A stretch of DNA of 41,993 nucleotides from a virus, in the IMG/VR virus record IMGVR_UViG_3300028196_001342, positions 1 to 41,993 of that record. One strand, given 5' to 3'. Every line of letters starts with the position of its first letter. Position 1 is the first letter of the stretch. Below the pieces are notes generated by a model. The model was not told the origin of the DNA. It searched no databases and saw only the letters and a list, made by a program, of their open reading frames with translations. Made by a program: the position numbers and the translations under genes. Shown piece by piece: positions 1 through 41,993 of the stretch.

Positions 1-37
1 TCTTACCAAAGGTAGAGTAACCTTTAGATACAAATAA

Positions 38-340
38 TTAACCGTCAATTTTAATTGGATTAGTTTCTTCAAGAGGTGAGTTTGTTTTTAACCATCTAAC
101 AAGATCTAGTCTTACAGTGTGTAGGTTTTCTTTTAGCAAGTTATGCTCGTTGCCAAATACAGGACCACTGTCTACGAGGTTTTCTACAGACTGATCAATA
201 GCATCAACAGCACCAATGAATATATTATACATTTCTACTGCCTGCTCTTTTAAACTTGCTTGTTCAATTGCTTCAATACGTTGCAGATAATCTTTACAAT
301 CATCATTAAAACGTGGTAATTCTTTAATTTTTATTGCCAT
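38..340 (-). CDS. Hypothetical protein, 100 aa
   Basis: I do not recognise this protein. It is a soluble, probably helical polypeptide without signal peptide, membrane segment or cysteine cluster. The ATG at 338-340 is preceded on the minus strand by AAGGAG at a good ribosome-binding distance, which fixes the start. It is transcribed away from the gene at 392, and the 51-base gap between the two starts holds back-to-back late promoter motifs. The context suggests a late phage gene; the role is unknown. Confidence 0.75.
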   Translation of the reverse strand: MAIKIKELPRFNDDCKDYLQRIEAIEQASLKEQAVEMYNIFIGAVDAIDQSVENLVDSGPVFGNEHNLLKENLHTVRLDLVRWLKTNSPLEETNPIKIDG

Positions 341-357
341 TGTTTACTCCTTACTAT

Positions 358-369
358 TATTTATAAATA
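358..369. promoter_or_regulatory. Divergent overlapping late promoters
   Basis: TATAAATA reads on the plus strand at 362-369 and on the minus strand at 365-358, so two T4-type late motifs overlap by four bases in a palindromic ATTTATAAAT core. One faces the gene at 392, the other the gene ending at 38. That TATAAATA is the T4 gp55-dependent late element is established; use of both directions here is inferred. Confidence 0.6.
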
Positions 370-391
370 GTATTATAACAAGGAGCAACAA

Positions 392-661
392 ATGGCGGCA
401 AATGGCATTTCAACACTGGCACTAAAAGCAACTAGACAAGACACAAAACTTGCTAAAGCAACAGCAAAACGTCAAGGTAAAACTGTGGCGGCTGACGGAA
501 CTATTAGTGGTTCTGTTAACACAGGTGCTACGTCATATAGAGCAAGAAATACACTTGATGCTTCTCAACTACCCACAAGATATCATGCTTCTAGCAATAC
601 CGGTGCACTTGTAAACAATGCAAACACTGGTGGTTTAGTTGCAGGTCGTCCTTGGACATAA
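392..661 (+). CDS. Small hypothetical protein, probably virion-associated, 89 aa
   Basis: The protein has no cysteine and is rich in Ala, Thr, Gly and Asn. The first third is Lys/Arg-rich and the rest is Gly/Asn/Thr-rich, which suggests an extended or DNA-contacting chain rather than an enzyme. A strong AAGGAG site lies just upstream of the ATG, and a TATAAATA late motif sits about 25 bases before it. The composition and late promoter suggest a small structural protein, but I recognise no domain. Confidence 0.8.
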   Translation: MAANGISTLALKATRQDTKLAKATAKRQGKTVAADGTISGSVNTGATSYRARNTLDASQLPTRYHASSNTGALVNNANTGGLVAGRPWT

Positions 662-673
662 TAGCACCTAACC

Positions 674-681
674 AATAAATA
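674..681 (+). promoter_or_regulatory. Late promoter motif AATAAATA
   Basis: The motif lies about 28 bases before the nuclease start at 709 and matches the T4-like late -10 element with one change. Confidence 0.4.
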
Positions 682-708
682 CACACATAATAAAAGAGGA
701 GCGAGAGT

Positions 709-1197
709 ATGAATACCAACGAGTATGACGTAAAAGTCATTAAAGTAGTTGATGGTGATACAGTAGATGTAGACATTGACTTAGGGTTCGGAGTAACACT
801 AACAGACGAACGTGTACGCATTATGGGTATTGATACCCCAGAGTCACGCACAAGAGATAAAGTAGAAGACTTGTTTGGCGAAGCCGCTAAAGCAAGACTT
901 AAAGAACTTATGAAAGACGGTGGTAAACTTATTACTACTGAAGATCGTAAAGGCGAAGATATGAAAGGCAAGTTCGGACGTATCCTAGGAGACTTCAAAG
1001 TAGAGCGTTGGGAAAATCAACCAGCAGAACTAGTAACAGATATTCTTATTGAAGAAGGACATGCAGTTGCATACTTTGGCGGAAGTAAAGAAGAAATTGC
1101 TATGAAACATCTAGCAAACAGAGAAAAACTATTACGTGAAGAAATCATTAGTCGTGAAGATTATGATAAAGCAGTAGCGTTAATGGAAGGCAAGTAG
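709..1197 (+). CDS. Staphylococcal-nuclease-like (SNase/thermonuclease) endonuclease
   Basis: This is an SNase-fold nuclease, a Ca2+-dependent family cutting DNA and RNA. The catalytic framework is visible. VVDGDTVDVD (residues 13-22) carries the metal-binding aspartates. ERVRIMGIDTPES (34-46) carries equivalents of Arg35, Asp40 and Glu43 of the staphylococcal enzyme. GKFGR (87-91) supplies the second catalytic arginine. No signal peptide is present, so it probably acts in the cytoplasm or virion. A GAGGAG-type site precedes the ATG and a strong terminator follows, so it looks monocistronic. Possible roles are host DNA degradation or nucleotide recycling; which applies is not visible. Confidence 0.88.
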   Translation: MNTNEYDVKVIKVVDGDTVDVDIDLGFGVTLTDERVRIMGIDTPESRTRDKVEDLFGEAAKARLKELMKDGGKLITTEDRKGEDMKGKFGRILGDFKVERWENQPAELVTDILIEEGHAVAYFGGSKEEIAMKHLANREKLLREEIISREDYDKAVALMEGK

Positions 1198-1204
1198 TCA
1201 CAAA

Positions 1205-1241
1205 AAACCCCGGCACTATTTCTAATGTCGGGGTTTCTTTT
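1205..1241 (+). terminator. Rho-independent terminator after the SNase gene
   Basis: An 11-bp stem (1205-1215 with 1226-1236, one G-U pair) is followed by CTTTT. The 5' arm begins in a run of A, so it may also stop transcription arriving from the minus strand. Confidence 0.85.
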
Positions 1242-1297
1242 CATAACTTATAGAGCGTTGACAGGTATACCGTGAATCTCTGCCCTCAGTTTCGTTA

Positions 1298-1618
1298 TTA
1301 CTTGTTTGGCTTACCGTTTACAAAATCGTAAAATCTTTCAGCCGCTTCTAGTATATGGTCTGTTGTTGGAATCTGAGGCATGCCAACTTTGCTGACAATC
1401 TCTCCTGATTCTGGATCACGCTTAGATGTAATCTCCCAACCCATCCACTTATTTGAATATTCAAACTCTGTGAATGACTTAGCCATTTCTAGAACCTGCG
1501 TTCTAATTTCGTATCCGTTTTTGTTTGTTGTGATTTTTGGCATTGCGGTCTTAAACATTTCAGCAACTTCCTGTGTTTGTTTAAAGATGGCTTCGCCGTA
1601 CTTTGTATCTACTGACAT
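1298..1618 (-). CDS. Hypothetical protein, 106 aa
   Basis: I do not recognise a characterised family. The protein is soluble, mixed charge, with a Trp/Tyr-containing central segment (YSNKWMGWEI) and no cysteines. AAGGAGAATATT immediately upstream of the minus-strand ATG is a good ribosome-binding site. A GCTAAATA late-like motif lies about 50 bases upstream on the same strand (1668-1675). It runs convergently towards the SNase gene and both could share the terminator between them. Confidence 0.75.
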   Translation of the reverse strand: MSVDTKYGEAIFKQTQEVAEMFKTAMPKITTNKNGYEIRTQVLEMAKSFTEFEYSNKWMGWEITSKRDPESGEIVSKVGMPQIPTTDHILEAAERFYDFVNGKPNK

Positions 1619-1667
1619 AATATTCTCCTTTGTGTGTATGTGTGTAGTGTTACTATTGTAACATTAA

Positions 1668-1675
1668 TATTTAGC
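1668..1675 (-). promoter_or_regulatory. Late-like promoter motif GCTAAATA
   Basis: On the minus strand this lies about 50 bases upstream of the start at 1618. It is a variant of the TATAAATA late element. Confidence 0.35.
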
Positions 1676-1769
1676 ATTGTCAATGAGTAATACTACAACA
1701 TTTAGATTTCTATAGCACTTGTATCTACCTTAGACCATATATGCTAGTTTAAGTTAGAGAGTTGACTAC

Positions 1770-1802
1770 CTAAATAAACATGCTGACGATAGTGATCAGC
1801 AT
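1770..1802 (+). promoter_or_regulatory. Late promoter variant plus 5'-terminal hairpin
   Basis: CTAAATAA at 1770-1777 resembles the late element. Three bases later begins a perfect 7-bp hairpin, ATGCTGA (1780-1786) pairing with TCAGCAT (1796-1802) around a 9-base loop. The hairpin would sit at the 5' end of the transcript for the gene at 1821, just ahead of its AAGGAGG site. Confidence 0.5.
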
Positions 1803-1820
1803 TAAGAAAAGGAGGTTCAC

Positions 1821-2054
1821 ATGGACATTCTAAATAAAGTAAAGGCTTGGGCCGGAGCATTAACAGAAGCAGGAATTAGTTTGCTTTCGTTAGGCATCGT
1901 GTTAGAAGTCTTGTTCAACGGACAGAACATTCCGTTCTGGCCAAACATCAACATAATTGCTAACATTCAAAACATTGTTGCAGGTTTCTCTGCACAAGGT
2001 TTAGTTGGTCTTGTTGCTGTATGGGTTTTATATTCAATTTTCAATAAAAAATAA
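1821..2054 (+). CDS. Small two-helix membrane protein, 77 aa
   Basis: Two hydrophobic segments are seen, about residues 15-33 and 45-72. They are separated by a short polar loop containing NGQNIPFWP, and the tail NKK is positive. Size and topology fit a phage holin or another small inner-membrane protein, but no family signature proves this. It has a very strong AAGGAGG site, a leader hairpin behind a late-type motif, and its own strong terminator. The unit therefore looks built for high, independent late expression. Confidence 0.75.
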   Translation: MDILNKVKAWAGALTEAGISLLSLGIVLEVLFNGQNIPFWPNINIIANIQNIVAGFSAQGLVGLVAVWVLYSIFNKK

Positions 2055-2068
2055 TATATACTCAATTT

Positions 2069-2121
2069 GAAAAAGTTGCAGAGAAGTCATCTTGGCGGGC
2101 GATTTCTCTGCAACACTTTTT
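2069..2121. terminator. Bidirectional terminator
   Basis: An 11-bp GC-containing stem (2075-2085 with 2104-2114) is flanked by an A run on the left and a T run on the right. It can terminate both the plus-strand gene ending at 2054 and the minus-strand mini-gene operon ending at 2120. Confidence 0.85.
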
Positions 2122-2167
2122 ATCTTCCTGATACCCAGTCTTGTTCTTCTTCAGTGTAGGGCCACAT
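2120..2167 (-). CDS. Candidate 15-aa mini-ORF at the operon end
   Basis: The frame encodes MWPYTEEEQDWVSGR. Its ATG overlaps the stop of the preceding 20-codon frame as TAATG, the same junction used by others in this operon, and its stop touches the bidirectional terminator. The repeated exact overlap supports translation by coupling. At this length chance cannot be excluded. Confidence 0.4.
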   Translation of the reverse strand: MWPYTEEEQDWVSGR

Positions 2168-2229
2168 TATTTGCCACCCTTTTTCTTTTCGCCCTTAGGC
2201 TTGACGTATGTGTGATCTGGATCTAACAT
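2167..2229 (-). CDS. Candidate 20-aa basic mini-ORF
   Basis: The frame encodes a 20-residue peptide starting MLDPDHTYVKPKG and ending in a Lys/Gly-rich tail. Its ATG overlaps the upstream stop as TAATG (2227-2231), and its own stop overlaps the next ATG in the same way. Coupled translation with the DUF1127-like genes is inferred from this geometry; no function is recognised. Confidence 0.45.
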   Translation of the reverse strand: MLDPDHTYVKPKGEKKKGGK

Positions 2230-2363
2230 TAGTATGTCTCGTACATTTTCTTTTTGAACTCGGATATTTCGTTTGCTTTTTCAAACATACCAAGGTGTCT
2301 AAGTTCTCTAATACTCATACAGTAACTTCTGTATTCCATTGCTTTCAAAAATCTTTTAAGCAT
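2229..2363 (-). CDS. Small DUF1127-related basic protein, 44 aa
   Basis: I chose the internal ATG at 2363-2361. It overlaps the upstream DUF1127 stop by eight bases and gives a 44-residue protein beginning MLKRFLKAMEYRSYC. The longer in-frame extension would lie inside the upstream gene and does not resemble the family. The core YRSYCMSIRELRHLGMFEKA resembles the arginine-rich helical segment and the L-G-x-x-x-x-A step of alphaproteobacterial DUF1127-type mini-proteins. The likeness is weaker than for the next two neighbours, so family assignment is tentative. Confidence 0.55.
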   Translation of the reverse strand: MLKRFLKAMEYRSYCMSIRELRHLGMFEKANEISEFKKKMYETY

Positions 2364-2601
2364 GTGCCTTGCCCTTCCATGTAGCAACAGTCTTACCACG
2401 CATGTAATGATCACCTGCTTCGTAAGTATCTTTTGCTTCTGCTTCACGCACTGCTTCATTAGCAATTTCTCTAATATCTCCTCTACAGATACCTATGTCT
2501 TTTAGTTCGTAATCAGTAAGTTCACTTAACTCGTCATACGTTCTATTTGCTTTTCGGTGTGCTTCGGATAATCCAAATATTTTTTTAAGATGTAAAAACA
2601 T
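2356..2601 (-). CDS. DUF1127 (YjiS-like) domain protein, 81 aa
   Basis: The segment ELSELTDYELKDIGICRGDI, about residues 25-44, is the DUF1127 signature: leucines, a D-x-E-L-x-D-I-G-I step and an R-x-D-I end. DUF1127 proteins are small alphaproteobacterial and gammaproteobacterial factors; some have been linked to RNA binding and RNA turnover or to stress and phosphate responses. The C-terminal half (YEAGDHYMRGKTVATWKGKA) is not part of the domain. The ATG overlaps the preceding stop as TAATG. A phage copy could act on host RNA metabolism, but that is inference. Confidence 0.8.
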   Translation of the reverse strand: MFLHLKKIFGLSEAHRKANRTYDELSELTDYELKDIGICRGDIREIANEAVREAEAKDTYEAGDHYMRGKTVATWKGKAHA

Positions 2602-2819
2602 TATTTTTTATACTCCAACGGTAAAGTCATTAATGCCCTTGCTTCATCGTGATATCCTTGTCTAGATAATTCAGCGGCCGCTCTTGCTCTACCTGCTGAT
2701 TCACCTAATGCAATTATACCTACAAATAATACAGCGAATACATTTCTTATTACCTTACAGAGTTTACATGTGTAAGTCCATGTTGTGTTTGTCATTGTTG
2801 CTACAGTCATTATACCCAT
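2601..2819 (-). CDS. DUF1127-associated small protein with one hydrophobic segment, 72 aa
   Basis: A hydrophobic stretch (about residues 26-41, VIRNVFAVLFVGIIAL) is followed by AGRARAAAELSRQGYHDEA. That sequence resembles the Ala/Arg-rich helix and L-x-x-x-G-x-x-x-E-A tail of small alphaproteobacterial DUF1127-type proteins. The start overlaps the end of the upstream DUF1127 gene by ten bases, which implies coupling. It may be membrane-associated. I am confident it is a real gene from context, less so about family. Confidence 0.65.
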   Translation of the reverse strand: MGIMTVATMTNTTWTYTCKLCKVIRNVFAVLFVGIIALGESAGRARAAAELSRQGYHDEARALMTLPLEYKK

Positions 2820-3070
2820 CCTTTTAGATTTTTGTTTGTTCTTACATTCACTCTACTATCGTGAAATGTTCCTAGTGAAATAGATGTAATGTCTGATCTC
2901 CCAATTCCCAAGTCTTTTAGTTCATGATCTGATAATTCTTGCAATGCCTTGTAAGTTTTACGAACCTGTGCTTTATCTTTTCTTTTTTGATTTATTTCTT
3001 TAACTAAATCCATCAAGCCGGCAATAGCGTCTTGAATTACGGTTGATACTGTTAAAATTGCTGATGTCAT
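2810..3070 (-). CDS. DUF1127 (YjiS-like) domain protein, 86 aa
   Basis: TYKALQELSDHELKDLGIGR (about residues 39-58), followed by SDI, is a textbook DUF1127 core. The N-terminus (MTSAILTVSTVIQDAIAGLM) is a hydrophobic or amphipathic helix. Its ATG overlaps the upstream 59-aa gene's stop as TAATG. Together with the copy ending at 2356, this gives at least two clear DUF1127 domains in one phage operon. Confidence 0.82.
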   Translation of the reverse strand: MTSAILTVSTVIQDAIAGLMDLVKEINQKRKDKAQVRKTYKALQELSDHELKDLGIGRSDITSISLGTFHDSRVNVRTNKNLKGWV

Positions 3071-3249
3071 TAGTAAGTTACTCCCATCTTAGGACCTTTG
3101 CCCTTGTGGGTTAACATATAGTGATAGGCATACTGCCAATCGTTTCCGTACTCTGTTTTGGCGTAAGTGAGCATCTCTTTTTCGAAAGCCTTAGACGGGC
3201 TTGGGTTTCCAAGTAAACTCACAAGGCCGTTGAATAGCATTGTTGCCAT
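3070..3249 (-). CDS. First gene of the mini-gene operon, 59 aa
   Basis: This short frame begins MATMLFNGLVSLLGNPSPSK and ends KGPKMGVTY. It is preceded by GGAGAAGTAAA on the minus strand, a strong ribosome-binding site, and its stop overlaps the next ATG as TAATG. The N-terminus is an amphipathic helix and the second half is rich in Tyr and His (NDWQYAYHYML). I do not recognise a family. It heads the DUF1127-containing operon and follows a long structured leader. Confidence 0.7.
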   Translation of the reverse strand: MATMLFNGLVSLLGNPSPSKAFEKEMLTYAKTEYGNDWQYAYHYMLTHKGKGPKMGVTY

Positions 3250-3435
3250 TTTACTTCTCCTTATATAAGTTTTGGATGCTTGAGGAAAGCAATACCCCGG
3301 AACTTCCCCGGCGGTGCAACTACCTTTGGTAGCCGTCGTTCGCTTTTTTAGGATGTCTGCACCATCCCACTGTCTTTCCAGTGTGTATGTGTGTCGAATA
3401 GTACAACCATGCTGTCCTACTCACCTTTATTTATA
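3250..3435 (-). promoter_or_regulatory. Structured leader and late promoter of the mini-gene operon
   Basis: Minus-strand TATAAATA lies at 3435-3428, about 180 bases ahead of the first gene. The leader contains several potential hairpins: CACTG/CAGTG near 3368-3383, GGATG/CATCC near 3352-3368, and CTACC/GGTAG near 3319-3331. No known riboswitch or tRNA is recognisable. The gene-free stretch 3250-3551 holds this leader and the iscU promoter region. Confidence 0.45.
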
Positions 3436-3516
3436 TTATACTACTATAACTATACACGAAATACAACCTATATTAGGTAAAGGCTGTCATGCTGTATATG
3501 CATGAGTATCAGAGTA

Positions 3517-3541
3517 TATAAATAAATGTAGTACAACTACA
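3517..3541 (+). promoter_or_regulatory. Late promoter and 5' hairpin before iscU
   Basis: A perfect TATAAATA (3517-3524) is followed by a 6-bp hairpin, TGTAGT (3527-3532) pairing with ACTACA (3536-3541) around a 3-base loop. This is another late motif with a hairpin at the predicted start of the RNA. Confidence 0.5.
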
Positions 3542-3551
3542 AGAGAACAAC

Positions 3552-3923
3552 ATGGCATATTCAGAGAAGGTGTTGGACCATTACGAAAACCCTCGTAATG
3601 TTGGTAAGATGGACATGAACGACCCCTCAGTAGGAACTGGAATGGTTGGAGCACCAGCATGTGGTGACGTCATGAAATTACAAATAAAAATTGAAGAAGG
3701 CGTTATTGTTGATGCTAAATTTAAGACATATGGATGTGGAAGTGCTATCGCAAGTAGCAGTCTACTAACAGAATGGGTAAAAGGCATGACCCTTGATAAA
3801 GCAGGTGAAATTAAAAACATGGATCTTGCAGAAGAACTTGCTCTACCTCCGGTTAAGATTCACTGTTCAGTATTAGCAGAAGATGCAATCAAATCAGCAA
3901 TAGCAGATTATAGATCAAAGTGA
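3552..3923 (+). CDS. iscU: IscU-type iron-sulfur cluster scaffold protein
   Basis: IscU assembles [2Fe-2S] clusters from sulfur delivered by cysteine desulfurase and passes them to carriers. All landmarks are present in 123 residues: the three ligand cysteines C37 (GAPACGD), C62 (YGCGSA) and C105 (KIHCSV), the conserved D39, and LPPVK at 98-102, the motif bound by the HscA chaperone. The N-terminus [16 protein letters not shown] is also canonical. It is slightly shorter than bacterial IscU. The stop overlaps the GTG start of the iscA-like gene, so scaffold and carrier are translated as a pair. No desulfurase is nearby, so host IscS would be needed. Confidence 0.93.
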
Positions 3924-4246
3924 TAACAATTACTGAGGTTGGTGCAAACCGTGTAACTGACTCCTTAGTAACTCGTGGCAAAGGTCTAGGACTTAGAGTT
4001 AAGGTAAGAACTACTGGTTGCTCGGGGTATGCATATGTGTTAGAGTTTGTTGACGAACTCAATGATGACGATACTGTGTTTGACTCCAACGGTATAAAGA
4101 TTATTGTTGATAAAAAGTCACTAGTAATGATAGACGGAACTCATCTAGATTATGTTAAACAAGGACTCAACGAAGGGTTCCAATTCAAAAATCCTTGGGA
4201 AGACGCTACCTGTGGTTGTGGTGAATCATTCACTCTGAAGAAGTAA
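3920..4246 (+). CDS. iscA: IscA/ErpA-like A-type Fe-S carrier (HesB family)
   Basis: A-type carriers accept Fe-S clusters from the scaffold and deliver them to target enzymes. The three defining cysteines are visible: C34 in TTGCSGY, and C98 and C100 in the terminal CGCGESF. Length (108 aa) matches the family. The start is GTG at 3920, overlapping the iscU stop as GTGA; no ATG lies near, so coupling decides the start. Possible recipients in this window are not obvious; the host enzymes may be the target. Confidence 0.9.
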
Positions 4247-4260
4247 GTTAATCTTCTATC

Positions 4261-4324
4261 TTGACATTGTTTTAAAACTGTGCTATAAATAATTATGTTT
4301 TATAGTTATTCGAATTATAAAATG
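4261..4324 (+). promoter_or_regulatory. Sigma70-like promoter overlapping a late motif, plus 5' hairpin
   Basis: TTGACA (4261-4266), a 17-base spacer and TATAAA (4284-4289) form a near-consensus sigma70 promoter. The same -10 reads TATAAATA (4284-4291), so host and late polymerase could share it. Four bases later a 9-bp stem forms (4296-4304 with 4316-4324, two G-U pairs). A second small hairpin, TTGGGC/GCCCAA, follows near 4332-4351. The leader to the gene at 4410 is about 115 bases long. Confidence 0.6.
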
Positions 4325-4409
4325 TAGAAAGTTGGGCAACGTTGAGCCCAATCTCTTTTAACAATGTGAGCGATGTGGTAAAAGCATCAAGCAGATAGGA
4401 GAAATAAGA

Positions 4410-5369
4410 ATGGACGCACTCACCCTATGGATGGCAATAGGTTTCGCCTTTGCCGCTTATTCCGTAATAGCAAATGATTCAGTACAAACACTAGGTACAT
4501 GGATCGCAAGTAATAACGACAAATTCAATTGGAAGATCATGTGGGGGTGTGCAAGTGCAGTTCTCCTTTATACATTGTGGTACGGTTGGACAACGAATGG
4601 TGGAGACATCAGTTACGGTAGACTTAACAAGATACCGTTCCAAGAAATACAATGGTATCACGCAATGGCACCAGGACTACTATTAATACTTACACGGATA
4701 GGAGTACCAGTTAGTACTTCTTTTTTAGTATTAAGTGCCTTTGCAAGTACATTTGTATTAGAGAAGATGCTCGTAAAGAGTATGATGGGTTATGCAGTGG
4801 CGGCAGTCGCGGCATATGTTATTTGGATAGGAGTTACTAAAGTCCTAAACGAAGCAAAGCCTGTTAAAGAAGAACATAAGAAAGCGTGGCGAATAGCACA
4901 ATGGGTAACAACAGGCTTCCTGTGGTTTACTTGGCTAAGTCATGACATGGCAAACATTGCCGTGTTCCTACCAAGACAGATACCTTGGGACCTTATGGTA
5001 TTAGTAAGTCTTATATTTGTATTTGGATTAGGATACATGTTCCGTGAAGGCGGAGGTAAGATACAAAACATTGTAATTGAAAAGCACAACACAAGATACG
5101 TTCGTAGTGCTACAATTATTGATGCAGTATACTTTTTAATCTTGTACTTCTTTAAAGAACTAAACGATATACCTATGTCAACAACCTGGGTGTTTGTAGG
5201 TCTACTGTGTGGACGTGAACTTGCTATGGCAACTATGACAGGCAAAGAAAAGTTCAAGACAGTATTTCCTTTGATTACCAAAGACTTTATTAAAATGATG
5301 ATTGGTTTAGGTGCTTCTGTGGGAGTAGTGTTAATGATACACTATGTTATTGTACCTAACGGATACTAA
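4410..5369 (+). CDS. PiT-family-like permease (putative phosphate transporter)
   Basis: This 319-residue integral membrane protein shows the two-fold internal repeat of PiT/PHO4 permeases. Repeat one has ANDSVQTLGT (21-30) and VPVSTSF (99-105). Repeat two has SHDMANIAVFLPR (177-189) and PMSTTWVFVG (255-264). These correspond to the family's N-D signature and VSTT-type segments. PiT proteins import inorganic phosphate with a cation. The sequence is divergent and shorter than most PiT proteins, so the substrate is unproven. A GGAGAAATAAG site precedes the ATG, and the gene has its own promoter and terminator. Phage phosphate-acquisition genes are known in marine phages; this type seems unusual. 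Confidence 0.68.
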   Translation: MDALTLWMAIGFAFAAYSVIANDSVQTLGTWIASNNDKFNWKIMWGCASAVLLYTLWYGWTTNGGDISYGRLNKIPFQEIQWYHAMAPGLLLILTRIGVPVSTSFLVLSAFASTFVLEKMLVKSMMGYAVAAVAAYVIWIGVTKVLNEAKPVKEEHKKAWRIAQWVTTGFLWFTWLSHDMANIAVFLPRQIPWDLMVLVSLIFVFGLGYMFREGGGKIQNIVIEKHNTRYVRSATIIDAVYFLILYFFKELNDIPMSTTWVFVGLLCGRELAMATMTGKEKFKTVFPLITKDFIKMMIGLGASVGVVLMIHYVIVPNGY

Positions 5370-5378
5370 TATATTGGA

Positions 5379-5409
5379 AAAGGTAGTGTGCAACGATACT
5401 ACCTTTTTT
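5379..5409 (+). terminator. Terminator after the PiT-like gene
   Basis: A 9-bp stem AAAGGTAGT/ACTACCTTT (5379-5387 with 5398-5406) is followed by a T run. It separates the permease from the prs promoter. Confidence 0.85.
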
Positions 5410-5410
5410 C

Positions 5411-5439
5411 TTGACTTTAGATAAGTATGAGCATATAAT
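5411..5439 (+). promoter_or_regulatory. Sigma70-like promoter of prs
   Basis: TTGACT (5411-5416), 17 bases, and a consensus TATAAT (5434-5439) lie directly behind the previous terminator. This predicts early transcription by host polymerase. Confidence 0.75.
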
Positions 5440-5488
5440 ACAACTATAATATTACTTTTAACACCTTGCGTAATAGAAAGGACAACGT

Positions 5489-6445
5489 TTGAAGATGAAA
5501 ATCATAACAGGAAATGCTAATCCTGAATTAGCACAAAAGATCGCAGAACACTGTTTTAGCGATTTAGTCCCAGCCAAAATAACATCGTTTGCAGACGGCG
5601 AATCGAGTGTAGAATTTACTGAAAACATACGTGGCGAAGATGTGTTTATTATTCAAAGTACATGCACACCTGTTAATGACAGTCTAATGGAATTGTTGAT
5701 TATGATTGATGCGGCTCGTAGATCAAGTGCAAGTAGAATTACCGCAGTCATTCCTTACTTTGGTTACGCTAGACAAGATCGTAAGAGTGCTTCACGTACT
5801 CCTATTACTGCAAAGTTAGTTGCTAATTTATTAACAACATCAGGTACAGATAGAATACTTACAATGGATTTACACGCAGGACAAATACAGGGCTTCTTTG
5901 ATATTCCAGTGGACGATTTAACAAGCCGTGTAGCATTTGCTAAAGATATCAAAAAGCAATTTTATAAAGATGGTAATAACATTGATGAAGTAGAAACTGT
6001 ATTTGTATCACCAGACGCAGGTGGTGTTGTTCGTGCTAGAAAGTTTGCTGATATGTTTGGCGGCGACATTGCTATTGTAGACAAACGTAGACCAGAAGCA
6101 GGCAAGAGTGAAGTAATGAATCTAATTGGAGATGTCAAAGGCAAACATGCTATCCTAGTAGATGATATTATTGACAGTGGTGGAACATTGTGTAATGCGG
6201 CCAAAGCAATTATAGATGCTGGAGCATTATCAGTACGTGCTTATATCACACACGGTGTATTATCAGGCGAAGCATGTCAAAAGGTTGAAAAGAGTGTACT
6301 AGATGAATTAGTTGTAACTGATAGTATTCCTAACCGTTGTCCTAAGAACTGTAAAAAGACACGCCAAGTAAGTGTATCTACATTATTTGGTGAAGCAATA
6401 CGTAGAGTTACAAACGAAGAATCTGTCAGTAGTCTTTTCGTATAA
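5489..6445 (+). CDS. prs: Ribose-phosphate pyrophosphokinase (PRPP synthetase)
   Basis: The enzyme makes PRPP from ribose 5-phosphate and ATP, feeding purine, pyrimidine and NAD synthesis. Full length (318 aa) matches bacterial Prs. Visible motifs are [10 protein letters not shown] near the N-terminus, the ATP-site [11 protein letters not shown], the metal and flexible segment [18 protein letters not shown], and the PRPP loop [11 protein letters not shown]. The start is TTG at 5489, six bases after AAAGGA; an ATG two codons later is also possible. With NrdAB and GMP reductase it forms a nucleotide-supply set. Confidence 0.95.
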
Positions 6446-6448
6446 ATA
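6441..6448 (+). promoter_or_regulatory. Late promoter motif TATAAATA at the prs stop
   Basis: A perfect TATAAATA overlaps the prs stop codon and precedes the small frame at 6526 by about 80 bases. Confidence 0.35.
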
Positions 6449-6525
6449 ATTTTGTAGGAACAAAGACCGCCCAACAATAAATCAAAGCGGCCAATAGTTT
6501 TACATTGTAAAACTTCTAACTAATA

Positions 6526-6681
6526 ATGAAACGCAAATATAAAAAAACTGTAAACAACAGTCGGATGATTGCTGATATAAAATATCAATTGACAAAGACT
6601 TCTGATCCTATAGAGAAAGAAGCACTGCAACAACGATTACATCATTATCAAATGCAATCTAAAAATACTAAATCTGAATAG
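6526..6681 (+). CDS. Small basic hypothetical protein, 51 aa
   Basis: The frame begins MKRKYKKTVNNSRMIADIKY and ends MQSKNTKSE, giving a basic, helical peptide with heptad-like leucines and glutamines. A perfect late motif lies upstream, but no clear Shine-Dalgarno sequence precedes the ATG, which lowers confidence. It ends in a 14-base convergent overlap with the lipase gene. The family is not recognised. Confidence 0.5.
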   Translation: MKRKYKKTVNNSRMIADIKYQLTKTSDPIEKEALQQRLHHYQMQSKNTKSE

Positions 6682-7477
6682 TTTCTGAACCATCTTTATG
6701 TTTTGCAAGATGCTTCACATACTCAGTCATACTATGATCTGAGAAATTATCAATTTTACCTTTTTTGATTCCGCGCCACATACCACGTAACTTGTCTTTG
6801 AACAGTTGCCATCCTGACGGAGTACGAACATTGCCCCATGTGTTTAAGTAATGTTGTTGTCCGTGATGCTTGTACCCCATTACCCATAATGGAACACTAG
6901 TTACTATGTCATTGTTATTCTTCCAGCGATGATGCACAACTGATAGACTATCTACATAAGTTGGCCAACCAACTCTAGGGGAACCGAATGTATATAATTC
7001 TTTAGGATCAAGATTGTCAAGGTTGTGTTTACAACGGCTTGCCATAATAGTAGCCATTGCCGCTCCTAGCGAATGTCCACAAAACCATAACTCTTTATCT
7101 TTGTTCTGTGTTCTTGTGATGTCCTCTCTGACCATAGGCCATAGTTCATCTACTTCTGCTTTGAAGCCTCTGTGTACTCTACTTATTGTTTCTGATTTTA
7201 CTGGATAAGCCTGTAGGTCTGCTTTAAGATCATTGAACTCTGTTGGTTCAGTACCTCTACAAGCAATAACAATATCATGCTTGTTCATAAAGCGATATGT
7301 CTGTGCTCCGTCCAAGTCATAGTATTCAATTGTTGTAAATCCTAGTTGTTTTGCTATCTTTGTAGCATTTTTCTTTTCTAAATACGCTATTTGTGCTAAT
7401 TCGGCAAATAAAAGACTGCGTTCTTTGAAATTTAATGTTACAATAGGTTTAGTTAATTTATTTGTATGTATTTCCAT
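6668..7477 (-). CDS. Class 3 lipase-like alpha/beta hydrolase
   Basis: The protein matches the fungal-type lipase (Lipase_3) fold. It has the oxyanion segment ACRGTEP (72-78), the nucleophile elbow GHSLGAA with Ser136, the TFGSPRVG strand (163-170), a probable catalytic Asp at 190 (NNNDIVTSVP) and His in GYKHHGQQ (201-208). No signal peptide is seen, so it is cytoplasmic, virion-borne or released at lysis. Possible roles are membrane lipid breakdown for lysis, lipid scavenging or a virion enzyme. A minus-strand GGTAAATA late-type motif sits 30 bases upstream, and an AGGAGCGAAAC site precedes the start. Confidence 0.85.
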   Translation of the reverse strand: MEIHTNKLTKPIVTLNFKERSLLFAELAQIAYLEKKNATKIAKQLGFTTIEYYDLDGAQTYRFMNKHDIVIACRGTEPTEFNDLKADLQAYPVKSETISRVHRGFKAEVDELWPMVREDITRTQNKDKELWFCGHSLGAAMATIMASRCKHNLDNLDPKELYTFGSPRVGWPTYVDSLSVVHHRWKNNNDIVTSVPLWVMGYKHHGQQHYLNTWGNVRTPSGWQLFKDKLRGMWRGIKKGKIDNFSDHSMTEYVKHLAKHKDGSETIQI

Positions 7478-7506
7478 AGTTTCGCTCCTAATTTCGTTCC
7501 CTATGG

Positions 7507-7532
7507 TATTTACCGTGTTACACCACTAAATA
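7507..7532. promoter_or_regulatory. Divergent late-type motifs between lipase and the gene at 7552
   Basis: Minus-strand GGTAAATA (7514-7507) faces the lipase. Plus-strand ACTAAATA (7525-7532) faces the 90-aa gene. Both are variants of the late element. Confidence 0.4.
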
Positions 7533-7551
7533 GTGTTAAGGAGTTACGACA

Positions 7552-7824
7552 ATGAAACGCAAAACTAGAAGCCTATTAGAAGAACTTAATGATTTCGCTG
7601 TAACTAAAAAGACAGAGAATATTGTAGAGTCAAGAGCAAATCATGTAATTGAGAGTGCTATCAACATAGTTGAAATGATACGTACAAACTTTGATGGCGA
7701 AATTGCTCAGGATTTAGAGAAGCGGTTTTATAACTCTATCAAGTCAGGCGATGCAACAAAATTTATGCGAGGCATCAAAAAAATCAAAGCAAGTGATAAA
7801 AGTGAATTAGACGATGTTAATTGA
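7552..7824 (+). CDS. Hypothetical helical protein, 90 aa, possible head protein
   Basis: The protein is soluble and predicted helical, with a basic N-terminus (MKRKTRSLLEELNDFAVTKK). The N-terminal LLE at 8-10 resembles the (L/I)xE site cleaved by T4-type prohead protease, but the fit is weaker than in the next genes. AAGGAG precedes the ATG. It overlaps the next gene by 11 bases, so the two are probably co-translated. I recognise no named family. Confidence 0.78.
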   Translation: MKRKTRSLLEELNDFAVTKKTENIVESRANHVIESAINIVEMIRTNFDGEIAQDLEKRFYNSIKSGDATKFMRGIKKIKASDKSELDDVN

Positions 7825-9049
7825 AGACATTATAAGGCTACAAGAAGCCGAGGGTAAGAATACACATATGGAACACGTTGAGGAAGAAGCACTCAACCGT
7901 GGTAAAGAAGGGGCTGAATATGCAATCAATCAAATGATGTTGTTTGCAGATATGCTTAAAGGCCGTACTAACAAAAAGTTAAGAGTAAGTGTAAAATGGG
8001 ACGGTGCTCCTGCAATTATATGCGGAGTTGATCCTGAGAGTAAAAAATTCTTTGTAGGAACAAAGGGTGTGTTTAATGCTAGTCCTAAACTAGGAACTAG
8101 TCATGAAGAGATTGACAGACTATATGGAGAGTCAGGTGCAGTATCAAAGTTACATCTAGCATATGATTATCTTAGCAAACTAGGAATTACAGGCGTACTA
8201 CAAGGCGACTTTATGTTTGACGATAGTTCACGTCGTGAAGAAGAAATTGACGGCGAAAAGATGTACACTTTCAAACCACAACTTATTACATATGCAGTAC
8301 CAGTAGACAGTGACATTGGTAAGCGTATTGGAAGTGCAAAGTTTGGTATTGTCTTTCATACAAACTACGAAGGCAACACATTAGCAGATGCAACAGCAAA
8401 CTATGATGTTAATGTTAGTAACTTAAAACGTTCAAACGATGTTTGGTTTGACGATGCGTTCTTTAAAGACGTTTCAGGTTCAGTGCTAATGACAAAAGAT
8501 GAAACAGCACAAGTGAAAAAAGATTTAGCAGATGCAATGGGGGCTTATAAAGCAGTACCAAATGCAGTATGGGAAGCAATGAAATCAAATGATGATTTTA
8601 TTAAAAACTTTAAGATTTGGATTAATACAAATATTAGACAAGGTAAACTAGCAGGCGATCCAGGCGAATTTTTAAACGGCTTTATTGATTGGTATAAAGA
8701 AAGAATTGAAGGCGAGATTGCAAAACTTAAGAATCAAGATCCAGAGAAACCAGCAGTTAAAAATAGATTACAAAAGATTGAAAACAATATGAATTTTATT
8801 AATACAAATAGAAAAGGCTTGTCAGGCATTATTATTTTTATGACTGAGATTACAAACCTAAAGAAAATTTTTATTACTAAACTTAACAACATTGAAAGTA
8901 TTGCACACTTTTATAAAACAGCAGATGGCTATGAAGCAGGCTCACCTGAAGGCTATGTAGCAATTGACCATACCGGTGGAGCAGTTAAGATTGTTGACAG
9001 ACTTGAGTTCAGTCGCAGAAACTTTACTACTCCTAAGGACTTTGGTTAA
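7814..9049 (+). CDS. Ligase-like covalent nucleotidyltransferase with capsid-targeting-like N-terminus
   Basis: Motifs of the DNA/RNA ligase and capping-enzyme superfamily are seen in order. Motif I is KWDGAP, with the predicted nucleotidyl-lysine K61. VLQGDFMF (128-135) fits motif IIIa. PEGYVAIDH (378-386) fits motif IV, and AVKIVDR with K392 fits motif V. These enzymes form a lysine-AMP or lysine-GMP intermediate to seal or cap nucleic acid. Length (411 aa) is compatible, though motif III is unclear. The N-terminus MLIEDIIRLQEAEG resembles T4 capsid-targeting peptides, with LQE|A as a possible prohead-protease site, so the enzyme might be packaged. The substrate is unknown. It ends in an ATG overlap (TAATG) with the next gene. 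Confidence 0.68.
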   Translation: MLIEDIIRLQEAEGKNTHMEHVEEEALNRGKEGAEYAINQMMLFADMLKGRTNKKLRVSVKWDGAPAIICGVDPESKKFFVGTKGVFNASPKLGTSHEEIDRLYGESGAVSKLHLAYDYLSKLGITGVLQGDFMFDDSSRREEEIDGEKMYTFKPQLITYAVPVDSDIGKRIGSAKFGIVFHTNYEGNTLADATANYDVNVSNLKRSNDVWFDDAFFKDVSGSVLMTKDETAQVKKDLADAMGAYKAVPNAVWEAMKSNDDFIKNFKIWINTNIRQGKLAGDPGEFLNGFIDWYKERIEGEIAKLKNQDPEKPAVKNRLQKIENNMNFINTNRKGLSGIIIFMTEITNLKKIFITKLNNIESIAHFYKTADGYEAGSPEGYVAIDHTGGAVKIVDRLEFSRRNFTTPKDFG

Positions 9050-9924
9050 TGTCACAGTTTAAATTTTTAGATTTTATCACAGAAGGCAAAATGATTCGCA
9101 ACTCAGATGGCGTTAGTAGATTAACGTTTACTGACGCCTCTGACCTAGTATTACTATACTTTTTAGCATTGCACGTAATGCGTCATTATCCAAGTAAACG
9201 CTTTGCAAAGTTATACAGTGAACAAGTACTTAAATGGCAAAACTGGAATAACTTTAGAAGTAGTGCTAATGACTTACATTGTTTGTTAAACATTATTGAT
9301 GGTGACGAACGCATTGTAGAAAAACTAAAAGACTCAAGGTCAGCAAAGATGTTGCGTAAGCGTTTTACATTTCCTACACTAACTGCAAAAAGATTGTTAA
9401 GAAGTTATACTAATAGCAATCCAAGTTATGCAGATGCAAACGATTTGTTAAAAATAGACAACGGATTATCCAACAGTCGCTACAGTGGATTGCGTAGACG
9501 TATTGCAAATTACGGAAAACTAACTCCAACAGAAAAGCGTAAAGCAGTTACTGAATTAGAAATGGCTTTAAAAGCAAGAGGACGTAACTCAGACATAGTT
9601 GATTATTATGTGTTGTTTGTTAAAGATTATGACTTAGAAAGTTCACAGGTTAGGGACACTGAGCCAACAGTAAGTGTTAGTGATCCTGTACAAGCAGACA
9701 CAAAAGATATACAGATGTTAAGACTATTAGGTGTACCTAATAAAGACTTGCCCTTTGCATACAAAGTATTAAGTATGACAAGCAGAGGCTTAGGTATTCC
9801 TCCACGTTTTGCACAAGCATATGCTCCTGTTATGCGTATTGTAAACGACATTATAAAAGCAGGTCCGGGATATGTAAACTTGTTAAAACAAGTACATAAT
9901 AGAGCAAAACGAGTAGTACGTTAG
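9049..9924 (+). CDS. Hypothetical protein with capsid-targeting-like N-terminus, 291 aa
   Basis: I recognise no enzyme family. The protein is basic and mainly helical, with many Arg/Lys-rich stretches such as SGLRRRIANYGK and a C-terminal NRAKRVVR, which suggests nucleic acid contact. The N-terminus MSQFKFLDFITEGKM has an amphipathic start followed by ITE|G. This is very like the T4 internal-protein targeting peptide and its (L/I)xE cleavage site. The start overlaps the upstream stop as TAATG. An internal head protein injected with DNA is a reasonable inference. Confidence 0.75.
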   Translation: MSQFKFLDFITEGKMIRNSDGVSRLTFTDASDLVLLYFLALHVMRHYPSKRFAKLYSEQVLKWQNWNNFRSSANDLHCLLNIIDGDERIVEKLKDSRSAKMLRKRFTFPTLTAKRLLRSYTNSNPSYADANDLLKIDNGLSNSRYSGLRRRIANYGKLTPTEKRKAVTELEMALKARGRNSDIVDYYVLFVKDYDLESSQVRDTEPTVSVSDPVQADTKDIQMLRLLGVPNKDLPFAYKVLSMTSRGLGIPPRFAQAYAPVMRIVNDIIKAGPGYVNLLKQVHNRAKRVVR

Positions 9925-9941
9925 TTTATTTTCCAAAGTAA

Positions 9942-9989
9942 GATAAATATTAGCACGGATGTCATGGAGAGTGACATACGCCATAAGAG
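9942..9989 (+). promoter_or_regulatory. Late promoter and leader hairpin, copy 1 of a duplicated 5' element
   Basis: GATAAATA (9942-9949) is followed five bases later by a 35-base element (9955-9989). Its stem ATGTCA (9959-9964) pairs with TGACAT (9972-9977) around the loop TGGAGAG. The loop bases TGG can pair with downstream CCA (9981-9983) as a small pseudoknot. The element begins where transcription should start and is repeated at 10426. Confidence 0.65.
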
Positions 9990-10018
9990 CAATTTATTAA
10001 TCAATAAGGAGATAAAAA

Positions 10019-10351
10019 ATGGCTTCAATCGCAAGAGTAAACCAAGACGGTCGCGACCACGGAGTTCAATATTCAGTAGCACAACTATCTGGATTTGAAT
10101 TAGATGCAGGTGCATCGTTAGCGGCAAAAGATGGTATTGATGGATTCATCGCACAAGTTGTTGCAGAATTCCAACCATTAATGTACAAATCAACAGGCGG
10201 CGCAGGAAAGATCTTTATGATCTGTGACGGCCATGCAGTTGACGCGGCAAGTATGCAAACACGTTACCAAGCAATGGGTACAGTTGACGGAATCGCAACT
10301 GGTGCATTAACTATTGTTGCACGTGACTTAGACGCATTCGATGCAACATAA
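10019..10351 (+). CDS. Hypothetical virion-type protein, 110 aa
   Basis: The protein is Ala/Gly-rich with few charges. It starts MASIARVNQDGRDHGVQYSV and has no signal peptide. The combination of a near-consensus late promoter, a special leader hairpin, an AAGGAG site and an individual terminator points to a very abundant structural protein. The gene at 10484 has the same arrangement. No fold is recognised. Confidence 0.8.
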   Translation: MASIARVNQDGRDHGVQYSVAQLSGFELDAGASLAAKDGIDGFIAQVVAEFQPLMYKSTGGAGKIFMICDGHAVDAASMQTRYQAMGTVDGIATGALTIVARDLDAFDAT

Positions 10352-10371
10352 TATATAGTTTTATACTATGG

Positions 10372-10401
10372 AAAAGGGCGGCTTTATGTCGCCCTTTTTT
10401 T
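10372..10401 (+). terminator. Terminator
   Basis: A 9-bp stem AAAAGGGCG/CGCCCTTTT (10372-10380 with 10390-10398) runs into a T tract. Confidence 0.9.
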
Positions 10402-10412
10402 ATGGCTATATT

Positions 10413-10460
10413 GATAAATAAAAGTACGGATGCCATGGAGAGTGGCAGACGCCATAAGAG
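10413..10460 (+). promoter_or_regulatory. Late promoter and leader hairpin, copy 2 of the duplicated element
   Basis: GATAAATA (10413-10420) is again followed after exactly five bases by the 35-base element (10426-10460). It differs from copy 1 at three positions. T-to-C and A-to-G at element positions 8 and 20 swap a T-A pair for C-G in the stem, and a third change removes only the terminal pair. The loop TGGAGAG and the tail ACGCCATAAGAG are unchanged. Confidence 0.7.
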
Positions 10461-10483
10461 AAAACTTTTAAAGGAGAAATAAA

Positions 10484-10819
10484 ATGGCTATATTAACAAA
10501 CAACGCGGCGGCGATCGCAGGCAACGGAATTGGTCCTAGAACTAGAATCATCAACCTTGCAAAAACTAACATGACACAAGCAGAACTAGATGCGGCTTTG
10601 TTATATCTTGCGGCAGGTGATGTTGCTGGTACTAACGATGCACACACTATTGCAGGTGTTTCAGTACTAACTGAAGACGGTGTTTTCACAACTGGTGTTA
10701 CTGATGCAGTACAAGTTGCTATCCAAGGCACAGGCGTTTTCACAGCAGGCGCAAACTTTGGTACAGGTGCTACAGGTGTAACTTCAAGTTTACTTGCAGA
10801 CATTGCTATCGTTTCATAA
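10484..10819 (+). CDS. Hypothetical virion-type protein, 111 aa
   Basis: The protein is rich in Ala, Gly and Thr and nearly free of aromatic residues; it begins MAILTNNAAAIAGNGIGPRT. The late promoter, duplicated leader element, AAGGAG site and private terminator mirror the gene at 10019. Both are probably abundant late structural proteins. They share no clear sequence similarity apart from the leader. Confidence 0.8.
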   Translation: MAILTNNAAAIAGNGIGPRTRIINLAKTNMTQAELDAALLYLAAGDVAGTNDAHTIAGVSVLTEDGVFTTGVTDAVQVAIQGTGVFTAGANFGTGATGVTSSLLADIAIVS

Positions 10820-10839
10820 TTGAAACTATAACTAATATT

Positions 10840-10870
10840 AAGGGTGTCGTTTTTACGGCACCCTTTTTTT
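10840..10870 (+). terminator. Terminator
   Basis: An 11-bp stem (10840-10850 with 10855-10865, one G-U pair) with loop TTTT is followed by a T run. Confidence 0.9.
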
Positions 10871-10876
10871 ATGGCT

Positions 10877-10884
10877 GGTAAATA
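10877..10884 (+). promoter_or_regulatory. Late promoter-like motif GGTAAATA
   Basis: It overlaps the first base of one candidate start at 10884, so it would serve the ATG at 10890 only through a near-leaderless RNA, or is fortuitous. Confidence 0.25.
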
Positions 10885-11297
10885 TGTGTATGAAAATACG
10901 TATTAAAACATTGATTGATATCACTCGCACAGACGTAAGGCGTAAAGGCCAAGGCGATGAACTCAAACTCAATCAACAACACAATTTTCAAACTTTACAA
11001 CAAGTTATTGCTTTGCGTAATTTAATCAATCTCAACGACGATCCATATTTGGAAACACGTAACGTAAATGGCGAGTTTGGAACAAACTACAAAGGTGAAC
11101 ACAAAGTTTGGACATACGAATTTGAAGTTGACCATGCGGACGCTTATTATGATGATAAAAACGACCCCGTAGGACTATTAAAGCAAGATTTAGAACTAGT
11201 ACCTATAACTGGTAGTTTAACTGAAACTGTACCTAAACCAAAAATGTTTATAGTAAACAACAAAGGTAATTCCAATATTACCGTTGAAGTTGTATAA
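10884..11297 (+). CDS. Hypothetical protein, 137 aa
   Basis: The ATG at 10884 (MCMKIRIKT) or the ATG at 10890 (MKIRIKTLID) may start the protein. The second gives a more usual phage N-terminus, and neither has a clear ribosome-binding site. The chain is mixed alpha/beta with an acidic, Tyr-rich middle (DHADAYYDDKNDPVG). The C-terminus is strand-like. The position between virion-type genes suggests a structural or assembly role; no family is recognised. Confidence 0.72.
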   Translation: MCMKIRIKTLIDITRTDVRRKGQGDELKLNQQHNFQTLQQVIALRNLINLNDDPYLETRNVNGEFGTNYKGEHKVWTYEFEVDHADAYYDDKNDPVGLLKQDLELVPITGSLTETVPKPKMFIVNNKGNSNITVEVV

Positions 11298-11300
11298 ATA
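11293..11300 (+). promoter_or_regulatory. Late promoter motif TATAAATA
   Basis: A perfect motif overlaps the preceding stop codon, about 100 bases ahead of the gene at 11403. A small hairpin (ACCC/GGGT, near 11367-11383) precedes the GGAG site. Confidence 0.5.
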
Positions 11301-11402
11301 ACTATGAAGGCACAAAATAGGCATACCAAAACACATTAAGGCTAACGACAAAGAGTTTACTTAATAACCCTTAGAGAAAGGGTGTTTACGGAGATATTAA
11401 CT

Positions 11403-11639
11403 ATGGCACGTGCCACAGACTTAGAGAAAAAGAATTTAGAAGCACACGTTGACTTATGTGAACAACGTTATATCAACCTAGAAAAACGTTTGGGTAAAGT
11501 TGAAGAAAAAGTTCAACACATCCATGATGATTTAGGCAAGTCACATTCTTCTTTAATTAAAGTTATTATCGGTACCTCAGGTACAATCATTGCAGGACTG
11601 TTATCTACAGTCGTTGTTATTCTCATTAACATGTCTTAA
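11403..11639 (+). CDS. Coiled-coil protein with C-terminal membrane anchor (XhlA-like), 78 aa
   Basis: I chose the ATG at 11403 (MARATDLEKK), which follows a GGAG site by eight bases. An upstream in-frame ATG lacks one. A charged heptad-rich helix (about residues 5-50, LEKRLGKVEEKVQHIHDDLG) is followed by one hydrophobic segment (about 56-76, IIGTSGTIIAGLLSTVVVIL). This layout is that of XhlA-type haemolysin/holin-associated proteins. A lysis-accessory role is plausible but not proven. Confidence 0.7.
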   Translation: MARATDLEKKNLEAHVDLCEQRYINLEKRLGKVEEKVQHIHDDLGKSHSSLIKVIIGTSGTIIAGLLSTVVVILINMS

Positions 11640-11652
11640 ACTAAATACTAAC

Positions 11653-11928
11653 ATGTTGTTAGTAGAACTTTTTAATAATCTCGCGGAGAAGCAAATTTGG
11701 GGACGAAAAGGCAAAGCCCTCGTTCGTAAGTTTCGTTGTAGTGGAGGCAAGCGTCATGGACGTATTGTTTCTAAAGCACAACAATGCTTTGCTCCACCAA
11801 ATATACAAGCCAAAATGAAGATGCGTATTACACGTAAGAAACTTGGACAAAGAATGATGCGTAAGGCTAAACGTACTAAACGTACAAACCCAGCATCTAG
11901 AGCATTGAAGACGTTGAATAGAAGATGA
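11653..11928 (+). CDS. Basic head-type protein with capsid-targeting-like N-terminus, paralog A, 91 aa
   Basis: The ATG at 11653 is preferred to the upstream in-frame ATG because it avoids overlap with the previous gene and gives the N-terminus MLLVELFNNLAEKQ. LAE at 10-12 is a possible (L/I)xE prohead-protease site. The rest is strongly basic. The segment RKFRCSGGKRHGRIV with a second Cys (QQCFAPP) is shared with the next gene. The two cysteines might bind metal. DNA binding inside the capsid is an inference. Confidence 0.78.
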   Translation: MLLVELFNNLAEKQIWGRKGKALVRKFRCSGGKRHGRIVSKAQQCFAPPNIQAKMKMRITRKKLGQRMMRKAKRTKRTNPASRALKTLNRR

Positions 11929-12257
11929 GACTTTTTGAATTAACAGAAGCAGGTGGTAAGTTTATCTTTGGTCGAGGTGGTAAGCCAGGTGGCTCACACA
12001 AAGGTCAAATTTCACGTAAGTTTAGATGTGTAAGTGGTCCACGTAAAGGACGTATTGTTGCAAAGATGTCTACATGTCATGCACCAATTGACGCACAAAA
12101 GAAAAAGACAATGACTGTTACTAGATCCAAAGCACCTAAGTTGGCGGCAAAGAAATCAATGTTTACCAAACGAGGTTCTGGAGTAAGTAGAGCAGTATTA
12201 AGTAAGAATAGAGCAAAAGCACCTAAGAGAGCAAAAGTACAAAAAAGGAAACGTTAA
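11925..12257 (+). CDS. Basic head-type protein, paralog B, 110 aa
   Basis: It shares the module RKFRC-x-SG-x-R-x-GRIV-x-K-xxx-C-x-AP with the gene just upstream, so the pair arose by tandem duplication. The N-terminus MRLFELTEAGG carries LTE|A, a textbook match to the T4-type prohead-protease cleavage site after a short hydrophobic peptide. The C-terminal half is a Lys/Arg/Ala-rich tail typical of DNA-condensing proteins. The ATG overlaps the upstream stop as ATGA. Confidence 0.78.
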   Translation: MRLFELTEAGGKFIFGRGGKPGGSHKGQISRKFRCVSGPRKGRIVAKMSTCHAPIDAQKKKTMTVTRSKAPKLAAKKSMFTKRGSGVSRAVLSKNRAKAPKRAKVQKRKR

Positions 12258-12925
12258 TGCGTATTGACGAGATTGATTCAAAACACAGTAAGTTCAAAGA
12301 AGTTATACTCGATCACGAGTTGACTGAAGAACAGTTAGATGAAGTCCTTCCTATTATTGGTGCTCTTGCTGGAGTAGGCGCAACAGCCGCAAGAGTTGCA
12401 GGCGGAGCATTGGTTCGTGGTGCAGGTGCATTAGCACGTGGAGCAGGAGCATTAGCACGTGGTGCAGGAAAAACAATTCAAAAAACAGCACGAAGCATGG
12501 CTCCAGTACCAAAAACAGGACCAGGCTCGGGTACAAACAATAATAACGGCACTGTTGGTAAGATAGGTAAAGCAATAAGTAACCTAGGAACTGACCTTGC
12601 TTCACAAGAACGTGGTACTGCTAGAAAACAAAGCAACAACCAACAAAGTTTAAAAACAAACACAGCACAGAAACTTTCACAACAAGGCAGTGGACAAGGA
12701 ACTATTGGTACACAGGGTACGCAAGGTACACAACAAACCAAACTACAAAGAGGGCAAGAATTTCAAATGCCTATTGCAGATCCAAAAAGTCCAAACAAAA
12801 CAGTAAATGCCAAAATGAAAGTAAAGAATGTAACCGGTAGTGAAATTGAACTGCAACCTTCTAAAAAACAAAAAGGTATGCCTAAAACGGTTAAGTATAA
12901 TAAAAAAGATCTTGCATTAAATTAA
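12257..12925 (+). CDS. Low-complexity hypothetical protein, 222 aa
   Basis: It begins MRIDEIDSKHSKFKEVILDH, with LTE at 22-24 as a weaker possible processing site. A Gly/Ala/Arg repeat follows (ALARGAGALARGAG, about 56-69). Then come a Gln/Gly/Thr-rich disordered linker (about 90-165) and a small C-terminal domain of about 50 residues with alternating strands. The start overlaps the previous stop as TAATG. It is probably a virion or internal head protein; no family is recognised. Confidence 0.72.
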   Translation: MRIDEIDSKHSKFKEVILDHELTEEQLDEVLPIIGALAGVGATAARVAGGALVRGAGALARGAGALARGAGKTIQKTARSMAPVPKTGPGSGTNNNNGTVGKIGKAISNLGTDLASQERGTARKQSNNQQSLKTNTAQKLSQQGSGQGTIGTQGTQGTQQTKLQRGQEFQMPIADPKSPNKTVNAKMKVKNVTGSEIELQPSKKQKGMPKTVKYNKKDLALN

Positions 12926-12948
12926 GTTTTACGCTATACTTTAAAGAC

Positions 12949-13437
12949 ATGAAACCAGAAGTCAAAAAATTAGTATCTGCCTTTCAGGCCACTGCACAGT
13001 CAGTAAAGATTCGTTTGAAACAAAACGGATTTGTATTGCCTGTTTCGCACAATGGTGGAATCAAATTCAAACATTGTTATATAAAGAAAGATAGACACGG
13101 CTGGTATAATATACTAAATCTACACAATCCAAAGATATCATACTATAAAGGCATTGCTAATCACAAGATAGCAGTAGCAATATCAATATATTTGGGCATG
13201 GATGTAGGTTTTGATGAACAGGAGCATTTAGATGCAGATCATAAATATTTGCACTATTATAATGAAATACGCTTTTTAAAGCATGGATTAAAGATTGCTG
13301 AACAAAACAATGAAGATTTTAAAATAGATATGTATAATGCTAGACTGCATGAATATATGCCTAAATATGAAAAATATAAGCACACAGTAGGATTGCTTCT
13401 AGATGAAGCCGAAACTTTACTGTTTGACACTAAATAA
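12949..13437 (+). CDS. Hypothetical protein, 162 aa
   Basis: The protein is soluble, basic, and rich in His, Tyr and Lys. It has a mixed N-terminal domain (VLPVSHNGGIKFKHCYIKKD) and a helical C-terminal half. No motif of a known enzyme is visible. The ATG at 12949 lacks a strong ribosome-binding site, but no better start exists. It sits within the late virion-type gene run. Confidence 0.72.
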   Translation: MKPEVKKLVSAFQATAQSVKIRLKQNGFVLPVSHNGGIKFKHCYIKKDRHGWYNILNLHNPKISYYKGIANHKIAVAISIYLGMDVGFDEQEHLDADHKYLHYYNEIRFLKHGLKIAEQNNEDFKIDMYNARLHEYMPKYEKYKHTVGLLLDEAETLLFDTK

Positions 13438-13467
13438 CACTATAATAACGTTAGGGGAATACACACG

Positions 13468-14787
13468 ATGAAAACGTCAGATTTTATGAACACAGTTACA
13501 GTAGAGTCTTTACAGAAAGACTTGCGTAGCAAACATGGTATTACAGTTGATGTGGCCAAATACAGCCAAGCACAACTAGAATCTTATAGTACAAAGATTC
13601 AAAATAAATTAAAAGAATTCGAAATTAAGCATAAGTTTAATGAATCACTAAAAAGTGATGAATATCAAAAAACATTGCTGATCAGCAAAATCGTAGAAAG
13701 TGCAATTAATCAATATCTTGACAATCCCCTTGAAAGTGTTGATGAGTACGATCTAGGCGAAGACATTATGAATGTTGAATCTGACGATGCTGACGTACAA
13801 CGTGATTTTGCAGAAGCAAATCCAAATGATGATATTGATGATGATCCAGGTGCAGGTACTGACGTTGACCCTAACATGGATAACAATACGAAACAAGATT
13901 CTAAAGTACTTACAGCATTAAGAGTTGTAATGGACGATCCAAGTAAAGCAAACTTGGCTAGAATGGCAATTGAAAAGATCATGCAAGGTAAGCCGTTAAA
14001 CAAACAACAAATTGATGGCTTTAGAGATGCTATGACATCAATGATGCAACCTTTCTTAAGTATGCAAGGTGTACAAAGATTAAAGGCAATGAAAAAAGGA
14101 ATGCCAAGTGCTGAAGCAGTAGGCGAAAGTAAAATTGTTAAAGAAGGTGCTGAAGAACAAGCAGAATTAACAATGGCCGCTAAAGACATGGTAGATAGAT
14201 TTACAGCATTCTTAGAAGATGTTGCTGAAATGGGTGCAGAAGGAATGTTAGAACTAGCAGACTCAATTAGAGATGAACTAGGACTAGAACAATCAGAAGC
14301 ATTTGTTGCAACAGTTAAACCTGCATTAGAAGCAACACAAGAGGTATTAACTACATCACGTGAAGCACTTACAGCCGGTGTACAAATTGTTACAGGCGAA
14401 CAAACACCAGCAGATACTATTGGTGCTGATCCAGAAGGCGAAGAAGAACTAGATCCTGCAATGGATGTAGATGCAGACGGACCAGTTGATGCAGTTGATC
14501 CTATTGATCCAGCAGATGAGTTTAGTGCAAGTGACGCCGCAAGTGGTGGAGAAGAAACTGCAGGTAGAGAAAAGCGTGAGTCAATTGGCGAAGGTGCTGT
14601 TAAAAGAGGATTAGAAGATGATGCTGAAAGCATGACTAGAAAAGCATTTATTGAAAAGCATGGTGATGCAGAATTCTATGACGAATATAATGGTAGCGAT
14701 GAAGAAAATGATACACCAGAGTCATACACACCTAAGAAAAAATCAGTAGCGGAATCAACTCGTATAATGAACAAGTTGGCTCGATAA
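13468..14787 (+). CDS. Large acidic hypothetical protein, probable head or scaffold protein, 439 aa
   Basis: The N-terminal 75 residues are helical (MKTSDFMNTVTVESLQKDLR). Two very acidic, disordered stretches follow, around residues 90-145 and 310-430, rich in Asp, Glu, Pro and Ala. A helical middle contains M-rich segments (DAMTSMMQPFLSMQGVQ). Acidic low-complexity chains like this are typical of scaffold-core or internal head proteins. The ATG is preceded by AGGGGAA. No enzyme motif is visible. Confidence 0.75.
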   Translation: MKTSDFMNTVTVESLQKDLRSKHGITVDVAKYSQAQLESYSTKIQNKLKEFEIKHKFNESLKSDEYQKTLLISKIVESAINQYLDNPLESVDEYDLGEDIMNVESDDADVQRDFAEANPNDDIDDDPGAGTDVDPNMDNNTKQDSKVLTALRVVMDDPSKANLARMAIEKIMQGKPLNKQQIDGFRDAMTSMMQPFLSMQGVQRLKAMKKGMPSAEAVGESKIVKEGAEEQAELTMAAKDMVDRFTAFLEDVAEMGAEGMLELADSIRDELGLEQSEAFVATVKPALEATQEVLTTSREALTAGVQIVTGEQTPADTIGADPEGEEELDPAMDVDADGPVDAVDPIDPADEFSASDAASGGEETAGREKRESIGEGAVKRGLEDDAESMTRKAFIEKHGDAEFYDEYNGSDEENDTPESYTPKKKSVAESTRIMNKLAR

Positions 14788-14797
14788 GGAGTCGAAC

Positions 14798-15148
14798 ATG
14801 AGACTATTTGAATTTTCAGGTAGTGACTTAGAACAAGATTTAGTATTGCTTTTCCGCAATCAAATTCAACGTGCTAACCAAACAAACAATACTGCTGAAC
14901 TATCCTATCAAGCAATAGGTTCGCTTATGAAAGCAAACGGTCATGGCAGTTTTGATTATGGAATCTTCAAAGACTTGTATGATAGATCAGATGAAGTTAA
15001 AGCAGTTATAAAAAACTTTGACCAAGACGGTGTTACACTTAACACTCAAATGCAACGTGATGCAGATGGTACAGTTGACGATGTTGACTCTAGTCCAACC
15101 AATAATGTAGAAAAAATGGCAAAACGAGCAACAAACCGACGCTCATAA
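14798..15148 (+). CDS. Hypothetical protein, 116 aa
   Basis: It begins MRLFEFSGSDLEQDLV, nearly identical at the first five residues to the basic protein at 11925 (MRLFEL), although no (L/I)xE site follows. The body is helical and mildly acidic, ending in a basic tail (KMAKRATNRRS). An AAGGAG site precedes the ATG 10 bases after the previous stop. It is the last gene of the virion-type run before a sigma70-like promoter. Confidence 0.72.
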   Translation: MRLFEFSGSDLEQDLVLLFRNQIQRANQTNNTAELSYQAIGSLMKANGHGSFDYGIFKDLYDRSDEVKAVIKNFDQDGVTLNTQMQRDADGTVDDVDSSPTNNVEKMAKRATNRRS

Positions 15149-15149
15149 C

Positions 15150-15179
15150 TTGACATTCGTCCCCTTTAGAAGTTATAAT
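15150..15179 (+). promoter_or_regulatory. Sigma70-like promoter of the RecB-like nuclease
   Basis: Consensus TTGACA (15150-15155) and consensus TATAAT (15174-15179) are separated by 18 bases, 30 bases before the nuclease ATG. Confidence 0.75.
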
Positions 15180-15208
15180 TAATACTACAACTACAGGATT
15201 TTTTATTA

Positions 15209-15904
15209 ATGGACAAACATACCCCACCAACTTATGTGGAACGTTACAAGTATCACACAGTTAAACAAATAAACTTACAAGGCAAAAGACTTTACGAAGC
15301 ACCCGATGGTAGTAAAACACCAAGCGTCACAACGATCCTAGGTAAGACGAAGGATATGACGCATTTAATCGCATGGAAAAAGCGAGTGGGCGAACAACAA
15401 GCACAGCAAATTGTAACTGAGGCCGCAGGTGTTGGTACAGCAATGCACAACAATTTAGAACGTTTTCTTATTGGCGAAGAACGTAAGCCGGGCAACAACC
15501 TAGTACATGTTCAAGCAAACAAAATGGCTGATGTAATTATCGAATCTGCTCTAGTAGATGTAGATGAAGTGTGGGGTATTGAACAAGCATTATACTATCC
15601 ACAGATGTATTCAGGTACTTGTGATGTTGTAGGACAGTACAAAGGAACTCCTTGTATTATGGACTTTAAACAAACTAACAAGCCTAAGAAAAAAGAATGG
15701 GTAGAGGATTACTATTTGCAGATGGCGGCATATGCTATGGCACACAATGCAGTATACGGCACTGATATACGTGAAGGACATGTGTTTATGTGTAGTAGAG
15801 CATTAGAATACCAGCAGTTTGACCTAGTAGCAGATGAGTTTGAACACTGGTCTAACGAATGGTTAAAGCGAGTTGAAGATTACTATGCCAATCATCACTT
15901 CTAA
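15209..15904 (+). CDS. PD-(D/E)XK nuclease of the RecB/Cas4-like type
   Basis: The fold's active site is visible. GTAMHNNLE (76-84) supplies the histidine of the RecB-type first motif. SGTCDVVG carries D139, IMDFKQT carries D152 and K154, and YLQMAAYA (169-176) is the QxxxY motif. Such enzymes are Mg2+-dependent exonucleases used in recombination, DNA processing or host DNA breakdown. Length (231 aa) fits a stand-alone nuclease. The start ATG has a weak site (ACAGGATTTTT). The promoter suggests early expression, unlike the flanking virion-type genes. Confidence 0.85.
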   Translation: MDKHTPPTYVERYKYHTVKQINLQGKRLYEAPDGSKTPSVTTILGKTKDMTHLIAWKKRVGEQQAQQIVTEAAGVGTAMHNNLERFLIGEERKPGNNLVHVQANKMADVIIESALVDVDEVWGIEQALYYPQMYSGTCDVVGQYKGTPCIMDFKQTNKPKKKEWVEDYYLQMAAYAMAHNAVYGTDIREGHVFMCSRALEYQQFDLVADEFEHWSNEWLKRVEDYYANHHF

Positions 15905-15906
15905 TT

Positions 15907-15914
15907 GGTAAATA
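15907..15914 (+). promoter_or_regulatory. Late promoter-like motif GGTAAATA
   Basis: It lies 24 bases before the GTG start of the tail fibre at 15938 and matches the late element with two changes. Confidence 0.4.
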
Positions 15915-15937
15915 CACATATAAATTAGGAGAACACA

Positions 15938-17593
15938 GTGGCAGTCGTACAGATTTCAAAAATTCAACATAGACGTGGTAAGGAAACTATAACTGGTTTA
16001 CCACAACTTGCCAGTGCAGAATTAGGCTGGGCAGTAGACACACAAAAATTATATATTGGTAATGGCAGTGTAACCGAAGGTGCTCCGGCTGTTGGAAATA
16101 CTGAGATCCTAACAGAAAAAACAAACATTTTTCAATTACTTGATCAATATGAATTCCAAGGAAACACAGACGCAACTGTACAAACAGGCGAGTTTTCTAA
16201 CAATCCGATTAAAAGAAATATACAAACACGTTTAGATGATATCGTAAGTATTAAAAGTTTTGGTGTAATTGGTGACGGTGTTTCAGATGATACTGAAGCA
16301 TTACAAAGAGCAGTTGATCAAATCTTTTTAAACAGTAGCGACAAGTTTAATGCAAATTCAAGAAGAGCATTAAAGTTTGAAGCAGGCTCATATAAAATTA
16401 CAAACACAATTCATATTCCACCTTATGCAAATATTATAGGTGACGGACCTGACAAAACTATTATCACAATGCACGTTGATACAAATGAATTATCACAAAC
16501 TGCAAAACCTGTTTTTCAAACAGTAGGCGGAAATAGTACTCCAGGAAGTTATGTAGAGTTTGCTTCGATGCAAAACATTAGCCGTCCACAAAATATTATG
16601 ATACAAGGTATGACACTAACAGTTGACGCAACAGTAACAGCAGATGCTCCATTACTTTACTTAGATAATACAACAGAAAGTATTATTGATAATGTTAAAT
16701 TTACAGGTACATGGAATGCACTACAAGGATTAGATGCGGCACAGTCTGGTATTGAAGTAAGAGGCTTAGGTGCACTTACATCTGAAAACGTTACAATTAG
16801 TAACTGTCAGTTTACACAATTAAGTATTGGTGTTTACAGTATATACGACACACAAACAATTACAATTAAAGATAGTTTGTTTACATTTGGTCATGTTGGT
16901 ATTGACTTAGGTAGAACAAGTTCAGGATCAGGTTCTCAAGCACAAGGTCCAAGACATTACTTAATTACTAATTGTAAATTTGATAAGATTGATGACTTTG
17001 GTATTGCGGTACATGCACCAAACAACACAACTCCATATGGACACACATCATCTTCAAATATGTTTATTGATGTTGCTAACAACGGCAACGGACAAAACTC
17101 ACCACAAACAAGTGTAATTAAATTTGACGGTGAACTATGTGCAAGTGTTGGAGACTTTTTTGAGAGAGATGCGTTTGTAAATCAAACTTCATTAAGTGCA
17201 GTTCCATTTAAACCAACAGTTGATGGATTGCATTATACTAAATCACGTTTGAAAACTGAAACACTATCAGAAGTAGATGCACCTACACAAATTATTAAAT
17301 TACCTTTTACCAAAGATAAGATTGCATACATTGATTATCTTGTTGTAAAAGACGGAACATCTAGTGATACAACTAGACAAGGTAAGTTAACACTTACAGT
17401 TAGAAATGACAGTAGTATAAACATAACAGACAACTACAGTCATACAGGCACGAGCGACGGTGCTATCGAATGGACAGCAGTACTTGATGACATGGACAGT
17501 ACATCAGGTAGTGAAACTTTATTAGTTAAGTATAGAAACCCAATCGGTAATGGTATAGGAACCCTAAGTTATTCTATCAGTTACTTTGCATAG
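15938..17593 (+). CDS. Tail fibre/tailspike with pectate-lyase-like beta-helix, 551 aa
   Basis: The N-terminal domain (VQISKIQHRRGKE to about residue 60) contains ELGWAVDTQKLYIGNG, a short domain common at the start of phage fibre proteins. SFGVIGDGVSDDTEALQRA (107-125) marks the entry of a pectate-lyase-type right-handed beta-helix, which runs to about residue 400. The C-terminal 120 residues are beta-rich. It probably binds or cuts host surface glycan. The start is GTG at 15938 behind TTAGGAGAA. The next gene begins one base after its stop. Confidence 0.85.
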   Translation: MAVVQISKIQHRRGKETITGLPQLASAELGWAVDTQKLYIGNGSVTEGAPAVGNTEILTEKTNIFQLLDQYEFQGNTDATVQTGEFSNNPIKRNIQTRLDDIVSIKSFGVIGDGVSDDTEALQRAVDQIFLNSSDKFNANSRRALKFEAGSYKITNTIHIPPYANIIGDGPDKTIITMHVDTNELSQTAKPVFQTVGGNSTPGSYVEFASMQNISRPQNIMIQGMTLTVDATVTADAPLLYLDNTTESIIDNVKFTGTWNALQGLDAAQSGIEVRGLGALTSENVTISNCQFTQLSIGVYSIYDTQTITIKDSLFTFGHVGIDLGRTSSGSGSQAQGPRHYLITNCKFDKIDDFGIAVHAPNNTTPYGHTSSSNMFIDVANNGNGQNSPQTSVIKFDGELCASVGDFFERDAFVNQTSLSAVPFKPTVDGLHYTKSRLKTETLSEVDAPTQIIKLPFTKDKIAYIDYLVVKDGTSSDTTRQGKLTLTVRNDSSINITDNYSHTGTSDGAIEWTAVLDDMDSTSGSETLLVKYRNPIGNGIGTLSYSISYFA

Positions 17594-18010
17594 ATGTTCT
17601 TAGATACAAATACTGACGAACGTATAACACAATGGCGAACTTTTAGAGATACACTCGAAGAGTGTATTGACCCTTACAGAGCATCTTTAGAGTTCTGGAA
17701 GACTGCTCCGGTTACAGACAAATACCTTAACCCTTACAATTCTCAACAGTGGCCAACGCCTTGGGAGTTAATTAAAGAAAACCGGTATTGTCCCGTCGGT
17801 ATACCCCTTATGATAGGACATACCCTGAAGTTAACTACAAGGTTTACCAAAACGTCTGTATTGATAAAAATATATATAGACCATACGACAAAAAGATACT
17901 ATAATGTAGTTAAAGTTTTAGACAATATTATTGACTATCAAAATAATAATGTTTGTATAAGTAGTGAATTGCCAGACAGTATGGTTTGCCAAGAAACAAT
18001 TGAATTGTAG
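17594..18010 (+). CDS. Hypothetical protein, 138 aa
   Basis: The ATG directly follows the tail-fibre stop codon, implying co-translation. The N-terminal half is Trp/Pro-rich (SLEFWKTAPVTDKYLNPYN, SQQWPTPWELI). The second half is strand-rich. No family is recognised. A fibre accessory or assembly protein is possible from position alone. Confidence 0.72.
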   Translation: MFLDTNTDERITQWRTFRDTLEECIDPYRASLEFWKTAPVTDKYLNPYNSQQWPTPWELIKENRYCPVGIPLMIGHTLKLTTRFTKTSVLIKIYIDHTTKRYYNVVKVLDNIIDYQNNNVCISSELPDSMVCQETIEL

Positions 18011-18070
18011 TTTTTGTATTAAATACTGGACTGCACACATGATAAAAGAACGTATAGAAAAGAGGACATA

Positions 18071-20452
18071 ATGAACGCATCTAAAGAAGTTTTTATAACC
18101 AAGAGAGACGGAAGTAAAGTAAAGTTAGACTTAGATAAAATTCATTTTGTTGTAGAAGAAGCCTGTGAAGGACTTACAGGTGTATCAGCATCACAAATTG
18201 AAATGAATGCGGATTTACAATTTTACGACGGAATGACAACTGACGAAATCCAAAACATTTTAATTCGAAGTGCAAATGATTTAATATCACTTGAATCACC
18301 TAACTATCAATATGCCGCGGCAAGATTGTTATTATACGGACTTCACAAACAAGTTTACGGAACTTATGAACACATGACTCTTTCTCAAGTTATAGATGCT
18401 AATATTGAGCGAGGCGTTTACGACTCTAACATACGTGACAAATATACTGAAACAGAACTTAAAAAATTAAATACATTTATTAAACACGATCGTAATGAAG
18501 AATTTACATACGCAGGTCTAAGACAAGTAGTAGACAAATACCTTTGTCAAGATAGAAGCAGTGGAGCAATTTATGAAACTCCGCAATTTATGTACATGAT
18601 GATCGCGGCAACGTTGTTTGCTGAATACCCACAGGAGACACGTTTAAACTACGTGAAAAAATATTATGACGCGACCTCACTTTTTAAAGTCAACATACCA
18701 ACCCCTGTCATGGCTGGAGTGCGTACTCCTATTCGTCAGTTTGCCAGTTGTGTTCTTGTTGATGTGGATGATACTCTTCCTAGTATCTTTAGCAGTAATA
18801 GTGCAATCGGTTACTACATTGCTCAAAGGGCAGGGATTGGAATCAATGCGGGACGAGTACGAGCAATCAATTCGAAGATCCGAGGCGGAGAAGTAGCACA
18901 CACAGGTGTAGTTCCGTTCCTAAAAGTTTATGAAGCAACAGTAAGAAGTTGTACACAGAATGGTGTACGTGGTGGTAGTGCAACTACGCACTTCCCACTT
19001 TGGCATTATGAAATTGAAGATATTCTTGTACTAAAAAATAATAAAGGTACAGATGATAATAGAGTACGTAAGTTAGATTATTCTATTCAACTTAACAAAT
19101 TAATGTATGAAAGGTTATTGTCCGGTGGAGACATAACTCTTTTCTCGCCACACGAAGTGCCAGGATTATATGAAGCATTTTATTCAGGCGACAATGAAAA
19201 GTTTAAAGAACTATATGAAATGTATGAACGTAAAACATCTATTCGTAAAAAGAAAATGGATGCACATGAATTATTTTCAGCAGTGTTAAAAGAACGTGCA
19301 GAAACAGGACGTATCTACATTATGAATGTTGATCACTGTAATACACACAGTTCATTTAAAGATCCTATTTACATGAGTAACTTATGTCAAGAGATTACAT
19401 TGCCTACTAAACCTATTCAGCATATTGATGATGCTGAAGGCGAAATTGCATTATGTATTTTAAGTGCGATTAATATAGGTGCATTAACATTAAACAAAGA
19501 AAATTCAGAACTTGAAGAACTGTGTGAGTTGTCCGTTCGAGCATTAGAGGAAATTATTGAGTATCAAGGATATCCTGTAAAAGCCGCTGAGATCAGCACA
19601 AAGGCTCGACGCTCATTAGGTATTGGTTATATCGGCCTAGCACATTACCTAGCAAAACACAAAGTCAACTATGCCGATAAAGAAGCATGGAAACTTGTAC
19701 ATGATTTAACAGAAAGTTTCCAATACTATTTGCTCAAAGCAAGTAACAAACTTGCCAAAGAGCGAGGTGCTTGTGAATACTTTAATAGAACAAAATATAG
19801 TGATGGTATTTTACCTGTTGACACATACAAGCAAGAAGTTGACGAAATCGTCGGAAAGAAATTAAACCATGATTGGAAGACTCTTAGATCTAGTATCAAA
19901 CAACACGGGTTACGCCACAGCACATTGTCCGCACAAATGCCTTCGGAGAGCAGTTCCGTTGTGTCGAACGCTACCAACGGTATTGAACCACCTAGAGGAT
20001 ACTTGTCCGTTAAGAAAAGCAAGAAAGGACCTCTTAAGCAGATTGTACCACAGTATAGTCAACTAAAGAACTTTTATACCCTACTATGGGACATGAAAGG
20101 TAACGAAGGTTACATAAATATCGTCGCTGTAATGCAAAAGTTTTTCGACCAAGCCATTAGTGGTAACTGGTCATATAATCCGTTACAGTATGAGAACAAC
20201 GAAGTACCTATGAGTATTATGATGAAAGACATGTTGACAACATATAAGATGGGTTGGAAAACAAGTTACTATCAAAACACTTATGACTTCAAAGGTGCTG
20301 AAGATGATGCTGACCAATTGGAACAACAAGCGGTTGACAACAAAACAAATGGTGCTATAATTAATGGTACAAACGGTCATACAAATGGCCAGAACGGTGA
20401 TACGCAGACAGTTGATCAAGATGATGAAATGTGTGATGCGTGTGCCATTTAA
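18071..20452 (+). CDS. nrdA: Class Ia ribonucleotide reductase, alpha subunit
   Basis: NrdA reduces ribonucleoside diphosphates to deoxy forms. An N-terminal ATP-cone starts at KRDGSKVKLDLDKI. The active site is intact: C227 in RQFASCVLVD, SNLCQEI with the conserved Asn-x-Cys-x-Glu, and the partner cysteine in EIALCILSA. The mobile C-terminal pair is CDACAI. At 793 residues it is somewhat longer than usual. The extra length includes an Asn/Gly/Thr linker (NGTNGHTNGQNGD) before the tail cysteines. It is followed at once by nrdB and a glutaredoxin, a complete deoxynucleotide module as in T4-like phages. Confidence 0.97.
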   Translation: MNASKEVFITKRDGSKVKLDLDKIHFVVEEACEGLTGVSASQIEMNADLQFYDGMTTDEIQNILIRSANDLISLESPNYQYAAARLLLYGLHKQVYGTYEHMTLSQVIDANIERGVYDSNIRDKYTETELKKLNTFIKHDRNEEFTYAGLRQVVDKYLCQDRSSGAIYETPQFMYMMIAATLFAEYPQETRLNYVKKYYDATSLFKVNIPTPVMAGVRTPIRQFASCVLVDVDDTLPSIFSSNSAIGYYIAQRAGIGINAGRVRAINSKIRGGEVAHTGVVPFLKVYEATVRSCTQNGVRGGSATTHFPLWHYEIEDILVLKNNKGTDDNRVRKLDYSIQLNKLMYERLLSGGDITLFSPHEVPGLYEAFYSGDNEKFKELYEMYERKTSIRKKKMDAHELFSAVLKERAETGRIYIMNVDHCNTHSSFKDPIYMSNLCQEITLPTKPIQHIDDAEGEIALCILSAINIGALTLNKENSELEELCELSVRALEEIIEYQGYPVKAAEISTKARRSLGIGYIGLAHYLAKHKVNYADKEAWKLVHDLTESFQYYLLKASNKLAKERGACEYFNRTKYSDGILPVDTYKQEVDEIVGKKLNHDWKTLRSSIKQHGLRHSTLSAQMPSESSSVVSNATNGIEPPRGYLSVKKSKKGPLKQIVPQYSQLKNFYTLLWDMKGNEGYINIVAVMQKFFDQAISGNWSYNPLQYENNEVPMSIMMKDMLTTYKMGWKTSYYQNTYDFKGAEDDADQLEQQAVDNKTNGAIINGTNGHTNGQNGDTQTVDQDDEMCDACAI

Positions 20453-20458
20453 GGATTT

Positions 20459-21592
20459 ATGACGAAGAAGAAGGGTAATACTAAAGCGATGACAAAGACA
20501 GTTTTTAACCGAGAGAAGGTTGATTTTACAAAAGAGCATATGTTCTTCGGAGCAGATCAAAACACACAGAGATATGACATATTCAAATATCCTGAGTACG
20601 ATAAACTTAATCAAACAATGCTTGGTTATTTTTGGAGACCAGAGGAAGTTAGTCTACAAAAAGATAGAGGTGACTATCAGCAACTTCGTGATGAACAAAA
20701 GCATATCTTTACAAGTAATTTAAAATACCAAACACTACTTGATAGTGTACAAGGACGTGGACCATGTCTAAGTTTTTTACCTTACTGTTCAAATCCAGAA
20801 CTAGAAGGTTGTATTATTGCTTGGGACTTTTTTGAAACAATTCACTCACGTTCATATACACACATTGTAAAAAATGTATATGCTAATCCTAGTGAAGTGT
20901 TTGATACTATCCTTGATGATGAAAAAATTATCGAACGTGCAATTAGTGTTACAAAATACTATGACGAGTTTAACGACATTGCAAACAATTACTTTAATAA
21001 AGATCAAGGTAATCTCTATGATGTTAAGAAAGCATTATACAAAGCAATGATGACTGTAAACATTTTAGAAGGTTTACGTTTTTATGTTTCATTTGCATGT
21101 ACGTTTGCATTTGGCGAATTAAAAATGATGGAAGGTAGTGCTAAGATTATTAGTCTTATTGCAAGAGATGAAGCAACACACCTTAACCTAAGTACACACA
21201 TTCTCAAACATTGGGCTAAAGGTGACGATGATCCAGACATGGCTAAAATCGCAGTAGAACTTAAAGATGAAGTTTATGACCTATGGCGTGAATGTGTTGA
21301 GGAAGAAAAGAATTGGGCGAACTACTTATTCAAAGACGGAAGTATGATTGGACTTAATGCTAATCTTCTTCATGCTTATGTTGAGTTTATTGCTAACAAG
21401 AGATTGAAAGCACTAGGACTTGATATGTTATATGATCGTCCATTAAACACTAATCCGCTACCGTGGACACAACATTGGTTGTCAAGTGCAGGACTACAAG
21501 TTGCCCCACAAGAAACAGAAGTTGAAAGTTATATCGTTGGCGGTGTTAAACAAGACATTAACAAAGATACATTTAAGGACTTCAAACTATGA
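20459..21592 (+). CDS. nrdB: Class Ia ribonucleotide reductase, beta subunit
   Basis: NrdB houses the di-iron tyrosyl radical. The segment FFETIHSRSYTHI carries metal ligands E126 and H129 and radical tyrosine Y133. A later EATHLNLSTH segment supplies the second ligand pair. Length (377 aa) is normal. The start lies six bases after the nrdA stop with AAGGA overlapping that stop. Its own stop overlaps the glutaredoxin ATG. Iron dependence may link it to the phage Fe-S genes only indirectly. Confidence 0.97.
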   Translation: MTKKKGNTKAMTKTVFNREKVDFTKEHMFFGADQNTQRYDIFKYPEYDKLNQTMLGYFWRPEEVSLQKDRGDYQQLRDEQKHIFTSNLKYQTLLDSVQGRGPCLSFLPYCSNPELEGCIIAWDFFETIHSRSYTHIVKNVYANPSEVFDTILDDEKIIERAISVTKYYDEFNDIANNYFNKDQGNLYDVKKALYKAMMTVNILEGLRFYVSFACTFAFGELKMMEGSAKIISLIARDEATHLNLSTHILKHWAKGDDDPDMAKIAVELKDEVYDLWRECVEEEKNWANYLFKDGSMIGLNANLLHAYVEFIANKRLKALGLDMLYDRPLNTNPLPWTQHWLSSAGLQVAPQETEVESYIVGGVKQDINKDTFKDFKL

Positions 21593-21840
21593 TCGAAATA
21601 TTCGGAAAGCCAAGTTGCCCGTATTGTGTTAAAGCAGTAAATCTGTGCAAGACAAGACAACTTGAACATACATATAAATCTTTAGGAACTGACTACACTA
21701 GAGAAGAATTAATGGAGTGGTTCCCAACTGCAAGAACTGTACCACAAATCAAAATCAATGGAAAAACTATTGGGGGTTATGATCAACTTGTAAACTACAT
21801 TGATGAAACAGGTTATAACGGAACAGGACACACAATATAA
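21589..21840 (+). CDS. Glutaredoxin
   Basis: This is an 83-residue thioredoxin-fold reductant with active site CPYC (10-13) and the cis-proline segment TVPQIKINGKTIGG. It most likely recycles NrdA, as T4 NrdC does. It overlaps nrdB by four bases (ATGA) and the next gene by one (TAATG), so it belongs to one translationally coupled operon. Confidence 0.94.
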   Translation: MIEIFGKPSCPYCVKAVNLCKTRQLEHTYKSLGTDYTREELMEWFPTARTVPQIKINGKTIGGYDQLVNYIDETGYNGTGHTI

Positions 21841-22151
21841 TGTTAATAGAAGCACCATATAAAGTTGGAGATACAGTTACTTTTAAACTTAACTCCGGCG
21901 AAGAAATTGTAGGTAAACTTACAGAAGAAAATGAAAAGGGTTTTAAGATTAAAACTCCTCTTACACTTGTAATGAATGGACAAGGGTTAGGGTTACAACA
22001 GTTCTTATTTACAGGTGATCCTGACAAAGGTTATTTGTTTAAAAAAGAAAGCATAATGGTTATTACTAAAACTATTAAGCAGTTTGCAGAACTATATCAA
22101 CAACAAACATCGAGCATAGTAACTGCACCACCAAATCTCAAAGTAAAATAA
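21840..22151 (+). CDS. Hypothetical beta-barrel-like small protein, 103 aa
   Basis: The N-terminal half (YKVGDTVTFKLNSGEEIVGK) reads as a small SH3- or Sm-like barrel. The C-terminal half is helical and charged. That fold is a guess from the strand pattern only. The TAATG overlap places it in the nrdA-nrdB-grx operon. No function is recognised. Confidence 0.75.
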   Translation: MLIEAPYKVGDTVTFKLNSGEEIVGKLTEENEKGFKIKTPLTLVMNGQGLGLQQFLFTGDPDKGYLFKKESIMVITKTIKQFAELYQQQTSSIVTAPPNLKVK

Positions 22152-22164
22152 AATAAATACTAGC

Positions 22165-22470
22165 ATGCCAAACGTATGCAGAAAAAATGATCCACTCACA
22201 ACAGGCCATATTTGTGCCGCGACCACTATACTAGACACTCCTGCACAAGGAACAGTATATGCTAACGGTATATTAGTTGCCAGAGAAACAGATCCTACAG
22301 TGGCACACCCATTTCCACCTTCGCCACCTTGTGCACCACATGTTGCTGTAGTAAACAAAGGTTCATTAAATGTTTTTGTTGTTGGATTGCCTGTTGCTAG
22401 AGTTACAGATAGTACTGATGCCGGAGCAATGACTGCTGGCTCACCTAACGTATATGCTAACGGTGTTTAG
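22165..22470 (+). CDS. PAAR-domain protein, baseplate spike tip
   Basis: The 101-residue protein has the PAAR pattern: short strands with spaced His and Cys residues (DPLTTGHICAATT, DPTVAHPFPPSP, PCAPHV) and repeated VxANG turns. PAAR proteins cap the VgrG/gp5-type spike with a metal-bound tip, as gp5.4 does in T4. AATAAATA lies just five bases before the ATG, which would make a nearly leaderless RNA if used. No clear ribosome-binding site is seen. Confidence 0.85.
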   Translation: MPNVCRKNDPLTTGHICAATTILDTPAQGTVYANGILVARETDPTVAHPFPPSPPCAPHVAVVNKGSLNVFVVGLPVARVTDSTDAGAMTAGSPNVYANGV

Positions 22471-22655
22471 GCTCTACCCCAAGCAATAGGAATATCTTTA
22501 TCATCAACTACTAAATCTCTAGTATCTTTATATTGAGCAACCATTATACCTTTACCTTTGCCTTCAGCAATATATTTGCAAGGTATAATTTCTCTTTCTT
22601 TGTGATATCTTTTTAAGTGGTTAGTAATAATTCCACGTGCTTTTACTCCAGCCAT
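22467..22655 (-). CDS. Small hypothetical protein, 62 aa
   Basis: The protein is basic at the N-terminus (MAGVKARGIITNHLKRYHKE) and acidic near the end (KDTRDLVVDDKDI). It is last of four minus-strand genes; its ATG overlaps the upstream stop as TAATG. It ends convergently with the PAAR gene, overlapping by four bases. No family is recognised. Confidence 0.68.
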   Translation of the reverse strand: MAGVKARGIITNHLKRYHKEREIIPCKYIAEGKGKGIMVAQYKDTRDLVVDDKDIPIAWGRA

Positions 22656-22798
22656 TATTTTCCTTGTCCTCTATAAAACTTATGACTACGTTTTTTAGAT
22701 TTGTTCATTGATGAAAACTTGCAACGTGCTTTAGTACCTGCTTGACTTGTTTTCTTAGGTTGTGAAACATGTCCTTCAAAAGATTTATGTATTTTCAT
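22655..22798 (-). CDS. Small very basic protein, 47 aa
   Basis: The frame starts MKIHKSFEGHVSQPKKTSQA and ends KKRSHKFYRGQGK. It is extremely Lys/Arg/Ser-rich, with one cysteine in the middle. AGGAAAGTAAT precedes the ATG, and the stop overlaps the next start as TAATG. Such composition fits an RNA- or DNA-binding mini-protein. Its position next to the tmRNA locus is of interest but gives no function. Confidence 0.65.
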   Translation of the reverse strand: MKIHKSFEGHVSQPKKTSQAGTKARCKFSSMNKSKKRSHKFYRGQGK

Positions 22799-22799
22799 A

Positions 22800-23048
22800 T
22801 TACTTTCCTAACTTTGCTTTTAAGGCCGCTCTTTTCTTTTCTAGTATTGCCGCCTGTCTTATTTTTCTACCTAATGGTAATGATTGTATCATTTCGTATG
22901 TTCCGCCTTTTTTGGCTGTCCATTCTACTCTAACTGATTTACTTTTTGTGCTACCTTGGAAAGAGCGTACTGCTTTCCTATAACTCATTTCTTCTTTAGT
23001 TTCTACATTGTCTCCGTCGTAGAAAGTATATGTTCTCATTTTGGCCAT
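22800..23048 (-). CDS. Basic hypothetical protein, 82 aa
   Basis: It starts MAKMRTYTFYDGDNVETKEE. It has a basic, strand-rich centre (SKSVRVEWTAKKGGTYEMI) and a helical Lys/Ala-rich tail (AAILEKKRAALKAKLGK). Its ATG overlaps the upstream stop as TAATG. No family is recognised. Confidence 0.72.
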   Translation of the reverse strand: MAKMRTYTFYDGDNVETKEEMSYRKAVRSFQGSTKSKSVRVEWTAKKGGTYEMIQSLPLGRKIRQAAILEKKRAALKAKLGK

Positions 23049-23242
23049 TATTCTATCTCCGTTCTTACAATATGTTTTCGTAAGGCTCTAACTAGTTCTT
23101 CAATTTTATCTACTACAGATATCATATCTTTATCTGTAATATATTTTTGTTTTTCTCTTAACTTGTCATAGTCTTTAAGAGGTATAGTTACTGTACTTTG
23201 TTCATTTTCAAATGTTTTATCAACTGATCTATCATCTGTCAT
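23048..23242 (-). CDS. Hypothetical protein, 64 aa, first gene of a minus-strand operon
   Basis: The protein has a TVTIPLKDYDKLREK segment that resembles the beta-strand plus helix start of small DNA-binding antitoxin-like proteins, then a helical tail with ISVVDKIEELVRALRK. That resemblance is weak and I do not claim it. GGAGAG lies before the ATG. It is divergent from the tmRNA promoter about 85 bases away. Confidence 0.7.
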   Translation of the reverse strand: MTDDRSVDKTFENEQSTVTIPLKDYDKLREKQKYITDKDMISVVDKIEELVRALRKHIVRTEIE

Positions 23243-23327
23243 AACTCTCCATTGTTAATATTGAGTATTTTCTTGAGCATTAGTTATTACGTAATAGATG
23301 CACACTAATAGATTCTGAAGAAAAAGG

Positions 23328-23356
23328 TTGACTTTTTGGTTAAAAGATAGTATAAC
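23328..23356 (+). promoter_or_regulatory. Sigma70-like promoter of the tmRNA gene
   Basis: TTGACT (23328-23333), 17 bases, TATAAC (23351-23356). Transcription should start near 23363, just upstream of the acceptor piece. Confidence 0.75.
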
Positions 23357-23363
23357 TATATTA

Positions 23364-23426
23364 TGTAACGTTGAAGCAATTCAAACGCTATTCAGGACCC
23401 CGGGGCGGTACCGGGCGACTCCACCA
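23364..23426 (+). ncRNA. ssrA: tmRNA acceptor piece (permuted ssrA)
   Basis: In permuted ssrA genes the acceptor half comes first. Here the T arm is a perfect 5-bp stem, CCCGG (23399-23403) with CCGGG (23411-23415), around the 7-base loop GGCGGTA. The acceptor strand CGACTCC (23416-23422), discriminator A and an encoded CCA (23424-23426) follow. CGACTCC pairs over seven positions (one G-U) with GGGGTCG at 23456-23462 of the coding piece. CTATT near 23389-23393 can pair with AATAG in the coding piece as part of helix P2. The 5' end is estimated from the promoter. Confidence 0.9.
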
Positions 23427-23455
23427 TAAACACATTTACTGAGTGTGCTTATGAT
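23427..23455 (+). other. Intervening segment of the permuted tmRNA precursor
   Basis: These 29 bases separate the CCA end from the 5' base of the coding piece. They can form a small ACAC/GTGT hairpin. In two-piece tmRNAs this segment is removed by processing enzymes, presumably host RNases here. Confidence 0.75.
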
Positions 23456-23640
23456 GGGGTCGAAATAGGATCGACTGGTAGTTAATAGAGTTAGTGGAGT
23501 TACCCGGATCTAAGCACGGTTATCGCGAAGAAAACTTATAATTGCAAATGACAATTATGCGCCAGAAATGGCATTAGCGGCCTAGTTTAGGCACGTAGGG
23601 GTTGGCAACTTACCTGGCAACAGAAAAGTTGCGTACTATA
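23456..23640 (+). ncRNA. ssrA: tmRNA coding piece with tag ANDNYAPEMALAA
   Basis: It begins with the tmRNA 5' signature GGGGTCGAAATAGGATCGAC. The resume codon GCA at 23544 opens a 13-codon frame, ANDNYAPEMALAA, ending in TAG at 23583-23585. The tag has the usual ANDNYA start and the ALAA end recognised by ClpX and ClpA. Downstream, GCAACTT (23605-23611) pairs with AAGTTGC (23626-23632), consistent with a pseudoknot region. The 3' end is not sharply visible; 23640 is an estimate. Two-piece tmRNAs are typical of alphaproteobacteria, so the gene was probably taken from such a host. Confidence 0.9.
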
Positions 23641-23765
23641 GAGAGCAATATAAATAATAGTGTATATACAAAAGCACCTTTAACTATAACAAAAAGAACA
23701 CAGTATAGAACGGACTCTATCCACGCCGTAGGCGACATTACATTTAAAACAAGTATATTTAAAAG
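23641..23765 (+). other. Unassigned 3' part of the tmRNA transcript
   Basis: Between the visible pseudoknot and the terminator lie about 125 bases with no frame. They contain a TATAAATA at 23649-23656 and a CGCC/GGCG mini-hairpin near 23728-23739. This could be further tmRNA structure, a trimmed 3' trailer or a separate small RNA. Confidence 0.35.
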
Positions 23766-23799
23766 ATAGGAGTGTTGGAAACAATGCTCCTATTCTTTT
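23766..23799 (+). terminator. Terminator of the tmRNA transcript
   Basis: A 12-bp stem (23766-23777 with 23782-23793, two G-U pairs) is closed by a GAAA tetraloop and followed by CTTTT. Confidence 0.88.
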
Positions 23800-23805
23800 A
23801 TCAAC

Positions 23806-23813
23806 GGTAAATA
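23806..23813 (+). promoter_or_regulatory. Late promoter-like motif GGTAAATA
   Basis: It lies 22 bases before the repeat tail fibre ATG, with AAGGAG between them. Confidence 0.4.
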
Positions 23814-23834
23814 CAGTAAGGAGAACCATAAAAT

Positions 23835-26800
23835 ATGTCAGTAAAAGTAATCGATTCATTCCGTATAATGGCCTTTCAAAAAGCCGGGTCTAGCGTAGGG
23901 CAAGTAGTTGCAGACGCAGACAATGACACACTTACGGTAATTGGAGGCCCAGGAGTTAATTTTACTGTTGATTCAAACTCAGATGCTGTTACATTAAGTC
24001 TACAAAGTGCAGAAGATATTGTTGCTAGTGCTATTGGTAGAGTTGAATTACGTGCAGATGATAGTACAGTTAGAATTGTACAAGGTGGTGAGAACTTAGG
24101 TATACTAGGTGACAGTGGAGTAATTAGTACTGCTTCAAATGCTGAAGGTGATATTACTATAAGTGCTAACACTGACCTATCACAATACAACAATGCAACA
24201 TCGGCTTTTATTACTGACGTTAGTGGAGACAATTTAGGCACACTTACTGATGTTAATATAACAAGTATTGCTGACAATGAATTATTACAATATGATACAG
24301 GTACCGGTGCTTGGATCAATCAAACAATTACAGAAGCAGGATTTGCCGCAGTAGCAACTAGTGGTGGATACGGAGATTTAACAGGCAGACCAAACATTAC
24401 ATTTGACGGAGACATGAGTGGTAACACTGGTGGAGCCATTGCCGCAAACGCAAGTACAGTTACACTTACTCTTGACACAATAAACTCCAACGTTGGAACA
24501 TTTAATACTGTAACGGTAAATGCTAAAGGACTAGTTACAAGTGCTGTTAATACTGCATTCGCAACAGTAGCAACGTCAGGTGACTATGCAGACTTAACTA
24601 ATAGACCAAGTCTAGCAGGAACATACAAATGGAACATTGCAGATGATGCTTCTGCAAGTTATCAAGTATCAACAGATTCAACAATACAAATTTTAGGTGC
24701 TAACAGTATTTCAACAAGTGTTAACACAGGTACTGGTGCACTTACTATTACAGGACCTGCTAACGTTTCAGACCTTACAAACGACACAGGATTTATTACT
24801 GCAAGTTCATCAGATACACTAGTAAACAAATCAGGTAACATTACTCAGTGGACAAACAATGCAGGGTATGTTACACTTGCAGATATTCCAAATAACTTTA
24901 CATTGAATGTAGGTGCAGACGATTCAACCATGCGTGACATTAATGCAGGTGAAGGTTTTAAAATACTTGGTGGTACAAATATTACAACAGCAAGTGATGC
25001 TGAAGGCAATATTACAATTACAGGTCCAACATTAACTACATACCAACAAGCAATAGCAACAGCAGGTAACACAGGTACAGGTAGTATTGGTGTAGGCGAT
25101 ACATTTACAGTACTAGGAACAACAGGACAAATTAAAGTTGATGCGGCGGGATTTGCTTTATCAATAAGTTTAGAAAATTTAATTAACACAGATTTAAAAG
25201 GTTCAGTATTTGCAGATGACAGTACATTACTTGTTGACGGTGTAAGTGGATCAATACCTTACAGTGTTTTAAGCGGAGCACCTACAACAGTTAGTTCATT
25301 TACTAACGATAGCAACTTTGTTTCTAGTGGTGCAAACATTACAGAATTTACAAACAATGCAGGTTACGTAACAGCCGACCAAGTAGGATCAACATATAAT
25401 TTCCGTATAGGTGCAGATGATAGTACAATGCGTACAATCAATGCAGGTGAAGATGTTAAAGTTTTAGGCGGAACTGCAATTACAACAGCAAGTGATGCTG
25501 AAGGCAATATTACAATTACAGGTGTAGCACAAGACTTTACTTGGGGTAGTGTTACAGGGACACCGACTACACTTACAGGCTATGGTATCACAGACGCTTA
25601 TACACAAGCACAAGTAGACGTTAAGGTAGCGGCAGTACTAGACAGTGCCCCTGAACAATTAAACACTCTAAATGAATTGGCCGCGGCACTTAATGACGAT
25701 GGAAACTTCGCAACAACAGTTACAAGCAGATTTACAAGTATTGAAAACAACTTGTTTAGCATTGGAGCAGATGACTCTACAATGCGTGTTGTTAAACAAA
25801 GCGAAAACATTAAGATACTTGGAGGAACAAACTTAACAACTTCAAGTGATGCTGAAGGAAACATAACTGTAAACTTTGTCAATCCAGGTTACATTACCTC
25901 AGGTTTAGAAACAGGCAACAATGTAAGTGAACTTGTAAACGATGCAGGGTATATTTCACAACTGTTTGTAACAGGTGATGATAGCACAGTTAGAACAGTA
26001 GTCAAAGACGAAACAATTAAGTTTGCTGGTACAGGTAACATTACAACTACAACCGATGCAGAAGGTAACATTACTATCGACGGTGGCAATGAAGCAATTA
26101 CATTGTTTGGTGATGTAACAGGTACTGGTACAACATCAATAAACGTTTCACTTGCTGACAGTCCTATTGCTCCAGGTACATATAATAGAATTACATTTGA
26201 TACAAAAGGGATTGCACAAAGTGGTACACTAGTTGACTACTTAACTGACGGTTCTAATATTAGTAGATTAACTAATGACGCAGGTTACTTAACAAACGAA
26301 CAAGCAATTAACTTTAATATTGTTGGTGATGATTCAACAGGCTTTAACATGGCTAACCAAGGTACTTTCCAATTTTTAGGTACTAACGGTGTTACGGTTA
26401 CTGCCGCACAAGACCAAACTACACCAACTGTTACTATTGACGGAACAAGTTTCCTACAAGCAAGTGACAATATAAGTGTTCTTACAAATGATTCAGGTTA
26501 CTACAAAGCAGGTGATTCTATACTTGGTAACTTTACTGGTAGTGTGTTTAGTGATAACTCTACTCTAGTACTTGACGGCTTAACAGGACAACTACATGGT
26601 ACACTTAACGGAATACTTAAAGGTGACGTAAGAGGTAGCGTGTTTGCAGATGATTCTACAATGATCATTGATGGCGGTACAGGTAAAGTAGCAACTGCAC
26701 AACTTGATACATATGCAGAAGGATTACATGATTATACAATTACAGGATCATCAAGCGGAAGTTTAACAACAACTACAGGCTTCCAAAAAATGAGTTACAC

Positions 26801-27122
26801 TAAAATAGGAAACCGTTGTTTCATTAGTGGTAAACTACAAACGTCAAACGGACAGGCATTACCATCAGGTGATATAAGAATTAGTCTTCCATTTGCATGT
26901 GCTGACTTAACTGATCAAGGCGGACAAACAGGATTTCCAATTATGCTGTATAACGTATCTGGATTTAGTGGAGGTGTTACAGTACATGCTCAAATTGAAG
27001 AAAGTAATTCATTCTTTACTATTGTCACAGTAGACGCTAACGGAACGGACAGTACACAATCTTTTAGTGATATCTCCAATAGTGGTATGGAAATTTTAAT
27101 TAACGGCCACTATCCCGTATAA
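23835..27122 (+). CDS. Repeat-rich tail fibre protein, 1095 aa
   Basis: The chain is built from imperfect repeats of about 40 residues centred on GADDSTMRxxxxGExxKxLGG and xITTASDAEGNITITG. At least six clear copies occur, alternating with linkers of the type NNAGYVT or NDSGY and with shorter GSVFADDST units. A non-repeated beta-rich domain forms the last 130 residues (from about GLHDYTITGS). It is almost free of cysteine. Such modular Thr/Gly/Asp-rich chains are long tail fibres, with receptor binding expected at the C-terminal head. AAGGAG precedes the ATG. Confidence 0.87.
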   Translation: MSVKVIDSFRIMAFQKAGSSVGQVVADADNDTLTVIGGPGVNFTVDSNSDAVTLSLQSAEDIVASAIGRVELRADDSTVRIVQGGENLGILGDSGVISTASNAEGDITISANTDLSQYNNATSAFITDVSGDNLGTLTDVNITSIADNELLQYDTGTGAWINQTITEAGFAAVATSGGYGDLTGRPNITFDGDMSGNTGGAIAANASTVTLTLDTINSNVGTFNTVTVNAKGLVTSAVNTAFATVATSGDYADLTNRPSLAGTYKWNIADDASASYQVSTDSTIQILGANSISTSVNTGTGALTITGPANVSDLTNDTGFITASSSDTLVNKSGNITQWTNNAGYVTLADIPNNFTLNVGADDSTMRDINAGEGFKILGGTNITTASDAEGNITITGPTLTTYQQAIATAGNTGTGSIGVGDTFTVLGTTGQIKVDAAGFALSISLENLINTDLKGSVFADDSTLLVDGVSGSIPYSVLSGAPTTVSSFTNDSNFVSSGANITEFTNNAGYVTADQVGSTYNFRIGADDSTMRTINAGEDVKVLGGTAITTASDAEGNITITGVAQDFTWGSVTGTPTTLTGYGITDAYTQAQVDVKVAAVLDSAPEQLNTLNELAAALNDDGNFATTVTSRFTSIENNLFSIGADDSTMRVVKQSENIKILGGTNLTTSSDAEGNITVNFVNPGYITSGLETGNNVSELVNDAGYISQLFVTGDDSTVRTVVKDETIKFAGTGNITTTTDAEGNITIDGGNEAITLFGDVTGTGTTSINVSLADSPIAPGTYNRITFDTKGIAQSGTLVDYLTDGSNISRLTNDAGYLTNEQAINFNIVGDDSTGFNMANQGTFQFLGTNGVTVTAAQDQTTPTVTIDGTSFLQASDNISVLTNDSGYYKAGDSILGNFTGSVFSDNSTLVLDGLTGQLHGTLNGILKGDVRGSVFADDSTMIIDGGTGKVATAQLDTYAEGLHDYTITGSSSGSLTTTTGFQKMSYTKIGNRCFISGKLQTSNGQALPSGDIRISLPFACADLTDQGGQTGFPIMLYNVSGFSGGVTVHAQIEESNSFFTIVTVDANGTDSTQSFSDISNSGMEILINGHYPV

Positions 27123-27128
27123 TAAATA
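27121..27128 (+). promoter_or_regulatory. Late promoter-like motif AATAAATA
   Basis: The motif overlaps the tail-fibre stop codon and precedes the gene at 27182 by about 55 bases. Confidence 0.4.
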
Positions 27129-27181
27129 CACATACACTAAGGCAACTTAGGCACAAAGGCATATAAAAGGAGAATCAAGGC

Positions 27182-27670
27182 ATGAAAGCAAATCTATCTT
27201 CGTCCAATCTGGACAATAAATCCAATTACGAACACAAAGTGGTAAAATTGGTAAAATCTACAATTGACAAAACCTCTGAAGCAGTGTATTATAATACTAA
27301 TACTGGTAAAACTGGTATTATTAAAACTAATGGCTCAAGGAGGCAAAACACAATGGCTAAAAGTATAGAGGTACTTGAAAACATCAAGACGATCTGCCGC
27401 AATGAATGGGGCAACGAATCGGTGTATGAAGGACCGTCAGGCAAATATAAATGGGAAGTAGGCAGAGACACAGGCAATGGTATAATCAACGGCGTTGTAC
27501 GTAAATTTGTTGCAGAAGACAAAGACGGCAATGAGATTTACACAGTAGCAGGTAGTTTCAAAATCAATAACGACGGTGAAGTATCACGTTGGACAGGGTT
27601 ACCGAGACGATTCCAAAAAGAAGCAAGTGAACTAGCAAAATTAACAAACGGTCATACTAACGGAGACTAA
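27182..27670 (+). CDS. Hypothetical protein with two possible starts, 162 or 105 aa
   Basis: The ATG at 27182 follows AAGGAG at nine bases. A second in-frame ATG at 27353 follows a stronger AAGGAGG at eight bases and gives the 105-residue protein MAKSIEVLENIKTICRNEWG. The first 57 residues are Asn/Ser/Thr-rich and low complexity, while the rest is a compact domain (SGKYKWEVGRDTGNGIING, DKDGNEIYTVAGSFKI). The short form may be the core protein and the long form an isoform. No function is recognised. Confidence 0.72.
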   Translation: MKANLSSSNLDNKSNYEHKVVKLVKSTIDKTSEAVYYNTNTGKTGIIKTNGSRRQNTMAKSIEVLENIKTICRNEWGNESVYEGPSGKYKWEVGRDTGNGIINGVVRKFVAEDKDGNEIYTVAGSFKINNDGEVSRWTGLPRRFQKEASELAKLTNGHTNGD

Positions 27671-27671
27671 A

Positions 27672-27866
27672 ATGCAGTTTAAAGAGGCTTGTTGGAGAAT
27701 GCCCAAGGAGGACCGTATGGCGCTTTGGATGAAACGAATAGAAAGTGTTGACACAGTGCTTGAAACAGCAAACACAGGCTGGCAACTAAACTATTGGGGA
27801 AGTGTCCGAAGACAACTTGTATATCAACTATCACTGTTAAGCAACGATAAAGTTTATGAAAAATAA
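27672..27866 (+). CDS. Small hypothetical protein, 64 aa
   Basis: The protein is helical, Trp- and Arg-containing (MQFKEACWRMPKEDRMALWM). Its ATG lies one base after the previous stop, and its end overlaps the muramidase ATG by 11 bases, so it is inserted in a tight late operon. No family is recognised. Confidence 0.72.
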   Translation: MQFKEACWRMPKEDRMALWMKRIESVDTVLETANTGWQLNYWGSVRRQLVYQLSLLSNDKVYEK

Positions 27867-28503
27867 ATTTAAAAAGTTCTTACCAACATTATTCAGATAC
27901 ACAATAGTAATCACTATTATTGGAGTAGCGTATATATACGGAACTTGGCGTCCTAACAATATTGTAAAGAACAAGATCATTCACACAGTTGAAGCAGATG
28001 TAGTCGAAACTGCACACAGTTTTGGTTTACATGAACCTTCGTTCGAATACAATAATGACGAATCATTTATTTCATCTTTAAAAACTTGTATTGATTATAT
28101 CAATTTTAAAACTGCACCAAGGCAAAGAATACCAAGTGCTATTATAATAAGCATGGCAGGAATTGAATCCGCTTGGGGTACAAGTAGATTTGCAACAGAA
28201 GGCAATAATCTATTTGGAATAAGAACATGGGATCCAGATGCACCGCAACTCAAACCATTAGAAGTTCCTAATGCTAGATTTGGAGTAAAGGTGTATAAAA
28301 CAAAATGTTCTAGTGTACAGGATATGATTGATACAATTAATAACCATTCTGCATATAAAGACTTTCGTAAAGAAAGAGAAAAACAATATGATAATGGAGA
28401 TTGGGATTACCGAAGATTGTTAGAAAAACTAGATGCTTGGAGTACAAATCCAAAATACGCAGGCATAGTTTTTGATACAATTATAACTAGACAATTACCA
28501 TAA
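27856..28503 (+). CDS. Membrane-anchored GH73-like N-acetylglucosaminidase (endolysin candidate)
   Basis: A basic N-terminus and a single hydrophobic segment (about residues 13-30) are followed by a Bax/FlgJ-type glucosaminidase domain. The motif AGIESAWGTSRFATEGNNLF (101-120) carries the predicted catalytic Glu104 and the typical NNLFGI. The N-terminal segment could act as an uncleaved anchor or a signal-arrest-release sequence, as in some phage endolysins. It would cut peptidoglycan at lysis. Its start lies inside the upstream gene. Confidence 0.85.
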   Translation: MKNKFKKFLPTLFRYTIVITIIGVAYIYGTWRPNNIVKNKIIHTVEADVVETAHSFGLHEPSFEYNNDESFISSLKTCIDYINFKTAPRQRIPSAIIISMAGIESAWGTSRFATEGNNLFGIRTWDPDAPQLKPLEVPNARFGVKVYKTKCSSVQDMIDTINNHSAYKDFRKEREKQYDNGDWDYRRLLEKLDAWSTNPKYAGIVFDTIITRQLP

Positions 28504-28523
28504 ATGGAGTTACAATAACTATT

Positions 28524-28985
28524 ATGACAATGCATCTAGCAAGAGGGTTGACTACTCTCAACACAAAAAAACGTAAGTCTAAAAAAGTTACAGAAGCACA
28601 ACTTAAAAAGTATGAAGTGCAATGGCATCAGCATAACAAAGAAATGCGTCGAAAGCATCTTCATCAGCATCAGTTTGAACAACTAGATGATTATATCGCT
28701 TACTGTAAAGGGCAGTACAAGCCTAAACAAACAAAAGCAGTATCAAGTGTTCCGTGGCAATATTCAAGTCCACAAACAAGAACAACTGAAAACATTCCAA
28801 GTCTTGCATCAAAGGAAAGTTTTGCACCTGCTACTAGAAAAGAATCAATGCAATACACAGGTGAACGCAAACTTGTAGGTATTGCTATGATGCACAAAAG
28901 TAATCTTGTTCCTGTATTTGCGGACGAAGATGATACAACAGGATCTAAACAAGCGACAGAGATCGCACAAATGAGGAGAAACTAA
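28524..28985 (+). CDS. Hypothetical protein, 153 aa
   Basis: The N-terminal half is basic and His/Gln-rich (KYEVQWHQHNKEMRRKHLHQ). A Ser/Thr/Pro/Gln-rich linker follows, then a short terminal domain (ERKLVGIAMMHKSNLVPVF). The ribosome-binding site is weak. It ends one base before the next ATG, so they are coupled. No family is recognised. Confidence 0.7.
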   Translation: MTMHLARGLTTLNTKKRKSKKVTEAQLKKYEVQWHQHNKEMRRKHLHQHQFEQLDDYIAYCKGQYKPKQTKAVSSVPWQYSSPQTRTTENIPSLASKESFAPATRKESMQYTGERKLVGIAMMHKSNLVPVFADEDDTTGSKQATEIAQMRRN

Positions 28986-28986
28986 A

Positions 28987-29223
28987 ATGGCTGACCCAGC
29001 ACTAAAGACATCCAAACTAGCATATCAAATTCTAGGAGATGTAAAAAAAGTATCGCCCAAAGCAGGAGACGTTATTGTTGTAGAACATAAACTTCCGTTA
29101 GCAACAGGTGATAGAATGAAAGTACAAAAGCAATTTCAGAGTTTATTTCCAAATAATACTGTAGTAGTAATGCAGGCAGGAATGGAAATGAAATTAGTCG
29201 GAACTGGTGGAGGACAAGGGTAG
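28987..29223 (+). CDS. Small hypothetical protein, 78 aa
   Basis: It begins MADPALKTSKLAYQILGDVK. The middle reads as alternating strands and one helix (VIVVEHKLPLATGDRMKVQK), and the tail is glycine-rich. A GAGGAG site precedes the ATG. No function is recognised. Confidence 0.72.
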   Translation: MADPALKTSKLAYQILGDVKKVSPKAGDVIVVEHKLPLATGDRMKVQKQFQSLFPNNTVVVMQAGMEMKLVGTGGGQG

Positions 29224-29246
29224 GTTCACTTTGGTAAACTTAACCG

Positions 29247-29274
29247 TTGACAAAACCGGTAATGATGTTATTAT
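29247..29274 (+). promoter_or_regulatory. Sigma70-like promoter before the lipoprotein genes
   Basis: TTGACA (29247-29252), 16 bases, TATTAT (29269-29274). This suggests early expression of the lipoproteins. Confidence 0.55.
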
Positions 29275-29316
29275 GTATATATAGGCTAAACAAACAGGCT
29301 AACAAAGGAGGCAATA

Positions 29317-29805
29317 ATGAAAGGCTTATTTAAAATCGCAGTTGCAGGAGTAATTGCAAGTACACTTGGTGCTTGTTCATCTATGACAACTATCGCAGAA
29401 AGAGACACATATGCACAACCTAAATGGTATGCGTCATGTGCCCAATCAGGAACCGAAGGATACTTTTGGTGGACTAAAGAGTATGCATATGCATGTGGGG
29501 CTGGAGAAAGTATTTTCCAACAAGCCGCAGAAGAGCAGATGTATGCTATTGCAATGAATAATTTTGCAAAACGTATCAACGGTAACGTAAACTCAAAAAC
29601 AGAACTTGAGTTTAAAAACGACAGTAAGACAACTAATACATTTATTTCTTACGTTGTAAAAGATACACCAATTACACAACACATCGAAGAAGATAGAGCA
29701 ACTTATGTATACGCAGGTAAACAATATACTTTCGTAAAACTTAGAATGCCTAAAGATGTATTTGATAGTTTGGTAGCAGAGTCTAAGACACAGAGAACAG
29801 ACTAA
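29317..29805 (+). CDS. Lipoprotein 1, 162 aa
   Basis: A Lys-containing start and hydrophobic segment end in the lipobox LGAC with Cys20; the +2 residue is Ser, which favours sorting to the outer membrane. The mature part has Trp/Tyr-rich and Cys-containing turns (YASCAQSGTEGYFWWTKEYA) and a C-terminal alpha/beta stretch. A strong AAAGGAGG site is present. It is the first of three lipoprotein genes. Possible roles are superinfection exclusion or envelope stabilisation; no family is recognised. Confidence 0.85.
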   Translation: MKGLFKIAVAGVIASTLGACSSMTTIAERDTYAQPKWYASCAQSGTEGYFWWTKEYAYACGAGESIFQQAAEEQMYAIAMNNFAKRINGNVNSKTELEFKNDSKTTNTFISYVVKDTPITQHIEEDRATYVYAGKQYTFVKLRMPKDVFDSLVAESKTQRTD

Positions 29806-30131
29806 TGAGGTGCTTGGTAATCCTATTTGGATTAGCAGTTATGACAGGATGCTCAAGCACTCCTAAGATGGTAGTTGATCAATCACAGTATTGTCATACG
29901 TCAAGTACGAAGATACTGAAAGATAGTACTACTAGTTCTAGTGAAGTGATAGTAGAGTGTACTGACAAACCTAATCCTAAAATGACACTACAAAGTGGCT
30001 TTGATGGTCGCAAGTGTGGATGGGCAAGACAAAGTTATCCTGTTGCAGGAAAATTAACTACAAGTTATACAATGGCTTGTCAACTACAAGATGGGAGTTG
30101 GACTTATGTACCGAACGTTATTGCTCAGTAG
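29805..30131 (+). CDS. Lipoprotein 2, 108 aa
   Basis: The N-terminus MRCLVILFGLAVMTGC ends in a lipobox with Cys16 and +2 Ser. The mature domain contains several more cysteines (YCHTSS, VECTD, RKCGW, MACQ), suggesting disulfides in the periplasm. The start overlaps the lipoprotein 1 stop as TAATG, so the two are coupled. The family is unrecognised. Confidence 0.83.
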   Translation: MRCLVILFGLAVMTGCSSTPKMVVDQSQYCHTSSTKILKDSTTSSSEVIVECTDKPNPKMTLQSGFDGRKCGWARQSYPVAGKLTTSYTMACQLQDGSWTYVPNVIAQ

Positions 30132-30537
30132 TGTACTATTAATTTTAGGTGCATGTTCTTCACACAATTATAATAGTCCTGTAAGTAGCAACATGTCTAT
30201 AAACAGTAAGTACAATCACACAGGTAATAGTGTGTCGACATCTGTTACAAGGATTATAGAAAACACAGTGTGGCGTATGCCACCAGAGGCGGCAAGTAAG
30301 CATACACAATCAATTTACTTTGCTATTAACAACATGACTGATGGCGAATCGATTAATTGGCAAGATGCAAAAAGCAACACATCAGGTAGTGTTAAAATTG
30401 TTATGACAAATACATACGGTGGTTCGTATTGTAGATTACTTAACAGTCAAGTATGGTATGAAACTAAGACTAGAAATTTGAGCGAGTATGCTTGTTCAAC
30501 TAACATGGGAAAGTCTTGGACATTTAGACCATATTAA
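30106..30537 (+). CDS. Lipoprotein 3, 143 aa
   Basis: I chose the ATG at 30106 because it gives the shortest typical lipoprotein signal, MYRTLLLSSVLLILGAC, with Cys17 and +2 Ser. An ATG at 30091 would add five residues. The gene overlaps lipoprotein 2 by 26 bases. The mature part has a Trp-rich segment and two cysteines (GSYCRLL, YACSTN). The resemblance in layout to lipoprotein 2 hints at a shared fold, not demonstrable by eye. Confidence 0.8.
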   Translation: MYRTLLLSSVLLILGACSSHNYNSPVSSNMSINSKYNHTGNSVSTSVTRIIENTVWRMPPEAASKHTQSIYFAINNMTDGESINWQDAKSNTSGSVKIVMTNTYGGSYCRLLNSQVWYETKTRNLSEYACSTNMGKSWTFRPY

Positions 30538-30585
30538 ATAAGTACCAGGTTTACTAACACCAAATATAAGGTTAAATACAAGACT

Positions 30586-32517
30586 ATGTTATACGGTATA
30601 CTTACACTATTATCTGCCTTAACAATTTCGGCAGTGGCTATATACTATTCCATTGCAGGTCTAGTGGCTATTTTTGCCGCGGCGGCAATTCCCATTATTA
30701 TTATGGGTACTGCATTAGAAATAGGTAAACTTGTTACCGCAGTATGGTTACACAAGTATTGGCAACAAGCAACATGGTGGCTTAAAACATATCTCACAAC
30801 CGCAGTTATTGTTCTCATGTTTATTACAAGCATGGGTATATTTGGATTCTTATCTAAAGCACATATTGAACAAACAAGTGCAGGCGAAGAAAGTGTTGCA
30901 CAAGTAGAACGTCTTGCAGGTGAGATTGAAAGACAACAAGATATTATTGTTCGTGCTGAAGAAAAAATTAAAAAATTAGAAACAAGTACAGTTGGTGGCG
31001 ATGCTAACATACAATCACAAATAGATGCTGAACAAGAACGTATTGACAAAGCATATATTAGAGTACAACCTGCTATTGATGAACAACAAAAAATTATTGA
31101 TAGTCAAGCAACACTATATAAAAATGAACTTGCTAAAATAGATGCTGAGATGGAAACTCTACAAGGTTACATCGATAGTGGTGATACTAAAAAAGCACAA
31201 CAAATGATTGGTGCTAGTGCTGACGGTATCTTTGGTAAAAAGACTGCTGACAAGATTGGTGACTGGCAAGAAGAAAAAGCAAAAGAACGAAACGAACTTA
31301 TTGATAAGATTGAACGTGCTAGTAACAATCCTCAAGCAAAAGCGGCCGCAGAAGAAATTAAACGTCTACGTACTACTGTAGAACAACAAATAAAAGATTC
31401 AAATGCTCTTATTAATCGTTTACGTAATCAACTAGGCGATACTGATAAGACAGCAGACATTGACGCACAAGTAGATGCTCAAAACTTAAGAATTAAAAAT
31501 GCTAACACAGAAATAGATACACTAACAGATGAGAAGTATGCACTTGAAGGTGAGTACAGAAAACTTGAAGCAGAAGTAGGGCCTATCAAATACATTGCAG
31601 AATTTGTTTATGGTGAAAATGCTACACAAAACATGTTAGAAGAAGCAGTACGTTGGGTTATTATTATAATCATATTTGTATTTGATCCACTAGCAGTACT
31701 ATTACTAATTGCATCACAATATACATTCCATTGGAGAAACACGGGAGGTAGTTTGCCCCCAAAGCACGATCCGGACAACGATCCGGATAACACTCCAACA
31801 GTTACACAAGAAGAGTGGGACGAAGCACACAGACAAAACTATGAGTTTGATCGTGCTAAAGCAATTGATGCCAATATTCCCCCGGACACAGAAGAAAAGA
31901 AAGAGTCCGTAATATCTAAAAAAAAGACTGACCAATATCTCCTTTGGGAAGACATAGATCCTGAACCGCAAGAAACTGTAGAACAAGAAGAAATTAATCC
32001 GCAGAAAACTGTTGATCCAAATCAAATAGAAATTGATTTTGATACAGAGCCTAAGAAAAAGTATACTAAAACAATAAATCCGTTTTTCTATGCTGACGAA
32101 AAAGTAAATGATGTTGATGATACTATCGACGATATGAAAGACAAAGGGCAATGGCCGGATCAAGCATCAAAAGAATCACAACAAACAGTTACTCAACAAC
32201 TTGAAAAGATTGATGACTTAGATGCTTGGAATAGTTGGGTAGAGAAAGCAAACGAAGAAGCAGAGAATAATCCAGAAGATTTTAAACAAAATTCAGAACA
32301 GAATGAAAATAGTGTGTTTAACAAAATAAACAAAGCAAGACAAAACTTTGATCCTAGCAAGATTAAAGAACTAGAAATTACTGAAGAACAGTATAGAGAC
32401 GCAAGTCAAAAGCATATCATATCTCTTATAGAAAGGTTAAAGGACGGACTAATTAAAGTAGACGACCTTACAGAAACTGAAGCAAATAAGATTACTACAT
32501 TATTAGATAAGAATTAA
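30586..32517 (+). CDS. Large coiled-coil membrane protein with a PG-binding-like motif, 643 aa
   Basis: Hydrophobic segments occur at about residues 4-24, 24-45 and 70-90. A long charged coiled coil (about 95-335) follows, then another membrane segment (about 356-382) and a Pro/Glu/Asp-rich cytoplasmic-type tail. Inside the coiled coil, DGIFGKKTADKI (213-224) resembles the core of peptidoglycan-binding domain 1. The architecture suggests an envelope-spanning scaffold or a membrane sensor. A GTTAAATA late-like motif lies about ten bases before the ATG. The family is not recognised with confidence. Confidence 0.78.
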   Translation: MLYGILTLLSALTISAVAIYYSIAGLVAIFAAAAIPIIIMGTALEIGKLVTAVWLHKYWQQATWWLKTYLTTAVIVLMFITSMGIFGFLSKAHIEQTSAGEESVAQVERLAGEIERQQDIIVRAEEKIKKLETSTVGGDANIQSQIDAEQERIDKAYIRVQPAIDEQQKIIDSQATLYKNELAKIDAEMETLQGYIDSGDTKKAQQMIGASADGIFGKKTADKIGDWQEEKAKERNELIDKIERASNNPQAKAAAEEIKRLRTTVEQQIKDSNALINRLRNQLGDTDKTADIDAQVDAQNLRIKNANTEIDTLTDEKYALEGEYRKLEAEVGPIKYIAEFVYGENATQNMLEEAVRWVIIIIIFVFDPLAVLLLIASQYTFHWRNTGGSLPPKHDPDNDPDNTPTVTQEEWDEAHRQNYEFDRAKAIDANIPPDTEEKKESVISKKKTDQYLLWEDIDPEPQETVEQEEINPQKTVDPNQIEIDFDTEPKKKYTKTINPFFYADEKVNDVDDTIDDMKDKGQWPDQASKESQQTVTQQLEKIDDLDAWNSWVEKANEEAENNPEDFKQNSEQNENSVFNKINKARQNFDPSKIKELEITEEQYRDASQKHIISLIERLKDGLIKVDDLTETEANKITTLLDKN

Positions 32518-32518
32518 T

Positions 32519-32911
32519 ATGCCAAATAAAATAAACTTGATCACACCGCCCGATAACTTATACAACAACAACTTTTCTTTAAATCTAATCAATACTACAG
32601 ATGCTGAAAAAGAAAAGATTAGTAACTACTTGGGCAAACAAAAAGATGATAGAGAAATAAACTTGTATGCATATACAAATGAAAGTAATCCTACTTGGTT
32701 ACTTAACAGAGTAAATGGTGAAATTAAAACCTATATTAATCTTGACAATACCAGTGATATTAGTGTACAATATACTAGTTACATATTAAGTAAGAGTAAC
32801 GTTTACTACTACACAGAGGATAAAAATATGAAAGAAGTTTACAGTCTGATTAGTACAAACAATGTAACTGGCATCAATAATTTTTTAGATAAGGTATACA
32901 ATGAGCAATAA
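32519..32911 (+). CDS. Hypothetical protein, 130 aa
   Basis: It is Asn/Tyr/Ser-rich with a mixed fold and begins MPNKINLITPPDNLYNNNFS. The ATG lies one base after the previous stop, and the end overlaps the clpX ATG by 11 bases. Coupling to ClpX could reflect a shared task, but only order supports that. Confidence 0.75.
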   Translation: MPNKINLITPPDNLYNNNFSLNLINTTDAEKEKISNYLGKQKDDREINLYAYTNESNPTWLLNRVNGEIKTYINLDNTSDISVQYTSYILSKSNVYYYTEDKNMKEVYSLISTNNVTGINNFLDKVYNEQ

Positions 32912-34154
32912 ACAACAAGATCACCACTGTCACTTTTGTGGCAAAGATAAAAAAGAAGTAACCAAATTGATTGTCGGTGACGACAGTGCAATTTGTAATG
33001 AATGTATTGATTTATGTGTAACTATTTTAACTAAAGAAAAAGTCAAAAGTATTCATACTAAGAAAGAAGCATTTGATACAACTAAACTTAATCCAAAAAT
33101 GATTAAAGAGTATCTTGATCAACATGTAATTGGACAGGAACAAACAAAGTTAGCAATGAGTGTTGCAGTAGCACAACACTACAAAAAATTAAACAATCCA
33201 AGTGATGATATTAAATTAGATAAAACTAACGTAATGGTTATGGGTCCAACAGGATCAGGTAAAACATTAATTGCACAAACTATTGCAGACTTCCTTAATG
33301 TACCGTTTGCTATTTGTGATGCTACAACACTTACAGAAGCAGGATACGTTGGTGATGATGTAGAAAGTATTATTACTAGGCTAGTAACAGAAGCAGATGG
33401 AAACATTGAACTAGCACAACGTGGTATTGTGTTTGTAGATGAAATTGATAAAATTACAAAAAAATCACAAAACGTTTCAGTTACAAGAGATGTTAGTGGA
33501 GAAGGTGTACAACAAGGTCTTTTAAAGATTATTGAAGGAACTAAAGTTAGAGTTAATGCAGGACAAAACAAACGTAAGCATCCAGGTGCTGAAATGGTAG
33601 ACATTGATACAACAGATATATTATTTGTAGTTGGTGGTGCATTTGTTGGATTGGATAAACTACTATCAGAACGTACAAATCAAAACGGAATGGGTTTTGG
33701 TGCAGACATACAAGATCCAAATGCAGAAGCAGACTTATCACAAATACTTCCAGAAGACTTAATCAAGTACGGTTTCATTCCAGAGTTTATTGGTCGTTTT
33801 GGCTTAATTACATACGTAAATCAGTTGACACAAGAGCAACTATGTAGTATTATTAAAGAGCCTAAGAACAGTTTAGTAAAACAATATAGTTATTTGTTTG
33901 GACTAGACAATATAAACTTAGAGTTCACTGATGGAGCAATTAAAGCGATTGCTTCCAAAGCACAAGAACTTAAGACAGGTGCTCGTGGACTTAAAAAGAT
34001 TATAGAAGAGGCATTGTTACAGTATCAATATGACGCTGAAGATTTAGCGGCAGAAGGTTTGGAGACTATAACGATACAAGAAGAAACGATAACTAATAGC
34101 GACACACCGTTACTGGTATATAGAAACAAAAGGACAAATGGCAAAAAACATTAA
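32901..34154 (+). CDS. clpX: ATP-dependent unfoldase ClpX
   Basis: ClpX recognises tagged proteins and threads them into ClpP. This 417-residue copy is complete. The N-terminal zinc domain has C10, C13, C32 and C35; Walker A is GPTGSGKT (115-122); Walker B is IVFVDEID (176-183). The pore loop GYVG (148-151) and the RKH loop (225-227), both used to grip ssrA tags, are intact. The ClpP-docking IGF tripeptide reads MGF (264-266), a conservative change. No ClpP gene is in the window, so it would use host ClpP or act alone as an unfoldase. It may serve the phage tmRNA tag. Confidence 0.96.
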   Translation: MSNKQQDHHCHFCGKDKKEVTKLIVGDDSAICNECIDLCVTILTKEKVKSIHTKKEAFDTTKLNPKMIKEYLDQHVIGQEQTKLAMSVAVAQHYKKLNNPSDDIKLDKTNVMVMGPTGSGKTLIAQTIADFLNVPFAICDATTLTEAGYVGDDVESIITRLVTEADGNIELAQRGIVFVDEIDKITKKSQNVSVTRDVSGEGVQQGLLKIIEGTKVRVNAGQNKRKHPGAEMVDIDTTDILFVVGGAFVGLDKLLSERTNQNGMGFGADIQDPNAEADLSQILPEDLIKYGFIPEFIGRFGLITYVNQLTQEQLCSIIKEPKNSLVKQYSYLFGLDNINLEFTDGAIKAIASKAQELKTGARGLKKIIEEALLQYQYDAEDLAAEGLETITIQEETITNSDTPLLVYRNKRTNGKKH

Positions 34155-34404
34155 GGTAAGAACAATGGCACAAGTTAGAGACCCCAACGAAGCGGGCCTG
34201 AGTGTAGTAGTACGTGGCGAAGGTGAACGAGAGTTTATGAAAGCCATGCGTAAGTTTAAACGTAAAGTTGCTGAAAGCGGAATTATTAATGACTTCCGAG
34301 ACAAGCAGTACTATGAAAAACCTAGCGATAAGAAACGCAAGGCTAAGAAGCAGGCAGTACGTAGGCAACAACGTGCATTGTTAGATGAAAAAAACAACTA
34401 CTAA
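34138..34404 (+). CDS. rpsU: Ribosomal protein bS21 homolog
   Basis: The core matches bS21: VVVRGEGEREFMKAMRKFKR, then AESGIINDFRDKQYYEKPSD and the basic tail KKRKAKKQAVRRQQR. These align with the bacterial order R-F-K-R, E-x-x-G-I-x, F-Y-E-K-P and Lys/Arg tail. bS21 sits near the anti-Shine-Dalgarno end of 16S rRNA and influences initiation. At 88 residues it has a 15-20 residue N-terminal extension over many host forms. The ATG at 34138 has AAAGGA upstream; a later ATG at 34165 would remove the extension. It overlaps clpX by 17 bases. Confidence 0.93.
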   Translation: MAKNIKVRTMAQVRDPNEAGLSVVVRGEGEREFMKAMRKFKRKVAESGIINDFRDKQYYEKPSDKKRKAKKQAVRRQQRALLDEKNNY

Positions 34405-34416
34405 TAGGCAATAGAA

Positions 34417-34956
34417 ATGGCAACACATGCAATGATAGACCTAGAAACTCTAGGCACTAAACCAGATTGTGTGATACTAACATTAGGCGCAATCAAATTC
34501 GACCCTTTCACTAATGAAGAACCACACAGTGGTCTTTATCAAAAACTTGACATAGACGAGCAAGATAAATTAAAAAGAACACAAGATGAAAGCACTATCG
34601 AATGGTGGGGTAAGCAAACCCAGAGTGTGCAAGAAGAAGCCTTTTCAGAAGAAGGACGTATTAGTTTAGATCAAATGACAAAAGAGATCAACAAGTTTCT
34701 TGTTGGTGTTGATGTAGTATGGGCTCAAGGGCCTGCTTTTGATATTGTTATATTAGAAAATTTATACCAGCAATTAGGATTACCTATACCGTGGAACTTT
34801 TGGCAGATAAGAGATAGTAGAACATTGTTTAGTTTACTATCTAAAGATCCACGTAAAGCAATTCAGCAAGAAGCACACAATGCCTTGGCTGATTGTTACT
34901 ATCAAGCATTATCGGTACAGACCGCATACAAGGAGTTAAACTTAAATGCGAATTGA
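34417..34956 (+). CDS. dexA: DexA-like 3'-5' exonuclease (DEDDh family)
   Basis: The active site is visible: D8 and E10 in MIDLETLG, D109 in GPAFDIVIL, and H154 with D159 in HNALADC. STIEWWGKQ (59-67) is a segment characteristic of T4 DexA and related exonucleases. Length (179 aa) is close to the family. It would degrade single-stranded DNA or RNA from the 3' end, perhaps recycling host nucleic acid. It overlaps the GMP reductase gene by 11 bases. Confidence 0.86.
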   Translation: MATHAMIDLETLGTKPDCVILTLGAIKFDPFTNEEPHSGLYQKLDIDEQDKLKRTQDESTIEWWGKQTQSVQEEAFSEEGRISLDQMTKEINKFLVGVDVVWAQGPAFDIVILENLYQQLGLPIPWNFWQIRDSRTLFSLLSKDPRKAIQQEAHNALADCYYQALSVQTAYKELNLNAN

Positions 34957-36115
34957 AGAAGATTTAAAACTAGATTATAAAGATGTATTAATTAGACCCA
35001 AACGTAGTACGTTAGGTAGTCGCAAGGAAGTAGACTTAGAACGTGGATTTACTTTCCGCAACTATAGACCATACGTAGCAACTGATGTATTACCAGATGG
35101 ATATCCAGTAGTACAAGAACAATACAGACACTATCGCGGCACACCTATTATGGCGGCTAACATGGACGGAGTTGGTACATTTGAAATGGCTGATAAGTTA
35201 GCAGAAGGTAAAATTTTTACTTGCTTGGTTAAAACTTATAGTATAAATGAATTAGTTAACTATTTTGATAGTGACATGCCAGAACGTACAGACTATGTTG
35301 CTATGAGTATTGGTATTACAGATTCCGATCATGCAAAGTTTAGAGATGTATATGAACAAACAGGCAGTAGACTAAAGTATGTTTGTATTGATGTAGCAAA
35401 TGGTTATAGTAGTCGCTTTAGAGATACAGTATCAGAATTTAGAATGATGTATCCAAATCTAGTAATTATAGCAGGTAACGTGGTTACCGGAGAGATGACA
35501 GAGGAGTTGATTCTTGCAGGAGCAGATATTGTTAAAGTTGGGATTGGGCCTGGTAGTGTTTGTACTACTAGGATACAGACTGGTGTTGGATATCCGCAGT
35601 TATCCGCAGTCATGGAATGCGCCGACGCGGCACATGGCCTTGGTGGACATATTATCGCTGATGGCGGTTGTACTTGTCCTGGCGATGTTGCTAAAGCGTT
35701 TGCTGGAGGTGCTGACTTTGTAATGCTAGGAGGTATGCTTGCCGGACACGATCAAGGTGGCGGTGAAGTAATTACTAAACACTATCAAACAAATGAAATT
35801 ATACGAGAAGACGTTGGCGACCAAACAAAAGAGACACGCCGAGTCGAAGAAAAACAGTTTGTACAATTCTACGGTATGAGTAGTGATGCCGCAAATAAAA
35901 AGCATTTTGGTGGACTAAAGGACTATCGTTCATCAGAAGGTCGCGAAGTACTTGTTCCATATAGGGGCGATGTTGCGGCTACAGTACAAGATTTACTAGG
36001 CGGATTGCGTAGTACTTGTACATATGCAGGTGCTATTAGACTTAAACACTTAATGCGTTGTACAACGTTTATTAGGTGTACACAACAGTTTAATAGTGTT
36101 TATGCTAATAACTAA
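34946..36115 (+). CDS. guaC: GMP reductase
   Basis: GMP reductase converts GMP to IMP with NADPH. KVGIGPGSVCTTRIQTGVGY holds catalytic C206. DGGCTCPGDVAKAFAGGADF and MLGGMLAGHD follow, then FYGMSSDAANKKHFGG and a C-terminal TTFIRCTQQ. These fit GuaC better than IMP dehydrogenase, and no CBS domains are present. At 389 residues it is longer than E. coli GuaC, mainly by an early insertion. It may rebalance purines from degraded host nucleic acid towards AMP. The gene start lies inside dexA. Confidence 0.92.
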   Translation: MRIEEDLKLDYKDVLIRPKRSTLGSRKEVDLERGFTFRNYRPYVATDVLPDGYPVVQEQYRHYRGTPIMAANMDGVGTFEMADKLAEGKIFTCLVKTYSINELVNYFDSDMPERTDYVAMSIGITDSDHAKFRDVYEQTGSRLKYVCIDVANGYSSRFRDTVSEFRMMYPNLVIIAGNVVTGEMTEELILAGADIVKVGIGPGSVCTTRIQTGVGYPQLSAVMECADAAHGLGGHIIADGGCTCPGDVAKAFAGGADFVMLGGMLAGHDQGGGEVITKHYQTNEIIREDVGDQTKETRRVEEKQFVQFYGMSSDAANKKHFGGLKDYRSSEGREVLVPYRGDVAATVQDLLGGLRSTCTYAGAIRLKHLMRCTTFIRCTQQFNSVYANN

Positions 36116-36127
36116 TAAGGAAAGACA

Positions 36128-36682
36128 ATGATTAAAGGATTTAAAATCCCAAATACAACGTTCCAAGTTAGAACTGGCGATTCGGTCTTAGATGACGGTT
36201 GCAGTTTTGATGAAGGTATGTGGACAACAATGACAACAGATGACTACTTCAAAGGTAGACGTGTTGTGTTGTTTAGTTTACCAGGTGCGTTTACACCAAC
36301 ATGTACATCAACACAATTACCAAGTTTTGAAGAAAATTATAATACTATTAAATCATTAGGTATTGATGAAGTATATTGTTGTTCAGTTAATGATACATTT
36401 GTAATGAATGCATGGGCTGAGATACTTAAAGTTAAAAATGTAAAAGTTATTCCAGATGGTAGTGGAAACTTTACACGTTACATGGGTATGCTTATTGGTA
36501 AGAATCATAGAGGCTTTGGAAATAGAAGTTGGAGATACATGGCTGTTATTAATGACGGCGTTGTAGAACAATGGTGGCAAGAGCCAGGCATTAACAATGA
36601 CGGTTCAGATGCTGATCCATATATTGAAACAACTCCAGAAAATATGATGACTTACTTACAGACTGCATCAACCCCAGAGTAA
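36128..36682 (+). CDS. Peroxiredoxin (Prx5-like)
   Basis: The peroxidatic motif PGAFTPTCTSTQ (52-63), with C59 and T56, is diagnostic of the Prx5 subgroup. The matching arginine lies in the NRSWRYMAVI region. Length is 184 aa. It reduces hydrogen and organic peroxides using a thiol partner; the phage glutaredoxin is one candidate reductant. AAGGAAAGAC precedes the ATG, and a terminator follows. It may protect infected cells or the di-iron and Fe-S enzymes. Confidence 0.92.
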   Translation: MIKGFKIPNTTFQVRTGDSVLDDGCSFDEGMWTTMTTDDYFKGRRVVLFSLPGAFTPTCTSTQLPSFEENYNTIKSLGIDEVYCCSVNDTFVMNAWAEILKVKNVKVIPDGSGNFTRYMGMLIGKNHRGFGNRSWRYMAVINDGVVEQWWQEPGINNDGSDADPYIETTPENMMTYLQTASTPE

Positions 36683-36712
36683 GTATCACACAATTAGCAT
36701 TAACTTAAATAG

Positions 36713-36746
36713 AACTGTTAGAGGCATGGTGTTTCTAACAGTTTTT
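36713..36746 (+). terminator. Terminator after the peroxiredoxin gene
   Basis: A 10-bp stem AACTGTTAGA/TCTAACAGTT (36713-36722 with 36734-36743) is followed by a T run. Confidence 0.85.
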
Positions 36747-36795
36747 AACGACCGCTAAGATTACATCGAAGCATTAAGCAACAGGAGAAATTACC

Positions 36796-37845
36796 TTGGA
36801 AAATATAAACTTGCTGTACAAGGGGCAAGAATACCTACTGTTTATTGCGTTCATTATGATGATTGCGGGTTTGATAAAAGAACATAATTTGTTTGCAGGT
36901 GCTTACGCCTACATACAAAAAGTGTTTAAATCAAAACGTGTAATTGTTGCACTAATGAGTGCGTTTACTGGTATACTTCCCATATCAGGTCGAGTAACAG
37001 TTTCGGCTGGTATGTTAGACACCCTCGCTCCTCCAAAAGGATCACCAGGACGAGAGAAGTTTGGCATCATCGACTATCTATCAACACACCACTACTATGT
37101 TTGGTCACCACTGGAAAAGACTATTCTTATTCCTATGGCCGCATTTAGTATTGGATACGGAGCAGTTGTGTTCAAACTACTGCCTTTATTAATTGTATCA
37201 CTAGGAGTAGTGTTTACATATATTACCTTCTTTGTAAAAGAAGATGACATCCAACTTAACACACAGAATAAACATTTTAAAGTATCAAACGTTATTAGAA
37301 ATGTGTTTCCGTTTTTAGTTGCTATTGTTCTAGCACTTAACCCAATTGGAGGGTTAGACCCGTGGTTAGTGTTTGGTGCATTACTATTTTACTATATGAT
37401 TCTTACGTTAACATGGGATTATAAAAAGTTACTAGGCTTTGTAGACTTTAAGTTACTTGCCTGGGTAGCAGTTATCATTGTAGTTGCAAACTTTACTAGA
37501 GAGAATACTAATGACATCAAAGCATATCTTGAAAGTACTGCATTTAATATTAATACAATAACAGGATTTAGTATCATAAGTGCGTTAGCATTTGGATCAG
37601 CATTCTTGTTTGGTTCAAGTAGCAGATTTGCCGCTATTACTACTATACTATCTTTAGTATACGGAGTTGAATATTTTGTATGGTTCTTTGCATTAGATTA
37701 CGCAGGATACTTAATATCACCTATGCACAAATGCATGGCAATTGGTAAACTATACTTTGGCACACCTTGGAAGAGATACTTAAATGCACTAGGTGCATGG
37801 ATAGCATTACTTTTAGGTGCAGGTGCACTTACACTAATAATTTAA
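36796..37845 (+). CDS. DUF401-like multi-pass transporter
   Basis: The protein has about nine hydrophobic segments in 349 residues. It contains GILPISGRVTVSAGMLDTLA followed by the Tyr/Trp-rich DYLSTHHYYVWSPLEK, and a second related re-entrant-type segment, GSAFLFGSSSRFAAITTIL. This pattern resembles DUF401/COG1906 membrane proteins of the ion-transporter class. The substrate is unknown. The start is TTG at 36796, ten bases after AGGAG; no ATG is near. It lies between a terminator and a barrel gene, suggesting an envelope-remodelling group. Confidence 0.68.
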   Translation: MENINLLYKGQEYLLFIAFIMMIAGLIKEHNLFAGAYAYIQKVFKSKRVIVALMSAFTGILPISGRVTVSAGMLDTLAPPKGSPGREKFGIIDYLSTHHYYVWSPLEKTILIPMAAFSIGYGAVVFKLLPLLIVSLGVVFTYITFFVKEDDIQLNTQNKHFKVSNVIRNVFPFLVAIVLALNPIGGLDPWLVFGALLFYYMILTLTWDYKKLLGFVDFKLLAWVAVIIVVANFTRENTNDIKAYLESTAFNINTITGFSIISALAFGSAFLFGSSSRFAAITTILSLVYGVEYFVWFFALDYAGYLISPMHKCMAIGKLYFGTPWKRYLNALGAWIALLLGAGALTLII

Positions 37846-37858
37846 AAAACTTAGGTAT

Positions 37859-37883
37859 CGGGCGAGGCTAATAATTTCGCCCG
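37859..37883 (+). other. GC-rich hairpin before the outer-membrane barrel gene
   Basis: CGGGCGA (37859-37865) pairs with TCGCCCG (37877-37883). No T run follows, and the barrel ATG lies only nine bases downstream without a visible Shine-Dalgarno sequence. It may be a weak terminator or a translation-control hairpin. Confidence 0.5.
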
Positions 37884-37892
37884 GTCAATCAA

Positions 37893-38453
37893 ATGAAAAA
37901 AATTCTCACAACATTAATTTTATGTTTCCCTATGTTAGCATGGGCGGATGATTTCGATAGCAATCAATTCACACTAAAAATACAAAACTCAAACTATGGT
38001 ATAGAAACAAGACAGTATACCAACAGTGAGCGTTCTCATATACAAATAGAAAAGTATGTAGGCAAATGGAAGTTTGCATATAGGTATGATGAAAACGGAA
38101 GTAAAACTGAACATCGTCCACGTATAGACTATAAACTATATGATAACGGTTTAGTTTACATAAAGCCTCGAGTTGAATATCGTTACTACGAAGGTACACG
38201 CAACGACTATTGGAGAGTAAGATCTGCAATAGGGTTAAGAGTAAAAGGTATGTACTTAGAAGTTAATCCAATGCTTAGACTAGGTAGTGGTTACAGTAAT
38301 GATTTAAGTATAGATGAATATCAAACTAAACTAGGCTATAAGTTTCCACTAGGTACAAAAGCACAACTTAATATGTTCGTGCAACGAGATAGTGATAAGA
38401 ACTTTAATAAAACAGATATGCTGTTTGGTACTAGTTTAGGATTTAAATTTTAA
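37893..38453 (+). CDS. Phage-encoded outer-membrane beta-barrel protein, 186 aa
   Basis: A signal peptide (MKKILTTLILCFPMLAWA) ends in a good signal peptidase I site, AWA|DD. The mature chain alternates polar and aromatic residues in strands with short turns, and the last strand ends in GFKF. The terminal Phe fits the BAM recognition signal of outer-membrane barrels. About eight to ten strands would fit the size. Phages use such proteins to block receptors or alter permeability, but the role here is inferred. Confidence 0.82.
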   Translation: MKKILTTLILCFPMLAWADDFDSNQFTLKIQNSNYGIETRQYTNSERSHIQIEKYVGKWKFAYRYDENGSKTEHRPRIDYKLYDNGLVYIKPRVEYRYYEGTRNDYWRVRSAIGLRVKGMYLEVNPMLRLGSGYSNDLSIDEYQTKLGYKFPLGTKAQLNMFVQRDSDKNFNKTDMLFGTSLGFKF

Positions 38454-39007
38454 AGTTTAACAGTGTCTTGTTTATAACGTCCGGCCATGATCCAGTTTAC
38501 ACTGACTCGGCTGGGCGTTGTAGACTTAATTGGATAGTGATTTAATCTTGCATCAAAAAATACCGCAGTATTTTCTTTATGATGATATTCAGTTCCATCA
38601 ATAACTGTACCACCGTCAGCATCATTTAGATAGTATAACAAACTCCAACGATTTTCATTTTCGTTATCAATATGTGGACTTGTTACTTGTCCAGGAGCAT
38701 ACATGTTTGCTCTGCATCTCATTATATGATCAATTTGTAACCAACTTTCATTGTGATATGCAAAACTATCAAATGCATGAGTAAGACTTGGTGCTAGGTA
38801 CCATTTGTCGTCCCCTGTAGGTTTATCATAGAATTGTGTAGCAAAACATCTTGCATAAGGGTCTGGATCATCAATAACTGAAATGCCTGGATAGTGCCAC
38901 GGAAACCCTTGATGAAGAATTTCTTTCTTAATACGTATGTGTAACCATTCTTCTGGTAAAAATGGATCTAATACTATTGGTTTTTTAGTTAATTGTACAT
39001 CTATCAA
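38450..39007 (-). CDS. 2-oxoglutarate/Fe(II)-dependent oxygenase
   Basis: The facial triad is visible: H112 and D114 in PHIDNE and H157 in RLNHYPI. R167 in SRVSVNW binds 2-oxoglutarate. Length (185 aa) matches small prolyl-hydroxylase-like or phage 2OG oxygenases. The substrate could be protein, nucleic acid or a small molecule. It is last in a minus-strand operon and ends in a four-base convergent overlap with the barrel gene. Confidence 0.88.
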   Translation of the reverse strand: MIDVQLTKKPIVLDPFLPEEWLHIRIKKEILHQGFPWHYPGISVIDDPDPYARCFATQFYDKPTGDDKWYLAPSLTHAFDSFAYHNESWLQIDHIMRCRANMYAPGQVTSPHIDNENENRWSLLYYLNDADGGTVIDGTEYHHKENTAVFFDARLNHYPIKSTTPSRVSVNWIMAGRYKQDTVKL

Positions 39008-39018
39008 TTTATATTTCC

Positions 39019-39216
39019 TTAACGATTAATATGATGGTTGTCATCATAGTACTGGACAATATGCTCATCGTCTTTGTCTTGTAGTTTTTCGCTCCACCAA
39101 CTTAAGAGTATTGCTACGAAGCCAATGGAAAGTATTACCCAAAAGAATGGCTCAGTGGTCAGCAAATGCCATAGCACTTGCAAACCATCTGTATCTGTAT
39201 AATCTATTTCAGCCAT
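39019..39216 (-). CDS. Small single-pass membrane protein, 65 aa
   Basis: One hydrophobic segment (about residues 25-42, FWVILSIGFVAILLSWW) is flanked by an acidic N-terminus and an acidic, His-containing tail. It overlaps the upstream DUF454 gene by 13 bases, so the two membrane proteins are probably made together. No family is recognised. Confidence 0.72.
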   Translation of the reverse strand: MAEIDYTDTDGLQVLWHLLTTEPFFWVILSIGFVAILLSWWSEKLQDKDDEHIVQYYDDNHHINR

Positions 39217-39623
39217 GCTACTTTTTCGCCTGCATCTATTCTACGCTGGTGTTCTTCAACTGAACCTGGATATCTCCAAGCCCAAATACCTACTAATACC
39301 ATAAAGCCTCCGCTCCATAACACTGCTTTAATGTTACCAGTTGCAAAGAATGTAATTGCTAAGGTAGAAGCCATCATAGCGGCCATTAAGTATTTTCCTT
39401 TTGTAGGAAATACTCTTTTCTTATTCCAGTTAGTTAAAAACTTACCAAACCACGGATGGTTGTATAACCATTTTTCCATTTTTGGTGAACTCTTTGCAAA
39501 TGCCCATGCGGCAATTACAAGGAAGATTGAAAAAGGTATTCCAGGTGTTACTACTCCGATATAGGCTAGACCAACACATAGAAAACCAATTGCTTGATAC
39601 ATATATTTTTTTATTTTATTCAT
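39204..39623 (-). CDS. DUF454 (YbaN-like) membrane protein, 139 aa
   Basis: [20 protein letters not shown], then [20 protein letters not shown] and [13 protein letters not shown], reproduce the order of the DUF454 family: G-x-V-x-P-x-x-P, F-A-x-S-S-P-x-x-x-x-W-L and a short amphipathic helix. The usual TT before the proline loop is degenerate. DUF454 members are inner-membrane proteins of unknown function, found next to heme-related genes in some bacteria. Its stop region overlaps ALA synthase by four bases. Confidence 0.8.
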
Positions 39624-40810
39624 ATTATTTTGTGCCTTTCTAACACTGTAAGTAATTTATCCACAAGTTCATCCATCATTCCTGATGAGTGATTAGGGCC
39701 AGGACAAAACCTTAAACGTTCTGTGCCTTTTTCAACAGTAGGATAATTTATTGGTTGCACATATATTCCGTCTTTGTATAATAAATCGTCTGATATTTGT
39801 TTACACTTTACAGGGTCTTTAATCATAACTGGAACAATATGGCTATTGTTTTCAAGTATCGGAATACCTTTGTCTATAAACTTTCTTTTTAGTTCTTCCG
39901 ACTTTACTTGCAACATCATTCTAAGTTCTTTATGTTCTTTTACATACTTTACTGATGCTAATGCACCTGCACATAAAACAGGACTCATTGACGTTGTAAA
40001 TATAAATGCAGGTGCGTAACTTCGTATTGCATCTATAAATGTTTTGTCAGCGGCAATATATCCGCCTTGTACTCCATATGCTTTGGCTAGAGTACCATTA
40101 ATTATATCAGGGTGTACATTTCTTTCTTCGCACACGCCTCCACCGTTTGGTCCATATAATCCTACAGCATGTACTTCATCTATGTAACTTATTGCGTTGT
40201 ACTTTTTACATAGTTTAACAATATCACCTACTGGTGCTATGTCGCCGTCCATACTGTAAACAGATTCAAACACAACCATTTTAGGTCCTGTAATCTGTTT
40301 TAGTTTTAATTCTAATTCTTTTAAGTCATTGTGTGTCCAAATAACTTTTTTAGCACCACTGTGTCTTATTCCTTGTATTAATGAACTATGATTGTTGCTG
40401 TCACTAATAAATGTAATGTCTGGAATAATTTTTGCAATAGTTTCTATTGTAGTTTCGTTTGCATTAAAGGCACTAGTGAATAATAGTGCTGATTCTTTGT
40501 TGTGTAAACGTGCTAGTTCTAGTTCAAGTGCAACATGATAATGAGTTGTACCACTAATATTTCTAGTACCACCACTACCTGCACCTGCTGTTTCGAGTGC
40601 AGTTTTCATTGCATCTAAAACAAATTGATGTTGACCCATACCTAAGTAATCGTTAGAACACCAATTAACAATTTTTGTAACAGCATACTTTGAATACCAG
40701 ATTGCTTTAGGGAAATCCCCACACTCTCTTAGAATATCGTTGAACACACGATACCTGCCCTCTTCTTTAAGGTTTAGTATCGCCTGTTCAAATTTATCAA
40801 TGTGTTGCAT
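39620..40810 (-). CDS. hemA: 5-aminolevulinate synthase
   Basis: ALAS condenses glycine and succinyl-CoA to 5-aminolevulinate, the first step of heme synthesis in alphaproteobacteria. The sequence has [13 protein letters not shown] (49-61), [17 protein letters not shown] (76-92), [12 protein letters not shown] (209-220) and the PLP-binding lysine K243 in NGTLAKAYG. These favour ALAS over the related BioF and KBL enzymes. Length (396 aa) is normal. It overlaps both neighbours, so the operon is tight. The product could feed heme or, less likely here, an aminolevulinate-derived metabolite. Confidence 0.93.
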
Positions 40811-41087
40811 TTAGTTCTGTTTCTAAGTCTGCTTGATGTTGCATTAACTTTTCAATGTTGTCTAGCATTTCCTGTCTTAGAGGACTTTGCATAGGTAACT
40901 TTCTAAACCTAATTTTAAGAACTTTAATTTCGTTCTTAAGTTTTTGAATCTCAAGTCTAACATTTGAATCATCAATAACTGGTATAGATGCTGTTGCTAC
41001 TGGTTTGCTTTCCAAAGTAATATTCAGCGTATCCATAATCAAATCGATCTTTTTCTCTAACAAATCTAATCTTTTGTTTGTATCCAT
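40797..41087 (-). CDS. Coiled-coil protein, 96 aa
   Basis: Two charged heptad-rich helices (about residues 1-25 and 42-92) are separated by a short Pro/Val/Ala linker. It starts [20 protein letters not shown] and has no cysteines or membrane segment. It precedes and overlaps ALA synthase by 14 bases. A minus-strand GATAAATA lies at 41120-41113. No function is recognised. Confidence 0.75.
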
Positions 41088-41112
41088 GTTATATCCTATT
41101 ATGTACGTATAT

Positions 41113-41120
41113 TATTTATC
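41113..41120 (-). promoter_or_regulatory. Late promoter motif GATAAATA for the hemA operon
   Basis: It lies about 26 bases ahead of the coiled-coil gene on the minus strand, divergent from the hsp20 promoter. Confidence 0.5.
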
Positions 41121-41155
41121 ATGCTTGTTTGATCTAAAAATATTTCCAAAAAGAC

Positions 41156-41185
41156 TTGACTTTTTACTATTAATGCTTATATAAT
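41156..41185 (+). promoter_or_regulatory. Sigma70-like promoter of hsp20
   Basis: TTGACT (41156-41161), 18 bases, consensus TATAAT (41180-41185). Confidence 0.7.
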
Positions 41186-41206
41186 ATATGTAACAGATAA
41201 AACTGT

Positions 41207-41237
41207 TATAAATAAAAATGTACGCCGAAAGGGTACA
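41207..41237 (+). promoter_or_regulatory. Late promoter and GNRA hairpin before hsp20
   Basis: TATAAATA (41207-41214) is followed four bases later by a hairpin. TGTAC and CC (41219-41226, one bulged G) pair with GG and GTACA (41231-41237) around a GAAA tetraloop. Hsp20 thus appears to have an early and a late promoter. Confidence 0.6.
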
Positions 41238-41270
41238 ACAATTAATCTTGCTTAATAAAGGAGAAATAAT

Positions 41271-41708
41271 ATGACAAGACTAACAACTCTAGACCTACCT
41301 AACTTCCAAAGAGCCACAATTGGCTTTGATAGACTGTTTAACGAAATGGAAAGACAGTTCGCAAATAGTCCAAACGGAAACGGGTATCCCCCATACAATA
41401 TAGCACAAATCAACGATGATGAGTATATGATCTCATTAGCAGTTGCAGGCTTTGGTATGGACAACCTTTCAATTACCACAGATGGTGATCAATTGAAAAT
41501 CGAAGGAACTGCTCCAAAAGGAGATGAAGATGTCAACTACCTACACAAGGGTATTGGCGGACGCAACTTCCGTAGAGAGTTTACACTCGCTGACCATGTT
41601 AAAGTAGCAGATGCTAATCTTGAACTAGGTATGCTGAATGTGCATTTAGTACGTGAAGTACCAGAAGCACTAAAGCCAAAGACTATTAAGATTAATAGTC
41701 CTAAGTAA
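41271..41708 (+). CDS. Small heat-shock protein Hsp20 (IbpA-like)
   Basis: The alpha-crystallin domain spans about residues 38-130. It starts PPYNIAQINDDEYMISLAVA and contains GFGMDNLSITTDGDQLKIEG and FRREFTLADHVKVADANLEL GMLNVHL-type strands. Length (145 aa) matches IbpA/B. It holds unfolded proteins in a refoldable state. Hsp20 genes are common in marine T4-like phages. AAGGAG lies before the ATG, and a strong terminator follows. Confidence 0.94.
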   Translation: MTRLTTLDLPNFQRATIGFDRLFNEMERQFANSPNGNGYPPYNIAQINDDEYMISLAVAGFGMDNLSITTDGDQLKIEGTAPKGDEDVNYLHKGIGGRNFRREFTLADHVKVADANLELGMLNVHLVREVPEALKPKTIKINSPK

Positions 41709-41721
41709 TACACAGCAATAT

Positions 41722-41752
41722 AGGGGGAGTGTTTTGGCACTCTCCCTTCTTG
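41722..41752 (+). terminator. Terminator after hsp20
   Basis: A 10-bp G-rich stem (41722-41731 with 41738-41747, one G-U pair) is followed by TCTT. Confidence 0.8.
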
Positions 41753-41782
41753 CATTATTAATTAATCTAGTGTATTATATAC

Positions 41783-41790
41783 TATAAATA
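41783..41790 (+). promoter_or_regulatory. Late promoter motif TATAAATA before clpS
   Basis: A perfect motif lies 25 bases before the clpS ATG. Confidence 0.5.
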
Positions 41791-41815
41791 TTAAAAAGGG
41801 TTAAAGGTAATTATT

Positions 41816-41993
41816 ATGACTACTCATACAGATACAGTAACAAAAGAAAAACAAATATCTGCTATTAAAGAACCTGGCATGTACAAGGTTACATTTTTTA
41901 ATGACAATGTAACTCCTATGGACTTTGTTGTTCAAGTACTAAAGGAAATCTTTAAACATAATATAGATAGAGCAGAAGCAATAATGCAACAGA
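41816..41993 (+). CDS. clpS: ClpS adaptor, partial (runs off the window)
   Basis: The first 59 residues are present. After a 20-residue N-terminal extension comes MYKVTFFNDNVTPMDFVVQV (22-41), then LKEIFKHNIDRAEAIMQQ. This is the ClpS fold signature, including the N-D pair of the N-degron pocket. ClpS delivers N-end-rule substrates to ClpA and inhibits ssrA-tag degradation by ClpAP in model bacteria. An AAAGG site precedes the ATG. The 3' end is outside the window. Confidence 0.9.
   Translation, partial: MTTHTDTVTKEKQISAIKEPGMYKVTFFNDNVTPMDFVVQVLKEIFKHNIDRAEAIMQQ

Follow-up and report, generated by a model that had tools for sequence, protein, structure and literature searches.

A probable working two-piece tmRNA of a T4-like marine phage and an exchangeable gene slot in the spacer of its relatives

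The tmRNA and ClpX genes of the window

The window, by which we mean the whole stretch of DNA analyzed here, is a virus record of 41,993 bases (IMGVR_UViG_3300028196_001342). The single gene called by ARAGORN is a permuted tmRNA (tmRNA*) at 23333-23676 with the tag ANDNYAPEMALAA. Two Rfam models match the same region far above their gathering scores: alpha_tmRNA (RF01849) at 23324-23637, with 125.1 bits and an E-value of 7e-34 (gathering score 50), and tmRNA_permuted (RF04321) at 23365-23585, with 114.2 bits (gathering score 47); alpha_tmRNA is the best-scoring model of its Rfam clan for this gene. The first-pass annotation had proposed a permuted two-piece tmRNA in which an acceptor piece with encoded CCA comes first, and both programs agree with it. 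On sequence grounds, an intact alpha-type permuted tmRNA gene at 23364-23640 is confirmed.

All elements of the gene lie on the forward strand. The acceptor piece (23365-23426) starts where the RF04321 match starts and ends with the encoded CCA (23424-23426). Its T arm, CCCGG-GGCGGTA-CCGGG (23399-23415), forms five of five pairs and is followed by the 3' strand of the acceptor stem, CGACTCC (23416-23422), and by ACCA (23423-23426). The spacer, an intervening sequence of 29 nt (23427-23455), consists of stem arms around a short loop and then TGAT. The coding piece (23456-23637), delimited by the end of the Rfam match and by sequence reading, opens with the 5' strand of the acceptor stem, GGGGTCG (23456-23462), which pairs with CGACTCC at all seven positions, including G3:U70 (the alanine pair). 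Both ARAGORN and reading of the sequence place the tag frame ANDNYAPEMALAA with its stop codon TAG at 23544-23585. The pairing across the junction, the perfect T arm and the tag frame had been described in the first-pass annotation, and all three hold.

The acceptor-stem pairing is kept in related phages, as the first-pass annotation had expected of a real gene. Pair 5 covaries: it is present in all 172 unique long-spacer genes (100%, where the make-up of the columns predicts 63%) and in 99% of the 72 unique short-spacer genes (52% expected). G3:U70 is kept in every unique relative (172/172 with long, 16/16 with middle and 72/72 with short spacers), and the T arm covaries at pairs 1-3, with pair 1 formed in 96% of relatives against 41% expected. 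The spacer stem is likewise conserved: 92.7% of its 10 positions are paired in the 172 unique long spacers, 87.6% in 42 rows with one per family and 86.3% in the 72 short spacers, compared to at most 62%, 63% and 54%, respectively, when the register is slid by 1-3 positions. Several pair types are seen at each position, which indicates covariation. Tags are intact in 86 of 104 unique short-spacer relatives and in 160 of 180 unique long-spacer relatives.

Energy folding gives a mixed picture. The precursor of the window folds poorly (acceptor stem p=0.43, T arm and P2 pairs p=0), and its spacer-stem pairs have p of 0.89-1.0 with one mismatch excepted. Five precursors with an ORF in the spacer (L152, L164, L310, L301 and L203) form, with high probability, both the acceptor stem and the greater part of the spacer stem, and a sixth (L311) failed.

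The signals around the gene are less uniform. The promoter-like TTGACT-17-TATAAC (23328-23356, forward strand; TTGACT at 23328, TATAAC at 23351) is kept in most of ten aligned relatives, down to L197, but is absent from the sites of a stricter consensus scan, which found 7 compared to 5.0 in shuffled sequence. The sigma70-like promoter of the first-pass annotation is therefore upheld by conservation and not by consensus. The terminator that was said to close the unit corresponds to a hairpin-like site at 23765-23794 (forward strand), but only one such site was found where 0.6 are expected, and it lies about 125 nt past the tmRNA, beyond TATAAATA at 23649-23656 (forward strand), which we take from sequence reading to be a T4-type late-promoter motif. 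The motif precedes the hairpin, and both lie upstream of a tail-fibre-like gene at 23835; late transcripts would have to pass the hairpin.

The remainder of the window encodes ribonucleotide reductase subunits (18071-20452 and 20459-21592), a gene at 23048-23242 that is 63% identical to the HTVC008M gene adjoining its late-promoter factor, and a DUF6267 protein (7814-9049) whose nearest relative is in Melnitz (41%). When blast was run against phage records, it returned the SsrA of Melnitz and tmRNA stretches, annotated or not, in Ruegeria, Rhodobacter and other phages. T4 gp23 was not found in the window fragment; of 32 records with a tmRNA, 7 have a gp23 match above cut-off, one of these marginally. 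The assignment of the window to a T4-like marine phage is therefore drawn from its relatives. Genes for a ribose-phosphate pyrophosphokinase, a class 3 lipase and an aminotransferase are also present (5489-6445, 6668-7477 and 39620-40810).

A gene at 32901-34154 (forward strand) encodes a full ClpX, the unfoldase that reads ssrA tags; it reaches 496.7 bits with TIGR00382, above the curated equivalog cut-off of 370.75. The zinc finger (PF06689) and the Walker motifs are present, and alignment with solved ClpX shows that GYVG and RKHP are kept and that MGF stands in place of IGF; these correspond to the GYVG pore loop, the RKH loop and the IGF-type loop. Downstream, up to 36682, lie ribosomal protein bS21 (34138-34404, forward strand; PF01165, 1.1e-14; TIGR00030), an Rv2179c-like 3'-5' exoribonuclease (34417-34956, forward strand; PF16473, 4.4e-39), an IMP dehydrogenase and a redoxin, a cluster that resembles a takeover of translation and RNA. 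Across 46 scanned records, ClpX is above cut-off in 9, Phosso included, but not in Melnitz, Mosig or HTVC008M; the ClpX of the window is also encoded in the relatives behind L100 and L152. SmpB was found in none of 32 phage records (window included, many of them fragments) and in 10 of 14 control genomes. The presence of ClpX in the same window strengthens the idea of the first-pass annotation that the phage has an interest in ribosome rescue. It also yields a concrete prediction, namely that phage tmRNA and phage ClpX would form one tag-and-unfold pathway.

Open reading frames in the spacers of relatives

Relatives were collected by pattern scans of IMG/VR, which returned at least 119 stretches with short spacers, 95 with the tag type of the window and, for longer spacers, at least 120 (111-171 nt), 86 (171-231 nt) and 31 (231-291 nt). 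We parsed 422 of 433 loci, which gave 255 unique spacers, 172 of them of at least 90 nt. ORFs were grouped into families by single-linkage clustering of blastp-short matches (F0 is mixed). Two of the samples are blind to spacer length. Among the 95 loci found by their tag, 19 of 84 parsed spacers have at least 100 nt. Among loci found by their coding piece (80 listed of 120), 77 were parsed, with 22 spacers below 60 nt, 23 of 60-99 nt and 32 of at least 100 nt; sense ORFs of at least 24 aa occur in 24 of these 32, 19 with a Shine-Dalgarno-like site, and the other 8 have none.

Where the window has 29 nt, four of its closest aligned relatives (L152, L157, L186 and L131) have 204-205 nt, and this insert can be read as one sense ORF of 62 aa that begins with MEIIWHILLTVCSG. 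Tblastn with the families of spacer-encoded proteins (hereafter cargo) found nothing in the window at 1e-3; the window represents the empty form. Cargo is common elsewhere: ORFs of at least 20 aa are present in 160 of the 172 unique spacers of at least 90 nt (42 groups; 12 spacers have none), and ORFs of at least 28 aa in 138 (31 families), 132 of which start with ATG. ATG combined with a Shine-Dalgarno-like site, by a permissive pattern, is found in 108 of the 138 (24 families, 164 loci), and 14 families of this kind recur on at least two contigs.

The ORFs take up more of the spacer than expected by chance. Their share is 0.76 in sense, 0.49 in antisense and 0.45 in shuffled sequence for the 172 unique spacers, and 0.69, 0.51 and 0.48, respectively, when each family contributes one row (54 rows); in the latter comparison the sense ORF is longer in 40 rows and shorter in 13. 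Ratios of pN/pS also point to purifying selection on the encoded proteins: 0.10-0.51 in F0-F10 and F13, and 0.00 (F16) and 0.07 (F17) with few changes; values of 0.60 (F12) and 0.65 (F14) are higher, and F11 was not computable. In 15 of the 17 families for which this was computed, changes are most frequent at third codon positions.

The position of the start signal follows the distance between CCA and the start codon. ORFs that start 10-16 nt after CCA have a Shine-Dalgarno-like site among the spacer's first 10 nt, which lie inside the 5' arm of the spacer stem, in 25 of 35 cases (11 of 13 families). With a start at 17-25 nt, the early site is found in 1 of 53 and a site nearer the start (-18 to -4) in 48 of 53. 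ORFs starting less than 10 nt after CCA have no Shine-Dalgarno-like site (0/10), and short spacers have the early site in 1 of 67. Family F1, whose called start lies more than 25 nt after CCA, has the early site in 31 spacers. By eye, F1 spacers (L330, L331 and L334) contain a short upstream ORF with a Shine-Dalgarno-like site, which overlaps a membrane-protein-like main ORF in another frame. At the other end, 62 of the 138 ORFs take as their stop codon the UGA within the conserved UGAU junction, 39 terminate in or upstream of the 3' arm, 34 (8 families) run on into the coding piece before they stop, and 3 end elsewhere.

Searches of 12 cargo proteins against Pfam and PHROGs gave convincing matches only to DUF6356 (L201, 3.2e-12) and phrog_419 (L297, 4e-12), and no endonuclease model was matched. 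Neither PDB nor BFVD contains a match at E<=0.001 to the AlphaFold model of F7 (mean pLDDT 85.0), no relative of F2 with a solved structure was found (best E 0.47), and comparison of the F2 and F7 profiles gave no match (probability 4.4%). ARAGORN found no tRNA in 275 spacers of at least 60 nt.

In order to provide a bacterial control we used 289 alphaproteobacterial genomes, of which 270 have a tmRNA match and 263 a match above cut-off. One genome (G001), whose contig matches a virus contig, was set apart, which leaves 262 bacterial tmRNAs (covered as 150 listed matches, 77 of 79 genomes and 35 of 40 genomes above cut-off). Eight of these matches, the ones of at least 290 nt, were read directly. 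Six of the eight have spacers of 103-232 nt, and in none of the six is there an ATG ORF with a Shine-Dalgarno-like site; TTG ORFs of 33 aa in one and of 36 aa in another also have no such site. The exact phage pattern is found with short spacers in 25 of the 289 genomes, and with spacers of 111-171 or 171-231 nt in 0 of 289.

Eight isolate phages of alphaproteobacteria have spacers of 89-410 nt that are not readable as convincing genes. In Rhodobacter and Ruegeria phages (L475, L474 and L472), serial ...CTCACCA-hairpin-TTGGTGG... units upstream of the tmRNA resemble permuted tRNA-like RNAs. In Phosso (L479, 298-706), the 410-nt stretch between the tmRNA pieces appears by eye to hold two hairpins around a short unit that is complementary enough to pair with each of the two acceptor strands. 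Contig PBPT01000016.1 (L205), which has 335 kb and was binned as Neomarinimicrobiota, contains a permuted tmRNA with the phage-type tag seen here and is perhaps a jumbo-phage contig.

Exchange of cassettes and comparison with known systems

Comparisons of spacers with their surroundings show exchange. The window and L152 agree at 94% over the 600 nt upstream, 100% in the acceptor piece, 99% in the coding piece and 93% downstream, with spacers of 29 and 205 nt, respectively. L152 and L173, in turn, share a spacer that is nearly 100% identical over 205 nt, with 81% identity in both tmRNA pieces and adjoining 600-nt flanks that cannot be aligned. Blastn shows the tmRNA with its cargo (about -75 to +330 from CCA) as an aligned block between otherwise different phages; two of the five pairs compared also have some weak matches (70-74%) at distances of kilobases, and one pair has longer stretches in common. 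When all families are taken together, both flanks are unrelated in 76 of the 258 pairs whose spacers are at least 93% alike; these pairs come nearly all from F2 (44/52) and F0 (21/45), with 0/56 in F1 and 0/16 in F6.

Two-piece tmRNAs have been reported in phages before, and what we describe as a cargo slot goes beyond them. The available text of PMC9004378 reports them in Melnitz, a phage of Methylophilales, and Mosig, a phage of Pelagibacter, and states that 53 of 133 unique phage tmRNA structures found by ARAGORN are two-piece, marine or aquatic phages accounting for 50 of the 53; excerpts of PMC11915505 catalogue 79 unique phage tmRNAs. Melnitz and Mosig resemble the window in carrying an alpha-type permuted ssrA on marine T4-like phages (PMC9004378, in the part available). 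They differ in that they have no ClpX match, and in that the account of them, as far as the same text extends, mentions no spacer ORF and ties ssrA to a glutamine riboswitch. The genome of Melnitz has the CCA-spacer-GGGG layout of the window, with a 142-nt spacer that includes a Shine-Dalgarno-like site and an ORF of 54 codons lying within the annotated tmRNA feature. No riboswitch family was matched by Rfam at 20500-27500 of the window; a lax search of this interval gave no other family at E<1 and only a chance microRNA match (E 4.6).

Compared with the two-piece tmRNAs of alphaproteobacteria (RF01849, RF04321), the permuted order, the acceptor stem, the T loop and the tag ending are the same, and the difference lies in the long spacers, the six bacterial ones lacking an ATG ORF with a Shine-Dalgarno-like site. 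The direct capture from an alphaproteobacterium claimed by the first-pass annotation may be correct, given that the alpha model is the best of its clan and given the available part of PMC9004378. The tag is of no use as a donor marker: its DNA pattern occurs in two genome-contig records, one of which is also a virus contig (L164), and thus points to no host.

Odd intervening sequences of permuted tmRNAs, a tRNA-Ala gene and a repetitive element, are described in the accessible portion of PMC11915505. They show the same tolerance of foreign sequence in the intervening part, but appear there as single cases, and that portion mentions no contents that code for protein, recur or are exchanged. Group I introns of tmRNA genes that carry homing-endonuclease genes (same source, same portion) also place a protein gene within a removed part of the precursor. 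The window differs in having no intron, and in the phages described here removal would be the work of tRNA-processing enzymes. An intron of this kind finds no support: no other Rfam family appears at E<1 in 20500-27500 of the window, and the 12 cargo proteins scanned match no endonuclease. The Sinorhizobium jumbo phage AP-J-162 combines tmRNA, ClpX and S21 in one phage, but has 471 kb, and in the consulted section of PMC11242549 its ClpX is linked to phage DNA replication and not to tag degradation. In searches of open-licence PMC papers we found no description of ORFs in tmRNA spacers.

A possible role for the spacer and its alternatives

We consider it probable that the alpha-type two-piece tmRNA encoded by this T4-like marine phage is functional, and that its spacer serves in relatives as an exchangeable gene slot. 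A single transcript would fold in such a way that the acceptor stem joins the piece with the CCA to the coding piece, with ACCA opposite UGAU and a spacer stem of 11-12 bp stacked on the acceptor stem. Host RNase P and 3' processing would then cut out the spacer, leaving a two-piece tmRNA that could be charged with alanine. With host SmpB, which is assumed, this RNA would free ribosomes stalled on broken mRNAs during takeover, and the stalled products would receive a tag that ends in ANDNYAPEMALAA. The tagged proteins could then be unfolded by the ClpX that the phage encodes, docked to the ClpP of the host. The cargo is an ORF of some 30-80 aa that lies between the two arms of the spacer stem and in most cases has a ribosome-binding site; it would presumably be expressed from the tmRNA promoter.

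More tentatively, the excised spacer may be, in a large group of marine phages, a dedicated expression slot for small proteins that is fed by recombination and in which translation and RNA processing compete in a self-limiting way. This we regard as possible and rather doubtful. A ribosome starting at the stem-held site would open the spacer stem and delay cleavage, and cleavage would cut the cargo message. For the 34 unique ORFs (8 families) that stop inside the coding piece, cleavage would yield a non-stop message, which the mature tmRNA itself could clear, closing a self-limiting loop.

The spacer ORFs could instead be stray genes of phages, inserted where an ordinary captured host tmRNA happens to tolerate them and unlinked to its processing; we hold this to be somewhat unlikely. 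Ten families (F0, F1, F2, F3, F7, F8, F10, F17, F29 and F38) do have stand-alone homologues elsewhere in phage loci, and tmRNA and cargo often travel as one block of about 300-420 nt. However, the 5' arm bears its Shine-Dalgarno-like site in just those cases in which the start codon is close by, with the opposite arm compensating, and nearly half of the ORFs use the UGA of the junction as their stop. The ends of the F2 proteins argue in the same direction. Of its 31 matches, 14 are inside the spacer, 13 are on the same strand 101-122 nt upstream of CCA and 4 are elsewhere; the copies within the spacer have SL as their last two residues, which the 3' arm encodes, and stand-alone copies have other ends. 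Melnitz has its F2 homologue annotated as a separate gene directly upstream of ssrA, and a different ORF in the spacer.

It is improbable that the phage RNA acts mainly as a decoy titrating host SmpB. Such a decoy has been proposed, according to the part of PMC4131195 available, for the tRNA-like RNA of mycobacteriophage DS6A, and would fit the finding of no SmpB in the 32 phage records; DS6A, however, keeps little beyond the tRNA-like domain, whereas the tag frame and the hydrophobic AA end are retained here. That the gene is a relic or an unexpressed copy, as the weak consensus score of its promoter might suggest, is very improbable: covariation and the intact tags of most relatives lead us to reject it, and together with the full covariance-model matches and the conserved promoter they bear out the view of the first-pass annotation that the gene looks functional. 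Chance ORFs or assembly chimeras are more improbable still, since, although the ORFs are short and 34 of the 172 unique long spacers have none of at least 28 aa, families with start signals recur on separate contigs, sense ORFs exceed antisense and shuffled ones with an excess of third-position changes, and the isolate Melnitz carries a spacer ORF.

Phage two-piece tmRNA has previously been treated as a copied host gene. Under the reading of the spacer as a slot, the part of the precursor that is discarded would be a place for genes with its own start signals, stem and stop, occupied by dozens of small protein families. The slot is emptied or refilled between nearly identical phages, which provides natural pairs with and without cargo for testing the function of small proteins. 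Because gene callers mask RNA genes, as with the Melnitz ORF inside its tmRNA feature, tmRNA spacers are a new place to seek unannotated phage genes, and mutual control of translation and tRNA-type processing becomes testable.
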